Below, piece after piece: positions 1-64,000 of a stretch of 64,000 nt of DNA. The DNA is taken from assembly GCA_016188005.1 (NCBI GenBank), contig JACPIQ010000075.1:62001-126000 (forward strand), given 5' to 3'. The DNA is from Candidatus Rokuibacteriota bacterium. Lineage in GTDB: Bacteria > Methylomirabilota > Methylomirabilia > Rokubacteriales > CSP1-6. The notes under the pieces are model-generated. The model was given only the letters and a program-made list of their open reading frames with translations. It ran no database searches and was not told the DNA's origin. Position 1 is the first letter of the stretch. Each line of letters begins with the position of its first letter. The translations under genes and the position numbers were made by a program.

Positions 1-399
1 GTGGGGGCGGCGGATGCGGCGACCATCGACCGGGTGAACATCCTGGAGGCCACGCGCCTGGCCATGGGGCAAGCCCTCGCGGGGCTTGGCGTGGAGCCGG
101 AACTGGTACTGACCGATTACGTGAGACTGCGGGGCATCGGATGCCCGCAGCGCAACCTGGTGGGAGGAGATCGGCGGTCTGCCACGGTAGCGGCCGCCTC
201 GATCATTGCCAAGGTGACGCGCGACCGGATCATGGAGGCGCTGGATCGAGAGTATCCGGCGTACGGCTTCGGCCGGCACAAGGGCTACCCGACAGCCGCC
301 CACCGGCGGGCGATCCTGGAGAAGGGGCCCTGCCCCCTGCACCGCATGAGCTTCCGCGGAGTGGGGCGCCAGGGCGAGCTATTCGAGGAACCGGCGTGA
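1..399 (+). CDS. rnhB: Ribonuclease HII, C-terminal part (cut by window edge)
   Basis: RNase HII cleaves the RNA strand of RNA-DNA hybrids and removes single ribonucleotides from DNA. The visible 132 residues are the C-terminal two thirds. They carry the family block AAASIIAKVTRDR, the tail GFGRHKGYPT, and HRRAILEKGPCPLHRMSF. The metal-binding DEAGRG start lies upstream of base 1, so the GTG at base 1 is not the real start. yraN follows 32 bases downstream, which is a common bacterial arrangement. Confidence 0.95.
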   Translation: MGAADAATIDRVNILEATRLAMGQALAGLGVEPELVLTDYVRLRGIGCPQRNLVGGDRRSATVAAASIIAKVTRDRIMEALDREYPAYGFGRHKGYPTAAHRRAILEKGPCPLHRMSFRGVGRQGELFEEPA

Positions 400-431
400 C
401 GTGGGATCTCGTGTCGATGAAGGAGTGAGGC

Positions 432-812
432 GTGCCTACTGACACTCGGAGAGCCACAGGGATCAGGGGGGAGGAGGAGGCCGCGCGCTTCCTGGCGCGC
501 TGCGGCTACGCCATCCTGGACAAGAACGTCCGGACGAGGGCAGGCGAGATCGACCTCGTCGCCAAGCAGGGCAAGACCCTCGTCTTCGTCGAGGTCAAGA
601 CGCGCAAGGACCTCGCGGGCGATCCGCCCCAGGCGGGCGTCAACACGCGCAAGCAGAACCGGCTTGGGAAGCTCGCGCACGGCTACCTGAAACTCAAGCG
701 GATGGGCGAGACACCCTGCCGCTTCGACGTCGTGGCGGTGATCGTCAACGACGACGGGGGCGTCAAGGCGATCCGCCACATCCCCAACGCCTTCTCCGTC
801 GCGGCCTGGTAG
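432..812 (+). CDS. yraN: YraN/UPF0102 family putative endonuclease-fold protein
   Basis: This 126-residue protein has the UPF0102 pattern: an N-terminal GIRGEEEAARFLARCGY helix, then AGEIDLVAKQGKTLVFVEVKTRK. The D and E...K residues form the PD-(D/E)XK-like nuclease core, and the C-terminal CRFDVVAV strand is also typical. Length matches the family at about 120 residues. The GTG start places it close behind rnhB, so the two are probably co-transcribed. The in vivo substrate of this family is not established; a role in DNA repair or recombination is inferred from the fold. Confidence 0.93.
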   Translation: MPTDTRRATGIRGEEEAARFLARCGYAILDKNVRTRAGEIDLVAKQGKTLVFVEVKTRKDLAGDPPQAGVNTRKQNRLGKLAHGYLKLKRMGETPCRFDVVAVIVNDDGGVKAIRHIPNAFSVAAW

Positions 813-913
813 TGCGAGCCGAGGCGGGCCGCCCGCCGAGGCGAGCGCATATGGCAGATCCCCCGAGCGGAGCGAGGCTGCGAGCCGAGGCGGGCCGCCC
901 GCCGAGGCGAGCG
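813..913 (+). repeat. Two 35-bp direct repeats in the yraN-dapA-like intergenic gap
   Basis: The segment 813-847 recurs exactly at 879-913, 66 bases downstream. Each copy contains the internally palindromic core GGCGGGCCGCCCGCC. The repeat starts directly after the yraN stop codon and ends before the ribosome-binding site of the gene at 940. Strong GC hairpins could form, so the copies may act as a transcription attenuator or mRNA-stabilising element; that role is inference. Confidence 0.85.
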
Positions 914-939
914 AAGGGGGTGAGGGAGGAATACGCGCC

Positions 940-1866
940 ATGACGAGCGAGCTTCGCTTCAGCGGCTGCATTCCGGCCAACCTGCTGCCCTTCCGGGCCG
1001 ACCTCGAGATCGACGAGCCGGCGTACCGGAAGCATCTGCGCTGGCTCGCCGACACCCGCGGCGTCACCGCCATCGTGGCCAATGGGCATGCCGCCGAGGT
1101 CTCCTCCCTCTCCCGTGACGAGCGGAAGCGGGCGCTGACCCTGGCGCTGGACGAGGTCGCGGGTAAGGTTCCGGTCATCGCGGGCGTCTACGCCGATGGC
1201 ACACACGAGGCCATCGAACTCGCGCTGGACGCGAGGGCCGCGGGGGTCGCGGGTCTCCTGGTCTTCCCGCCCACCATCTTCATGTGGGGAGCTCAGGTGA
1301 AACCCGACATGGTGCTGCGCCACTTCACGGCGCTCGCCGACCGGGTGGACCTCCCGCTGATCGTCTTCGAGTACCCGCCGGCGTCCGGCATCGGCTACAG
1401 CCCCGAGACGCTCGGCGCGCTCTGCAAGATTCCTTCCGTGGTCGGGGTCAAGGACTGGTCCAACGACATCGTGGCCTACGAGAGGAACCTCCGCGCGCTG
1501 CGCGCCGCCGGCCGGCCCGTGGCCATGCTCTCCTCCTTCACGATGTCGCTCATGGCGACCTTCCTGCTCGGCGCCGACGGCTGCATCTCGGGCATGGGCA
1601 GCGTGGCGGCCGATCTCCAGGCCGAGCTCTTCGCCGCCGTCCAGGCGGGGGACGTGGCCTCCGCCCGGCGCGTGAACGATCGCCTGGCCCCGCTGGTGGG
1701 GGTCTTCTACGCCCCGCCGTTCGTGGACATGCACAACCGCATGAAGGAGGCCCTGGCCATCCTGGGGCGTATCCCGGCCGCGTACGTGCGCCCGCCGCTG
1801 ACGCCGATCGCCGACGAGGAGCGTCAGCGCATCCGCCTGGCGCTCCGCGAGGCCGGGATCCTGTGA
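940..1866 (+). CDS. Dihydrodipicolinate synthase (DapA) superfamily lyase/aldolase
   Basis: This 308-residue TIM-barrel protein belongs to the N-acetylneuraminate lyase/DapA superfamily. The Schiff-base lysine lies in GVKDWSND near residue 170, and the catalytic tyrosine lies in VFEYPPASG near residue 145. The GHAAEVSSLSRDER segment replaces the usual G-TTGE phosphate or pyruvate loop, so it is probably not the lysine-pathway DapA but an aldolase or hydratase for a different keto acid. The neighbours (class III aminotransferase, amino-acid type ABC importer) suggest catabolism of an imported organic acid or amino acid. The substrate cannot be read from the sequence. Confidence 0.9.
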   Translation: MTSELRFSGCIPANLLPFRADLEIDEPAYRKHLRWLADTRGVTAIVANGHAAEVSSLSRDERKRALTLALDEVAGKVPVIAGVYADGTHEAIELALDARAAGVAGLLVFPPTIFMWGAQVKPDMVLRHFTALADRVDLPLIVFEYPPASGIGYSPETLGALCKIPSVVGVKDWSNDIVAYERNLRALRAAGRPVAMLSSFTMSLMATFLLGADGCISGMGSVAADLQAELFAAVQAGDVASARRVNDRLAPLVGVFYAPPFVDMHNRMKEALAILGRIPAAYVRPPLTPIADEERQRIRLALREAGIL

Positions 1867-1879
1867 GCCGTACACGGCC

Positions 1880-2365
1880 GTGACACCGGCGGAACGGGAG
1901 GACGCGATCCGGCGCTACGCCCGGGGGCCCGCGCTGTTGCGGGCGACGCTGGCGCCCGTGCCCGCGGAGGCCAGGACGTGGCGCCCCGCCCCCGGGGAGT
2001 GGTCGACCCACGAGGTGATCCTGCACTGCGCCGACAGCGAGATGACCTCCTGCGTGCGCCTCCGCTTCCTCCTCGCCGAGCCCGAGCCCGTGCTGGCGGG
2101 GTACGACCAGGACCGATGGGCCCGGACGCTCGACTATCAGGGTCTGCCCATGGAGCCCGCGCTGGCGACCGTCGAGGCCGTCCGCGCCAACACCGTGCCC
2201 CTGCTGCGGCGACTCCCGGAGGAGGCGTGGAAGCGGACCGGGCGCCACACCGAGTCGGGTCCCTACGGCGTGCTCGACTGGCTCCGGATCTACGCCGAGC
2301 ACCTGGAGGGTCACAGCCGGCAGATCGAGCAGAACCTCGCGGCGTGGCGCTCCCGCCGCCGGTAG
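1880..2365 (+). CDS. DinB-like (YfiT/DinB_2) family protein
   Basis: This 161-residue protein has the four-helix DinB_2 pattern: RPAPGEWSTHEVILHCADSE near the N-terminus, and HLEGHSRQIEQN near the C-terminus. The three spaced histidines (in EVILHC and the HLEGH pair) are the expected metal ligands. Family members include bacillithiol- or mycothiol-dependent transferases as well as many proteins of unknown role. It starts with GTG 14 bases after the DapA-like gene and is probably in the same transcript. No specific reaction can be assigned. Confidence 0.85.
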   Translation: MTPAEREDAIRRYARGPALLRATLAPVPAEARTWRPAPGEWSTHEVILHCADSEMTSCVRLRFLLAEPEPVLAGYDQDRWARTLDYQGLPMEPALATVEAVRANTVPLLRRLPEEAWKRTGRHTESGPYGVLDWLRIYAEHLEGHSRQIEQNLAAWRSRRR

Positions 2366-2388
2366 CGCCCTTGCGCGAGGCCTGAGGC

Positions 2389-3744
2389 TTGAGGTATAAG
2401 ACTCCCACCTCGTCAGCCTCGAGAGGCGAGAGGGCACAACCCACGAGCAGAAGCCCGGAAGAAGACGCGTTGCTCGAGAAGGCCGCCCGCCTGCTGCCCG
2501 GGGGCGTGCTGGGCGGCTACTCCGTACCCCGTGAGCTGTCCTTCGTGGTGCGGGAGGCCCGGGGCCCGCGCCTCCGTGACGTCTCGGGTCGCGAGTACAT
2601 CGACTACATCCTGGGCTCGGGGCCGCTGGTGCTGGGGCATGCGCACCCCGCCGTCGTGGCGGCCGTGGAAAGGCAGCTGGGCCGGGGCACCACGTACTTC
2701 CAGCTCAGCGAGCCCGCGCTGGAACTGGCCGAGGAGATCTGCCGCGCGGTGCCCTGCGCCGAGCAGATCCGCTTCACCTCCTCCGGGAGCGAGGCCACCT
2801 TCGTCGCCCTCCGCCTCGCCCGCGCCTTCACCCGGCGAGACAAGATCCTGAAGTTCGAGGGCGGCTTCCACGGTACCCACGACTACTCCCTGATGAGCGT
2901 GGAGCCCCGGAGCCCCAAGGCCTTCCCCGCCCCCACGCCCGACTCGGCCGGCATCCCCCACGCGATCCAGGAGCAGGTCCTGGTGGCGCCGTTCAACGAC
3001 CTCGCCGAGACGGATGCCATCGTGGCCGCGCACCGCCAGGAACTCGCCGCGGTGATCGTGGAACCCTTCCAGCGGCTCATCGCCCCCCGCCGGGACTTCC
3101 TCCACGGCGTCCGGGAGATCACGCGGCGGCACGACATCCCGCTCGTCTTCGACGAGATCGTGACCGGCTTCCGCTTCGCCTACGGTGGCGCGCAGGAGTA
3201 CTACGGCGTGGTGCCCGATCTCGTCGCGCTGGGCAAGATCATCGGCGGGGGGTTCCCGCTGGCCGCCGTGGCGGGGCGCCGGGACATCATGCGACACCTG
3301 TCCCCGGACCTGGCAGGCTCGCCTGACTTCGTCGCGCAGGCCGGCACGCTCAACGGCAACCCCGTGGCGGCCGCCGCGGGGCTCGCCACGCTGGCCGAGC
3401 TCCGCAAGCCCGGCACCTACGCGCGGCTCTTCGCCACGGGGGCCCGGATCAAGGGGGCCCTCGAGGAGGCGGCCCGCCGCGCGGGATTGCCCGCCCAGGT
3501 CGCCGGCGAGGCGCCGGTGTTCGAGATCTACTTCACGGACCGGCCCATCACCGACTACCGGTCCACGCTCGCGGCGGACCGGGAGCGTCACGCGGCCTTC
3601 ACCCGTGCGCTGCTCGAGCGCGGCGTCGTCAAGGCCAGCCACAAGTTCTACGTCTCGCTGGCGCACGGGGAGGCCGAGGTGCAGCGAACGAGCGAGGTGT
3701 TCACCGCGGCGCTGGCGGCGGTCGCCTGCCAGCGCGGCGCATGA
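2389..3744 (+). CDS. Class III PLP-dependent aminotransferase, glutamate-1-semialdehyde aminomutase-like
   Basis: The 451-residue product has the class III fold: LRDVSGREYIDYILGSGPLVLGHAHP near the N-terminus, FTSSGSEATFVALRLAR for PLP-phosphate contacts, VFDEIVTGFR with the PLP-pyridine Asp, and the Schiff-base lysine in LGKIIGGGFPLAA. It resembles HemL but departs from it at several conserved positions. With no other heme genes around, a catabolic transaminase or aminomutase is more likely. The TTG start at 2389 is uncertain, because the first 25 residues look non-homologous; a TTG near 2470 is the alternative. Its end overlaps the short leader of the next gene. Confidence 0.85.
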   Translation: MRYKTPTSSASRGERAQPTSRSPEEDALLEKAARLLPGGVLGGYSVPRELSFVVREARGPRLRDVSGREYIDYILGSGPLVLGHAHPAVVAAVERQLGRGTTYFQLSEPALELAEEICRAVPCAEQIRFTSSGSEATFVALRLARAFTRRDKILKFEGGFHGTHDYSLMSVEPRSPKAFPAPTPDSAGIPHAIQEQVLVAPFNDLAETDAIVAAHRQELAAVIVEPFQRLIAPRRDFLHGVREITRRHDIPLVFDEIVTGFRFAYGGAQEYYGVVPDLVALGKIIGGGFPLAAVAGRRDIMRHLSPDLAGSPDFVAQAGTLNGNPVAAAAGLATLAELRKPGTYARLFATGARIKGALEEAARRAGLPAQVAGEAPVFEIYFTDRPITDYRSTLAADRERHAAFTRALLERGVVKASHKFYVSLAHGEAEVQRTSEVFTAALAAVACQRGA

Positions 3745-3758
3745 GGAGGGAACCGGTC

Positions 3759-5069
3759 ATGAGCGAGAGCTGGAAAGAGGAACCCTGGGCCAGGGCCGAG
3801 GAGTTCTGGTACAGCGGCAAGGTGACGCGGAGGACGGTGCTCGGCCTCGGCGCCACCGCGGCGGGCGCCCTCGGCGCCGCGATGCTGGTGCCGGCGCCGT
3901 GGCGCGAGGCCTTCGGCCAGGCCAAGCCCTACAAGATCGGGACGCTCCAGCCGCTGTCGGGCGCGGCGGCGGCCGGCGGCAAGACGGCCCTGGTGGGGGT
4001 GCAGATGGCCGCGGACCGCGCCAACAAGGGCGGCGGCATCAACGGCCGGCCCGTGGAGCTGATCATCGCCGACTACGAGTCCAAGCCCGACGTGGGGCGG
4101 CGGAAGGCCGAGAAGCTCGCCCTCGAGGACAAGATCGACGCCCACGTGGGCGGCTACCTGTCCAACGTGTGCCTGGCCTGCATGCCGGTGTACGAGGAGC
4201 ACAAGCTCGTCAACATGATCACGGTGTGCCTCGACACCACCATCACCACCAGCAAGTGCAGCCGCTACACCTTCCGCCCCTTCGACTACGCCCCGGCCCA
4301 GGCGGTAGCCTTCGCCCCCTACCTGGTGCGCAAGCTCGGCAAGAAGTGGCACATCGTCTACGCCGACTACGCGTGGGGGCAGTCCACGCGCGACGCCTTC
4401 GGCGCCGAGATCAAGAAGAACGGCGGCGAGATGGTGGGCTCGACGGGAATCCCCCTCGGCACGGCCGACATGACGCCGTTCCTGTCCAAGATCAGCGGCA
4501 GCTTCGACGGTCTCTTCGGCATCTTCTTCGGCGGCCAGGGCATCTCCTTCGTCACCCAGACCTTCGACCTCGGCATGTCGAAGAAGTACAAGATCGCCGG
4601 CGACGGAGCCATGACCCCGTCGGTGAGCCTCCCGGCCATCGGCACCAAGGGAGACGGGTTCATCGGGATCGACCGCTACATCCCCGTGCTGGAGGGCCCG
4701 CTCAACACGCCCCATCACAAGAAGTTCTTCGACGACGCGGTGGCCCGCCTCAAGGCCATCGACCCGTCGGGGCCGCTGCCGGACCGCTTCGTGCAGTCCA
4801 ACTTCGAGGGCTTCAACGCGCTCAAGGCGGGCATCCAGAAGTCCGGGTTCCGGGGCCGCGAGGACACCATGAAGCTCATCGGGGCCCTGGAGGGGCTCGA
4901 GATGAAGGAAGGGGACGACTTCCCGCAGGGCGACAAGATCCTGCGCAAGGACGACCACCAGGCCTTCCTCCGCGAGTTCGTCTACGGTCTCAGGAACGTC
5001 AAGCATTACCTCGTGGAGATCGTGCCCAAGGAGAAGACCCTCGTCCCGCCGGCCTGCAAGTTCGCCTAG
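3759..5069 (+). CDS. ABC transporter substrate-binding protein, branched-chain amino-acid type, Tat-exported
   Basis: This is the periplasmic ligand-binding component of the importer encoded downstream. The product is about 436 residues. It has a twin-arginine style signal (VTRRTVLGLGATAAG, then an AMLVPAPW hydrophobic stretch) and mature sequence beginning near KPYKIGTLQPLSGAAAAGGK, the type I periplasmic-binding start. The ATG at 3759 is chosen over the in-frame ATG at 3741 because GGAGGG sits at the right distance before it. The spacing to the ATPase gene is one base. Ligand unknown: members of this family bind amino acids, amides, urea or aromatic acids. Confidence 0.9.
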   Translation: MSESWKEEPWARAEEFWYSGKVTRRTVLGLGATAAGALGAAMLVPAPWREAFGQAKPYKIGTLQPLSGAAAAGGKTALVGVQMAADRANKGGGINGRPVELIIADYESKPDVGRRKAEKLALEDKIDAHVGGYLSNVCLACMPVYEEHKLVNMITVCLDTTITTSKCSRYTFRPFDYAPAQAVAFAPYLVRKLGKKWHIVYADYAWGQSTRDAFGAEIKKNGGEMVGSTGIPLGTADMTPFLSKISGSFDGLFGIFFGGQGISFVTQTFDLGMSKKYKIAGDGAMTPSVSLPAIGTKGDGFIGIDRYIPVLEGPLNTPHHKKFFDDAVARLKAIDPSGPLPDRFVQSNFEGFNALKAGIQKSGFRGREDTMKLIGALEGLEMKEGDDFPQGDKILRKDDHQAFLREFVYGLRNVKHYLVEIVPKEKTLVPPACKFA

Positions 5070-5070
5070 C

Positions 5071-5862
5071 GTGACCTCCAACCGGCCCGCCACCTCCCTG
5101 GCCAGCGAGGGCCCGGGGGGTGGCGACTCCGCGATCCTGCGCACCGAGGGGCTCACCATGCGCTTCGGCGGCCTCGCGGCCGTCAACGACGTGAGCATCA
5201 CCGTGCCGCGCGGCCAGATCCGGGCCATCATCGGCCCCAACGGCGCCGGCAAGTCCACCTTCTTCAACTGCATCACCGGCGTGCTCCGTCCCACGAGCGG
5301 CCGCATCCTCCTCGACGGCGCGGACATCGCCGGCCTGCCCCCGAACCGCGTCTCCCACAGGGGCCTGGCCCGCTCCTACCAGATCACCAACATCCTCCCC
5401 GGGGCCTCCGTGCTGGAGAACGTCCGCATCGCCGCCCAGTCGCGGCAGCACGGCTGGGGTCTCCTCCGCCACCACCGCGCCTACGGAGACCTGGTGGAGC
5501 GGGCGCGGGCCGTCCTGGCCTCGGTGGGGCTGGGCGGGAAGGAGGACGAGCTGGCCGCTAACCTGTCCCACGGCGAGCAGCGCAACCTCGAGATCGGCAT
5601 CGCACTCGCCACCGAGCCCCAGCTCCTGTGCCTCGACGAGCCCACGGCCGGCATGAGTGTCGCCGAGACCCACGCCACGGTGGAGCTGATCCGCCGCATC
5701 GCCCGGGACCTCACCATCCTCATCGTCGAGCACGACATGGAGGTGGTGATGGGGCTCGCCCGGGCCATCACGGTGCTGCACTACGGCGAGGTGCTCGCGG
5801 AGGGCACGCCCGCCGAGATCCAGGCCAACTCGCGGGTGCAGGAAGTCTATCTGAAGAGCTGA
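5071..5862 (+). CDS. livG: ABC importer ATPase, LivG family
   Basis: This is a cytoplasmic ATPase of the branched-chain amino-acid type importer. It has Walker A GPNGAGKST, an LSHGEQRNLEIG signature, Walker B LLCLDEPTAGM, and the H-loop IVEHDM. LivG-type family features are visible as the long Q-loop to signature region and the C-terminal tail GTPAEIQANSRVQEVYL. The GTG start follows the binding-protein stop almost immediately. The stop overlaps the ATG of the second ATPase by one base (TGATG), so translation is coupled. Confidence 0.95.
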   Translation: MTSNRPATSLASEGPGGGDSAILRTEGLTMRFGGLAAVNDVSITVPRGQIRAIIGPNGAGKSTFFNCITGVLRPTSGRILLDGADIAGLPPNRVSHRGLARSYQITNILPGASVLENVRIAAQSRQHGWGLLRHHRAYGDLVERARAVLASVGLGGKEDELAANLSHGEQRNLEIGIALATEPQLLCLDEPTAGMSVAETHATVELIRRIARDLTILIVEHDMEVVMGLARAITVLHYGEVLAEGTPAEIQANSRVQEVYLKS

Positions 5863-6569
5863 TGCTCGCCCTGGACGACGTCCACACCCACTACGGCAAG
5901 AGCCACATCCTGCACGGCGTCTCCCTCGAGGTGGGCCACGGTGAGGTCGTGGGCCTCCTGGGGCGCAACGGCGTGGGGAAGAGCACGACGCTCAAGACCA
6001 TCATGGGCCTGGTGCGCCCCTCGCGGGGCCGGATCGCCTTCGAGGGACGCGAGGTCGTCGGCCTGGCCGCCCACCGCCTGGCCCACGTGGGCATCGCCTG
6101 GGTCCCCGAGGATCGCCGCGTCTTCAGGCTCCTGACGGTCCTGGAGAACCTCCGCACCGGACTCGACCGGCCTGGGGTCACCGAGGAGCGGAAGCGGCAG
6201 CTGCTGGAGAAGGTCTACGCCCACTTCCCGGTGCTGGCGGAGCGGCGCAGCCAGGCCGGCGGCACGCTGTCCGGGGGCGAGCAGCAGATGCTCGCCATCG
6301 CCCGCGCCATGATGCTCGAGCCCAAGATCATCCTGCTGGACGAGCCCACGGAGGGACTCATGCCCCGCATGGTGGGCCAGATCCGGGAGATCATCGAGCT
6401 GCTGCACCGTGACGGCGTCGCCATCCTGCTCGTCGAGCAGAACGTCCCCCTCACGCTCGAGGCGAGCGACCGGATCTACATCATGGAGAAGGGAGTGGTC
6501 CGCCACCAAGCGTCCGCAGCCGCGCTCCGCAGCGACGACACCGTGATCCACCAGTACCTGGGGGTCTAG
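5862..6569 (+). CDS. livF: ABC importer ATPase, LivF family
   Basis: This is the second ATPase of the importer, 235 residues. It has Walker A GRNGVGKST, signature TLSGGEQQMLAIAR, Walker B IILLDEPTEGLMP and H-loop LLVEQN. EGLMP and EQNVPLTLEASDR are typical of LivF rather than LivG. The start chosen is the ATG at 5862 overlapping the livG stop; reading further upstream would run inside livG. The permease gene follows after two bases. Confidence 0.95.
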   Translation: MLALDDVHTHYGKSHILHGVSLEVGHGEVVGLLGRNGVGKSTTLKTIMGLVRPSRGRIAFEGREVVGLAAHRLAHVGIAWVPEDRRVFRLLTVLENLRTGLDRPGVTEERKRQLLEKVYAHFPVLAERRSQAGGTLSGGEQQMLAIARAMMLEPKIILLDEPTEGLMPRMVGQIREIIELLHRDGVAILLVEQNVPLTLEASDRIYIMEKGVVRHQASAAALRSDDTVIHQYLGV

Positions 6570-6571
6570 CC

Positions 6572-7444
6572 GTGGCCATCCCCGTGGACCAGATCCTGAT
6601 CCAGACGGTGAACGGCCTCGTCAACGGGATGATCCTCGCGCTGGTGGCCTCGGGACTCACCCTCATCTTCGGGATCATGGACGTGGTCAACTTCGCCCAT
6701 GGCGAGCTCGTCATGCTGGGCGGCTTCACGGGCGCCGTGACCATCGCGGCGACGGGCAACTTCTGGCTCGCTCTCCTGGTCGCCTCCCTCGTCATCGCGG
6801 TCTTCGGCGCCGCGCTGCAGGCGACGACGCTGCGCCCGCTGCTCGGCCGCGACCCGCTCACCACGATCCTCGCCACCTTCGGCATGTCGCTGGTGCTCCA
6901 GAAGTACGCGCTCTGGCAGTGGGGGCCCTCGGCGCGGAAGATCCAGGAGCCCCTCACGGGCCAGTTCCAGCTCTTCTACCTGGAGTACCCCTGGTACCGC
7001 ATCCTCACGGCTGTCTTGTCGGCGGCGATCATCGGCGGCTTCTGGCTCTTCCTGCGCTACGGCAAGTACGGGGTCTGGATCCGCGCCACCACCCAGGACC
7101 GCATCATGGCCTCGGCCATGGGCATCCCGGTGCCCTGGGTCCACACCGGCGTGTTCGCCATCGGCGCCGGCATGGCCGCCGCCAGCGGCGTGCTCTTCGG
7201 ACCCCTCGGCGGGGTCACGCAGAACATGGGGCTCGACTTCACCCTGCGGGCCTTCATCGTGGTGGTGGTGGGTGGGATGGGCAACCTCGGCGGCTCCATC
7301 TTCGCCTCGATCTTCATCAGCCTGCTCGAGGCCTACGCCTCGCTCGTCGTGAGCCCGGCGCAGGCGGTCATCGTCTCCTTCGTCGTCCTGATCCTCACGC
7401 TCCTCTTCCGGCCCACGGGCCTCTTCGTCCCCACCCCCAAGTGA
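6572..7444 (+). CDS. livH: ABC importer permease, LivH family
   Basis: This 290-residue inner-membrane permease has about eight hydrophobic helices. It opens with QILIQTVNGLVNGMILAL and LTLIFGIMDVVNFAHGE, the hallmark of LivH. The cytoplasmic EAA-like loop is present around GIPVPWVHTGVFAIGAGMA. It forms the membrane channel with LivM. The stop codon overlaps the GTG start proposed for livM (GTGA). Confidence 0.94.
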   Translation: MAIPVDQILIQTVNGLVNGMILALVASGLTLIFGIMDVVNFAHGELVMLGGFTGAVTIAATGNFWLALLVASLVIAVFGAALQATTLRPLLGRDPLTTILATFGMSLVLQKYALWQWGPSARKIQEPLTGQFQLFYLEYPWYRILTAVLSAAIIGGFWLFLRYGKYGVWIRATTQDRIMASAMGIPVPWVHTGVFAIGAGMAAASGVLFGPLGGVTQNMGLDFTLRAFIVVVVGGMGNLGGSIFASIFISLLEAYASLVVSPAQAVIVSFVVLILTLLFRPTGLFVPTPK

Positions 7445-8424
7445 CACCGCCCGCAGTGAGGCCCCCGATGCCCGCGCGCCGCTCGCCCGTCGCCTACTGG
7501 ACCGGCTTTGCCGTCGTGCTCGTGCTGCTGGTGCTGGCCCCGCTCGTCCTGCCAGAGTTCTGGCGTCGCTTCGTCACCGAGATCCTGATCTGGGGTCTCC
7601 TCGCGATGTCCTCGGACATCCTGATCGGCTACACGGGCATGGTCTCCTTCGGCCACTCGGTCTTCTTCGGCCTGGGCATGTACGGGGCGGCGACTGCGCT
7701 CCTCTCCGTCAAGCCGCCCAACCTCTGGCTCGCGCTGCTCTACGGGCTCGCCGCCGCCGCGGTGGTCTCCGTCTTCGTGGCCTACTTCGCCACCCGGCTG
7801 CGCGACATCTACTTCGCCATCACGACGCTCGTCTTCTCGCAGATCTTCTACGTCATCATCTTCACGTGGACGGAGGTCACAGGCGGCGAGAACGGGCTCA
7901 CCTTCGCCCAGCCCCCCCTCTCCATCCCCGGCCTGTGGGCGGCCCGCTTCACGCCGGTGACGCTGCACTGGTTCGTGCTCGCCGTGGTGACCCTCTCGTA
8001 CCTGCTCCTCCGCCGGATCACCCAGTCTCCGTTCGGGATGGTGCTGCAGTCCATCCGCGAGAACGAGCCCCGGACCCGGGCCATCGGCTACGCCGTCGAG
8101 CGCTACAAGATCGTGGCGGTCATGCTGTCGGGGCTCTTCGCGGGTCTCGCCGGCATCCTGTACGCGGTCCAGAACAAGTTCGCCGCGCCCGACTTCGTCT
8201 TCTTCCTGGTGTCCGGCGAGGTCGTGATCTTCAACGTGATGGGCGGCATGGGCACGCTGGTGGGCCCCGTGGCGGGCGCGGCCTTCTTCCTGTTGCTGCG
8301 CGAGGGCGTCTCCCGCTACTTCAGCGAGTACTACCTGATCCCCGTGGGCATCATCTTCACCGCCATGGTGATCTTCATGCCCCAGGGGCTCCTGGGTTTC
8401 GCCAAGCGCCGCCTGAACGAGTAG
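7441..8424 (+). CDS. livM: ABC importer permease, LivM family
   Basis: This second permease, about 327 residues, contains the LivM signature LIGYTGMVSFGHSVFFGLGMYGA, and the coupling-loop sequence FGMVLQSIRENEPRTRAIGY. The GTG at 7441 overlaps the livH stop. The in-frame ATG at 7468 is an equally reasonable start and would remove nine residues. This closes a complete five-gene importer set (3759-8424) with no regulator inside it. Confidence 0.93.
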   Translation: MTPPAVRPPMPARRSPVAYWTGFAVVLVLLVLAPLVLPEFWRRFVTEILIWGLLAMSSDILIGYTGMVSFGHSVFFGLGMYGAATALLSVKPPNLWLALLYGLAAAAVVSVFVAYFATRLRDIYFAITTLVFSQIFYVIIFTWTEVTGGENGLTFAQPPLSIPGLWAARFTPVTLHWFVLAVVTLSYLLLRRITQSPFGMVLQSIRENEPRTRAIGYAVERYKIVAVMLSGLFAGLAGILYAVQNKFAAPDFVFFLVSGEVVIFNVMGGMGTLVGPVAGAAFFLLLREGVSRYFSEYYLIPVGIIFTAMVIFMPQGLLGFAKRRLNE

Positions 8425-8476
8425 CTCCGGGCGAGGGTCTGCACGCTGGCCGCTGCATGACTGGCGGGGCCGGGGG

Positions 8477-9028
8477 CTACAAGCGCTGAGGAGACACGCC
8501 CCCGGCAAGGAGCCCGCGCAGCTTCTCGCGCTGCTCGGGCGTGAGCTGACCCTTCCCCTGCTCGATGGTGCGGATCCGCGCCAGGCGCTGCTCGGCGCGC
8601 AGCCGCTCGATCTCGCGCACCTTCGCCTCCACCTGCCCCAGGTCCACCGGCTCGCGCCGCCTGAGGGCGGCCAGGTCCATCTCCGCCACACGCAGATCGG
8701 CATCCCGCCGGATGGCCTCGCGCTGGAAGTCGCTCCTGAGCCGCTCCAGCGTGTCGATCTGCTGCGGGGTCAAGCCGAGCTCGCTCCTGTGTTGGAGCAT
8801 CAGCGTGACGAGCGGGCGATCGTGCGGATCCCCGGGGAGGAAGTGCTCGCGGAACCGGGAGCCGAGGCCGCGGAGCTGGCCCGCCAGATCCTCGAAGGCC
8901 CGGCCGAGCTCCTCGTGGGCCACAGCAGTGGGGGCGCCTTCCCGGGCGGGGGGGCGTTGGCCCGCGGCGGCCGGGATCGCCAGGGCCAGGACTGCCGCGA
9001 TGGTCGCGAGATCGCGCATCCGCGTCAT
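8477..9028 (-). CDS. Spy/CpxP-like periplasmic protein (LTXXQ-type)
   Basis: This is a 183-residue exported protein. MTRMRDLATIAAVLALAIPA is followed by AAAGQ, a standard Sec signal. The mature part is helical and charged, with two LTxxQ-type repeats: LGLTPQQIDTLERLRSDF near residue 85, and QLTPEQREKLRGLL near residue 161. That pattern fits the Spy/CpxP/ZraP group of periplasmic stress chaperones or metal-resistance proteins. The start has GAGGAGG at a good distance. It is divergent from comM, with a 147-base gap for both promoters. Confidence 0.8.
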   Translation of the reverse strand: MTRMRDLATIAAVLALAIPAAAGQRPPAREGAPTAVAHEELGRAFEDLAGQLRGLGSRFREHFLPGDPHDRPLVTLMLQHRSELGLTPQQIDTLERLRSDFQREAIRRDADLRVAEMDLAALRRREPVDLGQVEAKVREIERLRAEQRLARIRTIEQGKGQLTPEQREKLRGLLAGGVSPQRL

Positions 9029-9175
9029 GGGCGTGCCTCCTCGGGAGGCTCCCTTCGGCCTCCTGCCAGGATTCGACGGGACCCTCCGCGGGGTATTCGC
9101 GCCTCCCGGGTCACGCCGGAGGTGTATCTCTTCCGAGGCGTTGACCGGCTCCCGGCGTGACCGGACACTGGACCC

Positions 9176-10693
9176 GTGCTCGCGCGTGTCCGCTCGGCCG
9201 TGCTCCAGGGCATCGAGGCCACCTGCGTCTCGGTGGAGGTGGATGTCGCCTCGGGCCTGCCCTCCTTCACCACGGTGGGGCTGCCGGACTCGAGCGTGCG
9301 CGAGAGCCGCGACCGCATCCGCGCCGCCATCCACAACGCGGGCTTCGAGTTCCCGGCGGAGCGCATCACGGTGAACCTGGCGCCGGCCGACCTGCGCAAG
9401 GACGGCACGGCCTTCGACCTGCCCATGGCGGTGGGCATCCTGGCCGCGACGGGGCTGGTCAAGCCCGATCTCCTCGAGCGCGCCGCGCTGCTGGGAGAGC
9501 TGTCCCTGGACGGCCGCGTCCGTCCCGTGCGAGGCGTCCTGCCCGTGGCGCTCCTGTGCCTTCGGCAGGGGATCCCGCTCCTGATTGTGCCTGCGGAGAA
9601 CGCCCGGGAAGCCGCGGTCGTCGCGGGGGTGGACGTGATCCCGGTCCAGAGCATCCACGACACGGTGGAGCACCTCAACGGGGAGCGGCCCCTGAGAGCG
9701 GTGCAAGCCCCGATGCGAGTCTCGCTCGAGCCCGGCCGCGAGGACACTGACTTCGCCGAGGTGCGGGGCCAGGCCCACGCCAAGCGCGCCCTCGAGATCG
9801 CAGCCGCCGGCGGCCACAACGTCCTCATGCTCGGGCCGCCCGGCGCAGGCAAGACCATGCTCGCGCAGCGGCTGGCCACGATCCTCCCCCCGCTTTCGCT
9901 GGACGAGGCCATCGAGGTCTCGGTGGTCTGGAGCGTGGCCGGGCTCCTGACCGCCGAGCGGGGGCTCGTGACGCGGCGCCCGTTCCGGGCGCCCCACCAC
10001 ACGGTATCCGGGTCGGGGCTCGTCGGCGGCGGCGGCATTCCCCATCCGGGAGAGGCCAGCCTCGCGCATCTCGGCGTGCTCTTCCTCGACGAATTGCCCG
10101 AGTTCTCCCAGCGCGCCCTCGAGTCGCTGCGCCAGCCGCTGGAGGATGGGCTGATCACCGTCACCCGCGCCGCAGGCAGCGCGGCCTTCCCCGCGCGCTT
10201 CCAGCTCGTGGGCGCCGCGAACCCCTGCCGGCGCGGCTGCCGCTCCGTCGAGACTTGCGCCTGCACCCCCGCCGAGCGCGCGCGCTATCTCGGCCGGCTC
10301 TCGGGGCCGCTCCTGGACCGGATCGACCTGCACGTCGAGCTGACGGCGGTGAGCTACGCGGAGCTGGATACCGATGCGCCCGCCGAGTCCTCGGCCGCCA
10401 TCCGCCGGCGCGTGCTCGCCGCGCGCGCCCGCCAGACCGCGCGCTTCGCGGGCACCGGCGTGCGCGTGAACGCCCGGATGAGCGGGCGGCAGGCGCGCCA
10501 CTTCTGCCACGTCCCCCCGGACGCCTCCCGCCTGCTCGGGCGGGCCGTCTCTCAGCTCGGGCTCTCGGCGCGCGCCTATCACCGCCTGCTCAAGGTCGCC
10601 CGAACCGTGGCCGACCTGGCCGACCGTGACGCCATCGCCGCCGAGCACGTGGCCGAGGCGATCCAGTACCGGGACCCTGACCGCGCGACCTGA
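9176..10693 (+). CDS. comM: ComM/YifB family Mg-chelatase-like AAA+ ATPase
   Basis: The 505-residue product has the YifB/ComM layout: an N-terminal Lon-protease-like domain (LQGIEATCVSVEVDVASGLP), then an AAA+ core with Walker A GPPGAGKT, Walker B LFLDELPEFSQRALE, and a Mg-chelatase C-terminal domain (SARAYHRLLKVARTVADL). A zinc-binding-like insert PCRRGCRSVETCACTPAERARY is present. ComM is a hexameric helicase that promotes branch migration during natural transformation. The start is GTG at 9176 without an obvious ribosome-binding site. Confidence 0.95.
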   Translation: MLARVRSAVLQGIEATCVSVEVDVASGLPSFTTVGLPDSSVRESRDRIRAAIHNAGFEFPAERITVNLAPADLRKDGTAFDLPMAVGILAATGLVKPDLLERAALLGELSLDGRVRPVRGVLPVALLCLRQGIPLLIVPAENAREAAVVAGVDVIPVQSIHDTVEHLNGERPLRAVQAPMRVSLEPGREDTDFAEVRGQAHAKRALEIAAAGGHNVLMLGPPGAGKTMLAQRLATILPPLSLDEAIEVSVVWSVAGLLTAERGLVTRRPFRAPHHTVSGSGLVGGGGIPHPGEASLAHLGVLFLDELPEFSQRALESLRQPLEDGLITVTRAAGSAAFPARFQLVGAANPCRRGCRSVETCACTPAERARYLGRLSGPLLDRIDLHVELTAVSYAELDTDAPAESSAAIRRRVLAARARQTARFAGTGVRVNARMSGRQARHFCHVPPDASRLLGRAVSQLGLSARAYHRLLKVARTVADLADRDAIAAEHVAEAIQYRDPDRAT

Positions 10694-10808
10694 ACGGCGG
10701 CGAGAGGCCAAGCGGCTGTGGTGGCGCGGAGTTGCCCGGCTCGGACGGAGGACATCCCCGCCGGGAAGGCTCGCTACTGCCCCGAAGGCATTGGGCCTGT
10801 TGGATCAG

Positions 10809-10890
10809 GAAATTGATGTCGCCATTCCATTGACCCATCCCTCACTCTGGCATAGTCCGATTCCAAGGAGTTGACAGGTCCGTTAACTCT
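10809..10890 (+). promoter_or_regulatory. Candidate regulatory element pair in the 10694-11306 gap, shared with 22381-22467
   Basis: The 613-base gap between comM and the rhodanese gene has no convincing gene. It contains GAAATTGATGT (10809-10819), CATTGACC (10828-10835), and TTGACAGGTCCGTTAACTCT (10871-10890). The same first pair recurs with identical spacing at 22381-22407, and the 20-mer recurs on the opposite strand at 22448-22467 with 18 of 20 bases identical. Both gaps precede sulfur-metabolism gene blocks. This suggests a common regulator or promoter, but the distance to the rhodanese start (about 420 bases) is large. The rest of the gap shows nothing recognisable. Confidence 0.45.
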
Positions 10891-11306
10891 CCTGGCTCTC
10901 TCAGCTCTCGCGGGCGAGACCGACGGCCGCGATGGACAAGATCGGACCCCGGGAGGGGCTCCCGGAACGGCGGGGGTCCCCACGTCCGCGGCCGAACCGG
11001 CGCGGAAGGCATGGGAGACGCCTGATGACGCAATTCATTGCCCCATTGTCATGCTCCTCCTCGCCGGAGTCCTCGAGCGTGGCTTGCCCGGCCGCCACCA
11101 GGGGTGCCGGCAGACGCCTGCGCCGGCCGGGGAGGGGAAGGGGGTGATCGTCGCGGGGGGCTGAGATCGGCGGCGAGACCTGGCGAAACCCAGACCACCA
11201 TGGCCGCGGCTGGGCCCCGGCCCATGGCGCGCTGCCCCGAGGAAGGAGCTGGCGAGAGCGCGAGCCGCTCCGGGGGCGCGGATAGCGCGGACAGGAGGAC
11301 CCCTGC

Positions 11307-12335
11307 ATGAAACGGCACCGATTGGCATGGGGCTCGATGGCTGTGACACTCCTCCTGGCCCTCACGGGTACGGCCGCCGCGGCCGAGGTCATCGTGGACA
11401 CGGCCTACGTGGCCAAGCAGAAGGACAAGCCGGGGGTGGTGGTCCTCGACGCGCGCCCGGACAGGGCCTACAAGAGCGACCACATTCCCGGCGCCATCAC
11501 CCTGGGTGGCCGGGGCGCGGCGGTGGTCCTCAGAGACGTGGATGCGCGCATCCTCCCTGTGAAGACGCTGGAGAAGATCCTGGGCGAGGCGGGAATCGGT
11601 CGCGACCAGGAGATCATCGTCTATGGCAACAAGGGCGATACCGGCATGACGGTGCCGTTCTGGATCCTCGAGTACCTCGGAGCGGAGAAGGTCCGCGCCT
11701 ACTGGGGCGGGATCGACGACTGGAAGGCCGCGAAGCAGCCGCTCAGCAAGGAGGAGCGGAAGCTGCCCGCCGCGACGTTCACGGCCAAGGTCCGCGGGGA
11801 GCGTCTGGCCTCCACCGACTACGTCAAGACCCACCTGAAGAACGCCGCCGTCCAGCTGGTCGACGCCCGGACACTCAAGGAGTTCTCGGGGGACGACATC
11901 CGCGCCGTCCGCGGCGGGCACATCCCCGGGGCCGTCCTGATCCCCTTCGAGCAGAACTGGGTGGACCCCGAGGCGGCGAAGAAGCTCGGCGACGGGCGGG
12001 TGACGAGCCGCGACGGCATGGCCCTCAAGGAGGCCCAGGCTCTCCGCGAGCTGTACAAGGGGCTGGACCCCAAGAAGGAAGTCGTCGCGTACTGCCAGAC
12101 GGGTACCCGGTCCACGCTCAGCTACGTGGTGCTGCGCTCGCTCGGCTTCGAGAAAGTCCGCAACTACGACGACTCCTGGATCGTCTGGGGAAGCCGGCTG
12201 GACCTGCCGGTGGGGAATGTCAGCTACTACGACTTCGTCAAGGTGAACGCGGCGCTCAAGCGGCTGGATCAGCTGGAGCAGCAGGTGGATGATCTCGAGC
12301 GTGCGATGAAACCGAAGAAGACCGAGACGCGCTAG
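11307..12335 (+). CDS. Exported tandem-rhodanese thiosulfate sulfurtransferase
   Basis: This 342-residue protein has a Sec signal (AVTLLLALTGTAAAA) and two rhodanese domains. The C-terminal domain has the active-site loop CQTGTRS with Cys near residue 263, so it can carry a persulfide. The N-terminal domain has YGNKGDTG at the equivalent loop and lacks the cysteine, as in other SseA-like two-domain rhodaneses. A short coiled-coil tail (NAALKRLDQLEQQVDDLERAM) follows. It starts a cluster of sulfur-relay genes, so it probably mobilises sulfane sulfur in the periplasm. GGAGGA precedes the ATG. Confidence 0.92.
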   Translation: MKRHRLAWGSMAVTLLLALTGTAAAAEVIVDTAYVAKQKDKPGVVVLDARPDRAYKSDHIPGAITLGGRGAAVVLRDVDARILPVKTLEKILGEAGIGRDQEIIVYGNKGDTGMTVPFWILEYLGAEKVRAYWGGIDDWKAAKQPLSKEERKLPAATFTAKVRGERLASTDYVKTHLKNAAVQLVDARTLKEFSGDDIRAVRGGHIPGAVLIPFEQNWVDPEAAKKLGDGRVTSRDGMALKEAQALRELYKGLDPKKEVVAYCQTGTRSTLSYVVLRSLGFEKVRNYDDSWIVWGSRLDLPVGNVSYYDFVKVNAALKRLDQLEQQVDDLERAMKPKKTETR

Positions 12336-12340
12336 GCGCC

Positions 12341-12712
12341 ATGGCGGGGGAGCGGCTGCTCATCTTCCAGACCCACGGCGTGCTCCACCCGCACCGGACC
12401 TATGCGCCGCTGTTCTTCGCGCTGACGGCGGCGGCCATGGACCTGAAGGTCGCCGTCTGGTTCAGCATGGAGGGCGTCACCCAGCTCCGCAAGGGAGCCG
12501 CCGAGCGTGTCGAGCTCGAGCCCGGGAGCGGGATGACGCTGGCCGACTGGCTGCGCCAGGCGCAGGAGGCGGGGGTCGAGCTGATGGCCTGCGCTCACGC
12601 CATGGGCGTGGAGAAGATGACCGAGGCCGACCTGATCGACGGCGTGCGCATCGTGGGCGTGGCGGGGGCGCTCGACCGCTGCCTCGAGGCCGATCGCGTC
12701 ATGTACTTCTGA
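12341..12712 (+). CDS. DsrE-family small protein with conserved cysteine
   Basis: This 123-residue protein has the DsrE fold pattern: ERLLIFQTHG, a helix, then AAMDLKVAVWFSMEGV, and LMACAHAMGVEKM, where a single Cys lies at the position used for persulfide transfer in DsrE/TusD proteins. It begins five bases after the rhodanese stop, so it may receive sulfur in the same relay. It is closest to the group annotated DsrE/DsrF-like or peroxiredoxin-like family. The exact paralogue cannot be told without a tree. Confidence 0.8.
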   Translation: MAGERLLIFQTHGVLHPHRTYAPLFFALTAAAMDLKVAVWFSMEGVTQLRKGAAERVELEPGSGMTLADWLRQAQEAGVELMACAHAMGVEKMTEADLIDGVRIVGVAGALDRCLEADRVMYF

Positions 12713-12727
12713 GACGAGGGAGATGCC

Positions 12728-13003
12728 GTGGCGGCCAAGCGGATCGCGGTGCTCGTCCGGGACAGGCAGGGGGAAGCGCTGAGGATGGCGCTGGGTCTCC
12801 TGCTGCTGAGTGACGTGGTCGAGGTCTATGTGCTCGACCGGCCACTGGCGCCGACTGACGATGTCCGCCTGCAGCTCGAACCCGTGAAGGAGATGGAGGT
12901 GCCGCTGTACACCAACTGCGGCCCCCAGGAGGGGATGGAGTCCTTGTCCACTGAGGAGATCGCGCGCCGGCTGGTCGGGTACGACCACGCCCTCGCCTAC
13001 TGA
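12728..13003 (+). CDS. Small DsrE/DsrF-like sulfur-relay protein
   Basis: This 91-residue product from a GTG start begins KRIAVLVRDRQGEALRMALG, with strand, helix and strand elements of the DsrE/F superfamily and one cysteine in LYTNCGPQEG. It lies 15 bases after another DsrE-like gene and 10 before a third. The small size and single Cys fit one subunit of a DsrEFH-like heterocomplex. Family assignment rests on pattern and context. Confidence 0.65.
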   Translation: MAAKRIAVLVRDRQGEALRMALGLLLLSDVVEVYVLDRPLAPTDDVRLQLEPVKEMEVPLYTNCGPQEGMESLSTEEIARRLVGYDHALAY

Positions 13004-13013
13004 GGGCATCCCC

Positions 13014-13316
13014 ATGAGGCTCGCCATCGTCGTCAGCAGCGACAGGAATCTGCGGCATGTCGTGGGACTGACCACGGCAGCCGCCGGCAAGGGCCACCAG
13101 GTCTCCCTCTTCGCCATGGACTCGGGGACCCGGCTCCTGGCGGAGCCAGCCTGCGCCGGCCTCTCGAAGCTCGCCGGCGTCAGCATGAGCGTCTGCGAGC
13201 ACAGCGCCGCGGGCCACGGCGTCACCCGGGAGGGGCTCCCCGGGGAGATCGTGTGGGGCAGCCAGTACCACAACGCCGTGATGACCCACGACGCCGACAG
13301 GGTGCTCGTCCTGTGA
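13014..13316 (+). CDS. Small DsrE-family protein
   Basis: This 100-residue product starts MRLAIVVSSDRNLRHVVGLT and continues KGHQVSLFAMDSGTRLL, the first beta-alpha-beta of the DsrE superfamily. A cysteine in PACAGLSKL and another in SVCEHSAAGHG are candidate sulfur carriers. Its stop overlaps the next GTG start by four bases, so it is translationally coupled to the DsrH-like gene. Confidence 0.7.
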   Translation: MRLAIVVSSDRNLRHVVGLTTAAAGKGHQVSLFAMDSGTRLLAEPACAGLSKLAGVSMSVCEHSAAGHGVTREGLPGEIVWGSQYHNAVMTHDADRVLVL

Positions 13317-13483
13317 CGGTCCTCTTTCTCCTCACCCGAGGGCCCGATCCGCTCTCGCGCCGGATCGTGGAGGCGCAGCAGCGCGAGCACGAGGTGACGG
13401 TCATCGATCTGTCGGCGCCGGAGGTGTCGTACGACCGGGTCATCGACGAGATCGCCGCCCACGATCGGGTCATCTCGTGGTGA
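13313..13483 (+). CDS. Very small DsrH/TusB-like protein (56 aa)
   Basis: The GTG at 13313 overlaps the previous stop (GTGA) and opens a 56-residue reading frame starting TVLFLLTRGPDPLSRRIVEA and ending AAHDRVISW. The opening strand and closing D-VISW tail resemble DsrH/TusB proteins, which are normally about 95 residues, so this is a short form. It has no cysteine. It is coupled at its 3' end to the glycosyltransferase gene. Its place after three DsrE-like genes supports a third subunit of a DsrEFH-like complex. Confidence 0.6.
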   Translation: MTVLFLLTRGPDPLSRRIVEAQQREHEVTVIDLSAPEVSYDRVIDEIAAHDRVISW

Positions 13484-15216
13484 CGGCGGCGGCTGGCCGG
13501 CTCCTGCACGGCCAGCGGCTGGCCCGCGGGGTCCTCAGCGCCTCCACCGCGCTGGCGACGCTCTGCGCCTGGCTCACCCTGCTGGCCTTCCGGGGGCTCG
13601 ACGACAACCGTCTGACGAGCTGGCAGTGGGCATTCGCCGACGCCCCCGTGGCGGGCCTCACCGGGCTCCTCGTCGCAGCCATGGGGCTGGCCTGGGCGCT
13701 CTGTCGGGCCGCGCCGCCCGAGCGCCACGCCGTGCCCCTCCTGGGGCTGGCGGCCTTCCTCGCCGCGGCGCTCTTCTGGAGAGAACCCGAGGTAATCGTG
13801 GACGCCGCGCGCTACTTCACCCAGGCCAAGCACCTCGCGGTCCACGGGGTCGGCACCTTCCTCAGCGAGTGGGGCACGGCCATGCCCGCCTGGACCGACC
13901 TGCCCCTGGTTCCCTTCCTGTACGGCCTGCTCTTCGCCGTGTGGGGCGAGGGGCGGGCGCCGGCCCAGGCGTTCACGGCGCTCTGCTTCTCGGGCACGGC
14001 CCTCCTCACCTACGGCATGGGCAGGCGGCTCTGGGACGGGAGCGTGGGCCTCTACGGCGGCGCGCTCCTCCTGGGCATGCCGTATCTCCTCACCCAGGTC
14101 CCGCTGATGCTCGTCGATGTCCCCACGATGTTCTTCCTGACGCTGGCGCTGTGGGCGGCCATCGCCGCCATCCAGGACGGGGGGAGCGTGAGGCTCGCCC
14201 TGGCCTCGGCCGCCCTCGCCCTGGCGCTCCTGTCCAAGTACACGGCGTGGCTGCTCTGCTCCGGCGTGCCGGTCATCGCCCTGGTCCACGCCCGCGGGAA
14301 GCCCGGGCGGGTCCTGGTGCGCGCGGCGGTGATCGTGACGGCAGCCGGCCTCGTCGTGGGCGCCCTGGCCGTGGCCAGGCCCGAGTTGGCCTCGGCGCAA
14401 CTCGGGCTGCTCTGGAGCTATCAGTTGCCCGGCCTGGGCCGCTGGCGGGAGAGCCTCGCCTCCACCTTCCTGTTCCAGATCCACCCCTTCGTCACGGTGG
14501 CGGCCGCGTGGGGCGCCGCGCTGGCCGCTCGCAGCCGGGACTGTCGCTTCGCGGTCCCGGCCTGGCCCCTGCTCCTCCTGCTGGCGCTCGGCGCCGGGCG
14601 GAGCCGGTACATCATCCCGGCACTGCCGATGCTGGCCCTGATGGCCGCCTGCGGGCTGCGCTCGATCGCCCGGCCGGAGATCCGCCGCTTCGCCGCCGCC
14701 TGCATCGTGACGGCCTCGCTCCTGGTCGCCGTCCTCGGCTACCTCCCCCATCTCGCGAGGACGAGCGCCGTGAATCTCAGGGACGCCGGGGCGTATCTGG
14801 ATGCGCTCGACGCCGATGTCGTGGAGGTGCTGGTGCTCCCACAGCCGGGGTCGGGGGTCAACCCGGCAGTGTCCGTGCCGCTCCTGGACCTGCACACCGC
14901 CAAGCGCCTCGTCGCCCGCGTCGGGCCGCCGGCCTCGGCGCCGCCCGAGGAGATCGAGCAGTCACCGCTGCGCTTCACCTGGGCCTATGCCCTCCCCGCC
15001 TACTACGCCCCCGGAGCCGCGAGCCCCTCGGGGCCCGGGACGCGGGTGCTCATCCTGGCCCGGCCCGATCAGCCCCTGACCGCGGCGGTCGAGGGCGCGC
15101 TCAGGGGCTACAGGTTCGCGCGGGCCTTCGAGGTGCGGGAGCCGTGGTTCCGGTACGGGACCGTGCTGAGAGTGTACCGGCGGGCCGAGGTGGCGGCCGC
15201 CGGAGGGAGGTCCTGA
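13477..15216 (+). CDS. PMT_2/ArnT-like polytopic glycosyltransferase
   Basis: This 579-residue membrane protein has roughly ten hydrophobic helices, and a large first loop VDAARYFTQAKHLAVHGVGTF with conserved acidic residues. DVPTMFFLTLALW and LLSKYTAWLL are typical of the dolichyl-phosphate-mannose mannosyltransferase / ArnT superfamily (GT-C fold). A soluble C-terminal domain of about 120 residues follows. It would transfer a sugar from a polyprenyl-phosphate carrier outside the membrane. Its place inside a sulfur block, overlapping the DsrH-like gene by seven bases, is unexplained. Confidence 0.8.
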   Translation: MVTAAAGRLLHGQRLARGVLSASTALATLCAWLTLLAFRGLDDNRLTSWQWAFADAPVAGLTGLLVAAMGLAWALCRAAPPERHAVPLLGLAAFLAAALFWREPEVIVDAARYFTQAKHLAVHGVGTFLSEWGTAMPAWTDLPLVPFLYGLLFAVWGEGRAPAQAFTALCFSGTALLTYGMGRRLWDGSVGLYGGALLLGMPYLLTQVPLMLVDVPTMFFLTLALWAAIAAIQDGGSVRLALASAALALALLSKYTAWLLCSGVPVIALVHARGKPGRVLVRAAVIVTAAGLVVGALAVARPELASAQLGLLWSYQLPGLGRWRESLASTFLFQIHPFVTVAAAWGAALAARSRDCRFAVPAWPLLLLLALGAGRSRYIIPALPMLALMAACGLRSIARPEIRRFAAACIVTASLLVAVLGYLPHLARTSAVNLRDAGAYLDALDADVVEVLVLPQPGSGVNPAVSVPLLDLHTAKRLVARVGPPASAPPEEIEQSPLRFTWAYALPAYYAPGAASPSGPGTRVLILARPDQPLTAAVEGALRGYRFARAFEVREPWFRYGTVLRVYRRAEVAAAGGRS

Positions 15217-15217
15217 C

Positions 15218-16645
15218 ATGGAGGGGGGCGCCAGAGGAAACCAGGTGCGGGTCTTCGTCATCATCGGCTTCCTCAGCCTGGTCAGCATCGTCACCTACGG
15301 CTGGAGCGAGTACTACATCTATCTCTCGGCTTACCTCTGGTTCGGAGTCATCTACGGGATGTGCCTGCAGTACGGCAGGTTCTGCTTCTCCTCGGCCTTC
15401 CGGGACCTCTTCGCGGTGGGCGTGCCGCGGATGGCCGTGGGGATCATGATCGCCATGGTGCTCTTCGGCTTCGTCTCCGCCCTCGTCACCGCGCTCGGGA
15501 TGAGCACCTTCCACGCCGCCCCGTATGGGCTGCACTCCGTGATCGCGGGGCTGATCTTCGGCGTGGGCATGGTGCTGGCCGGCGGCTGCGCCTCGGGGTC
15601 GCTGTACAAGACCGGAGAGGGCAATGGCAGCGCCATGCTCGTGGTGCTCTCCATCAGCGTGACCCAGGCGGTATTCGTGGACGTGGGGGGCTGGGTCAAT
15701 GCGCTGGTCCCGGGGGCCTGGCGCGAGTCGGCCCTGGCCAAGGGCCTCCCCGCCTCCGTCAACGTCGGCGACGGCTGGGTGGACCAGTACCTCGCCGGGC
15801 ATGTCTGGAACCAGCCCGTGGCCACCTTCGGCGAGCTGCTGGGGCTCTCCAACCCCTTCGCGGCCGCCTATGTGGGGAATGTGCTGGTGGGGATCGCGCT
15901 GCCGGCGGCGCTGGTGCTGGGGTGGATCTACGCGGGCTGGGCGCGGCGCCCCTTCCTCAGGCGGCGGGCGAAGGCGGGGCAGCCGGCGGCCGGCCTCGGG
16001 ACCGAGCTGGCCGGGTACTGGGGCATGGTCATGGCGTCCAAGCGCACGGCCGTGGCGGGGCTCTGTCTGGGGATCGCCGCGGGGCTGCACATGCTCGTGA
16101 TGAAGGGACTCCAGGTGAAGTTCGGCGTGACGAACTTCGGCGAGCTGATGAGCCGCATGGGCTTCACCTTCGGCATCTCCGCCACGGGCACCGTGTTCGA
16201 CCCGGGCTACTGGTACGTGACGACGCAGGAAGCCCAGTGGGTGGGGTGGGTGTTCAACCGGCTGGGCTGGGGGAACATGGACAACATCTTCTTCGGCCTC
16301 AACAACGGCATCCCCAACCCCCTCATCAACCCCGCCGACTGGATGTCCATCGGCCTCATCGGCGGCGCCGCCGTCATGGCACTCCTGCACAACGAGTTCA
16401 AGTGGAAGGCGCCCACGCGGGAGCTGGCGACGTGGGCCGTCCTGGGGGGCTTCCTCATGGGCATCGGCTCGCGGCTGGGGCTCGGGTGCAATATCGGCGC
16501 CTTCTTCGTCCGCGTGTCCGAGGGCGACGTGTCGGGCTGGCTCTTCGGGCTGGGCATGATCGCGGGCGCCTGGGTCGGCGTGAAGTTCTTCAGCTGGTGG
16601 ACCGAGCGGAGGATGGCCCGCGAGGCCGCCTTCGACTTGGCCTGA
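15218..16645 (+). CDS. YeeE/YedE (TsuA-like) sulfur-compound transporter
   Basis: This 475-residue membrane protein is built of two YeeE/YedE halves. The conserved cysteines are present: MCLQYGRFCFSSAF near residue 50, MVLAGGCASGSLYK near residue 125, and LGLGCNIGAFF near residue 425. In TsuA, such buried cysteines pass thiosulfate through the membrane by transient S-S or S-H contacts. A TusA gene lies 29 bases downstream, the usual partnership in which TusA receives imported sulfur. Substrate could be thiosulfate or another sulfane compound. Confidence 0.9.
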   Translation: MEGGARGNQVRVFVIIGFLSLVSIVTYGWSEYYIYLSAYLWFGVIYGMCLQYGRFCFSSAFRDLFAVGVPRMAVGIMIAMVLFGFVSALVTALGMSTFHAAPYGLHSVIAGLIFGVGMVLAGGCASGSLYKTGEGNGSAMLVVLSISVTQAVFVDVGGWVNALVPGAWRESALAKGLPASVNVGDGWVDQYLAGHVWNQPVATFGELLGLSNPFAAAYVGNVLVGIALPAALVLGWIYAGWARRPFLRRRAKAGQPAAGLGTELAGYWGMVMASKRTAVAGLCLGIAAGLHMLVMKGLQVKFGVTNFGELMSRMGFTFGISATGTVFDPGYWYVTTQEAQWVGWVFNRLGWGNMDNIFFGLNNGIPNPLINPADWMSIGLIGGAAVMALLHNEFKWKAPTRELATWAVLGGFLMGIGSRLGLGCNIGAFFVRVSEGDVSGWLFGLGMIAGAWVGVKFFSWWTERRMAREAAFDLA

Positions 16646-16674
16646 TCACCCGCAGGGCCGGGAGAGCACACACC

Positions 16675-16935
16675 ATGGCGATGAAGTTCGAGAAGCGGGC
16701 CGACGGCGAGTTCCTGCTGGACGTGAGAGGGTATGTCTGCCCCCACCCGCAGCTGTACACGAAGAAGGCGCTGGACAAGATGCAGGAGGGGGACACGCTG
16801 GAGCTCGTGTTCGACAACCCGTCCTCGGCCGAGTCCATCGCCGCCATGTGCGACACCACGGGCGACGAGATCGTCGGCCGGGCGATGGAGAAGGGCACCT
16901 ACACGTGGAAGATCCGCAAGACGAGCGAGACGTGA
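16675..16935 (+). CDS. tusA: TusA-like sulfur carrier (CPHP variant)
   Basis: This 86-residue TusA/SirA-family protein has LDVRGYVCPHPQLYTKKAL near residue 16, with active-site Cys22. The motif is CPHP rather than the usual CPxP (often CPEP/CPMP). A second cysteine lies near residue 58 in AAMCDTTG. ATG at 16675 follows GGGAGAG. It presumably accepts sulfur from the upstream YeeE/YedE transporter or rhodanese and passes it to DsrE-type proteins. Confidence 0.9.
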   Translation: MAMKFEKRADGEFLLDVRGYVCPHPQLYTKKALDKMQEGDTLELVFDNPSSAESIAAMCDTTGDEIVGRAMEKGTYTWKIRKTSET

Positions 16936-16972
16936 AGGACCAGACGCAGGGCTGTCACGGGCGGGGCGCGGG

Positions 16973-17260
16973 ATGAGCACGAGTCTCTGGATCGTCACGG
17001 TGATCGTGGTGGCCTGGACGAGCTTCCTCATCGGCTACGGTGTCTCGGCGCTCACGACCGTCAGGCAGCAGCCCGCCGCCGAGGTGAGCGCCCCCGGGGG
17101 CGGCTACGGGGCGGCCAGGCAGGGCCCGGCAGCCGCGGCTGGTGGCTACGGCGAGGCCAAGGCCCGCGCGAGGGCCCCGGCCGGTGGCTACGGCGCTCCT
17201 GCCGGGGACTCCTCCGGGAGCCGGAAGCGGTACCGCTCCGAGGACTCCTCCTCGGACTGA
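16973..17260 (+). CDS. Small single-pass membrane protein with GGYG repeats, unknown
   Basis: This 95-residue product has one N-terminal hydrophobic helix (LWIVTVIVVAWTSFLIGYGV), followed by a low-complexity tail. The tail carries at least three GGYG units (PGGGYGAAR, AGGYGEAK, AGGYGAPAGD), and ends in a charged RKRYRSEDSSSD. No domain is recognised. It lies 37 bases after tusA. The repeats resemble flexible Gly/Tyr-rich tails that can mediate weak protein contacts. Coding is supported by the sharp hydrophobic-to-repeat design and position, but not by homology. Confidence 0.6.
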   Translation: MSTSLWIVTVIVVAWTSFLIGYGVSALTTVRQQPAAEVSAPGGGYGAARQGPAAAAGGYGEAKARARAPAGGYGAPAGDSSGSRKRYRSEDSSSD

Positions 17261-17288
17261 CTTGCGCTTGGCGCGCGAGCCATTCCCG

Positions 17289-18722
17289 ATGGACACCGAG
17301 CGGCCCCGTGCCCTCGTCCTGGGCGGCGGCCTGGCGGGCCTGTCGGCGGCCTGGGCCCTGACCCGCGCCGGCCGGAGCGCCTGGGTGCTGGAGCGCAACG
17401 CCGCCATCGGGGGGCTGGCGAGGACGGCGGCGCGCGGCGCGTTCCGCTTCGACCTGGGCGGCCACCGCTTCCACACCCCCGACGGCGGCATCGAGGCGCT
17501 GGTGCGCCGCCTGCTGGGCGCCGAGCTACTCACCGTGCCCCGGCGCAGCCAGATCCTGCTGGGCGCCCGCTACGTCGACTACCCCCTCCGGCCCCTCAAC
17601 GCTCTCGCGGGGGTGGGCGCGCGGGCCACCTGCGCGATGCTGGCCGACTACGCGCTGCAGCGCCTGGGGGCGCGGCTCTCCGCGCCGCGCATGGTCTCCC
17701 TCGAGGACTGGGTGGTGAGAGGCTTCGGGCGGGCTGCGTTCGACCTCTACTTCAAGGGGTACACGGAGAAGATCTGGGGCCTCGGCGCCGACCGCATCTC
17801 GATGGAGTGGGTGGCCCAGCGGATCCAGGGGCTGTCCCTCGGGGTGGCCCTCAGGACGGCGCTCCTCGGCTCCCGCGGCCCGCAGGTAGCGACCCTCGCT
17901 GAGGAGTTCCTCTACCCGCCGGCGGGCATCGGGCGCATCGCGGAGCGCCTCGGTGAGGAGATCGAGCCCGTCGGGCGGCTACTCACGGCCACCGCGGTCG
18001 AGGAGGTGGAGCATGACGGCAGCCGCGTGAGGGGCGTGACGGCGCGGGCGTCCGGCCGGAGCCAGGCCTTCGAGGTCGAGGAGCTCGTGTCCACCATCCC
18101 GCTCACCTCCCTGGTCGGGAGGCTGCGCCCGCGGGCGCCGGCCGAGGTGCTCGAGGCAGCGGCGCGGCTCCGGTACCGCGATCTCGTCATCGTGGCCGTC
18201 ATGGTGGATCGGCGGCGGGTCACGGACCAGACGTGGATCTATGTCCCCGACCGGCGCGTCCCCTTCAGCCGCATCCACGAGCCCACCAACTGGAGCGCGC
18301 AGATGGCCCCGCCGGGGCAGACTCTCCTCGTCACCGAGCACTTCTGCTTCCGCGGAGACGACACCTGGCGGACGCCCGACGAGCGCCTCAGCGAGGTCAC
18401 CATCGCCCACCTGGCGCGCCTGGGCTTCCTCGGGCGCCGCGAGGTGCTGGACAGCGCGGTGGTGCGGGTGCCGCGGGCCTACCCGCTCTTCGAGGTGGGC
18501 TACGAGGCGCCGCGGCGCCTCATCCGCGCGTATCTGGGCCGGCTGAGGAACCTGCACCTCGCGGGCCGGGCCGGAGCCTTCGCCTACATGAACATGGACC
18601 AGGCCATGGCCTCGGGCCTCGGCGCGGCCGCGGCCATCCTCTCGCGGGGCGCGCGGGGAAACGGCGCGGCGGGCGCGGTGCCGGCCCTGGCCAGTCTGAC
18701 GCCGTCCGGGGCGAGCGCATGA
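17289..18722 (+). CDS. FAD-dependent amine-oxidase/protoporphyrinogen-oxidase-like protein
   Basis: The 477-residue product begins with a dinucleotide-binding motif LVLGGGLAGLSAAWAL, then LERNAAIGGLARTAARGAFRFDLGGHRFHTPD, the FAD-binding arrangement shared by UDP-galactopyranose mutase-like and protoporphyrinogen-oxidase-like enzymes. The C-terminal FAD segment is LHLAGRAGAFAYMNMDQAMASGLGAA. Such enzymes near glycosyltransferases often act in polysaccharide or lipid synthesis. Its ATG at 17289 was chosen because the dinucleotide motif starts within ten residues. Its stop overlaps the next ATG (ATGA). Confidence 0.8.
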   Translation: MDTERPRALVLGGGLAGLSAAWALTRAGRSAWVLERNAAIGGLARTAARGAFRFDLGGHRFHTPDGGIEALVRRLLGAELLTVPRRSQILLGARYVDYPLRPLNALAGVGARATCAMLADYALQRLGARLSAPRMVSLEDWVVRGFGRAAFDLYFKGYTEKIWGLGADRISMEWVAQRIQGLSLGVALRTALLGSRGPQVATLAEEFLYPPAGIGRIAERLGEEIEPVGRLLTATAVEEVEHDGSRVRGVTARASGRSQAFEVEELVSTIPLTSLVGRLRPRAPAEVLEAAARLRYRDLVIVAVMVDRRRVTDQTWIYVPDRRVPFSRIHEPTNWSAQMAPPGQTLLVTEHFCFRGDDTWRTPDERLSEVTIAHLARLGFLGRREVLDSAVVRVPRAYPLFEVGYEAPRRLIRAYLGRLRNLHLAGRAGAFAYMNMDQAMASGLGAAAAILSRGARGNGAAGAVPALASLTPSGASA

Positions 18723-20245
18723 AGTGCGTGCTGATCATCCCCGCGTGGTCGCCGGAGGAGATCTTCCCCTCGAAGACGGTGGGCTCGCAGCTCAACTACT
18801 GGCAGCCGCTGGGCACGCTCTATGTCGCCGCCTGCCTGCGCGAGGCCGGCCACGAGGTGCGGTTCCTGGATGGCGCCTTCCTCACCCACGAGGAGATCCT
18901 GGCCCGGGTGGCCCGGTGGCGCCCCGGGCTGGCCGGCATCTACGCCACGACCTTCGGGTGGCGGCGCGCCGGACGGACGGCGGCGGACATCAAGCGCCTG
19001 GACCGCTCCATCTTCACCTGCGCCGGCGGGCCCTACCCGATGGCGGCGCGGGCCGACTGCCTCCGCCTGGACGGCGCCCACTGGGACGCGGTGGTCACCG
19101 GCGAGGGAGAGCTGTCGCTGGTCGAAGCCGCGGAGCGGCTGGAGCGCGGCCAGTCCCTCAAGGGCGTGGCGGGCGTGATCGCCCGGGAGGGCGGGCGCCT
19201 CGTCGAGAACCCGCCGCGCCCACTCATCGCGGACCTCGACGCCCTCCCCTTCCCGGCCCGCGACCTGCTCGGCGACGCGCACCGCTACGTTCCCCCGCCG
19301 GGAACGTACCGGCGCCGCCCGGTGGCCGTCATGATCAGCGCCCGCGGCTGCGACCGGCGCTGTCTCTTCTGCTTCCAGCTGGACCGCGAGCGGAAGGCCG
19401 GGGTGCGGGGCATCCGCTACCGCAGCGTGGCGAGCGTCCTCACGGAGATCGAGCGCTGCCGCCAGCAGGGCTACCGCGAGATCAAGTTCATCGACGACAC
19501 CCTCGCCGCGGACTACGGGCGCGCACTGGAGCTGGCCCAGGAGATCAGGGCGCGACGCCTCGACATCGCCTGGTTCGCCTCGGCCTGCGTCAACCAGGTC
19601 GACGCCCGACTGCTCAGGGCCTTCAAGGACGCGGGCTGCTGGGCGATCCTCTTCGGCGCCGAGAGCGGCGTCCAGAAGAACCTCAACGCGGTGAGGAAGG
19701 GCATCACGCTCGAGCAGACGCGCCGCGCCGTGCGCGCGGCGAAGGATGCGGGCCTGACCGTCAGCACGCCCTTCATCTTCGGCCTGCCCGGCGAGACCTT
19801 CGCGGAGGGGCTCAGGACCATCGAGTTCGCCATCGAGCTCGATCCCGACATCGCCAACTTCCACGCCCTCACGCCCTTCCCGGGCACCGATCTCTTCGAC
19901 CAGCGCGAGCGGCTCGGGACGGTCTCCGACGAGCTCTCCGACTACACCTACCAGGGCGCGGCCTTCACCCCTCACACGATGGCGCCAGGGGACATCGCCG
20001 CGCTCCGCCGTCTCGCCTTCAGGCGCTTCTATTCCCGGCCCTCGTTCCTCCTCCGCCGGCTCCTGGCCGTCAGGACGAGCCACGACCTGGCGGCCGCCGC
20101 CAGGGGGGCCCGAAGTCTCTTCTGGCTGTGGGCCCGGCGGGACATGTTCGATCGGCCGCCGCCGGACCGGCGCGCCCGGGACGGGCAGCGGGAGCCAGGA
20201 GCCGCAGGTACTCCCGCGCCAGCGCGGGATACCACCGCGGGTTGA
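18719..20245 (+). CDS. B12-binding-domain radical SAM protein
   Basis: This 508-residue protein has an N-terminal cobalamin-binding-like Rossmann domain (CVLIIPAWSP; GTLYVAACLREAGHEVRFLD) and a radical SAM core with the cluster motif CDRRCLFC (CxxxCxxC) near residue 220. Substrate-side features GAESGVQKNLNAVRKGIT and FIFGLPGETFAEGLRTIEFA are typical of the BchE/P-methylase class. It is coupled to the FAD oxidoreductase by a four-base overlap. The last 59 codons overlap the 3' end of the convergent gene on the other strand. Methylation or rearrangement of a lipid or cofactor is plausible; the substrate is unknown. Confidence 0.88.
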   Translation: MKCVLIIPAWSPEEIFPSKTVGSQLNYWQPLGTLYVAACLREAGHEVRFLDGAFLTHEEILARVARWRPGLAGIYATTFGWRRAGRTAADIKRLDRSIFTCAGGPYPMAARADCLRLDGAHWDAVVTGEGELSLVEAAERLERGQSLKGVAGVIAREGGRLVENPPRPLIADLDALPFPARDLLGDAHRYVPPPGTYRRRPVAVMISARGCDRRCLFCFQLDRERKAGVRGIRYRSVASVLTEIERCRQQGYREIKFIDDTLAADYGRALELAQEIRARRLDIAWFASACVNQVDARLLRAFKDAGCWAILFGAESGVQKNLNAVRKGITLEQTRRAVRAAKDAGLTVSTPFIFGLPGETFAEGLRTIEFAIELDPDIANFHALTPFPGTDLFDQRERLGTVSDELSDYTYQGAAFTPHTMAPGDIAALRRLAFRRFYSRPSFLLRRLLAVRTSHDLAAAARGARSLFWLWARRDMFDRPPPDRRARDGQREPGAAGTPAPARDTTAG

Positions 20246-21275
20246 ACAGGATATTCGTCATGGCGTAGCACTCGTGGGTGCAGTGGCAGCGGCCTGTCCC
20301 GACAGACGCCCGCACCCGCCGGGCCCGCTCCGACCCGAGCAGCCGCCCCATGTCCGAGCCGTGCTCGCGCACATTCCCCAGGCCCTCCGCGGCCAGCTCG
20401 CAGGGGTACACCTCGCCCGTCTCCGTGAGGACGAGGTTGAGCCGGCCCGCGTAGCAGCGGGTGAGGCGCCGGTGGGCCAGCAGGGTCCGGTGGATGAGGC
20501 GACGCTGGAGGATGTCCTGCGCGGCCTTGAGGCGAGCGCCCGCGAAGCGGTACAGCCCCGGGCCGCCCTGCCTCAGCTCGGCCGCGAGCCGCTGGCTCAC
20601 GCGCGCGTAGGCCCGGGCATCCACCCGCGTGTAGCGCGGCTCCAGCAGCCGGCCGCGGGCCAGCGAGACAGTGTGGGTCGACACGGCGGGGAGGCCGCGC
20701 ACGAAGTCCATCAGCCCGTCCAGCTCGTCCTGGTTGTCCGAGCACATGACGGTGTTGATCCCGAGCTCGAGGTTTGGATACCGCGGGAGCAGTGGAGCCA
20801 GGAGGCGGCAGCTCTCCATGACCCGCTCGAAGGAGCCCGACCGGCCGCGGAGCGCGTCGTGGGCCGGGCCGAGCCCGTCCAGGGAGAGCTTCACCGCGAT
20901 GACGCTCTTCCGGCAATGCGCGGCGATCTCCTCGGTGCGGTCGCGGATCGTCGCCGGGAGATCGCCATTGGTCGGGTACAGCATGACGGCGGGCCGGTTG
21001 TTCTCGTAGAAGGTCCGGCTCAGCTCCGCCAGGTCGTCGCGCAGGAAGACCTCGCCCCCCGAGAAGGCCACCCACAGGAGCGAGCCCAGGGAGCGTGAGA
21101 TGCGCGCCACTTCGGCGAGGGAGAGCTCAGGCGCCTCGGCCGGCGGTGGATCCGCGCTCCTGAGGTAGAAGCAGAAGGGGCAGCGGAGCGTGCAGCGCCG
21201 GGTCACGAAGAAGGTCAGCTGGACGGGCCGCCGCTTCCAGGCGACGGCGTCCAGGTGGCGCAGCGCCCGGTACAT
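20070..21275 (-). CDS. Radical SAM protein with SPASM-like C-terminal cysteines
   Basis: This 401-residue protein carries the radical SAM motif CTLRCPFC near residue 28, the SAM-binding FSGGEVFLR, and a C-terminal cysteine-rich region (LTRCYAGRLNLVLTETGEVYPCE, then GRCHCTHECYAM) resembling a SPASM domain with auxiliary Fe-S clusters. Such proteins act on peptides or carry out dehydrogenations. The ATG is at 21275, two bases after the stop of the family 2 glycosyltransferase, so both form one minus-strand operon. The 3' end overlaps the convergent radical SAM gene by 176 bases. Confidence 0.87.
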   Translation of the reverse strand: MYRALRHLDAVAWKRRPVQLTFFVTRRCTLRCPFCFYLRSADPPPAEAPELSLAEVARISRSLGSLLWVAFSGGEVFLRDDLAELSRTFYENNRPAVMLYPTNGDLPATIRDRTEEIAAHCRKSVIAVKLSLDGLGPAHDALRGRSGSFERVMESCRLLAPLLPRYPNLELGINTVMCSDNQDELDGLMDFVRGLPAVSTHTVSLARGRLLEPRYTRVDARAYARVSQRLAAELRQGGPGLYRFAGARLKAAQDILQRRLIHRTLLAHRRLTRCYAGRLNLVLTETGEVYPCELAAEGLGNVREHGSDMGRLLGSERARRVRASVGTGRCHCTHECYAMTNILFNPRWYPALAREYLRLLAPAARPGRAGPAAADRTCPAGPTARRDFGPPWRRPPGRGSS

Positions 21276-21277
21276 CG

Positions 21278-22279
21278 TCAGGCCGCCCGAGCCCGGGGAG
21301 GGCGCGCGAGGTAGCTGAGGGCGCCGGCCAGCGCGCCCGCGCCCACCGCCACCGGGTACAGTGCCACGTAGTAGAGCGCCGCCGCGGCGACGAAGCCGGG
21401 CCCGCCGGCGCGCCGCAGGGCCCGGAGGAGCCCGCGGCTCGCCACGAGGTTGGCGGCCACCAGCACCGGCACCGAGGCGAGGAGCGCGATCTCCCCGCTG
21501 AGGGCGGCCAGGGCGAGGAGCAGGACGGCGAGCGCGTGCGCCGCCACGTTCAGCTTCAGCTCGGCGGAGGCCGTGCCGGAGTCGGCCAGCAGGTCTCCCC
21601 GCCCGAGGGAGTAGACGGTCCAGTAGAAGGATTTCCTGAGCGCGTTCCGGAGGGATTTCCGGAGCGAGAAGTTGAAGAGGTGCCGGACCTGGAGCGCAGG
21701 CTCCATGACGAGCCGCACGCCGGCCCGTCGCAGCCGGTGGCTGAACTCCACGTCCTCCAGGATCGGCAGGAAGTCCTCGGCGAAGCCGCCGCTGCGGCGA
21801 AAGGCCTCGGCGTCCACAGCCAGGGCGTGGGTGGCGACGTAGTCGGGGCGCTCCGGGCGCTTGCTCTCGCAGTAGTTGATGAAGACCGACTGGAAGCGGC
21901 TGAAGAAGCTCCGCTCGGGCGGCAGGCACGTGTAGGTCCCGCCCACGACGACGTCGCGGCCGGCCGAGGCGAGAGCCGCGCTGGCCATGGCCAGGGTGTT
22001 CTCCTGCAGGAGGCAGTCGGCATCGGTGAAGAAGAGCATGTCGCCCCGGCTCGCCGCGGCGCCGAGGTTCCGCGCCCGGGAAGCGCCCGCCTGCGCCTCG
22101 AGGCGCAGCAGCCGGCAGGGAAAGCGCTCGATGATCTCCACCGACCGATCCTCGGAGCCGTCGTCCACCACGATCACCTCGAAGCGCTCGTAGCGCGAGG
22201 CGACAGCGGCGGCCAGGCAGGCCTCGAGAGTGGCCTCGCCGTTGCAGTTCGGGATGATGACGGAGATGAAGTTCGCCAT
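21278..22279 (-). CDS. Family 2 glycosyltransferase with C-terminal membrane helices
   Basis: The 333-residue product has a GT-A core: FISVIIPNCNGEATLEACL, VIVVDDGSEDRS (nucleotide-binding DD), FFTDADC (metal-binding DxD), and ILEDVEFSHRLRRAG (acidic catalytic region). Three or four hydrophobic helices follow near the C-terminus. It probably transfers a sugar to a lipid carrier or surface polysaccharide. GGGAGAGGC precedes the ATG at 22279. It is the first gene of a two-gene minus-strand operon with the radical SAM gene. Confidence 0.9.
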   Translation of the reverse strand: MANFISVIIPNCNGEATLEACLAAAVASRYERFEVIVVDDGSEDRSVEIIERFPCRLLRLEAQAGASRARNLGAAASRGDMLFFTDADCLLQENTLAMASAALASAGRDVVVGGTYTCLPPERSFFSRFQSVFINYCESKRPERPDYVATHALAVDAEAFRRSGGFAEDFLPILEDVEFSHRLRRAGVRLVMEPALQVRHLFNFSLRKSLRNALRKSFYWTVYSLGRGDLLADSGTASAELKLNVAAHALAVLLLALAALSGEIALLASVPVLVAANLVASRGLLRALRRAGGPGFVAAAALYYVALYPVAVGAGALAGALSYLARPPRARAA

Positions 22280-22380
22280 GCCTCTCCCGGGCACACCGCG
22301 CCCCAGTCTAGCACGCCGTGTTCCCGGCTCTCCGCCGGCCGCAGCCCTCTGGCGCCCCGGCCCTGGGGCAGGCGCTCCAA

Positions 22381-22467
22381 GAAATTGATGTGTCAGGCCC
22401 ATTGACCGGCTATGGGGCCTGGGAAGAAGGTGGGCCAACATTCCAGCAGAGTGAACGGGCCTGTCAA
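22381..22467. promoter_or_regulatory. Candidate regulatory element pair in the divergent gap before tusA/dsr operon
   Basis: The 332-base divergent gap 22280-22611 has no gene. It repeats the elements seen at 10809-10890: GAAATTGATGT (22381-22391) and CATTGACC (22400-22407) with identical spacing, and AGAGTGAACGGGCCTGTCAA (22448-22467), the inverse of the 10871 element with two mismatches. Here the two parts also form an imperfect inverted repeat around GGCCC. The location directly ahead of the dsr operon makes an operator or promoter likely. The factor is unknown; the Rrf2 protein encoded at 36485 is one candidate by context only. Confidence 0.5.
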
Positions 22468-22611
22468 GTCCCCCAGGCCCGGCTCCGGAGGTGGACGACG
22501 GGACGCTGTCCCTCCTGACCCCGACGTGAACGGCCCGCCGCCCAGTGCAAGCCTCGGCTGGCGGGGATCGCCCGTGCGGCCGACTGGGGCTGGCGCGGAG
22601 AGGGGGTGGCC

Positions 22612-22851
22612 ATGGCGCAGCTGAGCGCTGACCTCGCGCTGGACTGCCGGGGGCTGGCCTGCCCGGTGCCGATCCTGAAGCTGTCCAAGGCGATCACGCA
22701 GATCCAGGCCGGGCAGATCATCGAGCTGACCGCCACCGACAGCGGCTCCAGGGACGACGTCCCCGCCTTTTGCCAGCGCACCGGCAACGCGCTCGTCTCC
22801 ACGCGGGAGGAGGGCGGCGCCTTCGTCTTCTACGTCAGAAAGGGACCCTGA
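22612..22851 (+). CDS. tusA: TusA sulfur carrier protein
   Basis: This 79-residue TusA/SirA-family protein has DCRGLACPVPILKLSKAI, with active-site Cys17 in the standard CPxP motif. The ATG at 22612 is preferred over a GTG six bases upstream because GAGAGGGGG lies at the correct spacing to it. It opens the dsr operon. In sulfur oxidisers TusA hands persulfide sulfur to DsrEFH, which loads DsrC. It is the second TusA in the window and the more canonical one. Confidence 0.93.
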   Translation: MAQLSADLALDCRGLACPVPILKLSKAITQIQAGQIIELTATDSGSRDDVPAFCQRTGNALVSTREEGGAFVFYVRKGP

Positions 22852-22872
22852 GGGCGGCCCGCGGAGCCAGGC

Positions 22873-23073
22873 GTGTACATCGTCGCCATCGACCCGGAAG
22901 TCTGTAACGGCAATGGGGAGTGCGTCCAGGGATGCCCCGTGGCCATCCTGTCCGAGGAGGGCGAGGGCGACGACAAGAAATGCGTCGTGAGCGGGGCCAC
23001 GGCGGACTGCCTCGGCTGCATGGTCTGCGTCGAGGTGTGCCCCACCGGCGCCATCAAGGTCGACGAGGTATAG
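22873..23073 (+). CDS. 2[4Fe-4S] ferredoxin
   Basis: This 66-residue ferredoxin has two cluster motifs: CNGNGECVQGCP near residue 11 and CLGCMVCVEVCPTGAI near residue 46. Each has the CxxCxxCxxxCP layout, with the first modified to CxxxxxCxxxCP, so the N-terminal site may bind a cluster with altered spacing. It resembles the small ferredoxins found in dsr operons. GTG start, 21 bases after tusA. It probably supplies or takes electrons for DsrAB or DsrN chemistry. Confidence 0.9.
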   Translation: MYIVAIDPEVCNGNGECVQGCPVAILSEEGEGDDKKCVVSGATADCLGCMVCVEVCPTGAIKVDEV

Positions 23074-23078
23074 CTGCA

Positions 23079-24467
23079 GTGCAGATCCCCCGCCTGGTCA
23101 TCTCGGCCCCTCATGGCCGGTCGGGCAAGACCACCGTGGCGATTGGGCTGGCCTCCGCCTTCGCCCGGCGGGGGCTGAGGGTCCAGCCCTTCAAGAAAGG
23201 GCCAGACTACATCGACCCGAGCTGGCTCGGCGAGGCCGCCGGCCGACCCTGCCGGAACCTGGATCTCTTCCTGATGGACGCCGACAGCGTTCTCGAGCGA
23301 GTGGCCTGCGCCTGCCAGTCGGCGGACCTGGCCCTCATCGAGGGCGCTCACGGCCTCTACGATGGGCTCGACGGAGAGGGAGCCAACAGCACGGCCCGGC
23401 TGGCCGTGACGCTCCAGACGCCGGTGGTGCTGATCGTGGATGCGACTCGCATGACCCAGAGCGTGGCCGCCCTGGTCCAGGGGTTCCGGGACTTCGACCC
23501 GCGCGTCCGGCTCGCGGGCGTCATCGCCAACCAGGTGAGCAGCCCCCGCCACCGCGCCAAGCTGGCTGATGCTCTCGCGCGCCACACGGGCATCCCGCTC
23601 CTGGGCGCCCTGCCCCGGGACCCCTCGCTGTCGATCCCCGACCGCCACCTGGGGCTGGTGCCGAGGGACGAGAACGAGCAACTGCTCCCCGTCGTGGAAC
23701 GGGTGCGCGCCGCGGTGGAGGCCTCCGTGGACCTGGACGCGCTGCTCGGCCTGGCCCGCAGCGCGCCGGCCCTGCCTGTCGGTCCGCATTGCCCTTCGCC
23801 GATGCCGCGCGCCCATGTGAGGCTCGGCATCGCCCGCGACCGGGCCTTCACCTTCTACTACATGGAGAACCTCGAGGCCCTGAGGGCGGCCGGGGCTGAG
23901 CTGGTCTGCCTGGACACGCTCAAGGACAGGGCGCTCCCCGACGTCGACGGCCTCTACCTGGGCGGGGGCTTCCCGGAGATGTTCCTCGAGGAGCTCGAGG
24001 TCAACGAGGCGCTCCGCGCCGACATCCGCGCGGCCATTGGCGAGGGTTTGCCGGTCTATGCCGAGTGCGCGGGGCTCATGTACCTGGCTCGGCGCATCGC
24101 GTGGCGCGGCCGCTCGGCGGCCATGGTGGGGGCGCTTCCCTGCGACGTGGAGGTCACGGAAAGGCCCCAGGGGCATGGCTACGTGCGCGCGCGCGTCACG
24201 GGCGCGAACCCCTGCTTCCCCGTCGGGACGGAGCTCCGCGGCCACGAGTTCCACTACTCGCGGGTGGTGAACCTCGGGCCGGCGCGCTTCGCCTACCGGC
24301 TGGAGCGCGGGCGGGGCGTGGCCGACGGGCGGGACGGCCTGGTGGTGGGCAATGTCCTGGCCGCCTACACCCACCTGCACGCCGCGGGCACTGCGGGGTG
24401 GGCCGAGAGCCTCGTGGCCCAGGCGCGCGCGCATCAGGCCGCCCGGCCGGCCAGGGAGGCCCGATGA
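23079..24467 (+). CDS. dsrN: DsrN/CbiA-like amidotransferase (siroheme or cobyrinate amidation)
   Basis: The 462-residue product has the CbiA/CobB architecture: an N-terminal dethiobiotin-synthetase-like ATPase (LVISAPHGRSGKTTVAIGLA; KKGPDYIDPSWL), and a C-terminal class I glutaminase with the nucleophile in PVYAECAGLMYLARR and GHEFHYSRV. In dsr loci this family is DsrN, which amidates siroheme to give the siro(heme)amide of DsrAB. With no other cobalamin genes nearby and dsrAB downstream, DsrN is the better reading. Its stop overlaps the next ATG by four bases. GTG start at 23079. Confidence 0.85.
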   Translation: MQIPRLVISAPHGRSGKTTVAIGLASAFARRGLRVQPFKKGPDYIDPSWLGEAAGRPCRNLDLFLMDADSVLERVACACQSADLALIEGAHGLYDGLDGEGANSTARLAVTLQTPVVLIVDATRMTQSVAALVQGFRDFDPRVRLAGVIANQVSSPRHRAKLADALARHTGIPLLGALPRDPSLSIPDRHLGLVPRDENEQLLPVVERVRAAVEASVDLDALLGLARSAPALPVGPHCPSPMPRAHVRLGIARDRAFTFYYMENLEALRAAGAELVCLDTLKDRALPDVDGLYLGGGFPEMFLEELEVNEALRADIRAAIGEGLPVYAECAGLMYLARRIAWRGRSAAMVGALPCDVEVTERPQGHGYVRARVTGANPCFPVGTELRGHEFHYSRVVNLGPARFAYRLERGRGVADGRDGLVVGNVLAAYTHLHAAGTAGWAESLVAQARAHQAARPAREAR

Positions 24468-24817
24468 AGATCGGCGTGATGGTCCAGGAGGGCCCGTACC
24501 AGCACCAGGCCTCCGACAGCGCCTGGCAGTTCGTCCAGGCGGCGCTCGGCCGCGGTCATCAGATCGTCGGCGTCTTCTTCTACACGGACGGCGTGCACAA
24601 CGTGAACCGGTTCATGAACCCGCCGGGCGAGCGGGTGATCGGCAAGCGGTGGTCCGAGCTGGGGGCCCAGGGGATTCCCCTGGTGGCCTGCGTCACCGAC
24701 TCGACGTACCGGGGCGTCACCCAGGAGATCGCCGTCGCCAACGTGAAGATCTCCGGCCTGGGGAACCTGGCGGAGTTCATCCAGCAAGCCGACCGCTTCG
24801 TGACGTTCGGCGACTGA
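24464..24817 (+). CDS. dsrE: Sulfur relay protein DsrE (TusD-like)
   Basis: The 117-residue protein has the DsrE pattern MKIGVMVQEGPYQHQASDSAWQ, then GHQIVGVFFYTDGVHNVN and PLVACVTDSTYRGV, with the conserved cysteine in the ACVTDS segment that carries persulfide in DsrE. It is translationally coupled to dsrN. The partner genes dsrF and dsrH are not adjacent; three exported redox genes sit between them, which is unusual. Confidence 0.85.
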   Translation: MKIGVMVQEGPYQHQASDSAWQFVQAALGRGHQIVGVFFYTDGVHNVNRFMNPPGERVIGKRWSELGAQGIPLVACVTDSTYRGVTQEIAVANVKISGLGNLAEFIQQADRFVTFGD

Positions 24818-24882
24818 GGGGAGGTGGAGTGCCGGGGCAGCGTCTCTCACAACCTGGGGCCGGATGCGCGGGAGGGACCACA

Positions 24883-26001
24883 GTGGATCACACTGGCAAG
24901 AGGATCGCAGCGCTCGTATCTGTCCTGCTGGTCGGCTTCGTCGCCGCGTGGCTCGCGGGCCCGGCGGCACTCGGCGGCGCGGAGAAGGTGCACCAGGGCA
25001 CGGTCTACATCGCCGGCATGGGGGGGCATATCGCTAAGGCCGAGCTGCGGATCGACCCGGCCCAGCCCGAGCCCATCACCGTGGTCAAGCTCAGCCGGAT
25101 CAAGCTCAACGGCGACCCGGCCGTGGCCAAGAAGGCGTACCCCTTCCACGACGTGCGGATCGACCACGCGAAGAAGGAGATGTTCTGGTCGGCCTATGTC
25201 CCGGACGGCGACGGGGTGCGCGCGGGGAAGGTGGACCTGGCCACCGGCAAGGTCCTCGCCGACGTGAAGCTGCCGAAGGACGCCAAGACGACCATGGCGC
25301 CCATGTACTGCGCGTCGGGGCAGACCAAGGACAAGTTCCTTCCCGTGATGATGGGGTACCAGGGCTTCATCGATGTCGTGGACAAGGGGACGATGAAGCT
25401 CGAGCGACGGGTCTTCCTCGACCACCCGAAGATCCCCAAGAACTATGTCTGGGCGCATGGGGTCGCCTCGCCCGACGGCAAGGAGTTCGCGCTCTGGGCG
25501 AGCCTGAGCGACACCCCCGGCACGTTCCCGCGGGGCAAGGAAGAGCGCCAGCTGATCCTGATCCTCGACACCCCGGCGCTGGTCAAGGGGGAGCTCAAGG
25601 TGCTCCGGGATACCACCGTGACGAGCGACCCGAAGAGCAGCGTATTCTTCCGCGGCTACTACACCGCGGACGGCAAGCAGCTGCTCATCTCAGGCCGGGA
25701 TCGCCACTGGGTGCTGGACGCCAAGACGCTCCGGGTCGTGGCCGAGACCGCGAATGCGCCCGGCTGGGAGAACCACGACATCCAGCCGTTGCCCGGGGAC
25801 CGGTACGCGCTCCTCACCCAGCGGGTGCCGATGGAGATCGAGCCCGGCAAGAAGGGCGTGGACGGGCAGCTCGAGCTCTACGACCTCGGCCGGAAGGCGA
25901 AGGTCGGCAAGGCCGTGTCGGTCTGCGACTCCTGCCACAGGGACGAGAACATCAAGACGACCTCGATCCTGTGCGGGATGGACAGCGTCTGGAAGCAGTA
26001 G
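24883..26001 (+). CDS. Exported YncE-like beta-propeller with C-terminal CxxCH heme motif
   Basis: The 372-residue product has an N-terminal signal (RIAALVSVLLVGFVAAWLAG), repeated beta-propeller blades (for example GKVDLATGKVLADVKL; MGYQGFIDVVDKGTMKLERR), and a terminal CDSCH heme-c attachment motif around residues 348-352, 20 residues before the end. GTG start at 24883, preceded by GGAGGGA. A propeller with one c-type heme suggests a periplasmic redox enzyme or electron carrier. No enzyme name can be given. It is followed by a cytochrome c and an SCO1 gene, all inside the dsr operon. Confidence 0.75.
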   Translation: MDHTGKRIAALVSVLLVGFVAAWLAGPAALGGAEKVHQGTVYIAGMGGHIAKAELRIDPAQPEPITVVKLSRIKLNGDPAVAKKAYPFHDVRIDHAKKEMFWSAYVPDGDGVRAGKVDLATGKVLADVKLPKDAKTTMAPMYCASGQTKDKFLPVMMGYQGFIDVVDKGTMKLERRVFLDHPKIPKNYVWAHGVASPDGKEFALWASLSDTPGTFPRGKEERQLILILDTPALVKGELKVLRDTTVTSDPKSSVFFRGYYTADGKQLLISGRDRHWVLDAKTLRVVAETANAPGWENHDIQPLPGDRYALLTQRVPMEIEPGKKGVDGQLELYDLGRKAKVGKAVSVCDSCHRDENIKTTSILCGMDSVWKQ

Positions 26002-26017
26002 GGCGCCGGATCGAGGC

Positions 26018-26713
26018 ATGACGATGGCGGGGGGACGGGCGCGGGTTGTGTGCGGTGTTCTCCTTGCGCTCGCCGCTCCGCCACCCGTCGCGGCACAGGC
26101 GCCCTTGACCATCGAGTTCCGGGGAGAGGTCCAGGCCCAGTGGGAGGTCGTCCCCCTGAAGCGCTCCATGACGGTGTCCCGCGGGGAGATCTTCGAGGCC
26201 CAGGTCAGGGTCAGCAACAAGTCAGACCGGCAGGTCCTGGCCATGGTCCTGACGGAGGTCGGCCCGCGGGGCACCGCCGGCGCGCTCGTTCATCTTGGCT
26301 GCGGGCCGACCTTCACCCTGATCCTGGAGCCGGGTGAGGCGGTGGCGGTCCCCGCCTCGTACTTCGTCGCCGAAGGGGCGCCCGGAGAGGTCGGGACATT
26401 CGACATGGCCTATGCCGTCTATTCGTTCGAGGCCCTCAGGCCCGACCCGCTCCAGGTCGGCCGGCGGATCTACGCCGCGCGCTGCATGAGCTGCCACGGT
26501 ACGCTGGGACGGGGCGACGGGCCCATCGGGCGGCTCCTGGAGGGCGGCGTGCAGGATCTCGCGCCCGCGCTCAGGGACAAGGGGGACACGGCGTTGCTCG
26601 ACGTCGTCTCTGGCGGCCTGGGCCCCATGCCCGCCTTCGCCCCCGCGCTGGCGGCATCCGAGCGGCAGGCGGTGCTGCTGTATCTCCGACACCTCGGCCG
26701 GGGGATGCCTTGA
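26018..26713 (+). CDS. Cox11-like domain fused to monoheme cytochrome c
   Basis: The 231-residue exported protein starts with a signal (VVCGVLLALAAPPPVAA). Residues 30-140 resemble the CtaG/Cox11 copper-chaperone fold (FEAQVRVSNKSDRQVLAMV; LILEPGEAVAVPASYFV), but the copper-binding CFCF motif is reduced to LGCGPTF, with a single cysteine. Residues 145-231 form a cytochrome c domain with CMSCH at 156-160. This is an unusual fusion. An SCO1 gene overlaps its end, so a periplasmic copper/heme redox function is likely. The Cox11 assignment is by pattern and moderate. Confidence 0.7.
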   Translation: MTMAGGRARVVCGVLLALAAPPPVAAQAPLTIEFRGEVQAQWEVVPLKRSMTVSRGEIFEAQVRVSNKSDRQVLAMVLTEVGPRGTAGALVHLGCGPTFTLILEPGEAVAVPASYFVAEGAPGEVGTFDMAYAVYSFEALRPDPLQVGRRIYAARCMSCHGTLGRGDGPIGRLLEGGVQDLAPALRDKGDTALLDVVSGGLGPMPAFAPALAASERQAVLLYLRHLGRGMP

Positions 26714-27357
26714 GGCGATCGGTACGGCTCAGGGTCGGGCTGGCGCTGAGCGTCCTGGGCGGGTCGGTGCTCGGCGCCGGCGTCCAGGGATCGCCGGCGC
26801 AGCCGGCACGGATGGTCCGGGTGCCCGTCGGGATCGAGGCCCCGACTTGCGTCCTCACCGGCCAGGACGGGCGCCGCCTCGCCCTCCGGGATCTCATGGG
26901 CAAGGCCGTTCTGGTCGCCTTCGTCTACACCTCCTGCCCCGATGTCTGCCCGCTCATGTTCGGCGCGGCCACCGCAGTGCAGCGGCGCGTGCAGGCCGAG
27001 GGCCGCGGGGATGTCGTGTCCGTCTTCGTGACCACCGATCCGGAGGTGGACACGCCGGAGGTCCTGAGGGCCTTCGCCACCCGTCGGGGCGCCGATCTTC
27101 CCTCCACCGTGCTTCTCACTGGCAGCGCCGACGAGCTCAGGGCGGTGTGGGAGGCGTTCGGGGTGAAGGTCAGGCGCCTGGCCCGGGGGCTCGTGGACCA
27201 CTCGCCGCTGACTTTCCTCATCGACGCCCGGGGGGTGATCCGCTACCGCTACCTGGGCGGCATCCTCGACACCGAGACCATCGCCGCGGATGTCCGGACC
27301 GTCCTGGCGAACACCACGACGAAGCGAGGCGCTCATGGAGCACATGGAGCACGGTGA
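26710..27357 (+). CDS. SCO1/SenC family copper-binding thioredoxin-like protein
   Basis: This 215-residue protein has the SCO motif FVYTSCPDVCPLM (Cys76, Cys80) and the third copper ligand His164 in LVDHSPLTFLID, plus an N-terminal hydrophobic export or anchor segment. SCO proteins deliver copper to the CuA site of cytochrome oxidase or act as thiol-disulfide reductases. TTG start at 26710 overlaps the preceding stop. No oxidase genes are nearby, so here it may serve the adjacent copper- or heme-type proteins in sulfur oxidation. Confidence 0.9.
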   Translation: MRRSVRLRVGLALSVLGGSVLGAGVQGSPAQPARMVRVPVGIEAPTCVLTGQDGRRLALRDLMGKAVLVAFVYTSCPDVCPLMFGAATAVQRRVQAEGRGDVVSVFVTTDPEVDTPEVLRAFATRRGADLPSTVLLTGSADELRAVWEAFGVKVRRLARGLVDHSPLTFLIDARGVIRYRYLGGILDTETIAADVRTVLANTTTKRGAHGAHGAR

Positions 27358-27754
27358 GCCGCGCGGGGAGCCAGGCGGCGCTCCGCCCAGGAAGGTGCTG
27401 GTTCTCATGCGCAAGGCCCCGTACGGAACCCTCTACAACTGGGAGGGTCTGCAGGTGCTCCTCATCATGGGGGCCTACAAGATGCAGGGCGTGGTGGACG
27501 TCGCCGTGGCCTTCGTGGAGGACGGGGTCTTCGCGATCACCCAGGGGCAGGACCCGACCAGCCAGGGGATGAAGGCGATCTCGAAGACCTACCCGGCGCT
27601 CCCGGACTTCGAGGTGGACCGCTTCTACGTGGACGAGCAGTCGCTGGCCGATCGAAACCTGACGCTGGATGACCTGGTGATCCGGCCCGGGATCCTCGAC
27701 GCGGCGGGGATGGCCCGTCTCCTGGAGGAGCAGGACGCGGTCCTGCCGTTCTAG
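27335..27754 (+). CDS. dsrF: Sulfur relay protein DsrF (TusC-like)
   Basis: The 139-residue product has the DsrF/TusC pattern KVLVLMRKAPYGTLYNWEGLQ, then VVDVAVAFVEDGVFAITQGQD, LPDFEVDRFYVDEQSL and LDAAGMARLLEEQDAVLPF. Canonical TusC/DsrF proteins lack the catalytic Cys, and this one has none, which is consistent. The ATG at 27335 lies inside the end of the SCO1 gene, giving a 23-base overlap. dsrH follows after ten bases. Confidence 0.85.
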   Translation: MEHMEHGEPRGEPGGAPPRKVLVLMRKAPYGTLYNWEGLQVLLIMGAYKMQGVVDVAVAFVEDGVFAITQGQDPTSQGMKAISKTYPALPDFEVDRFYVDEQSLADRNLTLDDLVIRPGILDAAGMARLLEEQDAVLPF

Positions 27755-27764
27755 AGGAGGCCGA

Positions 27765-28061
27765 GTGGTGCTCTTCACGGTGAACAAGTCGCCGTACCTG
27801 CACGGCAACCTGGAAGGCTGCCTGCGGCTGGCCCCGGCCGGGACGCCACTCGTGCTCTACGAGGACGGGGTGTACGCGGCGGTGGCGGGCACGCGCGTGG
27901 AAGAGCTGATGCGCCAGGCCCTGGCCCGGCACCCCGTCTACGCGCTCGAAGCCGACCTCAGGGCCCGCGGGCTCGAGCGCCTGATCGAGGGCGTGCGGGT
28001 GATCGACTACGCGGGCTTCGTGGAGCTGGTGGAGCAGCATCCCGTGGTGCCGTGGCTGTGA
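27765..28061 (+). CDS. dsrH: Sulfur relay protein DsrH (TusB-like)
   Basis: This 98-residue TusB/DsrH-family protein begins VLFTVNKSPYLHGNLEGCLRL and continues TPLVLYEDGVYAAVAG, ending VIDYAGFVELVEQHP. The LYEDGVYA segment is the family signature. A cysteine lies near residue 19 (LEGCLRL). With dsrE and dsrF it completes a DsrEFH set, a marker of the oxidative dsr pathway. GTG start, GAGG upstream. Confidence 0.88.
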   Translation: MVLFTVNKSPYLHGNLEGCLRLAPAGTPLVLYEDGVYAAVAGTRVEELMRQALARHPVYALEADLRARGLERLIEGVRVIDYAGFVELVEQHPVVPWL

Positions 28062-28097
28062 CACCCGCCCGGCGGGCGGCGTAAGAGGAGAACGAGC

Positions 28098-29510
28098 ATG
28101 CTGGTGGTGCAGCTGGCGTGTCCCAAGTGCGGCTTCGTCATCGAGCAGTACCCGGCCGATCAGCTCGAGGCGGACTCACAGAAGCAGAAGCGCTACCAGT
28201 ACCTCCGGAAGAAGCAGACGCTCTGCCCGAGCTGCCTCAGCCAGACCGCCAAGCTCGAGGAGCGGCGGGTGGAGGTGGAAGCGCCGCCCCAGGCCGAGCT
28301 CCTGGCCGAGGCCGCGGCGCCGCCCGAGGCGGTACCTGCGGGCGAGGCGGTCGCGCCGACGCCGCTATGCGACGAGCTGGAACGGGGGCCCTGGCCCAGC
28401 CACGTCACGGAACTAAAGCAGACGCGGTACCACATGCAGATGTACGAGGAGGGCCTGCGCCAGAAGAGAACCCAGTGGGGGTTCGGGGGCTACACCTCGA
28501 TTCCCGGCGTGGCCTCCGGGATCCTCATGCGGGCCTCGGCCCGGCCCGACATCGCCAAGGGGGCCAACCTGGTCCGCGCCTTCTGTCCCAGCGGGACGTT
28601 CTACTCCACGCAGACCCTCCGGGCCCTCTGCGACGTGGCGGACCGCCACGGCTACGGCATCCTCCACCTCCATGCCACGACCTGCGACATCGAGGTCCTG
28701 GGGGTGCCCAAGGAGGAGCTCCGGGCGACGGTGGACGAGCTGGTGGCCGCCGGCCTGGACGTGGGCTCCACCGGGGATGCCTACCGCAACTGCCAGGAGT
28801 GCATCGGCCCCTTGCGCTGCGAGATGGTCCTGGTGGACTCGGTGGCCATGCGCCAGGCCTACTTCACGCGCTTCCTGGACGACGTCCAGTACCCGCGCTT
28901 CCCCCACAAGATCAAGTTCAAGCTCTCGGGATGCCCCAACGATTGCACCCGCTCCCAGCAGAAGGGGGACATCGCCATCGTCGGGGTGTTCCGGGATCCG
29001 CCGACGATCGACGCGGCCCGGCTCGAGGGCTGGGTCGCTGGGGGCGGGGACATCGCCCACATCGTCAGGATGTGCCCGACCCGCGCCATGGAGTGGGACG
29101 GCCGGCGGCTGGCCATCGACGCCGACGGCTGCGTCCGCTGCATGTACTGCATCAACCAGTGCCCGGGCATCCGCCCGGGCGGCGACCGCGGCGTGGCCGT
29201 CCTGGCCGGCGGCAAGATGCGGGGCAAGTACGGGCCGCTCCAGCCCTTCGTCATCGCGCCGTTCGTCCCCGCCGTCCCGCCGGACTTCACGGAGGTCTTC
29301 GACCTCTGCGCCAAGATCACGGATGTCTACGACGAGCACGCGCGCCGCAAGGAGCGGCTGGGGGATTTCATCTACCGCACGGGCATCGACCAGTTCTGCC
29401 GCCTGGTCGGCGTGCCGCCGGCCCCTCAGCAGATGGTCTCTCCCCGCATCAATCCCTTCTACCACTGGACGCCTGAAGAGCTGCAGGCCTCGCGGAAGGA
29501 GCCCGACTGA
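28098..29510 (+). CDS. dsrA: Dissimilatory sulfite reductase alpha subunit with N-terminal Cys4 extension
   Basis: The 470-residue product has DsrA features from about residue 97 on: ERGPWPSHVTELKQTRY, THW-like RTQWGFGGY, siroheme/[4Fe-4S] ligands C235-x5-C241 (CIGPLRCE) and C279-x3-C283 (SGCPNDC), and a ferredoxin insert with C345, C348, C351 and C355. The first 55 residues form two CxxC pairs (CPKC at 8-11, CPSC at 43-46), like a zinc ribbon, joined by an Ala/Pro/Glu linker. I know of no such extension in canonical DsrA. The subunit is cytoplasmic, in an alpha2beta2 complex with DsrB and DsrC, interconverting sulfite and DsrC-trisulfide. Its stop overlaps dsrB. Confidence 0.9.
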   Translation: MLVVQLACPKCGFVIEQYPADQLEADSQKQKRYQYLRKKQTLCPSCLSQTAKLEERRVEVEAPPQAELLAEAAAPPEAVPAGEAVAPTPLCDELERGPWPSHVTELKQTRYHMQMYEEGLRQKRTQWGFGGYTSIPGVASGILMRASARPDIAKGANLVRAFCPSGTFYSTQTLRALCDVADRHGYGILHLHATTCDIEVLGVPKEELRATVDELVAAGLDVGSTGDAYRNCQECIGPLRCEMVLVDSVAMRQAYFTRFLDDVQYPRFPHKIKFKLSGCPNDCTRSQQKGDIAIVGVFRDPPTIDAARLEGWVAGGGDIAHIVRMCPTRAMEWDGRRLAIDADGCVRCMYCINQCPGIRPGGDRGVAVLAGGKMRGKYGPLQPFVIAPFVPAVPPDFTEVFDLCAKITDVYDEHARRKERLGDFIYRTGIDQFCRLVGVPPAPQQMVSPRINPFYHWTPEELQASRKEPD

Positions 29511-30562
29511 TGCCTGGCGTCGGCCTCCCTCCTCTCGAACGGAACGTGCCGCCCATCGTCCTCCGCAACTACGGGAAGTGGACGGACCACGAAGCCGTGA
29601 GACCCGGCGTCCTCAAACATGTGGCCGAGAGCGGCGAGGCATGCTACACCGTGCGCGCCGGGATGCCGACGAACGCGCGGGTCTCCACCACGCTCGCCCG
29701 CAAGATCGCGGACCTCGCGGACGAGTTCGCCGGCGGGCACCTGCGCCTCACCCGGCGCCACAGCCTGGAGCTGGTCGGGGTGGACCCGGCCCGGATCGAC
29801 GCGCTGATCGAGCGGCTCCGGAGTCTCGGGCTGCCCGTGGGCGGCACCGGCCGCACCTTCCGCAACACGGTGTCCTGCACGGGCTGGATCCATTGCCAGT
29901 TCGCTGCCACCGATGCCCCGGCCGTGGCCAAGGCCATCTCCGATGAGCTGTACGAGGACTTCCGCGCCGAGCGCTACCCGGCGAAGCTCAAGATCTCCAT
30001 CTCCGGCTGCGTGAACCAGTGCGGCGAGGGATCCACCGCGGACATCGGGATCGTCGGCATCCACCGGGCTCTGCCCCGGGTCATCGACGAGGAAGTGGCC
30101 CGCTGCGAGATCCCGCTGATCGTCTCGGTCTGCCCCACCGGCGCCATCAAGCCCAAGCCGCCGAAGAGCGTCCAGGTGGATCCCGAGCGCTGCATCCACT
30201 GCGTGGCCTGCGCCGCCCCGTGCCAGGGAATGCAGATCGGCGACCCGGATACCGACGGCGTCGCGGTCGTGGTTGGCGGCAAGGCGGGAAACTCTGGGAA
30301 CGGCCCGGCCTTCGCCAAGTTCGTGATCCCCTACCTCCCCAACACGCCGCCCCGCTGGCCCGAGGTCACCCGGGCGGTGAGGCAGATCGTGGAGGTGTGG
30401 GTGAAGGGAGCCCGGCGGGACGAGCGGATCGGCGACTGGATCGCCCGGATCGGCTGGGACAAGTTCTTCGAGAAGGCCGGGCTGCCGATGAGCGGCAAGC
30501 TCCTCGACGGCTACGTCCTCTGGCCCATGTCGGCCCGCACCGGGGTGCGGTTCCACTGGTAG
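29510..30562 (+). CDS. dsrB: Dissimilatory sulfite reductase beta subunit
   Basis: This 350-residue partner of DsrA has TGRTFRNTVSCTGWIHC (C123-x5-C129), the DsrB-type FAATDAP segment, ISGCVNQCGEG (C167-x3-C171), and a ferredoxin domain with C228, C231, C234 and C238 (CIHCVACAAPC). All four residues needed to hold a siroheme-coupled cluster are present. The GCVNQC motif departs from the CCLNMC of common DsrB, so this is a divergent lineage. ATG start overlaps the dsrA stop by one base. Confidence 0.92.
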   Translation: MPGVGLPPLERNVPPIVLRNYGKWTDHEAVRPGVLKHVAESGEACYTVRAGMPTNARVSTTLARKIADLADEFAGGHLRLTRRHSLELVGVDPARIDALIERLRSLGLPVGGTGRTFRNTVSCTGWIHCQFAATDAPAVAKAISDELYEDFRAERYPAKLKISISGCVNQCGEGSTADIGIVGIHRALPRVIDEEVARCEIPLIVSVCPTGAIKPKPPKSVQVDPERCIHCVACAAPCQGMQIGDPDTDGVAVVVGGKAGNSGNGPAFAKFVIPYLPNTPPRWPEVTRAVRQIVEVWVKGARRDERIGDWIARIGWDKFFEKAGLPMSGKLLDGYVLWPMSARTGVRFHW

Positions 30563-30595
30563 CTCAGGTCCCTCGCACGAGAGGAGAGAACGGCC

Positions 30596-30913
30596 ATGGC
30601 GACGGTAGAGCTCGAAGGCAAGACGATGGAGCTGGACGAGGACGGGTTCCTGCAGGATCCCGATCTCTGGTCCCAGACGGTGGCCCAGTACTTCGCCGAC
30701 CAGGAGGGGCTGGGGCGGCTCACTGACGAGCACTGGAAGGTGGTCAACATGATCCGCGGCTACTACCTCCAGTTCGGCGTCGCCCCCATGATCCGCAAGG
30801 TCGTCAAGGACACCGGCTTCGACCTCAAGCACATCTACCAGCTCTTCCCCTCGGGGCCGGCCAAGGGGGCCTGCAAGGTGGCCGGCCTCCCCAAGCCCAC
30901 GGGCTGCGTGTAG
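30596..30913 (+). CDS. dsrC: DsrC sulfur-carrier/substrate protein
   Basis: This 105-residue DsrC ends GACKVAGLPKPTGCV, with both redox cysteines (CysB and the penultimate CysA) spaced eleven residues apart. That makes it true DsrC, not a TusE-like paralogue lacking CysB. It also has the family start GKTMELDEDGFLQDPDLWS and the MIRGYYLQFGVAPMIRKVVK helix. It forms the trisulfide with DsrAB and is recycled by DsrMKJOP. GAGAGGAGAG lies upstream of the ATG. Confidence 0.96.
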   Translation: MATVELEGKTMELDEDGFLQDPDLWSQTVAQYFADQEGLGRLTDEHWKVVNMIRGYYLQFGVAPMIRKVVKDTGFDLKHIYQLFPSGPAKGACKVAGLPKPTGCV

Positions 30914-30925
30914 GCGCCGGCGGAG

Positions 30926-31507
30926 GTGGCGGTGACGCTGCCCGCGGGCGCCCGCGCGGCGGGCGGGCCAGGTCTCGGGGCGCTGGCGGCACGGCGGAGC
31001 GCCATCGCCGGCCGCTGGCTGGCGCTGACGCTCGAGAGCTACCCGGCCCCCACCGCGCGCCTGCTGGCGCGCGAGAGCGACCCCTTCCGCAACCCCGTCG
31101 GGCACACCCTCAGGCAGGCGCTGTCGGGGCTCGCGGAGGAGCTTATCGGGACGATGGACCCAGGCAGGGTCACCGCCCTCCTGGACAGCGTCGTGAGGGT
31201 CCGCGCCGTCCAGGCCATGAGCGCCGGCGAGGCCGTAGGCTTCGTGTTCCTGGCCAGGCAGGCCCTGCGGGAAGAGTTGGGCAGCGGCGGGGGGCTGCCG
31301 GCCGCGGACGGGCTCGGGGTTCTGGAGGCGCGGGTCGACGAGATGGCGCTCTCGGCCTTCGACTTGTTCATGCGCTGCCGCGAGCAGATCCACGCGATCA
31401 GGGCCGGCGAGGCCCGAGGCCGGACGGCTCTCCTGGACCGCATCCGCGAGCGGGAGGGCCGGTCCGGGGGCGGGCCCGCCGGGATGGACCGGGGAGCTTC
31501 GCCGTGA
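30926..31507 (+). CDS. RsbRD N-terminal domain-like sensor protein in dsr operon
   Basis: The 193-residue product has an all-helical domain matching the RsbRD_N pattern: IAGRWLALTLESYPAPTARLLARESDPFRNPVGHTLRQA, then LIGTMDPGRVTALLDSVVRVRAVQAM. Genes with this domain are known beside dsrM in sulfur bacteria. It ends in a Gly-rich charged tail. The start is one of two close GTGs (30926 or 30932), and the end overlaps dsrM by four bases. A regulatory or sensor role is inferred; no catalytic motif is seen. Confidence 0.7.
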   Translation: MAVTLPAGARAAGGPGLGALAARRSAIAGRWLALTLESYPAPTARLLARESDPFRNPVGHTLRQALSGLAEELIGTMDPGRVTALLDSVVRVRAVQAMSAGEAVGFVFLARQALREELGSGGGLPAADGLGVLEARVDEMALSAFDLFMRCREQIHAIRAGEARGRTALLDRIREREGRSGGGPAGMDRGASP

Positions 31508-32496
31508 GCGCGCTGGCGCCCCTCGCCCTCGTCCTGCTCCTGGCCGGGCTGGCGCTCGGGGCGGCTCAGATCGCCGGGCTCCGCCCCGTGCTCGGCGTGC
31601 TCCTCCCCTACGCGGCCTTCGTCACCTTCCTCCTCGGGGTATGCCATCGCATCCTGGTGTGGGTGCGCGCTCCTGTCCCCTTCCGCATCCCCACCACCTG
31701 CGGCCAGCAGCGCTCCCTTCCCTGGATCACGCCGAGCCGCATCGAGAACCCGTCCTCGACCGCTGGCGTCGTGGCGCGCATGGCGCTGGAGGTGTGTCTG
31801 TTCCGGTCGCTGCTCCGCGGCAGCCGGGCCGAGCTGCGGGAAGGGCCGCGGCTGGTGTACGCCGACGACCGGCTCCTCTGGCTGGCGGCGCTGGCCTTCC
31901 ACTGGTCGCTCCTCCTCGTCGTCCTGAGACACCTGCGCTTCTTCCTGGAACCAGTGCCCGCAGCGATCCGCGCGCTGGCAGCGCTGGACGGCTTCTTCCA
32001 GCTGGGCGCCCCGGGGCTCTACGCCACGGACGTCGTCCTCGTGGCCGCGCTGGGCTACCTCCTCTGGCGGAGGCTCGCGAACCCGCAGCTCCGGTACCTG
32101 TCGTTGTCCGCCGACTACTTCGCGCTCTACCTGCTGCTGGGGCTGGCCGCCTCCGGTCTGCTCATGCGGCATGTGGTGAGGGCGGACGTCCTGGCGGTGA
32201 AGCAGCTCGCTCTCGGCCTCGTGACCCTCTCCCCCACTGTCCCCGAGGGCGTGGGCTCCCTGGCGCTCCTGCACCTCCTCCTCCTGAGCACGCTCGCCGC
32301 CTACTTCCCCTTCAGCAAGCTCATGCACATGGGCGGCATCTTCCTGAGCCCGACGCGGAACCTGGCCAATACCAGCCGCGCGCATCGCCACGTCAACCCC
32401 TGGAACGCGCCCGTCGCCACCCACAGCTACGAGGAGTGGGAGGACGAGTTCCGGGACAAGATCAGGGCGGCCGGCCTGCCGCTCGAGAAGGGATAG
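31504..32496 (+). CDS. dsrM: DsrM, NarI-like b-type cytochrome
   Basis: This 330-residue integral membrane protein has about six hydrophobic helices. Conserved histidines in the membrane segments (FLLGVCHRI, AFHWSLLLV, LLMRHVV, KLMHMGG) are candidate heme b ligands. The C-terminus (RAHRHVNPWNAPV, YEEWEDEFRDKI) matches DsrM. It is the quinone-side cytochrome b of the DsrMKJOP complex. GTG start overlaps the RsbRD-like gene. dsrK follows after two bases. Confidence 0.92.
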   Translation: MSALAPLALVLLLAGLALGAAQIAGLRPVLGVLLPYAAFVTFLLGVCHRILVWVRAPVPFRIPTTCGQQRSLPWITPSRIENPSSTAGVVARMALEVCLFRSLLRGSRAELREGPRLVYADDRLLWLAALAFHWSLLLVVLRHLRFFLEPVPAAIRALAALDGFFQLGAPGLYATDVVLVAALGYLLWRRLANPQLRYLSLSADYFALYLLLGLAASGLLMRHVVRADVLAVKQLALGLVTLSPTVPEGVGSLALLHLLLLSTLAAYFPFSKLMHMGGIFLSPTRNLANTSRAHRHVNPWNAPVATHSYEEWEDEFRDKIRAAGLPLEKG

Positions 32497-32498
32497 CG

Positions 32499-34118
32499 AT
32501 GGCGGAAGAGGCCCCGGCCCCCGCGGAGCTCGCGAAGGTCGACTACCGGCCGCCGGCGCGCGACTGGCGGGAGCCCGCCGTCGACTTCCGCAGGGGGACG
32601 TACTGCTACGGCGCCGCGCCAAAGAACCTCCAGTACCTCGGGCTGCCCAACCCACGGCCGTGGCAGCCCCACGACGCGGACTGGAAGCTCCCCCCCGACT
32701 GGAAGCAGACGATCCTGGCGGGCATGAAGGACAGGCTCGAGCGCTTCCGGTCCTTCCGCCTGTTCATGGACATCTGCGTGCGCTGCGGGGCCTGCGCCGA
32801 CAAGTGCCACTTCTACCTCGGCACCGGTGACCCCAAGAACATGCCGGTGCTGAGAGCCGAGCTGATGCGCTCGGTGTACCGGCGCTACTTCACCCTGCCC
32901 GGCCGGCTGCTGGGCCGGCTCGGGGGGGGGCGGGAGCTCACGGAGGACGTGCTCAAGGAGTGGTTCTACTACTACCACCAGTGCACGGAGTGCCGCCGCT
33001 GCTCGGTCTTCTGCCCCTTCGGGATCGACACGGCCGAAGTGACCATGATGGGGCGCGAGCTCTTGACCCTCGTGGGCTGCAACATCAACTGGATCCTCGA
33101 GCCGGCGGCGAATTGCTACCGGACGGGCAATCACCTCGGGATCCAGCCGCATGCCTTCAAGGACAGCGTCGACTTCGCCGTGGACGAGCTGGAGGAGATG
33201 ACCGGCATCCGCGTGGAGGCGCCCATCAACAAGAAGGGCGCCGAGATCCTGTACGTCATCCCGTCGGCGGAGACCTTCGGGACGCCCCACTACTACACGC
33301 TCCTGGGCACGTTGCTCCTCTTCCACGCCATCGGCCTGGACTACACGCTCAGCGCCTACGCCTCGGAGGGCGGCAACTTCGGCCTCTTCACCTCCCACGA
33401 GGTGATGAAGCGGCTGAACGCCAAGATCTACGCCGAGGCCCGGCGGCTGGGGGTCAAGTGGATCCTCGGCGGCGAGTGCGGCCACATGTGGCGTGTCGTC
33501 CACCAGTACATGGACACCATGAACGGCCCGGCGGACTTCCTGGAGGAGCCCGTCTCGCCGGTGACGGGCACGCGGTTCGCGCAGGCGCGGTCCACGAAGA
33601 TGGTGCATATCTGCGAATTCACGGCCGATCTCATCCGCGAGGGCAAGCTCCGGGTCGACCCGCGGCGGAACGACCACTGGGTCGCGACCTTCCATGACTC
33701 CTGCAACCCGGCCCGGGCGATGGGGCTTCTCGAGGAGCCGCGCTTCGTCCTCCGGAGTGTGTGCCAGCGCTTCCACGAGATGCCCGAGAGCACCATCCGC
33801 GAGCGGACCTTCTGCTGCGGGAGCGGGTCGGGTCTCGGCACGGACGAGAACTTCGAGATGCGCATGCGGGGCGGCTTCCCCCGGGCCAATGCCGTGCGGC
33901 ATGTGCGGGACCGCTTCGGCGTGAACCTGGTCGCCTGCATCTGCGCCATCGACAAGGCCACGCTCCCGCCGCTCCTGGAGTACTGGGTGCCGGGGATGAA
34001 CGTGGCCGGCGTGCACGAGCTCGTGGGCAATGCCCTCGTGGTCGAGGGCGAGAAGGCGCGGACCCAGGACCTGCGCGGCCAGCCCCTCGCCTCGCCGGAG
34101 GCGCCCGCCGGTGCGTGA
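32499..34118 (+). CDS. dsrK: DsrK, HdrD-like iron-sulfur subunit
   Basis: This 539-residue protein has two ferredoxin motifs (CVRCGACADKC and CTECRRCSVFCPFG), and a C-terminal CCG domain with FHDSCNPAR and ERTFCCGSGSGLG. These belong to the noncubane-type cluster fold of heterodisulfide reductases. DsrK faces the cytoplasm and is thought to act on DsrC disulfide or trisulfide. ATG at 32499 follows dsrM directly. The 3' end overlaps dsrJ by eight bases. Confidence 0.94.
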   Translation: MAEEAPAPAELAKVDYRPPARDWREPAVDFRRGTYCYGAAPKNLQYLGLPNPRPWQPHDADWKLPPDWKQTILAGMKDRLERFRSFRLFMDICVRCGACADKCHFYLGTGDPKNMPVLRAELMRSVYRRYFTLPGRLLGRLGGGRELTEDVLKEWFYYYHQCTECRRCSVFCPFGIDTAEVTMMGRELLTLVGCNINWILEPAANCYRTGNHLGIQPHAFKDSVDFAVDELEEMTGIRVEAPINKKGAEILYVIPSAETFGTPHYYTLLGTLLLFHAIGLDYTLSAYASEGGNFGLFTSHEVMKRLNAKIYAEARRLGVKWILGGECGHMWRVVHQYMDTMNGPADFLEEPVSPVTGTRFAQARSTKMVHICEFTADLIREGKLRVDPRRNDHWVATFHDSCNPARAMGLLEEPRFVLRSVCQRFHEMPESTIRERTFCCGSGSGLGTDENFEMRMRGGFPRANAVRHVRDRFGVNLVACICAIDKATLPPLLEYWVPGMNVAGVHELVGNALVVEGEKARTQDLRGQPLASPEAPAGA

Positions 34119-34506
34119 CCGGGGCCTGCTGGTGGGCGGCCTGGCCCTCTTCGTGGCCGTGGTCACCTTCCCGGTCTGGTACAACGTCGCCGCCGGGACG
34201 ACCGCGCGGGGCCCCGAGCCGGTGCGTCCCGCGGCGGCCGGGCGCTGCGTGGCGCCCACGGAGTACATGCGCGCCTCGCACATGAGCCTGCTGATGGCGT
34301 GGCGGGACGACGTGGTGCGAGGGCAGGAGCGCAATTTCGTGGGCCCCGACGGGAAGACCTATGCCAAGAGCCTCACCCGCACCTGTCTCGGCTGCCACAC
34401 CAACAAGGCGGAGTTCTGCGACCGCTGCCACGCCTCCGCGGCCGTCACGCTCACCTGCTGGGAGTGCCACATCGATCCCGCCTCGCTCCGGAGGGCAGGG
34501 CGATGA
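34111..34506 (+). CDS. dsrJ: DsrJ, periplasmic triheme cytochrome c
   Basis: The 131-residue product has an N-terminal anchor helix (GLLVGGLALFVAVVTFPVW) and three heme-c motifs: CLGCH, CDRCH and CWECH. The upstream GRCVAPTEYMRASHM provides the Cys and Met proposed as unusual axial ligands in DsrJ. GTG start inside the dsrK end; the stop overlaps the dsrO ATG by four bases. It is the periplasmic electron entry or exit of DsrMKJOP. Confidence 0.93.
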   Translation: MRDRGLLVGGLALFVAVVTFPVWYNVAAGTTARGPEPVRPAAAGRCVAPTEYMRASHMSLLMAWRDDVVRGQERNFVGPDGKTYAKSLTRTCLGCHTNKAEFCDRCHASAAVTLTCWECHIDPASLRRAGR

Positions 34507-35270
34507 GCGTGGATCGCCGGGCCTTCCTGGGCGCGGCCGGGCTCTGCGCGCTGGCCGTCACCGGAACGCGCTCCCTCGAGGCGCTGGCCGGCACCGGCCG
34601 CCCGGAGACGGCGCCCCAGGGACGCCGCGTCCCACGCTGGGGCATGGTCGTCGATCTGCGAAGATGCCTCCAGGCGGATGGCTGCACCGACTGCATCGCC
34701 GCCTGCGAGCGCGCGCACAACGTGCCGCGGCTTCCGTCGCGGGCGCACGAGGTGAAGTGGATCTGGCGCGAGCCCTACGAGCGGGCCTTCGCCCAGCGCG
34801 GCAGCGGGTACGCGGACGAGGCCTTGAGAGGCAAGCTCGTCCCCGTGCTGTGCAACCACTGCGACAACCCCCCGTGCGTGCGCGTCTGCCCCGTCAAGGC
34901 CACGTGGAAACGCGAGGACGGCATCGTCATGATGGACTGGCACCGCTGCATCGGCTGCCGCTACTGCATGGCGGCCTGTCCCTACGGGGCGCGGAGCTTC
35001 AACTGGCTCGACCCGCGGCCTCGGGTCAAGGAGGTGAACCCGGACTTCCCCACGCGCACCCGGGGAGTCGTCGAGAAATGCAACTTCTGCGAGGAGCGGC
35101 TCGCCCAGGGGCGCGGGCCGGCCTGCGTGGAGGCCTGCCGGGAGCGGGCGCTCGCCTTCGGCGACCTGCGCGACCCCGGCTCCCAGGTGCGGGAGCAGCT
35201 CCGGAGTCGCCACGCCATGCGCCGGAAGCCCGAGCTCGGCACCGAGCCGAGCGTCTACTACCGGGCATGA
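34503..35270 (+). CDS. dsrO: DsrO, Tat-exported ferredoxin-like subunit
   Basis: This 255-residue protein has a twin-arginine signal (DRRAFLGAAG) and four cysteine groups for [4Fe-4S] clusters: CLQADGCTDCIAAC, CNHCDNPPCVRVCP, CIGCRYCMAACP, and CNFCEERLAQ with CVEAC. This is the arrangement of HybA/DmsB-like DsrO. It links DsrJ hemes to the membrane subunit DsrP. ATG overlaps the dsrJ stop. Confidence 0.94.
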   Translation: MSVDRRAFLGAAGLCALAVTGTRSLEALAGTGRPETAPQGRRVPRWGMVVDLRRCLQADGCTDCIAACERAHNVPRLPSRAHEVKWIWREPYERAFAQRGSGYADEALRGKLVPVLCNHCDNPPCVRVCPVKATWKREDGIVMMDWHRCIGCRYCMAACPYGARSFNWLDPRPRVKEVNPDFPTRTRGVVEKCNFCEERLAQGRGPACVEACRERALAFGDLRDPGSQVREQLRSRHAMRRKPELGTEPSVYYRA

Positions 35271-35288
35271 GGGCGCGGGGAGGCGGCC

Positions 35289-36488
35289 GTGCCTGACAGG
35301 GCGTTCGGCGGCGGCGGGCGGTATTGGGCCTGGCTCGGTGTCCTGGCGACGCTGATCGTCGCGGGCGCGCTGGCCTACCAGCGGCAGCTCGCGCTGGGGC
35401 TGGGGATCACGGGGCTGAGCCGGGACGTGACCTGGGGCCTCTACATCGCCCAGTTCACCTTCCTGGTCGGGGTGGCGGCCTCGGCCGTCGTGGTGGTCCT
35501 GCCCTATTACCTGCACGACTACCGCGTCTTCGGCAGGATCACGATCCTCGGCGAGTGCCTCGCCGTCTCCGCCGTGGCCATGTGCCTGCTCTTCGTCTTC
35601 GTGGACATGGGCCAGCCCGCGCGCGCGCTCAACGTGCTCCTGTACCCGACGCCCAGCTCCATCATGTTCTGGGACATGCTCGTCCTCGCCGGCTACCTCG
35701 GGCTCAACGCCGTCATCGCCCGGGCCACGCTCGCCGCCGAGCACCGGGGCGTGCCGCCCCCCCGGTGGCTCGGGCCCGTCATCGTGCTCTCCATTCCCTG
35801 GGCCGTCAGCATCCACACGGTCACGGCGTTCCTGTACAGCGGGCTCCCCGGACGGCACCTGTGGCTGACCGCCCTCCTCGCCCCGCGCTTCCTCGCCTCG
35901 GCCTTCGCCTCGGGGCCCGCGCTGCTCATCCTCCTGGCCATGCTCCTCCGCCGGCTCACGGGCTTCGATGTCGGGCGGGAGGCCCTCCAGAAGCTCGGGC
36001 TGATCGTCGCCTACACGATGACCGTCAACGTCTTCTTCGTGCTCGTGGAGCTCTTCACCGTCTTCTACAGCCAGGCGCCCGAGGCGATCGACCACTTCGA
36101 GTTCCTGTTCCTGGGACTCGAGGGCCAGGCGGGACTCGTCCCGTGGATGTGGGCCTCGGTGATCCTGGCCGTGCTGTCGCTGGGCCTGCTCCTCACGCCG
36201 CGCCTGCGCCGGGACATGCGGCTCCTGGCCGCCGCCTGCGCCATGGTGTTCGCCTCGCTGTGGATGGACAAGGGCCTCGGCCTCATCGTCGGCGGCTTCG
36301 TGCCCTCGCCCCTGGGAGAGGTGACGGGCTATGTCCCGACGCTGCCGGAAGTCGCCATCGCGCTGGCCATCTGGGCCGTCGGCTCGCTCCTGGCCAGCGT
36401 GCTCTTCAAGGTCGTCGTCGCCGTGAGGGGGGAGCCGGGTGGCCCCGACTCCCACTCCCGCTCGGTCCGGGCCCCCGTCGAAGCATGA
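35289..36488 (+). CDS. dsrP: DsrP, NrfD/HybB-like quinone-interacting membrane subunit
   Basis: This 399-residue protein has about ten hydrophobic helices of the NrfD family. It opens YWAWLGVLATLIVAGALAY, with GLYIAQFTFLVGVAASAVVV and the conserved MDKGLGLIVGGFVPSPLGEV. It has no cofactor motif, as expected, and exchanges electrons with the quinone pool. The last codons overlap the Rrf2 gene (ATGA). It completes dsrMKJOP in the canonical order. Confidence 0.92.
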   Translation: MPDRAFGGGGRYWAWLGVLATLIVAGALAYQRQLALGLGITGLSRDVTWGLYIAQFTFLVGVAASAVVVVLPYYLHDYRVFGRITILGECLAVSAVAMCLLFVFVDMGQPARALNVLLYPTPSSIMFWDMLVLAGYLGLNAVIARATLAAEHRGVPPPRWLGPVIVLSIPWAVSIHTVTAFLYSGLPGRHLWLTALLAPRFLASAFASGPALLILLAMLLRRLTGFDVGREALQKLGLIVAYTMTVNVFFVLVELFTVFYSQAPEAIDHFEFLFLGLEGQAGLVPWMWASVILAVLSLGLLLTPRLRRDMRLLAAACAMVFASLWMDKGLGLIVGGFVPSPLGEVTGYVPTLPEVAIALAIWAVGSLLASVLFKVVVAVRGEPGGPDSHSRSVRAPVEA

Positions 36489-36982
36489 AGGTCAGGCGCG
36501 AGAGCAAGTACGGCCTCGTCGGGCTGATCTTCCTGGCCCAGCAGGCGCCCGGCCGGGTGGTCGGGCTCAAGGAGATCGCGGCGCGCCAGGGGCTGCCCGA
36601 GCACTTCCTGGCCAAGATCTTCCCGAAATTCGTCCGCTACCGGCTGGTGAGGGCCTACCGCGGCGCCACGCGAGGATATGCCCTGGCGCGGGCCCCGCAG
36701 GACATCAAGCTCCGCGAGATCCTCGAGGCCATCGAGGGGCCCGAGGTGACCAACCAGTGCTTCTTCTGGGGCAGCGAGTGCGACGTGACCAGTCCCTGCC
36801 CCGTGCATTGCCGGTGGAGAGAGATCCGACCCTGGATCACCGACATCCTCGAGCGGACCACGCTGCAGGAGCTGGTCTTCAAGCAGCAGATGGTGAACGA
36901 GGTCACGAGCAAGGAGCGGCAGCCCGCCGACAGCCCCTCCACGCCGGCCTGGATCCGCGAGCAGGCGTCGGGGAGCCCCTGA
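36485..36982 (+). CDS. Rrf2-family transcriptional regulator with Cys4 cluster region
   Basis: The 165-residue protein has the Rrf2 winged helix: VRRESKYGLVGLIFLAQQAPG, LKEIAARQGLPEHFLAKIFPKFV and RGYALARAP in the wing. It also has cysteines at 92, 99, 105 and 109 (spacings 6, 5 and 3), resembling the Fe-S ligand loop of NsrR/IscR. It therefore probably senses redox, NO or Fe-S/sulfur status. Coupled to dsrP and followed by siroheme genes, it is the obvious candidate regulator of the dsr operon. Confidence 0.9.
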   Translation: MKVRRESKYGLVGLIFLAQQAPGRVVGLKEIAARQGLPEHFLAKIFPKFVRYRLVRAYRGATRGYALARAPQDIKLREILEAIEGPEVTNQCFFWGSECDVTSPCPVHCRWREIRPWITDILERTTLQELVFKQQMVNEVTSKERQPADSPSTPAWIREQASGSP

Positions 36983-36985
36983 CCC

Positions 36986-37615
36986 ATGGGTGGCTATCCG
37001 GTGTGCCTCGAGCTTGCGGGCCAGCCCTGTCTCGTCATCGGCGGCGGGCCCGTCGCGGAGCGGAAGGTCGAGGGCCTCCTGGCGGCCGGGGCGGCGGTGA
37101 CCGTCGTGAGCCCTTCGCTGACGGCTGGCCTGGCGGCCCTCGCCCACGGGGGGCGCATCCGCCACGTGGCGCGCGAGTACGAGCCCGGCGACCTGGCCCG
37201 GCAGAGACTCGCCCTGGTCGCCACCGGGAAGCGCCAGGTCGATGCGGCAGCCAGCCGCGAGGGTCGCGAGCGCGGCGTCTGGGTCAATGCCGCGGATGAT
37301 CCGGATCGCTGCGACTTCACCCTCCCGGCGGTGGTCCGTCGCGGTGACCTCCTGGTGGCCGTGTCCACCGGGGGGGCGAGCCCCGCGCTGGCGCGAGCGG
37401 TGAGGGAGGAGCTCGAGGGCCAGCTCCCCGAAGCGTATGCGGCGCTCGCCGACATCGTCGCCGAGGTCAGGCGGGAGTTGAGGCAGCGCGCCTGCTCCCC
37501 CGGAGGAGAGGCGTGGCGCCGGGCTCTCGACGCCGATCTCCGCCGGCTCGTCGCCGAGGGACGGCGCGAGGAGGCGAAGGCCCACCTCCTGGCGAGGCTC
37601 GCCCCATGTCCGTAG
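36986..37615 (+). CDS. Precorrin-2 dehydrogenase / sirohydrochlorin ferrochelatase (Met8/CysG-N type)
   Basis: This 209-residue enzyme has the NAD-binding LELAGQPCLVIGGGPVAERKVEGLL, the CysG-N block VNAADDPDRCDFTLPAVVRRGDLLVAVSTGGASPALAR, and a short helical C-terminus. It oxidises precorrin-2 to sirohydrochlorin and may insert iron. It overlaps cobA by ten bases. Together they make the siroheme needed for DsrAB and link to DsrN amidation. Confidence 0.94.
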   Translation: MGGYPVCLELAGQPCLVIGGGPVAERKVEGLLAAGAAVTVVSPSLTAGLAALAHGGRIRHVAREYEPGDLARQRLALVATGKRQVDAAASREGRERGVWVNAADDPDRCDFTLPAVVRRGDLLVAVSTGGASPALARAVREELEGQLPEAYAALADIVAEVRRELRQRACSPGGEAWRRALDADLRRLVAEGRREEAKAHLLARLAPCP

Positions 37616-38415
37616 GCCCCGTGTATCTGGTCGGCGCAGGCCCCGGCGATCCGGGCCTCCTCACCGTGCGGGGCCTGGAGCTCCTGCGCCGGGCGGAGGT
37701 GGTGGTCTACGACCGCCTGGTCAATCCGGCCCTCCTGGACGAAGCCCCCAGGGAGGCGACCCGGATCTTCGCCGGCAAGCTCACGGGCATCCACAGCCTG
37801 CCTCAGGAGCAGATCAACGCCCTCCTCATCGCGCATGCCCGCCGCGGCCGGCGCGTGGTCAGGCTCAAGGGCGGTGATCCCTTTGTCTTCGGCCGGGGCG
37901 GTGAGGAGGCCGAGGCGCTCCTGGCGGCAGGGATCGGCTTCGAGATCGTGCCCGGCGTCAGCTCGGCCGTCGCGGTTCCCGCCTATGCCGGCATCCCCGT
38001 CACCCATCGGGGAATCGCCCGCTCCTTCGCCGTGGTCACCGGCCACGAGGACACCGGCAAGGGCCAGCCCGCGGTGGACTGGAAGCGGCTCGCGACGGCC
38101 GTGGACACGCTCGTCATCCTGATGGGCGTGACGGCCCTGCCCGGGATCGTCGCCGATCTGCTCGCCGGCGGCCTGTCGCCGGACACCCCCGTCGCCCTCA
38201 TCCGGTGGGGAACCACGGCGGCCCAGCAGACGATCACCGGCACCCTCGGAGACATCCTCCCACGGGCGACAGGGCTTGCTCCTCCCGTCGTCGTCATCGT
38301 CGGGGAGGTCGTCGCGCTCGGCCAGCGGCTCCAGTGGTTCGAGGCCGCCGCCGGGGCCATCCCCCTCCCCGCGCTGGCCACCTGCCCGACGACCTCGGGC
38401 GCGCCCCGACGCTGA
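37606..38415 (+). CDS. cobA: Uroporphyrinogen-III C-methyltransferase
   Basis: This 269-residue SAM-dependent methyltransferase has the signatures VYLVGAGPGDPGLLTVRGLELL, RLKGGDPFVFGRGGEE, VPGVSSAVAVPAYAGIPVTHRG and ALIRWGTT. It makes precorrin-2 from uroporphyrinogen III. It is a single-domain enzyme, not a CysG fusion; the CysG-N activity is supplied by the preceding gene. It is the last gene of the dsr operon, and the CRISPR array begins 179 bases further on. In that gap nothing is recognisable. Confidence 0.96.
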   Translation: MSVGPVYLVGAGPGDPGLLTVRGLELLRRAEVVVYDRLVNPALLDEAPREATRIFAGKLTGIHSLPQEQINALLIAHARRGRRVVRLKGGDPFVFGRGGEEAEALLAAGIGFEIVPGVSSAVAVPAYAGIPVTHRGIARSFAVVTGHEDTGKGQPAVDWKRLATAVDTLVILMGVTALPGIVADLLAGGLSPDTPVALIRWGTTAAQQTITGTLGDILPRATGLAPPVVVIVGEVVALGQRLQWFEAAAGAIPLPALATCPTTSGAPRR

Positions 38416-38594
38416 GCGCCAGAGGTCGCACTCTCCTCTTCATGGCTGCCGACGCTGACCTGAGCGCGCGCGCCGCAGTAGCCGGTGGCGAGCGAACCTC
38501 GCAGCATGTGAGACGGAGAGCAGCATCCGTGTCGTAGGCCCAGACGTGTCGCGTGGGGGCGGGGGGGCCGACAGCCAGCTTCGCCGCTGAACGT

Positions 38595-40786
38595 CTTTCA
38601 GTCCCCTCCTCATCGGGGAACGACGTGCGACAACGACGTGTGCGAAATCACGCGGCTGGTTACTGACCTTTCAGTCCCCTCCTCATCGGGGAACGACGTG
38701 CGACGCACCCCTCGGCGCGGCATGGCGTGGCACGGCCAGGCACTTTCAGTCCCCTCCTCATCGGGGAACGACGTGCGACGGGCACCTGGGACTGGGCCGA
38801 GACACGATGGCTGTCCGCTCTTTCAGTCCCCTCCTCATCGGGGAACGACGTGCGACGGAGGAGCGCTGTGTGTTTCACCGCTTTGTCCTCGTTCTTTCAG
38901 TCCCCTCCTCATCGGGGAACAACGTGCGACGTGCCACGGCTCGCTGTCAGGGCGCCCCAGCTTGACCTTTCAGTCCCCTCCTCATCGGGGAACGACGTGC
39001 GACTCTCGGCTCGAGGACGACACGCAGAAGACGGTGGCGCGCTTTCAGTCCCCTCCTCATCGGGGAACGACGTGCGACATTCGACCGACGCAGGGGCAGG
39101 CAAGGTGCTCTGCTTCGCTTTCAGTCCCCTCCTCATCGGGGAACGACGTGCGACGAGGTGGCCGGCGCGCTCTTCGAGGGCCGACGGTGCCTTTCAGTCC
39201 CCTCCTCATCGGGGAACGACGTGCGACGCTCCACCTGCTGGACTACTTGAAACAGACAGTTTCGACTTTCAGTCCCCTCCTCATCGGGGAACGACGTGCG
39301 ACGACACTGCCATTGGGCGAGAGGGTAAAATGTCATGGGGCTTTCAGTCCCCTCCTCATCGGGGAACGACGTGCGACCTACGGCCGACACTACGCCCCGC
39401 ACGACATCATGGTGCCTTTCAGTCCCCTCCTCATCGGGGAACGACGTGCGACGAGCGCGCTGGCCGGGGCCACCAGCGGGGCGACTCCCTTTCAGTCCCC
39501 TCCTCATCGGGGAACGACGTGCGACCTTCGCCAAGTGGCAAGCCAACCGCATCAGTCCGATGACTTTCAGTCCCCTCCTCATCGGGGAACGACGTGCGAC
39601 GGGATCGGGCTCGTGCGGTGAAGTGCCTCGAGCGCGTGCTTTCAGTCCCCTCCTCATCGGGGAACGACGTGCGACGGCGACTGGGTGTGGCAGGGGCAGC
39701 ACGCGACGCGCTTTCAGTCCCCTCCTCATCGGGGAACGACGTGCGACCTACTTCGGGCCGGTCGGGTGTGGGAAGACATCGGCCGCTTTCAGTCCCCTCC
39801 TCATCGGGGAACGACGTGCGACCTGCGGATTCGGACGGCGGACGGGCAGACGGGGACGCTGGCTTTCAGTCCCCTCCTCATCGGGGAACGACGTGCGACT
39901 TGACGGGGTGAGCAAAGGAACGGTCACCTTCTCCATCTTTCAGTCCCCTCCTCATCGGGGAACGACGTGCGACATCTCACGGATGTCCTCGACACCCAGT
40001 TCACGCCCCATGCTTTCAGTCCCCTCCTCATCGGGGAACGACGTGCGACCGTCACGCGGGGGTCGACCTGCCGCATGTACTGCATCTTTCAGTCCCCTCC
40101 TCATCGGGGAACGATGTGCGACCCGCACCCAGCTCATGGACTACCCGCGGATGAACGTCTTTCAGTCCCCTCCTCATCGGGGAACGACGTGCGACAACGG
40201 TTGAAGCGGCATATCGGTGACGCGCTGGAGCTCTTTCAGTCCCCTCCTCATCGGGGAACGACGTGCGACTGGCGGATCTGTACGACGCCGTGGCGCAGGT
40301 GGTCCAGCTTTCAGTCCCCTCCTCATCGGGGAACGACGTGCGACCATGGCCAGGTCGCCGGGTCCTCGTGAGAGATGGTCCTTTCAGTCCCCTCCTCATC
40401 GGGGAACGACGTGCGACACGGAACGCCTCGGTGACGGGCAGCGGCGCGCAGACGGCTTTCAGTCCCCTCCTCATCGGGGAACGACGTGCGACCATAGGAG
40501 CCCACAGCGCGAAGGGGGCTGAACTCCAGCTTTCAGTCCCCTCCTCATCGGGGAACGACGTGCGACTTACAAGCTTGCAGACTACTGTGCTGCGCTCGCG
40601 TCTTTCAGTCCCCTCCTCATCGGGGAACGACGTGCGACTGTGGACCAAGTCAACGCAATGGTCCGCAAATACTACCTTTCAGTCCCCTCCTCATCGGGGA
40701 ACGACGTGCGACTCGGGCGTGATGGGCCACACGCGAAACCAGTTACTGTCTTTCAGTCCCCTCCTCATCGGGGAACGACGTGCGAC
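38595..40786 (-). CRISPR. CRISPR array, 30 repeats of 37 bp and 29 spacers
   Basis: Thirty 37-base repeats start at 38595 and end at 40786, with 29 spacers of 35-40 bases (mostly 36-38). On the plus strand each repeat runs from CTTTCAGTCCCC to GACGTGCGAC, with CCCC and GGGG arms that can form a hairpin. Read on the minus strand it ends GGGACTGAAAG, which looks like the normal 3' end that becomes the crRNA 5' handle. Transcription is therefore probably leftward, the same strand as the cas genes. Only two repeats differ, each by one base: the fifth from the left (38894-38930, G to A) and the twenty-first (40086-40122, C to T). All spacers look different from each other. Confidence 0.99.
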
Positions 40787-40934
40787 CGCGCCGTACTGGC
40801 CGGAAAATCGGCCCCTTGTCTCCGCCCCTGCCCCGGCTGGACTCGCAACTGGGCCGTCTGCGTCCGGATCGCCTGGATTTGCGAAAGTGCGGCCCCCATG
40901 GCCCCGGCGGCCGGCGGGGTGGTCTGCGGCCACA
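40787..40934 (-). promoter_or_regulatory. Putative CRISPR leader between cas4 and the array
   Basis: These 148 bases separate the cas4 stop from the first repeat on the inferred leader side. The segment is not AT-rich as many leaders are, and shows no clear -10/-35 box. It could be read as non-coding leader by position only. New spacers would be added at the 40786 end if this orientation is right. Confidence 0.5.
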
Positions 40935-41555
40935 TCAGCAGACGTCCCCGCAGTAATTCCGGAGCTCGCACACCGCACACCGGCCGCGCGCGGCAGTCGG
41001 CGCGGGCAGCTCCTCGCGCTCGATCATCCGGCGTATCTCCCCGAGCGCCACGCGGACGTCCTCGCGGTCGGCTTCGGTCAGCGCGAGGCCGACGACCCGC
41101 TTCTCGGGCACCAGGTAGATGAACGCATCCGGCGCGGGGCGCTCGAAGGCCTCCTCGGCCAGGAGGGCGTAGGCCGTGAGCTGGAGCCGGTGGTTCCGCC
41201 GCGGCCCGCCCTCGGTGTCCTTGAAGTCGACCGGATAGCAGGCTTCCGGCGTGAGGATGAGCAGGTCGAGCTTGCCTGACAGGCCCAGGCGCTCGGAGTG
41301 GAGCCAGACGCCGAACCGGCGCTCGCCCTGACGCATCCCGTAGGCGCGGAAGCCGCGGCGCCGCTCCAGCGCTTCCACGGCCGCCTGGACGTGCTTGCCT
41401 CGCTCCATCTTGTAGGTCGGGGCCGCGCGCACGGGCAGCACGTGGCGGTAGAACGGGATGCGGGGGCAGTAGGCCCATTGCTTGAGGTCCGTCGCCGTCA
41501 CCACGACCGCCGGGCTCGCCTCGCCCGATCGCGCTCCCGGCCCGCCCTCACGCAT
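40935..41555 (-). CDS. cas4: CRISPR-associated Cas4 RecB-like exonuclease
   Basis: This 206-residue protein has the Cas4 layout: an N-terminal cluster cysteine in WAYCPRIPFYRHVLP, the RecB nuclease core (GKLDLLI, YPVDFKDTEGG, HRLQLTAYALL), and C-terminal cluster cysteines in CAVCELRNYCGDVC. It trims prespacer ends and checks the PAM during adaptation. The ATG at 41555 overlaps the cas2 end by eight bases; an earlier start would lie deep inside cas2. It is the last cas gene before the array. Confidence 0.94.
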   Translation of the reverse strand: MREGGPGARSGEASPAVVVTATDLKQWAYCPRIPFYRHVLPVRAAPTYKMERGKHVQAAVEALERRRGFRAYGMRQGERRFGVWLHSERLGLSGKLDLLILTPEACYPVDFKDTEGGPRRNHRLQLTAYALLAEEAFERPAPDAFIYLVPEKRVVGLALTEADREDVRVALGEIRRMIEREELPAPTAARGRCAVCELRNYCGDVC

Positions 41556-41835
41556 CCGCCGCGTCCTCGGCCCGCGGCTCGTTCCGGAACTCGCGCCTGG
41601 CCCGGGCGTCCTTCTCGCACACGGGGAGGACGAGGATCTTGCCGATCTCGCGGCCCAGCGTGTCCGCCAGCCGCGCCGCCAGCTCGCTGCGCCGGCTCGC
41701 ATCGAGCTGGCCGCAGAAGGCGCTGTACTGCATCCGCTCGAGCCCGTAGTCCTTGCACGCGTTGGCCACCCGCCCGCGCACCCGGTCGTCCTCGATGTCG
41801 TACACCACGTAGGTCAGGACCTCCTGGCCTCTCAC
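41548..41835 (-). CDS. cas2: CRISPR-associated Cas2
   Basis: This 95-residue protein has the Cas2 ferredoxin-like start TYVVYDIEDDRVRGRVANACKDYG, with the conserved Asp, then LERMQYSAFCGQLDAS and KILVLPVCEKD. GTG start overlaps the end of the cas1 reading frame (GTGA). It normally forms the structural core of the Cas1-Cas2 integrase. It appears intact even though cas1 upstream is interrupted. Confidence 0.95.
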   Translation of the reverse strand: MRGQEVLTYVVYDIEDDRVRGRVANACKDYGLERMQYSAFCGQLDASRRSELAARLADTLGREIGKILVLPVCEKDARARREFRNEPRAEDAADA

Positions 41836-43001
41836 CACTTGAAGGCGAAGGCGCGGTACGGCTCCCCGCCCCGCAGGGCGCTCGCCAGGTTCCGCGCCTG
41901 GATCTGGATGACGGACTTGAGGCGATGCCGGCGGCCGCGAAACGCGATCTCCCCCTCCAGCCGCTCGAGCACGGCCCCCGCCACGGCATGCCGGCTCTCG
42001 TCGCTCAGCAAGCCCTCCCGCGTCTCGATCTTCACGCCCCTGGTCAGGGCCGCGATCACCGCCCGGTCCACGACGGGCTGGCGGAACTCCTCGACCAGGT
42101 CCAGCACGAGCGAGGGCTTGCCGGGCCGGTCCACATGGAGGAAGCCGGCGAAGGGCTCGAGCCCGGCGTTCATGACGGCGCCCTACACCTGCGTGTAGAG
42201 GATGCCGTAGCCGTAGTTGAGCGCGGAGTTCACGGGATCGGGGGCCCCGCGATGCTCGCGCGTCTCGAAGTGCGCGTGGCCCTCGAGCAGCACGCGCACG
42301 CCGGTCCAGTACTGGCGCCCGGCACCGCCCTCGATGGCGAGGAGCGCCGGGCGCGCCTCGTCCACCCGCTCGCCGGTCACGCCGTCCACCTCGCGGCGCC
42401 GGCCCTGGACGCCCTCGACGGCAGCCCGAAGTTCCTTGAATGCCCCCGCGTTGGCCGTCTTGAGGTACTTGCCGAAGTACTTGAGGAGCGCCGCCTGGTT
42501 GCCGAGCTTGCCGCGCACGATCGCTCGCGCCACCTCGAGGCCCCGCCGGTCGCCGTAGGCCGCCATCTGCTCCCGCCGCGTCAGGACCGTGGCGGTGAGC
42601 ATCGGCGATGAGAGCATCGCGAAGGGGCGCCCGCCCGGCGTCAGGAACGAGAGGTGGATGCCTCGCTCGCAGCACCCCTCGATGAGGTCGGTGGAGATCG
42701 AGATCCCCCCGCCGGCGACGACGATCTCGCTGACCTGGAAGAGCGGCAGCTCCACCTGCTCCGGCTTCGTCCGTGGCGCCGCGCCGCTCCCCGCCTTCGG
42801 CCGCCGGAGCGGGACGGGGGGCGTCTTGACGCCATCGGAGGTCACCACCTGCAAGGGGGGCCGCGCCGCCACTTCCATCGGCAGGAAGAGCTGGGGCCCG
42901 CCCTCGACCAGCTCGAGTCGCGGCCGGGGCCCCCGGACCACCAAGCGCTCGCCCGTCTTGCCCAGCATGACTCCGAAGTCGCTGACGATCACGCTATTCA
43001 T
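41832..43001 (-). pseudogene. cas1: CRISPR-associated Cas1 interrupted by an in-frame TAG
   Basis: The frame opens at ATG 43001 (NSVIVSDFGVMLGKTGERLVV) and reads 272 residues to a TAG at 42183-42185. It then continues in the same frame without any shift to 41832, covering 113 more residues from ATG 42173. The first part holds the catalytic Glu (LLAIEGGAGRQYW, about residue 224) and NYGYGILYTQV. The second part holds the catalytic His and acidic residues (AGFLHVDRPGKPS; DLVEEFRQPVVDR). An intact protein would be about 389 residues, with a roughly 50-residue Pro-rich insert in the N-terminal domain. The TAG replaces a position that is often Trp in Cas1. Re-initiation at 42173 could give a split protein. 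Confidence 0.9.
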
Positions 43002-43245
43002 CTCCGCGACCCCCTGGCGCCTGGACCAGTCGCCGGTACAGGTCGAGAAGGCGATCCACCACCGACACCGCCTCGCGTGCATCTTCTTCGCCGAACCTGA
43101 GCGCGCCCTTGAGGACCAGCTCGACGACGTCCTGGCTCTCTCTGACCACATCGGCGTACGCGCCAGCACCCAGAAGCGTGTCCAGCATCAACCGCCGGGC
43201 CTCTGCCCGCCGAAGATGGTCACGCGCGACCCGATCGGAGGTCAC
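42994..43245 (-). CDS. Short HEPN-domain-like protein, partner of MNT gene
   Basis: This 83-residue product from a GTG overlapping the MNT stop (GTGA) starts VTSDRVARDHLRRAEARRLM, with a helical HEPN-like run and ESQDVVELVLKGAL (AQQA-E-LK motif of HEPN). A typical HEPN protein is about 120-140 residues and has an RxxxxH ribonuclease motif. I see no clear R-x4-6-H here, so this is a short or non-nucleolytic form. Its end overlaps the cas1 start by eight bases, so it is tightly packed into the cas operon. Confidence 0.65.
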   Translation of the reverse strand: MTSDRVARDHLRRAEARRLMLDTLLGAGAYADVVRESQDVVELVLKGALRFGEEDAREAVSVVDRLLDLYRRLVQAPGGRGDE

Positions 43246-43712
43246 AGCGACACCACGTCGCCGGGTTTCCAGTCCGGCTTCAGGTCCCAGTACTCGTATC
43301 CGTCCTCGTCCACGTACCGGCGCGACCCTAGCTCGGCGAGGCGGCGGCGGAGCCGCTCCAGGACCGCGGCAAAGAAGTCCCCCGTGTCCAGGAGGATCAC
43401 GTGGCCCGACAGCATGCCGAGGTAGTAGGGCTTCACCTCCCGGGCCTCCTCCGGCGTCAGGAGAATGGGGGCCACAGCGTCGGCGAAGGTCTCGGACACG
43501 GCACGGGCAACCTCCCGGAGACCCCGGTACCGCTCGAAGCGGCGCCGCGGCAGACAACGGGCGATGACCAGGACATCGACATCGCTCTCCGACCGTGCCG
43601 CGCCCCGAGCGTGCGAGCCGAACACGACCACGCTGACGAGATCCCGGCCGAAGCGCGTCTTCAGCAGGTCGACGTATCGGCCGAGATCCACCCGGAGAGC
43701 GTCAGACAGCAT
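43242..43712 (-). CDS. MNT-type nucleotidyltransferase (HEPN/MNT antitoxin-like)
   Basis: This 156-residue protein has the minimal nucleotidyltransferase motif SVVVFGSHARGAARSESDVDVLVI (GS...DxD, residues about 28-48). The C-terminal segment is rich in acidic and aromatic residues (YVDEDGYEYWDLKPDW). In HEPN/MNT modules, MNT AMPylates and silences the HEPN toxin. It is coupled to the downstream HEPN-like gene by a four-base overlap. Its place between the adaptation and effector cas genes is unusual. Confidence 0.85.
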   Translation of the reverse strand: MLSDALRVDLGRYVDLLKTRFGRDLVSVVVFGSHARGAARSESDVDVLVIARCLPRRRFERYRGLREVARAVSETFADAVAPILLTPEEAREVKPYYLGMLSGHVILLDTGDFFAAVLERLRRRLAELGSRRYVDEDGYEYWDLKPDWKPGDVVSL

Positions 43713-43789
43713 CAGGCCTCCCGTGTCGTGTTCTGCAAATCATCCTCGAACTCTTGCACCTATCCTGCAAGGTTTCTCGATCCGCGGCG

Positions 43790-43932
43790 CCTGCGAGGTC
43801 GATCCCGTCCTTCATGCCCCGGGCCGCCTGGTGGCCGTCGAGGGCAAGGCGGGCCAGCGCGCCCACCGCGCCGACGCCCGCCCCCGTCGTCCGGGCCGCG
43901 CCCGACTGGCGCCTGTTCGGGCCGGGGAGTGA
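43790..43932 (+). pseudogene. Degenerate 3' fragment of a DUF4143-type ATPase gene (copy 1)
   Basis: The plus strand reads VAVEGKAGQRAHRADARP and then, in another frame, APDWRLFGPG. These are fragments of the same tail found complete at 44881-45108, with about 130 bases missing between them and a frame change. The segment is unlike surrounding genes, which are all on the minus strand. It occupies most of the gap 43713-43962. It is read as a relic. Confidence 0.6.
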
Positions 43933-43962
43933 GCAGCGCGTGAGCACAGTCACCGGGACCAT

Positions 43963-44441
43963 CTACTCGCCAACGGCATCGAGTACCACCCTTTGAAGGG
44001 CCTCGCTGAGCCAGAATCCCTCGTTACTCATCGCGTCCAGAATCGGTCTGACGTTGGGCACCACGCCGCGGTACTTCGCCTCGACAAGCACGCCGAGTAC
44101 GCCGGTCACCCGAAGCCCCATCGCTCGCGCCACGCGGCGTCCGTCGGCGTCGTCCATGACGAGCAGGGCGTCACCGATTTCGGCCGCCAGAGCGATCGCC
44201 TCCGCCTCACCTCGCCCAGGTCGACGGAGAGCGTTTGGACAAGTGTCGCACTCTGCACGGCCCGGACGCGCATGTGTTCGACAAATTGCCGGAGGTCTGG
44301 AGTGACGAGCTGAGTCTTCGCCAGCACTTCGTCCACAACGGCCACCGGAATCGCGATCTCCTCGTAGAGCACAGAAAGGAGATCGAGTCGCCGCACCTTG
44401 CCCAGCACGATGAGCGGGCTCGAATCGACGACTGCCGTCAT
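43963..44441 (-). pseudogene. PIN-domain toxin (DUF3368 type) broken by a one-base frameshift
   Basis: The frame from ATG 44441 encodes the PIN start TAVVDSSPLIVLGKVRRLDLL and VVDEVLAK, up to TLSVDLG. The sense then moves to another frame, which gives GRGEAEAIALAAEIGDALLVMDDADGRR, LRVTGVLGVLVEAKYRGVVP and the C-terminus ending at 43963. One base is missing near 44211: GGCGAGGTGAGG would need an extra G. The acidic PIN residues lie on both sides, so the toxin is probably inactive. ATG overlaps the antitoxin stop. Confidence 0.85.
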
Positions 44442-44719
44442 CCCCGGGACCGGGCTCTTGCCTCTGCGACCTCACGATCCAGCTCGGCCGGCGTGTAGTT
44501 GAACACCGGCACGCGATATCGCCCGAGCCCGAGCAGAAACGTCGTCCGATCCACGCCAGCCAGGGCCGCCGCCTTTCCCGACGAGATCTTGCCCAACTCG
44601 TAGAGCTTGACGGCGGCCAGCATCTTCAGTTCTGCGGCGAACTCCTCCTTGCTCTCCCGCAATGTCATCCGGACGTCCGCTGGGTATTCGACACTCACAC
44701 TCTCTCGCGACTCATCCAT
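44438..44719 (-). CDS. UPF0175 family antitoxin-like protein
   Basis: This 93-residue protein has the UPF0175 pattern: VSVEYPADVRMTLRESKEEFAAELKMLAAVKLYELGKISSGKAAALAGVDRTTFLLGLGRYRVP. The GKISSGKAAALAG helix-turn-helix binds DNA or partner. UPF0175 genes are regularly coupled to DUF3368 PIN toxins, and here the pair overlap by four bases. It is apparently intact while its toxin is frameshifted. Confidence 0.88.
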   Translation of the reverse strand: MDESRESVSVEYPADVRMTLRESKEEFAAELKMLAAVKLYELGKISSGKAAALAGVDRTTFLLGLGRYRVPVFNYTPAELDREVAEARARSRG

Positions 44720-44880
44720 GTCCGACCATCCTCTCCTGAGATCGTAGCCGGTTCATGACGCCATCGGTCATCTGAACACCCTCCCGTTCATCTTGGCTCG
44801 GTCCGCTACCCCCCTTGAAGCACACCGCTCGCCCGGGCCGGGCCCTTGGCCTCACGCTCTGGGTGCCCGCCCTCTCGCCC

Positions 44881-45108
44881 TGGCGGTGGAGCGCGACTCC
44901 CCCTGAGGTCAAGGCCGGCCAGCGCGCCCGCCGCGCCGATACCCGCCCGCTCACCGAGGTGCTCGGCGCCCTGGCCGTGCGCGGCGTGGCGCGCGACGCC
45001 CGGCGCCTCGGCCTCGTCGTCACCCGCGGCCGCGAGGTGGAGCCGCTCGCCCCCGGCGTCTGGGCCGTGCCCGACTGGCGCCTGTTCGGACCGGGGGGCC
45101 TGACGTGA
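44881..45108 (+). pseudogene. 3' remnant of a DUF4143-type ATPase gene (copy 2)
   Basis: The plus strand encodes PPEVKAGQRARRADTRPL, LGALAVRGVARDARRLGLVV, and APGVWAVPDWRLFGPGGLT before a TGA. EVKAG, the LVVTRG segment and VPDWRLFG match the C-terminal PD-(D/E)XK-like part of AAA+ ATPases carrying DUF4143. The ATPase part is absent and no proper start precedes it. It fills the gap 44720-45135 and lies opposite in strand to all neighbours. It pairs with copy 1 on the other side of the toxin-antitoxin genes. Confidence 0.65.
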
Positions 45109-45135
45109 CAGTCCATCCTCAGACTCTGCCTTTCG

Positions 45136-45945
45136 CTACCGTGCCCGGTATTCGCTGAAGCCGGGCCCGCTGTTCACCAGCCCTATCGGAATGACTGTCT
45201 GGACGAACCGGCGGTGACGTTCACGCCGAGGGCTGGTCTCCGTGAACGAGCTGAGCACCTCTAGACTGGCTTCTGGCCCGAAGTCGTCGAGCGGCGCAAT
45301 GTGCGCTCGAAGGGGAATCGCCCATTGCCGTCCGGCATCAAGAGGCTGCGTGAACCCGCTCCCCAGCTCAACACGCCTTGCGATTCCGCCAAACTGGATG
45401 AACGATCCCCTCTTCCCGACATAGGACACGTGAGGTGCCGCTTCGACCAGGCGGCCGGCCAGCCAGTCGTCTCCGCCCGCAAGATCGAAGGCCCATTGCC
45501 ACATTCCGCGGTGATGGACGACCTCACGGTAGGCGATGCTGGCGATGTAGGGCCGGAGCGGATCTCCCTGGCGCGATTCCTGGCGAACCTTGACGAACGT
45601 GTGGGTAACGACTGCGTCTCCCGGGGGCGCCACCCGCACCTCCACGTCTACGAGGGCCCGAAGAAACGCCCTGCAGTCCGCATCCGCCCAGCCTGCTCGG
45701 AAGCCGCCATCAACGTAGGCCATCTTGACTGCATAAGGAGTCGGGACGATCAACGTCTTCCCCACCGAACTGGTGGCCAGACTGATCTTGAGCGAGAACA
45801 GGGCGGTCGCGCCATAGTCCACGACGAGCCACCGGCCTGGCCCGGGGACTCCTGCAACGGGCTTGGCTGTTCCCAGCTCGACCAGCCGCGCCTCACGCCT
45901 TGCCTCGGGCGCCCCGACGGCATTCGACCTCCCGGCGTCGCGCAT
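45136..45945 (-). CDS. cas5: CRISPR-associated Cas5, type I
   Basis: The 269-residue product has the Cas5-like region LVVDYGATALFSLKISLATSSVGKTLIVPTPYAVKMAYVDG, followed by RAMP-style strands and glycine loops (YVGKRGSFIQFGG). Position directly after cas7 (three bases apart) in a cas3-cas8-cas7-cas5 order supports this. In Cascade it caps the crRNA 5' handle. The first 35 residues look non-conserved and the start may lie further in. Subtype not resolved. Confidence 0.75.
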   Translation of the reverse strand: MRDAGRSNAVGAPEARREARLVELGTAKPVAGVPGPGRWLVVDYGATALFSLKISLATSSVGKTLIVPTPYAVKMAYVDGGFRAGWADADCRAFLRALVDVEVRVAPPGDAVVTHTFVKVRQESRQGDPLRPYIASIAYREVVHHRGMWQWAFDLAGGDDWLAGRLVEAAPHVSYVGKRGSFIQFGGIARRVELGSGFTQPLDAGRQWAIPLRAHIAPLDDFGPEASLEVLSSFTETSPRRERHRRFVQTVIPIGLVNSGPGFSEYRAR

Positions 45946-45948
45946 CGC

Positions 45949-46956
45949 TCAGGCTCCCGCGACCTCGAGGCTCGCGGCCACGTCGCTCAAGACCTTCACC
46001 CCCTCCGCCAGGCCCTCGAACCGCCGGACCGTGATGCCATCCTTCGCGATCCCGTTGAGCGCGGCAGCGACCGCCTCGATCTCTTGCCGATAGCTGTCAT
46101 TCAGCGGGCTCACGGTGGGCGCGGGCAGAGACACCGACGACACCGCGACCACTCCCTCGCACGCGACGATGTGAGGATTCTGCGTGTTCCTCTGGGCGCC
46201 GGTTGGCTTGAGCAGCGTGGCTGCCAGCGAGTGGATCAGCGCCTGCCCGCGGGCCCGGCGGCCGGCACCGTCCACCCCGTACTGCCGCGTGATGTCATTC
46301 AATCCGATCCGGTAGAGATCGAGGTTGCAGATCAGCGCGTACACCCCTGATGAGGCAGGTCGGTGGAAGATCGCCTGGCGTCCCGCCACGGTATCATCTC
46401 CGGCTGCTGCCCCTCTGCCCTCAGGCGCGTACTTCACATGGAAGTACTGCTCGGTCGTCGTGAGGGGCTGACCAGCGCCGTCTTCGGGCAATCCGACCAC
46501 CCAGCCGAACTCCACCACCGACTTCCTTCCCACAGATCGGCCCCGTGTCACCAGTGCCCCTGCGATGTCGGTGAGGCTGCACTCTTGCAGCATCCGGGCC
46601 AGGATCTCGGACTCCGTGGCCTTCCGCCGCTTCTTCTTCCCGTCAGCCGTGAAGTCCTGCTCCTTCTCGCAGAACTCGACGAAGGCCTCGTTCAGCGCGT
46701 TGATGCGATCGGCGTCGTGCGCCCTCGCGCCCGGCGACAGTGGCTGCCCGGTCGCGTCAAGGAGCGGCACCAGGTGCTCCACGAGGATATGCTTGAACAT
46801 GTCCCCACTGATGCCATTGACAACGGCGCGCCGGCCGCGCTGGTCAATGATCTGGACCATCCGCGTCTGCTGCTGGTTCCCCTCCGTACCCTCGTTGTTG
46901 AGACTGTGCAGGTCGAGCGTGATGCGCGCACACAGTGACAGCGAGTTGACTGCCAT
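45949..46956 (-). CDS. cas7: CRISPR-associated Cas7 (DevR/Cst2-like backbone subunit)
   Basis: This 335-residue protein opens SLSLCARITLDLHSLNNEGTEGN, the hallmark of the DevR/Cst2-type Cas7 family, followed by VNGISGDMFKHILVEHLVPLL. A Lys/Arg-rich segment (DGKKKRRKATESE) and YRIGLNDITRQYGV lie further on. Cas7 polymerises along the crRNA spacer in Cascade. ATG at 46956 with GGAAAGGAG upstream. Confidence 0.88.
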   Translation of the reverse strand: MAVNSLSLCARITLDLHSLNNEGTEGNQQQTRMVQIIDQRGRRAVVNGISGDMFKHILVEHLVPLLDATGQPLSPGARAHDADRINALNEAFVEFCEKEQDFTADGKKKRRKATESEILARMLQECSLTDIAGALVTRGRSVGRKSVVEFGWVVGLPEDGAGQPLTTTEQYFHVKYAPEGRGAAAGDDTVAGRQAIFHRPASSGVYALICNLDLYRIGLNDITRQYGVDGAGRRARGQALIHSLAATLLKPTGAQRNTQNPHIVACEGVVAVSSVSLPAPTVSPLNDSYRQEIEAVAAALNGIAKDGITVRRFEGLAEGVKVLSDVAASLEVAGA

Positions 46957-46982
46957 GGCAGCTCCTTTCCTCACCGGCGTGG

Positions 46983-48779
46983 CTACTCCTGACCCTCTGC
47001 TCCAGTGCCCTCGGCGGCACCGCCATCCGCACCGCCCTCCGCCACTTCGCCCTCCCGGGGCTCGCGGCATGACCCGAAGGCGCAGAGCAGCGCGCCGACG
47101 AGGGGCGACCCGTGGCGCTCGACCAGGGCGGCAAAGCCTGAGAACTCCTCGGTCGTGACGTTTCGGGGTACGCGCCTCTTCCCCATCTCACGACGGCGAG
47201 CATTCTCCGAGTTGTATCGCGAGACGAAGTCGGCCACCGTCTCCATGAGCGGCGCGACACCGGGCATGCTCCTCTTGCGCCTCAGCTCGTGCAGGAGGTC
47301 GTATCGGATTTCCCTGTGGTCGGGAATTCCCATGGCCTTCTGTCCCTGGGCGCCAACCGTAGCCCTCCGCACTGCCGCGGCAACGGCCTGGAACCCCGGG
47401 TCGCCCAGGACTGCCGTGACCATCACCGGCACATCATCCCCAGCACTCCCCATGAGTACCCTCCTCAGATAGTCCGTGCGGAACGAGCGCACCTTCCGCT
47501 TCTGCTCGCGCGCCCGGATCAGGAATGGACCGTACTCCTCGACGAAGGTCAGCAGCGCCCACATCGCGCCGTCACCCCGAGCTTCCAGGAAGCGCCGGTA
47601 GGCGATCAGGAGCCCTATCTCGTCCGAGTGCGCTTTCTCCCCGGGGCGCGAGCCGTCCCGCAGCCCCCTGATGACCCGCTGATGCTCGTCCAGGATCGCG
47701 AGCCAGAGCTTGGCGTCTTCGCGACTCGTCACCGGAAACCAGCCGGGAAGAACGAGGGTGGACATCGCGGACACCGCCTTCGCATTACCCAGGGACTGGT
47801 AGTGAGTCACCATGATCCCCGACACCGCATCGGCTGGGCTCTTGGTGTGAAGGAAGAGTCCCGGGGCAACCTCAAGCCCCTCGTCGTGGTACTCCTCGGA
47901 GTGTCGGATCAGCAACTCGGCGAGGCGGAGGACCGCCAGGGCATCCATCTTCGGCGGACCACCGAAGACCCCTCTCTTTCGGAGCTCTCGCGCTACGAAC
48001 CCCAGGGCCCCGATCGAGATGTCCGCTGGAACGGGGCACAGCAGCCGGACGTGGGCTCCCTGGAAGAACGGGCAGGCGATTCGGAAGTAACCGCGGTACC
48101 TCAGCCACTCCACGAACGGGTCCGCCCACTGCTCCTTCGTCTTGTCATTACGATCCGTGCTGTCGGGCTTCAGCCGGCTGTATCCCTTGGCCGCGATCGG
48201 CGTGAACACCTGGACGGTGCTGACCTTCCATTCGACGTCGGCGGCGCCCTCATCGCCCGCCAGGCGGGTGAGGCCGGCGGTCACATCGTCGCAGAACGCT
48301 GACCGCTTCAGCTCGACGATGGTCCTGTGGACCGAGTTCGACGTCTTATGACCCCCAAGGGCATTGAGCACTTGAAGGAGCCGCCAGTCCTCTCGGACCG
48401 CCCCCTCTTGCATCTGGGCTCTGGCCTGGGGGTCTTCCCCGGTCCTCCTCCTCGTCGCACCCTGTGCACGCGCAGCCTGCTTCCGGCGGTCCGCTTTCGC
48501 CTTCTCGATCTTGTAGTCCACAACATCCTGAGCGCCCTTCGGCACAGACACCTTCTCGCTCGTCTTGAGGAAGGGATACCCCGGCGCCTGGGGAATCCGA
48601 TGGAGCTCGGCTCTCTCGAGGCGGCGGGTGGTCTCGACCTCGAAATCGCTCCCGAGGTCACGAATCCGAACCCGGTCATCCGTCGCCTTCAGCAGGTCGG
48701 CCAGGCCAGCCGCGGCGAAGACGTCACCATGAGTGCCCGTCTGTTTCCAGACTCGGAAGGGTCCCATGGCCTCAGTCAT
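46983..48779 (-). CDS. cas8: CRISPR-associated Cas8-like large subunit
   Basis: The 598-residue product begins MTEAMGPFRVWKQTGTHGDVFAAAGLADLL, as in Cas8a/Cmx8-type large subunits, which start with a G-H..A..GLADLL helix. It is basic and mostly helical, with no zinc motif visible. Position between cas3 and cas7 defines it as the large subunit, which recognises the PAM. The start is ATG 48779, overlapping the cas3 stop by eight bases. No separate small subunit (cas11) gene is present. The tail is Gly/Glu/Ala-rich. Confidence 0.75.
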   Translation of the reverse strand: MTEAMGPFRVWKQTGTHGDVFAAAGLADLLKATDDRVRIRDLGSDFEVETTRRLERAELHRIPQAPGYPFLKTSEKVSVPKGAQDVVDYKIEKAKADRRKQAARAQGATRRRTGEDPQARAQMQEGAVREDWRLLQVLNALGGHKTSNSVHRTIVELKRSAFCDDVTAGLTRLAGDEGAADVEWKVSTVQVFTPIAAKGYSRLKPDSTDRNDKTKEQWADPFVEWLRYRGYFRIACPFFQGAHVRLLCPVPADISIGALGFVARELRKRGVFGGPPKMDALAVLRLAELLIRHSEEYHDEGLEVAPGLFLHTKSPADAVSGIMVTHYQSLGNAKAVSAMSTLVLPGWFPVTSREDAKLWLAILDEHQRVIRGLRDGSRPGEKAHSDEIGLLIAYRRFLEARGDGAMWALLTFVEEYGPFLIRAREQKRKVRSFRTDYLRRVLMGSAGDDVPVMVTAVLGDPGFQAVAAAVRRATVGAQGQKAMGIPDHREIRYDLLHELRRKRSMPGVAPLMETVADFVSRYNSENARRREMGKRRVPRNVTTEEFSGFAALVERHGSPLVGALLCAFGSCREPREGEVAEGGADGGAAEGTGAEGQE

Positions 48780-51207
48780 GGCAGCTCCACTCGGAGGTCG
48801 CACGCTGGTCCGACAGCCGCAGGGTACGGGTGAGGTACGCGACCACGGCCCACCACTCGGGGAGACTGTCGGGGCCCGTGGTCAGCACCAAGAGTCGATC
48901 AACACCGAAACCTCGGAGCCGGCCCAAGGCGCCTTCATCGGGCGGAACACCGCTCGCGGTTTCCACCGCGCGCTGCCAGCCGGCAGAGAGGGGCAGCGGC
49001 GCTTGCTCCCAGCTCGGCGCCCACCACCCGCCATGGTGGGCGACGATGGCCGCCGTGCAGCTCGATGCCACGGCGGCACGCAGTCGCTCGGGGGCCGCCT
49101 TGAGCAAGCCGGGAAGAATCGCGCGGCCATAGTAGGCGCTTGCAGGCGCGTGCGGCGGCCGCCGCACCTGGAGGCCTCGCTCGCGCTCGCGATCCTCCGG
49201 CCGGTCGGGGTCGAAGTCGGTGTGGGCGAGCGGGACCGAGTGACTGTAGGCGGGGTCTCTCGACCGCTGAGCAGCCTCCGCCCACTGCTGCCAGGCGCCG
49301 GTGAGCTTGCCCAGGTCATGCAGCAGCGCGCAGGCTTCCGTTGCCTCCATGATGGCTTGCATGTCGAGACCGAAGCGCTCGAGGAACCCCATCTCGGTCA
49401 GACTGCACCGCTCCCGCTCCAGACGCTTCCGGCCCTCGGCAGCGACTCGCTGGGCGTGGTCTGCCCAACTCTCGGCCCGTAGCGGGGCATGCCCCGGACG
49501 CCGCGGTTCCTCACGCTCAGGACTCTCCCGTTCCCCGTGTTCTCCAAGGCGAAGCCCGACTTCAGCGTCGTACGCCGCCATGGCCGGTGTCAGGCAGACG
49601 ACATACGCCTTCCCGAGGTCTCCAAGCGCTTGTATCGGCCGCCACGGCTCATCGTCCCGAGCGACGTCCCAGATCCACCCAGAGCCCTCTTCCCCCTGCC
49701 GGAGCGCCCTGGCCACCAGCCGCCGTGACACGCTCACACCTTCCCTTCGGCCCGGGGCATCGGGTGGGGAGCTGCACACGATGAGTCGTACCGAATCGGT
49801 GTCCTCGCCCCGGATCAGGTCGGCCACTCGCTTTGGGTCGCGGAGGATCGCGTTCTGCTCGATCCGCCGCATGCAGGTGTCGAACCGCTGCCGCCAGCCC
49901 GCGCGAAGCGCTCGCGCGTCACTCGGCCCGTGTGCGGCCTGCACCCATTCCACAGCGCGCTGGGGATCAAGCCGAGTTTCCGTTGCCTGCTCAATAATCC
50001 TCCGAGTCTCGGTCAGCGTCTCATCCTCGGCCCCAGGGTCTCCGTATGGCAGCCAGCCACCCGGCTCCACCGGCAATGGGTATACGTGGACCACGCCACT
50101 CTCGCCTTCGAACCGGGCGCAACGGCCCGCCCGCTGGACGAGCGCATTCATCGGGCATAGCTCCGTGTGAAGACGCTCGGCCGAGATGTCGAGACCGGCC
50201 TCGACGACCTGTGTCGCAACCAGGATGCTGCCGCCCGCCGCGCCCTTGCGGAACAGGGAGGCGATGCGCTCCTCCTTGGCTCGGCGGTCCTGCCTGAAGA
50301 AGCGTGAATGCAAGAGGATCAGCGAGACATCCTCCCTTCCGCGCTCTTCCAGGGCGCCCTTCAGTGCCGCGAACATGGCCTGGGCTCGCCCCACCGTATT
50401 CAGCAGCACGATGGTGCGAGAGGCGTGGTGGCGCAAGACGGCCTCGGCCGACAGCGGCTCCTGCTGCAAGCGGATGCGCCTGTCGACCTGCGTGACGCTC
50501 GGCAAGGACGCGGCGAGGGCCGCCTCTTCCTCGTTGGGCTCAGGGACTGAGACCGTCCCGAGCGCCTCGCGCAGGATATCCACCAGGGACTTCGTGGCCG
50601 TGGCGGTCATCCATACTGACTGGCACAGGCCATCGAAGAGACGGATCCCCGCGACCGCGGTCAGAAACGCCCTCTGCGATTCCATGAGGTGGAACTCGTC
50701 AAAGACGACGATGGCCCCGACCAGTGCGGCGGCATTGATGTTGTGCAGGCGGTCCGAGAGACCGTAGGGGCCATCGAGGAGCCCGCTCAGCACCTGGTCG
50801 TAGGTCGTCACGATGATCGTGCCCCGGTCGAAGAAGGGGTCGTCGGGCTGCTCGCCCGTCTGAAGAGTGACGTAGGGCGGCACGATCTCGCGCCCTCGCG
50901 CGTCGATCTCGGGCTCGACAGGATGCCCGCATCTCTTGGCCGCGTCACGGGCTTGCCTGAAGACGCCCTGGGCCAGGGTGCGGAGCGGCAACGCGTAGAT
51001 CAGCCTCGACGGCCGGCCCGGCCACAAGCCCCCCAGGAAGGGAGCAAAGACGGCCCACGTCTTTCCGGCGCCCGTCGGGGCCCGGACCACGACGTGCTTG
51101 CCGGAAACCAGCTCGCGCGCCACGCGCACCTGATAGGGGTAGGGCTTGAAGCCGGTGATCCCCGTGAAGACCTGTTCGTATCCATCGATCCAGGGCGGTG
51201 AGACCAT
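48772..51207 (-). CDS. cas3: CRISPR-associated Cas3 helicase with C-terminal HD nuclease
   Basis: This 811-residue protein has a superfamily 2 helicase in residues 20-400: Walker A APTGAGKT (43-50), DEFH (170-173), ATQVVEAGLDIS (331-342) and QRAGRCAR (358-365). The HD nuclease follows at residues 575-800: WADHAQRV (His584), LLHDLGKLTGAWQQW (His630, Asp631), SHSVPLAH, and AIVAHHGGWW. In most Cas3 proteins HD comes first; here the order is reversed. The ATG at 51207 overlaps the UPF0158 stop by one base (TGATG), and the stop overlaps cas8. Confidence 0.95.
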   Translation of the reverse strand: MVSPPWIDGYEQVFTGITGFKPYPYQVRVARELVSGKHVVVRAPTGAGKTWAVFAPFLGGLWPGRPSRLIYALPLRTLAQGVFRQARDAAKRCGHPVEPEIDARGREIVPPYVTLQTGEQPDDPFFDRGTIIVTTYDQVLSGLLDGPYGLSDRLHNINAAALVGAIVVFDEFHLMESQRAFLTAVAGIRLFDGLCQSVWMTATATKSLVDILREALGTVSVPEPNEEEAALAASLPSVTQVDRRIRLQQEPLSAEAVLRHHASRTIVLLNTVGRAQAMFAALKGALEERGREDVSLILLHSRFFRQDRRAKEERIASLFRKGAAGGSILVATQVVEAGLDISAERLHTELCPMNALVQRAGRCARFEGESGVVHVYPLPVEPGGWLPYGDPGAEDETLTETRRIIEQATETRLDPQRAVEWVQAAHGPSDARALRAGWRQRFDTCMRRIEQNAILRDPKRVADLIRGEDTDSVRLIVCSSPPDAPGRREGVSVSRRLVARALRQGEEGSGWIWDVARDDEPWRPIQALGDLGKAYVVCLTPAMAAYDAEVGLRLGEHGERESPEREEPRRPGHAPLRAESWADHAQRVAAEGRKRLERERCSLTEMGFLERFGLDMQAIMEATEACALLHDLGKLTGAWQQWAEAAQRSRDPAYSHSVPLAHTDFDPDRPEDRERERGLQVRRPPHAPASAYYGRAILPGLLKAAPERLRAAVASSCTAAIVAHHGGWWAPSWEQAPLPLSAGWQRAVETASGVPPDEGALGRLRGFGVDRLLVLTTGPDSLPEWWAVVAYLTRTLRLSDQRATSEWSCHD

Positions 51208-51668
51208 CAGTTTGATGTCTGGTGTGCTGTGGTCGCCTCAACCCCGTGCTCCGCCAGCCACTCCCGCGCCGCCTCGCGCAGGCGCTCGTCCCGGAACGCG
51301 AACCAGCGCTCGCGCTCGGTCGGCGAGTCGAGGAGCGCGTGCTTGAACCGGCGGAAGGCGCCGGGGCCGTCCAGGGCGATCTCCAGCCGGTCGCGCAGCC
51401 GGGCGTCGCCGACCGTCGCGGCGAACTCCGCCATCCAGCCGTACTCGACCCGCGACCCGAGCGGCTCGACGGGGATCAGGTGCCCGGCGTCCAGCCCGGC
51501 GTCGATCTCGTCCTCCGAGGGCCAGTCATCGCCGTCGCCGGAGCGGTCGACCGGGACCATCAGCACCTCCCCGCTGCGCACGTCCAGGTAGCCGGTCCAC
51601 TCGTCGCCGTTCGCGGTGAGCGCCATCTCCAGGTCGTCCCAGTTCACCGGGATCTTCCTCGGTTCCAT
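51207..51668 (-). CDS. UPF0158 family protein coupled to cas3
   Basis: This 153-residue protein has the UPF0158 pattern: RKIPVNWDDLEMALTANGDEWTGYLDVRSGEVLMVP at the start, and GAFRRFKHALLDSPTERERWFAFRDERLREAAREWL at the end. ATG at 51668 was chosen, with GAGGG upstream; 28 extra upstream codons look non-homologous. It is very acidic. Function of the family is unknown. Its stop shares a base with the cas3 start, so it is translated with the interference genes. Confidence 0.88.
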   Translation of the reverse strand: MEPRKIPVNWDDLEMALTANGDEWTGYLDVRSGEVLMVPVDRSGDGDDWPSEDEIDAGLDAGHLIPVEPLGSRVEYGWMAEFAATVGDARLRDRLEIALDGPGAFRRFKHALLDSPTERERWFAFRDERLREAAREWLAEHGVEATTAHQTSN

Positions 51669-51764
51669 GGATGCCCTCATCGGCCGCCCGGCATCGCCAG
51701 GGGTCCCGCTGTATTCACCACTCTCGCGCCGACCTGTGACAGGGAAGGTCACGTCTCGGCCGGC

Positions 51765-53119
<1,355 letters not shown>

Positions 53120-53123
<4 letters not shown>

Positions 53124-54121
53124 GGCCGGCCGCCCGCGGCCGCACTGCCAGCGCCGTCCGGCTCGATGCGATACCGGCCGAGGCCGAAGGTGGTGCCGCT
53201 GCCCACGTGGGTCCACTGGCCGAAGACGAGATAGGGCCAGAACGGGGTCAGGTCCCCCTCGTACACCACCTCCCCGACGAGGCCCTCCCACTCCATCCGC
53301 CGGCCCTGGCGGGCCGAGTACCGGGCCCACCGCGTCCAGCGCGTCGCGTCGCTGGCAAGCCGCACCGCGCCGGCCACTTCGATGAGGCCGCGGAAGTCCA
53401 CCTCCAGCGGCCCGCCGTCGTGGAAGCGGGCGAGAGCGGACAGCCGGCCCAGGAGGCGCCGGAACAGGATCTGGAAGTCGGGGCGCCGGGCGAAGGCCCC
53501 GTCGTGCTTGAGGCGCGTCTGGGTGAGGAAGGTCAGCCGCACCGGGCCCTCCGGATGGGGCAGCATGCTGCAGTCGGACAGCGTGACTGGCGCCTCCCGC
53601 GGCGTGACCAGGCTCTCCCCGCTGGAGTGGACGACCTCGCTGGCCCCGGTCAGCGGGTTGACGGCGTCCACCCGGCTGAGGGCGACGGCCCGGCGACCGC
53701 GCCCGATGCGGTCCATCTCGCGCAGGGTCACCACGAAGTGGGGCAGGAACTCCCGGGCGCGCCCCACCAGCGTCAGGTCGAAGGCGACCTGGCTTCCCCG
53801 GGGATACGCTGCGGCGGTGGATGGAGGCGGGGCGATGACGAAGGGCCGCGGGATCTCCTCGTGGGTCCGGAGCGCGTCGGCATCCGGCGGCGGAGAGGTC
53901 TCGAAGACCAGGTGGTAGGGGCAGAAGGCCGGCGCCGGGCACTCTTCCCCGTCCCGCCCCAGGCAGCAGAGGCGCCGGAAGGCGCGGCCGAAGGCGCCGC
54001 GCAGGGTGGAGCCGAGATAGGCCGGAAGGTCCAGGGGCTCGATGGCCACGAGGGTGACGCGGTACCGCGCGAGCGCGAGGCAGGCGCTCAACGGGAGCGC
54101 CCTGTCGCCCTGAGCGAGCAC
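53120..54121 (-). CDS. cas6: CRISPR-associated Cas6 precrRNA endoribonuclease
   Basis: This product of about 333 residues has the Cas6 RAMP features LPAYLGSTLRGAFGRAFRRL at the N-terminus, CPAPAFCPYHLVFETSPP, and the C-terminal glycine-rich loop VGSGTTFGLGRYRI. It cuts the array transcript within repeats. The start is uncertain: GTG 54121, or TTG 54091. It is the first gene of the cas operon, far from the array, and is coupled to the SEC-C gene. It is divergent from the hydrolase gene at 54394. Confidence 0.88.
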
Positions 54122-54393
54122 GGGGCGTGCAATGACATCGTCCGTGATCCTCCCCGCCCACCCGAGGAACCATCGCGGACGCCGCTGACAGGCGCCGTGA
54201 TCCCCCTGGCCTGACGCGCGACGATCTTGTCCCCAGCCGCGTCGCGCTGTCAATGCCGGCGGCGGGGGCGGGGGCGCGCACGGTTGCAGACCTGGCAGGA
54301 TGTGAGACGATGGCGGCGGAGCGCCTGTCCGCAGCCCCGCAGGACCGGGGGCTCGACCGCTGCCTCCGATCCTCTCCCCCGGGAGGCCGTCCA

Positions 54394-54972
54394 ATGACCA
54401 GCGCGCAGAGCCCCCATCCGATGCGGATCGGCCGCGAGGGCACGGCCCTCCTCGTCGTGGACGTGCAGGAGCGCCTCTTCCCCGCCATGGACGCCGATCA
54501 CCGCGAGGAAGTCATGCGCAATATCAAGGTGCTCGCCACGGCCGCGCGGCGCCTGGCGCTGCCCGTGATCGTGACCGAGCAGTACCCGAAAGGGCTGGGC
54601 CACACGCTGCCGGAGCTCCGGGAGACGCTGGGCGCCGGCGTCGAGCCCATCCCCAAGCTCGCCTTCTCCTGCGCGGGCGTGGAGGGCGTGCGCGCGCGTC
54701 TCCGGGCGGCAGGCACGAGGCAGATCCTCGTCGCAGGCATCGAGGCCCACGTGTGCGTGCTGCTGTCGGCGCTGGATCTCCTCGCCGAGGGTTACGGCGT
54801 CCACGTCGCCGCCGACGCCGTCACCTCCCGCGCCCAGGCCAGCTGGCGGCTGGCCATGGAACAGCTGCGCCAGGCGGGGGCGGTCGTGACGAGCACGGAG
54901 ACCGTGCTCTTCCAGCTGCTCGGTCAGGGCGACACGGACGAGTTCCGCGAGCTGGCCCGGCTGATCCGCTGA
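54394..54972 (+). CDS. Isochorismatase-family cysteine hydrolase
   Basis: The 192-residue enzyme has the catalytic triad of the isochorismatase/nicotinamidase superfamily: Asp in TALLVVDVQERLF, Lys in PIPKLAFSC, Cys in VAGIEAHVCVLLSALDLL. It also has VTEQYPKGLG and the VHVAADAVTSR segment. The ATG at 54394 is preferred, with GGGAGG upstream. The substrate is unknown; members hydrolyse isochorismate, nicotinamide or N-carbamoyl compounds. The stop overlaps the next start (TGATG). Confidence 0.9.
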   Translation: MTSAQSPHPMRIGREGTALLVVDVQERLFPAMDADHREEVMRNIKVLATAARRLALPVIVTEQYPKGLGHTLPELRETLGAGVEPIPKLAFSCAGVEGVRARLRAAGTRQILVAGIEAHVCVLLSALDLLAEGYGVHVAADAVTSRAQASWRLAMEQLRQAGAVVTSTETVLFQLLGQGDTDEFRELARLIR

Positions 54973-55403
54973 TGCCGCGCTACTTCGACGTCCGCTCTAC
55001 CGTGCTCGTCGTGGTGGGCTACGGTATCCTCGCCGAGGAGGAGGACCGCCCCATCGCCTACGAGCTCAAGCGCCTCATCGACTCGCGTGGCGAGGGGGCC
55101 GAGATCCGGAGTGCGGTGGTGGTCACGGACATGTGGATGCTGAACCAGGAGATGGCCGATCTCTTCCCGGCCATCGCCGTCGGCGGGCCCGGCGCCAACG
55201 CCTTCACCGGCCAGATGTACGAGGACCTGCCAGTGGCCTTCACGCGGGACCAGCGGGTCTTCATCCAGATGAACCAGGAGGCCGGCAAGCGGGTGGCGCT
55301 CTGGGGAATGGACCAGCCGGCCACGCGCGAGGCCGTCGAGGTCTTCGTCAAGGACGGGTTGCTGGACCGCTTCCTGGACCTCGTCTGGCGCCGGGCGCCC
55401 TGA
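54972..55403 (+). CDS. Conserved-looking protein of unknown function (143 aa)
   Basis: This 143-residue reading frame begins PRYFDVRSTVLVVVGYGILAEEEDRPIAYEL and continues IRSAVVVTDMWMLNQEMADLFPAIAVGGPGANAFTG, with a soluble alpha/beta pattern of alternating strands and helices. A GGPGAN loop is prominent and could bind a nucleotide or phosphate. No family is recognised. It is translationally coupled to the isochorismatase-like hydrolase, which supports that it is real and functionally linked. Confidence 0.75.
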   Translation: MPRYFDVRSTVLVVVGYGILAEEEDRPIAYELKRLIDSRGEGAEIRSAVVVTDMWMLNQEMADLFPAIAVGGPGANAFTGQMYEDLPVAFTRDQRVFIQMNQEAGKRVALWGMDQPATREAVEVFVKDGLLDRFLDLVWRRAP

Positions 55404-55496
55404 GCCCGCGGGCCCGCCCTCCCTATCGAGCCGCGAGGGGCGTGGTGATCGCTGGCCGCATGCGTTCCTCCATCGGGGTTCGAGCACGACCGGGGT

Positions 55497-56168
55497 TCAG
55501 CGCGGCCTGAGACCTGCGGGTGGGCGGATGTTCGTGTAGGTGACCGTCCCGTCGGGATCCTCGTAGCGGTAGATGACCTGGACGGGCTCGCCACCGCCGT
55601 GGATCTCGAGGATCTTCCGCACGTACTGCTGCGTCTCGGGGTAGGGCGGGATGCCGCGGTAGTGGCTCACCGCGTTCTCCCCTGCGTTGTAGGCCGCGAG
55701 GGCCAGCGGCAGGTTCCCCGGGTATCGGTCCACGAGGTAACGGAGATGACGCACGCCGCCCTCGATGTTCTGCCGGGGATCGAAGGCATCACGCACGCCG
55801 AGCGACGAGGCGGTCTGCGGCATGAGCTGCATGAGCCCCCGCGCCCCTTTGCGAGACACGGCCCAGGGATTGAAAGCGGACTCCACGCGGATGACCGATT
55901 CCACCAGTCCCGGGCTCAGACCGTAGCGCGCCGAGATCTCGCGGATGTCCCGCGCGTACTTTCCCGTCGCCCCCTCGGGGAGCCTGAGCCAGCCGGTCAG
56001 GGTCCCGGACATGCCCGGGATGCGGCGGTAGCGGGGGTCCGTGGGCGCATTGGTGAAATGGGTCACGCCGTCCGGATCGGTGAGCCGGTACGACGCGGCC
56101 GCCGAGACGGACGGCAACGCCACTGCCGTCAGGCCGATGAGCAGAGGTCCCAGGAGTGAGGGGAGCAC
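55497..56168 (-). CDS. Exported lytic transglycosylase (SLT) with DUF4124-like ends
   Basis: The 223-residue product has an N-terminal signal (SLLGPLLIGLTAVALPSVSAA) and a DUF4124-like segment YRLTDPDGVTHFTNAPTDPRYRR. Next comes an SLT domain with the catalytic Glu in IRVESAFNPWAVSRKGARGLMQLMPQTA and LALAAYNAGENAV. A second YRYEDPDGTVTYTNIRPP forms the tail. It cleaves peptidoglycan glycan strands. GTG at 56168 with GGAGG upstream is the best start. It is separated from lon by about 100 bases. Confidence 0.9.
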   Translation of the reverse strand: MLPSLLGPLLIGLTAVALPSVSAAASYRLTDPDGVTHFTNAPTDPRYRRIPGMSGTLTGWLRLPEGATGKYARDIREISARYGLSPGLVESVIRVESAFNPWAVSRKGARGLMQLMPQTASSLGVRDAFDPRQNIEGGVRHLRYLVDRYPGNLPLALAAYNAGENAVSHYRGIPPYPETQQYVRKILEIHGGGEPVQVIYRYEDPDGTVTYTNIRPPAGLRPR

Positions 56169-56269
56169 CGCGCCTCCATAGATAGCGAAGCCGCTGCCCC
56201 CCAGGCAACCAGAAAAGAGGCTCCCGTCGCGGGCGATCGATTTCGCCTTGTGCCGCAGCAGGTTGCCGG

Positions 56270-58699
56270 TCAGTTGCTGGAGGCGAGCACCCCAGTGTGG
56301 ACGGGCTCGGCCGGGACCCGAGCCGATTCCAGCGCCAGGTCCAGCACCTGGTCCACGGAGTCCACCAGGTGGAAGGTCATCCCCTCCCGCGCCTCCTGCG
56401 GCACGTCCTCCACGAGGTTCTTCTCGTTGCGGCCGGGCAGGATCACGGTCTTGACCCCCGCCCGCCGCGCGGCCAGCACCTTCTCCTTGATCCCCCCCAC
56501 CGGCAGCACGCGCCCGGACAGCGTCACCTCCCCGGTCATGGCCAGGTTGGGCCGCAGCGGACGCCGGGTGAGCAACGACACCAGCGCGGTGAGCATGGTC
56601 ACGCCGGCCGAGGGTCCGTCCTTGGGGATCGCCCCGGCCGGGATGTGGACGTGGAGGTCCGTGTGCTCCCAGAAGTCCGGCCGGATGCCGACCTCGGTGG
56701 CGTGGGAGCGGACCCAGGAGAGCGCGGCCTGCGCGGACTCCTTCATCACCTCCCCCAGCTGCCCCGTGAGCGCCAGCGTCTTGCCGCCCCGCATGCGCGT
56801 CGCCTCGATGAAGAGGATATCGCCGCCGGCCGCCGTCCAGGCCAGGCCCACGGCCACGCCGGGCACCCGCGTGCGCTCCTCCAGCTCCTCGAAGAGGAAC
56901 CTGGGGGCGCCCAGCAGCTCGCCCACGAGGGCCTCCGTCACCTCGACGGCCTCGGCGTGCCCCTCGACCCGGCGCTTCGCGACCTTGCGGGTGATGGCCG
57001 CGATCTCGCGCTCCAGGTTCCGCAGCCCGGCCTCCCGCGTGTAGCCGCGGATCAGCAGGCGCAGCGCCCCGTCCGTCCACCGGATGTGGTCGCCCGCGGC
57101 CAGCCCGTGGTCGGCGGTCTGCTTGGGAATCAGGTGCTGCCGCGCGATGTGAACCTTCTCCTCCTCCGTGTAACCGGCGATCTCGATGACCTCCATCCGG
57201 TCGCGCAGCGCGGGCGGCACCGTGTCCAGGATATTCGCCGTGGTGATGAACAGCGCTCTCGACAGGTCGAAGGCCACGTCGACGTAGTGGTCCCGGAAGG
57301 CCACGTTCTGCTCGGGGTCGAGCACCTCGAGGAGGGCCGAGGCCGGATCGCCCCGGAAGTCCATCCCGAGCTTGTCGATCTCGTCGAGCATGAACACCGG
57401 GTTCCGCGACTCGGCGCGGCGCAGCCCCTGGATGATCTGGCCGGGCAGCGCGCCGATGTAGGTGCGCCGGTGGCCGCGGATCTCCGCCTCGTCGCGCATC
57501 CCGCCCAGCGAGATGCGGTGGAACTTCCGGCCGAGCGCCCGCGCGATGGAGCGCCCCAAGGAGGTCTTGCCCACGCCGGGGGGGCCCACGAAGCAGAGGA
57601 TGGGGTCCTTGCCCGCGGGGCGCATCCCCTTGACCGCCAGATACTCGAGGATGCGCTCCTTCACCTTGTGGAGCCCCGAGTGGTCCTCGTCCAGGATGGC
57701 ACGCGCGGCGGCCAGATCCAGGTTATCCTGGGTCTCTTTCGCCCAGGGCAGCGCGACCAGCCACTCGAGGTACGTCCGCGCCACGGTGTACTCGGCGGCG
57801 GCCGGAGGCATCTTCGCCAGGCGGTCCAGCTCGCGCAGCGCCTCCTTCCTGGCCTCCTCGGTCATGCCGGCGGCCTCGATCTTCTCGCGCAGCTCGCCGA
57901 TCTCCTGGCTGCGCTCGTCGCTCTCGCCCAGCTCCTTCTGGATGGCCTTGAGCTGCTCGCGCAGGTAGTACTCCCGCTGGGTCTTCCCCACCTCGGACTC
58001 CACCTGGGACTGGATCTTGGAGCCGAGCGTGAGGACCTCGACCTCCTTGGTGAGGGAGGCCACCAGCCGCTGGAGCCGCGCCTTCACGGCCGCCGTCTCC
58101 AGCAGCTCCTGCTTGACCTGCGTGCTGAGCCCGGGCAGCGCGGCGGCAATGACGTCCGCCATGTGGCCCGGCTCGGCGACATGCTGCACCGCTCCCGCCA
58201 GCTCGTCGGGAAGGAACGGCGAGAGCTCGACGGTCTGACGGAAGAGCGTGACCGCGTTCCGCATGAGGGCCTCGGTCTCGAGATCCCCGGCCGGCGGCAG
58301 CGTCTCCTCCACCGGCTCGACGCGGGCCTTGAGGAAGGGGCGCGTCTGCACGACCTCCACGATCCGGACCCGGGCGATCCCCTGGACGACCAGGCGCACG
58401 ACGCCGTCGGGCTGCTTGAGGACCTTGAGGACCGTGGCCGCGGTCCCGACGCGGTGCAGGTCGGCCTGCTGGGGGTCGTCCACGGAAGGATCTCGCTGCC
58501 CGAACACGCCGATGAGCCGGCCACCGCGGGCGGCTTCCTCGATCAGGCGCACCGAGGCCTCACGCCCCGCCGCCAGGGGGGTCACCGCCTGCGGGAAGAG
58601 GACCGTGTCGCGGAGCGGCAAGATCGACAGTACCTCGGGAACGCTGCCGCCCGCTCCCAGCTCTCCAGCGGCTCCACTGCCGACCGTCGTCTCAGCCAT
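56270..58699 (-). CDS. lon: ATP-dependent Lon protease
   Basis: This full-length 809-residue LonA has the N-terminal substrate domain ([16 protein letters not shown]), Walker [16 protein letters not shown], Walker [12 protein letters not shown], sensor [12 protein letters not shown], and the Ser-Lys dyad in [11 protein letters not shown] and [13 protein letters not shown]. It degrades misfolded proteins in the cytoplasm. It is located 38 bases downstream of hspR, in the heat-shock cluster, so it is probably under HspR control. Confidence 0.97.
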
Positions 58700-58737
58700 G
58701 CGCCTCAGTCCTTTCCTTTCCGGGACCCGTCCTAGTC

Positions 58738-59124
58738 CTAGAACGGCTCCTGCGGCGAGAGGTGACTCGCGGCGGCCCGCACGAGAGCCTCGCCCGTCCC
58801 CCGCGCTTCCGGATCACGCGACTGCGCCAGGTCCGTCCGCACGTACCGCGACAGCTCCTCGAGCTGCTGCTGCATGGCGGTCATCCGGCGCCGCATCTTT
58901 AAGATGATCTCCACTCCCGCCAGATTCACCCCCAGGTCGCGTGTGAGCCGGATCAGCCGGGCGATGTCCTCCACGTCCTCCGCGGAGTACATCCGCGTCT
59001 TGCCCACGGTGCGGCTCGGCCGGATGAGGCCCTTCTTCTCGTACATGCGGAGCGTCTGGGGGTGGAGCTTGAGCATCTCGGCCACCACGCCGATCATGTA
59101 GAGGGGCTTGCTCTTGTCGCTCAT
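58738..59124 (-). CDS. hspR: HspR, MerR-family heat-shock repressor
   Basis: This 128-residue protein has the MerR winged helix ([43 protein letters not shown]), and [19 protein letters not shown] coiled coil, as in HspR. HspR represses dnaK operons, with DnaK as co-repressor. ATG overlaps the dnaJ stop by four bases. dnaK-dnaJ-hspR order is the classic actinobacterial-type arrangement, here without a grpE between. Confidence 0.93.
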
Positions 59125-60134
59125 GCCCGCGCCGTCCCCCGGGGCTCCCCGCGGGGCGCCTGCGGCAGGAGCCGGCCGATCTCGCGGAACAGCTCCTGGG
59201 TGCGCGCATCGAGCCCGCGAGGGATCTCCAGCCGTACCGCGACATAGAGGTCTCCCCGCCCGTCCGCCGCCAGTCGGGGCATGCCACGCCCCCGGACGCG
59301 GAAGACCTGGCCGCTCGGCGTACCCGGCGGGATCACGAGATCCACATCGCCCTGCAGCGTGCGGACGGGAAGCCGGGCGCCCAGGACGGCCTCGACGATG
59401 GTCAGCGGGATCTCGCAGTGAAGGTTGTCGCCCTTGCGGGTGAAGACGGGATCGTCGTGCACCCGCGTGATGACGATGAGGTCGCCGCGGGGGCCGCCGA
59501 AGGGACCGGCGTGGCCCTCGCCCGGGACGCGCAGCTGAGCGCCCGTGTCCATGCCGGGCGGAATGGCGACCGGCACCACCGCGCGCTCACGGCTGGCCCC
59601 GCGTCCCCGGCAGGCCGGACAGGCCTCCGTCACGCGCTCCCCGAGCCCCTCGCAGGCCGGGCAGCGCTCGCCATGTGCGGCCGTCTCGCCCACCCACACC
59701 AGCCCGGCGCCGCCGCAGTGCCCGCAGCGCAAGGCCGGCGCCCCGGGCCTCGCCCCCGTGGCACCGCAGCCCTCGCAGGCCGAGAGCCGGTCCACGGCCA
59801 GATCAACCGCGAGTCCCGTCACCGTCTGGTGGAAGGCAAGCTCCACCGGAACATGCAAGTCCTCCCCGCGCCGTCCGCCCCGGCGCAACTGCCCCGCGCC
59901 TCCCTCCCGCGCGGCCCGTCCGCGCCCCGACCCATGACGGTCATAGAGCATCCTCGCCGAGGGATCGCTCAGGACCCGATAGGCCTCGGAGATCTCCTCG
60001 AACAGCGCCTGGGCCTCCCGGTCCCACAGGTTGACGTCGGGCGAGTAGCGGCGCGCCAGTCCCTGGTACGCCCGGCGGATCTGCACCGGCGAGGCGTCGA
60101 GGCTGATACCCAGCACCGCGTAGTAGTCCCTCAT
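59121..60134 (-). CDS. dnaJ: DnaJ co-chaperone with SPD in place of HPD
   Basis: The 337-residue protein has an N-terminal J domain ([28 protein letters not shown]), four CxxCxGxG zinc motifs ([32 protein letters not shown]), and the C-terminal substrate domains. The invariant HPD tripeptide of the J domain reads SPD (YSPDVN near residue 31). His in HPD is needed to stimulate DnaK ATPase in known J proteins, so the interaction may be altered. It has only a short G/F linker. It is coupled to hspR. Confidence 0.92.
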
Positions 60135-60236
60135 GGTTCCTCACCCGGCACGGGCACCCGGGCTGGCGCCCGCCCGTGGCCGACGGATTCGCGGGCTCGT
60201 TTCTTCCCTCACGCTTCGCGGGTCGCTCTCACCCGG

Positions 60237-62150
60237 CTACTTCTTCTCGCCGAGGTCCTTGAACTCGGCGTCGATGACATCGCCCGTGGCCGCGCCGCCC
60301 TCCTGGCTACCGCCGGGCGCACTGCCGCCGGAGGCGCCCTGGCTAGCTGCCTGGGCCTCGCGGTACATCACCTCTGCGAGCTTGTGCGAGGCGCGGGTCA
60401 GCGCCTCCTGGGCGCGCTTGATCCGCTGGAGGTCGTCGCCCTTGAGGGCCTCACGGGCCTCCCCCAGCGCTCCCTCGATGGCCTGCTTGTCCTCCGCCGG
60501 AATCTTCTCGGCGTGCTCGCGCAGCGTGCGCTCGGTCCCGTACACGAGCGAGTCCGTCTGGTTCCTGAGCTCGATCTCCTCGCGGCGTCGCGCGTCCTCG
60601 GCCGCGTTCGCCTCGGCCTCCTTCTTCATCCGCTCGATCTCGTCCTTGGTGAGCGTGGACGAGGCCGTGATGGTGATGTTCTGCTGCTTTCCCGTCGCCT
60701 TGTCCCGGGCCGAGACATTCACGATGCCGTTGGCGTCGACGTCGAACGTCACCTCGATCTGCGGCACGCCGCGCGGCGCCGGGGGGATCCCGTCCAGGTG
60801 GAAGCGCCCGAGCGTTCGGTTGTCCCGCGCCATGGGCCGCTCGCCCTGGAGGACGTGCACCTCCACGGACGGCTGGCTCTCCGACGCCGTGGTGAACACC
60901 TCGCTCTTCTTGGTGGGGATCGTCGTGTTGGCCTCGATGAGCCTGGTCATCACACCACCCAGCGTCTCGATGCCCAGCGACAGTGGCGTGACGTCCAGCA
61001 GGAGCAGGTCCTTCACCTCGCCCGTGAGCACCGCGGCCTGGATGGCGGCGCCCACTGCCACCACCTCGTCAGGGTTCACCGATCGGTTTGGCTCCTTGCC
61101 GAAGAGGGACCGGACCTCCTCCTGTACCTTCGGCATCCGGGTCTGACCGCCGACAAGGATCACCTCGTCGATGTCGGCCGGCGTCACACCCGCCTGACGC
61201 ATCGCCTCGCGGCAGGGCGCCAGGCTCCGCTCGACCAGGTCGGCCACCAGCGACTCGAGCTTCGCCCGTGTGAGCGTGAGCACGAGGTGCTTCGGCCCCG
61301 TGGCGTCGGCCGTGACGAACGGCAGGTTGACCTCGGTCTGCAGCGTTGTGCTGAGCTCGCACTTGGCCTTCTCCGCCGCCTCCTTGAGCCGCTGGAGCGC
61401 CATGCGGTCCTTCCGCAGATCGATGGCGTTCTCCTTCTTGAACTCGTCCGCGATCCAGTCGATGATCCGCTGGTCGAAGTCGTCCCCGCCCAGATGGGTG
61501 TCGCCGTTGGTCGCCTTGACCTCGACGACGCCCTCGCCGATCTCGAGGATGGAGATGTCGAACGTCCCGCCGCCCAGGTCGTACACGGCGATGGTCTCGT
61601 CCTTCTTCTTGTCGAGGCCGTAGGCGAGCGCCGCCGCCGTCGGCTCGTTCACGATGCGGAGGACCTCGAGCCCGGCGATGGCGCCGGCGTCCTTCGTGGC
61701 CTGCCGCTGGCTGTCGTTGAAGTAGGCCGGAACGGTGATGACGGCCTTGGTGACCTTCTCGCCCAGGTAGGCCTCGGCCGCTTCCTTGAGCTTCCGGAGC
61801 ACCAGCGCCGAGATCTCGGGCGGCGAGTACACCTTCCCCCGGATCTCCACTCGGGCGTCACCGTTCTGGGCCTTGATCACCTTGTACGGAACCAGCTTGA
61901 TCTCCTGGAGCACTTCGTCGTAGTGCCGTCCCATGAAGCGCTTGATGGAAAACACGGTATTCTCGGGGTTGGTGATGGCCTGACGCTTGGCCACCTGACC
62001 GACGAGGGTTTCCCCCTCCTTCGTGAAGGCTGCCACGGAGGGCGTCAGGCGGCTGCCTTCCTGGTTAGGGATGACGGTCGCTTCGCCACCCTCCACAACG
62101 GAGACCACCGAGTTGGTCGTTCCCAGGTCAATGCCGATCACCTTCGCCAT
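60237..62150 (-). CDS. dnaK: Hsp70 chaperone DnaK
   Basis: This full-length 637-residue protein starts [20 protein letters not shown] and has [14 protein letters not shown], the substrate-domain signature [16 protein letters not shown], and an acidic C-terminal tail ending [15 protein letters not shown]. It is the first gene of a leftward heat-shock operon with dnaJ, hspR and lon. A strong promoter lies 145 bases upstream. No grpE is in the window. Confidence 0.98.
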
Positions 62151-62294
62151 GTCTCATATCTCCTGTTCTGATCGTTGCGCAGGTCCCTTGTAGGACAGAG
62201 CGGCTGGGAAGGAGTCCACCTCCATCGCCCGCCATCTCCGCGACCCTCAAAGCACGTCGGTGCTGACTGTGAAGTAGAACCTGAGTCTGTTTCA

Positions 62295-62323
62295 CATATA
62301 TCTCATGAGTGTGAGAATGTCAA
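62295..62323 (-). promoter_or_regulatory. Promoter of the dnaK operon
   Basis: On the minus strand TTGACA (62323-62318) is followed after exactly 17 bases by TATATG (62300-62295), a near-consensus housekeeping promoter. The spacer holds CTCATGAG, an eight-base palindrome near the -10 element. This could belong to an HspR-type operator, although it does not match the CTTGAGT-N7-ACTCAAG consensus well. The predicted 5' untranslated region is about 138 bases. Confidence 0.75.
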
Positions 62324-62368
62324 TAGCAAGCCAGGAGAATAAATAAGAGATTGAAAATGCAGTGAACT

Positions 62369-62398
62369 TTGACACATTCGTCGCACCGCTGGTAAGGT
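62369..62398 (+). promoter_or_regulatory. Promoter for the gene at 62406, probably leaderless
   Basis: TTGACA (62369-62374) and TAAGGT (62393-62398) are separated by 18 bases. The expected transcription start falls at about 62405, right at the ATG, and there is no ribosome-binding site, so the message may be leaderless. It lies back to back with the dnaK promoter. Confidence 0.55.
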
Positions 62399-62405
62399 GC
62401 CATCC

Positions 62406-63056
62406 ATGAGGATCGGCTGCTTTGGCTGCCTCAGCCTTACTGTGATCATCCTGGTCCTCGTCGTTGCGGCGGCCGGCTTCGTGTTTCTTTCCGGAAACAT
62501 GTCGGCGGCGCCGGAGGTTTCGCTGACCCGTTTCACGAGATCCGACGGGTTCTCGGCCCAGCAGAAGCTGTACGAGATCGTCCTGAGGCAGTCGGGGCGG
62601 TCCCACCGTCAGGACGCGGTGGTCCTCACCGAGCAGGAGGTCAATGCCTTTCTGGCGAACCACCTCGCAGAGGCGGCTGACCTCCCCTTCAATCCCCTCA
62701 GCGTCAAGTTCACCCGTGGCTTCATCGAGGTGAGGGGCCAGACGGCGCTCCGGAACCTCCTTCAGGGCGCCCCGTTCACCCAGCTCCTGCCCTACCTACC
62801 GGCCGAGAAACTCGAGCGGCCGGTGTGGGTGACGGTCAAGGGGCGGATCGTGCTCGAGCCGGGATCGGCCGGCACGACCAGGAGCTACGGAAAGGTGGAC
62901 CTCGCCGAGTTCGCTCTCGGGAAGCAGCCGGTGGGAACATGGCTGCTGCCAGTCATGCTCGGGTCCACCGGGGGGAGGCTCCTGCGATGGCAGGTGCCTG
63001 CGGTCGTCCAGGGCATCGCCCTCGAGGACGGGCGAGCGGTCATCAGCACGCGCTGA
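62406..63056 (+). CDS. Membrane-anchored protein of unknown function
   Basis: This 216-residue product has one N-terminal transmembrane helix (CLSLTVIILVLVVAAAGFVFL) after GCFG, then a soluble extracytoplasmic domain. Notable segments are VVLTEQEVNAFLANHL, VKFTRGFIEVRGQTALRNLL, VWVTVKGRIVLEPG and WQVPAVVQGIALEDGRAVI. The alternation of short strands resembles lipid-binding or BON-like exported proteins, but I do not recognise a family. ATG at 62406 was chosen over an in-frame GTG at 62397. Confidence 0.75.
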   Translation: MRIGCFGCLSLTVIILVLVVAAAGFVFLSGNMSAAPEVSLTRFTRSDGFSAQQKLYEIVLRQSGRSHRQDAVVLTEQEVNAFLANHLAEAADLPFNPLSVKFTRGFIEVRGQTALRNLLQGAPFTQLLPYLPAEKLERPVWVTVKGRIVLEPGSAGTTRSYGKVDLAEFALGKQPVGTWLLPVMLGSTGGRLLRWQVPAVVQGIALEDGRAVISTR

Positions 63057-63074
63057 GGCCAGCTCGCCGGGGCC

Positions 63075-63509
63075 TCAAGCGGGTCGGCCACCCCTTCGTT
63101 TGGCCTGGACGAATCGCAGCTGCAAGTCGTACAGGATGTCCTCGAGGAGCCGGCTCTCCTCCTCGGTGCGATTGCCCTCGGTCTTGGTGCGGAGCAGCAG
63201 CAGGGTCTCGATGGCCTCATGCGCCTGCTCCAAGTCGAGTCGTGGCTGCCCGGTCATCGGGTCCGGGGCCGCTCCGAGACCGATCAGCCCCGAGCTGGCG
63301 AACATGATGAACAGGCCGCTCAGATCACTCTCCCCGGCAGGCTGCCGAGCCTGGTCGGCGCCCGCGGGGCCAGTCGATGACGGGGCGGCGGCGCCGGGTG
63401 GTGAAGGGGGCGCTGGGGCCTGGGCTGGGGCCAGCACCGGGTTCTCCGTGAACTCGCGCTGCAGGCCCCGGCGGTCCGTGACCTTGAAGCTCTCTTCGTC
63501 GTCGGCCAT
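63075..63509 (-). CDS. DUF1844 domain protein
   Basis: The 144-residue product has an N-terminal charged segment (ESFKVTDRRGLQREF), an Ala/Pro-rich linker, and the DUF1844 domain: LSGLFIMFASSGLIGLGAAPDPMTGQPRLDLEQAHEAIETLLLLRTKTEGNRTEEESRLLEDILYDLQLRFV. The function of this domain is unknown. ATG at 63509. It is convergent with the membrane-anchored gene and divergent from mazG. Confidence 0.88.
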   Translation of the reverse strand: MADDEESFKVTDRRGLQREFTENPVLAPAQAPAPPSPPGAAAPSSTGPAGADQARQPAGESDLSGLFIMFASSGLIGLGAAPDPMTGQPRLDLEQAHEAIETLLLLRTKTEGNRTEEESRLLEDILYDLQLRFVQAKRRGGRPA

Positions 63510-63631
63510 GCGATCGCTCTCCCGGGGTTGTGCCTGTGTGGGACGTTCCGGCGCCGCCAGCCGCGACCTCCCGAGGAGAGGGGCGCGCGTGGAGCACCGT
63601 CGGCCCGAAGCTACCATGTGCACCGAAGTCC

Positions 63632-63661
63632 TTACAAGGAACCGGCGCTGTTGTGTATAAT
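63632..63661 (+). promoter_or_regulatory. Promoter upstream of mazG
   Basis: A perfect TATAAT (63656-63661) is preceded by TGTG, and by TTACAA (63632-63637) 18 bases upstream. The predicted transcription start lies about 17 bases before the mazG ATG at 63685. It is one of the few clear AT-rich promoter boxes in this GC-rich window. Confidence 0.65.
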
Positions 63662-63684
63662 GCCGCTCACCTCCAGGATCGTCC

Positions 63685-64000
63685 ATGGCTGACTCCGCCG
63701 GCGCCCTTTTCGATTCCCTGCTCTCCGTCATGGCTCGCCTCAGGGGCGAGGGCGGCTGCCCGTGGGACCGCGAGCAGACGCGAGAGTCCCTCAAACCCTT
63801 CCTGATCGAGGAGGCCTACGAGGCCCTGGAGGCCATCGACGAGGGCTCCACCGACCACATCATGGAGGAGCTCGGCGACGTGCTCTTTCAGGTGGTGTTC
63901 CACTGCCAGGTGGCGAGCGAGCAGGGCGAGTTCGCGATGGCCGACCTGCTCGGGCGGCTTCGTGACAAGATGGTCCGCCGGCACCCGCACGTCTTCGGCG
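63685..64000 (+). CDS. mazG: MazG nucleoside triphosphate pyrophosphohydrolase, N-terminal part (cut by window edge)
   Basis: The visible 105 residues read LFDSLLSVMARLRGEGGCPWDREQTRESLKPFLIEEAYEAL, with GCPWDREQT and EEAYE, and MEELGDVLFQVVFHCQVA with the EExxD metal motif. These are diagnostic of MazG. It hydrolyses NTPs and ppGpp-type nucleotides. The rest lies beyond base 64000. Confidence 0.96.
   Translation, partial: MADSAGALFDSLLSVMARLRGEGGCPWDREQTRESLKPFLIEEAYEALEAIDEGSTDHIMEELGDVLFQVVFHCQVASEQGEFAMADLLGRLRDKMVRRHPHVFG

Follow-up and report, generated by a model that had tools for sequence, protein, structure and literature searches.

Few marker enzymes of the sulfur cycle are as conserved as DsrA, and turnover of DsrAB passes its sulfur to DsrC. 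Known DsrA proteins (TIGR02064; PDB 3mm5 and 2v4j) share a body with siroheme/[4Fe-4S] and ferredoxin-domain ligands, have DsrB and DsrC as partners, and start no more than a few residues from (S/T)PLLDELEKGPWPS. No accessory domain on DsrA is described in the literature searched, and the papers on Rokubacterial or early DsrAB make no mention of "N-terminal" or, where checked, of "zinc". DsrD and DsrL have been reported absent in Methylomirabilota/Rokubacteria (PMC10591310, PMC7596348), and surveys find DsrEFH combined with early-branching DsrAB in these organisms (PMC10591310, PMC7596348, PMC11406059). Among the closest described proteins are the "basal type II" DsrAB of Methylomirabilota, Hydrothermarchaeum profundi and others (PMC12948486); Hydrothermarchaeum DsrA is the nearest relative of Rokubacterial DsrA, at 51% identity, but begins at MTLNTPLVDELCKGPWPS and lacks the module described below.

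The DNA analysed (the window) is a stretch of 64,000 nucleotides from a member of the Rokubacteria, uncultured bacteria of soil and groundwater that form a small group. Its dsrA gene (28098-29510, forward strand) encodes 470 amino acids, 86 of them additional to the known DsrA start, and the coordinates of its parts and of the surrounding genes are collected in the table below. The translation confirmed the original prediction of a CPKC motif at residues 8-11 and a CPSC motif at residues 43-46, followed by an Ala/Pro/Glu linker; the two knuckles, C8-x2-C11 and C43-x2-C46, lie in a module of about 60 residues with the overall spacing C-x2-C-x31-C-x2-C, and the linker has 26 residues, 77% of which are A, P or E. 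The same prediction had placed the usual DsrA start near residue 97, but alignment moves it about ten residues earlier, to residue 86-88 (TPLCDELERGPWPS), residue 97 being the G of the conserved GPWPS; homology to solved DsrA runs from residue 86-87 (aPTPLCDELERGPWPS), which corresponds to residue 2 of A. fulgidus DsrA and residue 5 of D. vulgaris DsrA. The module is real, lineage-specific in our sample and undescribed in the literature searched, and it gives DsrA a new architecture without making a new kind of system: the catalytic subunit of a marker enzyme bears a selected, lineage-specific domain.

Table. Features of the dsr region and of the dsrA gene (window positions)
Feature	Position	Strand	Basis or remark
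tusA	starts 22606		
Small ferredoxin-like gene, two CxxC..C sets	22873-23073		between tusA and dsrN
dsrN/cobB-like	starts 23091		
dsrE-like (TusD/DsrE)	24464..24817	+	TIGR03012 above cut-off
dsrF-like (TusC/DsrF)	27290..27754	+	TIGR03010 88.3 bits, slightly below cut-off of 94.15
dsrH, directly 5' of dsrA	27765..28061	+	PF04077
Ribosome-binding site AGAGGAG	28084..28090	+	7 nt 5' of dsrA ATG at 28098; read directly
N-terminal Cys4 module, DsrA residues 1-60	28098..28277	+	invariance, low dN/dS, predicted folded
First knuckle C8-P-K-C11, then GF	28119..28130	+	both Cys invariant, 6/6 genes
Predicted basic helix, residues 20-40 (ADQLEADSQKQKRYQYLRKKQ)	28155..28217	+	AlphaFold helices 20-25 and 27-39; alignment
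Probable recombination breakpoint between tandem dsrAB copies	28215..28245	+	best at gene nt 123, about 28220
Second knuckle C43-P-S-C46	28224..28235	+	all four residues invariant, 6/6 genes
Possible internal start, GAGGAG then GTG58	28257..28271	+	sequence and codons; conservation of Shine-Dalgarno-like site and GTG58 not strict
Acidic Ala/Pro/Glu linker, residues 61-86	28278..28355	+	poorly conserved, with indels; pLDDT < 50
DsrA proper, residues 87-470	28356..29510	+	family models, alignment to solved DsrA
dsrB	29510..30562	+	TIGR02066 above cut-off
dsrC, both C-terminal cysteines (GACKVAGLPKPTGCV)	30596..30913	+	PF04358
dsrMK, candidate dsrJ, dsrOP	31504..36488	+	NF038037, NF045796, NF045797, NF045798 above cut-off for M, K, O, P
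Candidate dsrJ	34030-34506	+	position only; no family match

The enzyme body is intact, with all catalytic and cluster ligands present. The siroheme-[4Fe-4S] ligands C235, C241, C279 and C283 (Cx5C and Cx3C), the ferredoxin-domain cysteines C326, C345, C348 and C351, and the sulfite-site residues R145, R160, K271, K273 and K275 are all invariant in the alignment. The match to TIGR02064 has an E value of 1.6e-99 and covers model positions 2-392 of 402; its 333.5 bits fall below the curated cut-off of 392.85, as expected because the protein is of an early-branching type, and identify the gene as alpha, not beta (164 bits for the beta model).

An extension of this kind can be an artefact of start-site choice, and it was originally recognised that homologues starting near residue 97 behind a good ribosome-binding site, with an unconserved upstream part, would point that way. 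The only in-frame starts of the window gene in codons 5-112 are GTG58 and GTG60, and no start near residue 97 is therefore possible; ATG, GTG and TTG were looked for in frame in codons 61-112 and none is present. The dsrA ATG, with a comparable purine-rich site before it, is kept in 6/6 of the genes that carry the module, and the upstream part is conserved. A start near residue 97 is thus refuted. GTG58 and/or GTG60, behind the upstream GAGGAG, could yield a minor isoform that lacks the Cys4 module and retains the linker. That the extension as a whole is a start-site artefact, or a sequence without function at the protein level, is nevertheless barely credible, given the conserved ATG and ribosome-binding site, the start-free codons 61-112, and a reading frame and cysteines that are kept across six genes and three genera with a low dN/dS.

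This ratio was 0.09-0.22 for residues 1-60, excepting the window/copy b and copy a/copy b comparisons, which are affected by recombination (the copies are described below), and about 0.24-0.6 for the linker, the length of which differs by three residues among the genes. Among residues 1-57 84% are invariant, as against 61% in the body and 14% in the linker, in a set of six sequences, five of them close, that has limited power to tell constraint from recent common ancestry. The four module cysteines are invariant in all six genes, which come from five Rokubacteriales genomes in three genera. These comparisons show the module to lie in a single reading frame under purifying selection, with invariant cysteines and followed by an unconstrained linker. 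Because the module and the body are constrained and the linker drifts, the protein consists of two constrained parts joined via an unconstrained tether.

The six genes were found in five of 95 genomes of the class, the window's own included; named carriers include Candidatus Rokubacteria GWC2_70_16, GWA2_70_23, CSP1-6 and a groundwater Rokuibacteriota MAG, and genome searches returned two congeners of the window's genome followed by more distant family members. A sixth DsrA-bearing genome of the class (G061) has a conventional DsrA, without the extension, that groups among other bacterial DsrA. Of 55 further DsrA from bacteria and archaea, each followed back to the nearest stop, none has an upstream CxxC motif; they come from a sample of domain-wide genomes that is centred on the window's genome, another DsrA carrier and Hydrothermarchaeum profundi and lies outside the "basal type II" DsrA that PMC12948486 names for Verrucomicrobiota, Planctomycetota and Chloroflexota. 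Nearly all of the 55 have a possible start no more than about 10 residues from the canonical motif, and the few with longer upstream frames have no cysteine pairs there. The module is thereby ruled out as a common feature of DsrA; the earlier supposition that typical DsrA has no such domain agrees with this count, and within the sample the module is limited to Rokubacteriales genes. A scan of contigs with exact peptides, of which one, QKQKRYQY, came from the module, gave matches only in Rokubacteria and Hydrothermarchaeum.

When 61 DsrA bodies without the extension were placed in a maximum-likelihood tree, the six Rokubacterial genes clustered (99/95) and joined two Hydrothermarchaeum-type DsrA (100/95). 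Neither of the latter has the module, their starts lying at MTLNTPLVDELCKGPWPSH in one and at about MKSKTPIVDELCKGPWPSH in the other. Because the 55 other DsrA, nearest relatives included, have no upstream CxxC, the module is, in the sample, a lineage-specific addition to a DsrA that branches early, and the simplest history is that the Rokubacterial stem gained it once, at the former start codon. In G061, which belongs to another family of the class, the DsrAB (locus L047, contig C183) is of the bacterial type, i.e. a separate acquisition; just upstream of it lies a gene for a 558-aa pyridine-nucleotide oxidoreductase, ferredoxin-like at one terminus, which we take to resemble DsrL.

The genome of GWC2_70_16 carries dsrAB in tandem, in the order dsrH, dsrA-b, dsrB-b, dsrA-a, dsrB-a (locus L043, G002:C99, 7361-12335). 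Both DsrA copies carry the module and retain the siroheme and ferredoxin-domain cysteines; their bodies are about 65% identical and their modules 85% identical, and the synonymous divergence of the module (dS 0.19) is lower than that of the body (0.60). For DsrB the identity is about 74%, measured against the DsrB of the window, and in CSP1-6 (G029) a second dsrB, whose product is 77.5% identical to the window's DsrB, lies immediately 5' of dsrA at the contig end. The window gene, which follows dsrH, resembles copy b up to about nt 123-140 (10/11 informative sites in the gene, with 90-100% identity to copy b in the region upstream of it) and copy a past that point (315/333 sites; Fisher p = 2e-11), and the breakpoint between the two falls inside the module. 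Tandem copies, an arrangement observed in relatives only, have thus likely recombined within their shared module with the deletion of one dsrAB. Since the crossover lies inside the module, the identity of the module between paralogues is not owed to selection alone, and tandem dsrAB that recombine in a shared module matter for dsrA phylogenies and amplicon surveys.

When the module was modelled alone with AlphaFold (6 sequences), the prediction comprised a strand at residues 3-7, the knuckle C8-C11, a strand at 14-19, helices at 20-25 and 27-39, the knuckle C43-C46 and helices at 49-60, with a mean pLDDT of 70 and about 80 for residues 1-30. The stretch Q28-Q40 of the basic helix is invariant in the alignment of the six genes. 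In the full-length model residues 43-84 have a pLDDT < 50, indicative of disorder, and the two models suggest a fold of moderate confidence on a flexible tether. The predicted topology, in which the first knuckle lies between two strands and the second before a helix, could fit a Cys4 site of the zinc-ribbon or treble-clef kind, and a Foldseek search of the module against the PDB gave no match.

No Pfam family matched the module above its cut-off (best 17.6 bits, against a cut-off of 29), and a known zinc-finger family was rejected on this ground; the sub-threshold matches in Pfam and PDB profiles are mostly zinc ribbons and zinc fingers, with nucleic-acid-binding ones such as TFIIB among the best. 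Generic zinc ribbons (Zn_Ribbon_TF, Zn_ribbon_TFIIB, YnfU and small CPxC..CPxC proteins) share the paired CPxC knuckles, but the module differs from them in a longer middle that would form a basic helix, and its second knuckle has no customary Gly following the last Cys. The original description of a zinc-ribbon-like Cys4 extension is therefore upheld as to a conserved Cys4 module; as to a zinc ribbon it has the backing of neither a family model above cut-off nor a solved structure, and a long basic helix and a helix behind the second knuckle are predicted besides. At E <= 0.01 a profile of the module found nothing but the six dsrA genes in 388 genomes. A search for a standalone relative with one sequence in 95 genomes gave, apart from the dsrA genes, weak matches only (E >= 0.03), and no relative was found in the viral contigs and plasmids searched. 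The best-looking of the weak matches, a short CPxC..CPxC protein (L059 in G067, MLEILRCPGCGFRIQGFPAQYLNRRMVVCPQC..., E 0.1), was rejected as a relative; its middle is shorter, and the gene downstream of it presumably encodes a PilZ-domain protein.

Metal binding and partner docking together are the most plausible reading of the module. The specific form that we favour, tentatively and with a probability of roughly 40%, is a Zn(Cys)4 docking arm for a partner of DsrAB; we infer the metal, the docking, the partner and the effect alike. A lineage-specific domain would have been added a single time, where DsrA canonically starts, in an ancestor shared by a group of Rokubacteriales. Its four cysteines would bind one structural zinc as Zn(Cys)4 and so pin a short strand hairpin to the basic helix, and the folded module would swing on its acidic A/P/E tether of 25-30 residues. 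The invariant basic helix (QKQKRYQYLRKKQ) would bind an acidic protein that partners DsrAB; DsrC is the likeliest, being preferred because DsrAB turnover passes sulfur to it, and DsrEFH comes next. The arm would thereby concentrate this protein locally at the cleft between DsrA and DsrB, where sulfur derived from sulfite would be loaded onto DsrC or removed from it, and it could perform in cis what DsrD or DsrL perform in other lineages.

The computed charges are +2.5 for the module (helix pI 9.2), -3.3 for DsrC, -7.3 for the DsrE/F-like protein encoded at 27290 and -3.0 for DsrH, and a basic, invariant helix alongside acidic DsrC, DsrE/F-like protein and DsrH weakly suggests a docking partner among these. 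The docking arm is also favoured by a module that is conserved next to a linker that is not, by the compact strands and helix predicted ahead of a disordered stretch, by the intact ligands of the enzyme body, by the presence of dsrEFH and dsrC in the same gene cluster, by the reported absence of DsrD and DsrL, and by the retention of the module on both tandem paralogues despite the divergence of their bodies; against it count the small set of mostly close sequences, the part of recombination in the identity of the paralogous modules, evident from the low dS, and the missing Gly after the second knuckle. An adjacent ferredoxin had been named as a further candidate for docking, but the ferredoxin-like gene actually lies about 5 kb upstream of dsrA. 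DsrD and DsrL are possible analogues in role, as modulators of DsrAB/DsrC, but no sequence relation of the module to either was found, and it is unmatched by PF08679 (DsrD); a search of the window's genome for DsrD gave no match, and neither did the control of that search. It is improbable that the module is a built-in coupling factor of an early-branching sulfite reductase that recruits DsrC/DsrEFH in cis, replaces DsrD/DsrL and lets a reductive-type DsrAB swap sulfur with an oxidative-type DsrEFH relay. The hosts of the module do mix reductive-type DsrAB with DsrEFH, reportedly without DsrD/DsrL.

The module might alternatively be structural, serve in assembly or regulate, by stabilising DsrA, by assisting siroheme or cluster insertion, by sensing metals or oxidants, or by nucleic-acid autoregulation through the basic helix. 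An invariant basic helix combined with Cys4 knuckles fits such roles, as do nucleic-acid-binding zinc ribbons among the best weak matches, but these matches are all far below family cut-offs, the cluster has no nucleic-acid link, and 55 other sampled DsrA do without the module; we regard this group of explanations as doubtful. It is unlikely that the module is instead a sulfur-handling thiol domain, in which CPKC and/or CPSC carry persulfide, in either direction, between DsrEFH/TusA/DsrC and the active site of DsrAB. The invariant cysteines, the predicted mobility of the tether, and a cluster that holds dsrEFH, tusA and dsrC, with dsrH immediately 5' of dsrA, would suit that task, but a pair of CPxC knuckles spaced as in a zinc finger has the look of metal ligands and not of a single acceptor thiol, the weak matches are mostly zinc ribbons and zinc fingers, and no likeness to known sulfur carriers was found.

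Rubredoxins have the cysteine spacing C-x2-C-x29-C-x2-C, to which that of the module is close, and a rubredoxin-like Fe(Cys)4 domain could pass electrons from a soluble donor to DsrAB. This is very unlikely, and a rubredoxin as such was rejected: none appears among the PDB profile or Pfam matches at E <= 10, a central helix is predicted in place of the rubredoxin sheet, and the second CPxC is not followed by Gly. The docking arm remains our preferred reading.

The cluster around dsrA runs tusA, ferredoxin-like gene, dsrN/cobB-like gene, dsrE, an insert of about 2.5 kb, dsrF, dsrH, dsrA, dsrB and dsrC, followed by an RsbRD_N protein, dsrM, dsrK, the candidate dsrJ, dsrO, dsrP and an Rrf2 regulator. 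The insert leaves dsrEFH unusually split (24464-28061) and contains a large open frame (24880-26001), a c-type-cytochrome-like reading and a SCO1/SenC gene (26710-27357). The protein with an RsbRD_N domain, encoded at 30926-31507 between dsrC and dsrM, has a similar-looking counterpart beside dsrM in L047. On another contig of the window's genome, an aprA-like gene above the TIGR02061 cut-off is represented by two overlapping matches in different frames (L155 and L156, G000:C81:18904-20651; model positions 1-414 and 439-613), which suggests an assembly frameshift or a split gene. Just 3' of the dsr cluster, at 38582-40790, lies a CRISPR-like array with at least 30 copies of a repeat of about 37 nt (CTTTCAGTCCCCTCCTCATCGGGGAACGACGTGCGAC) at a spacing of 72-77 nt.
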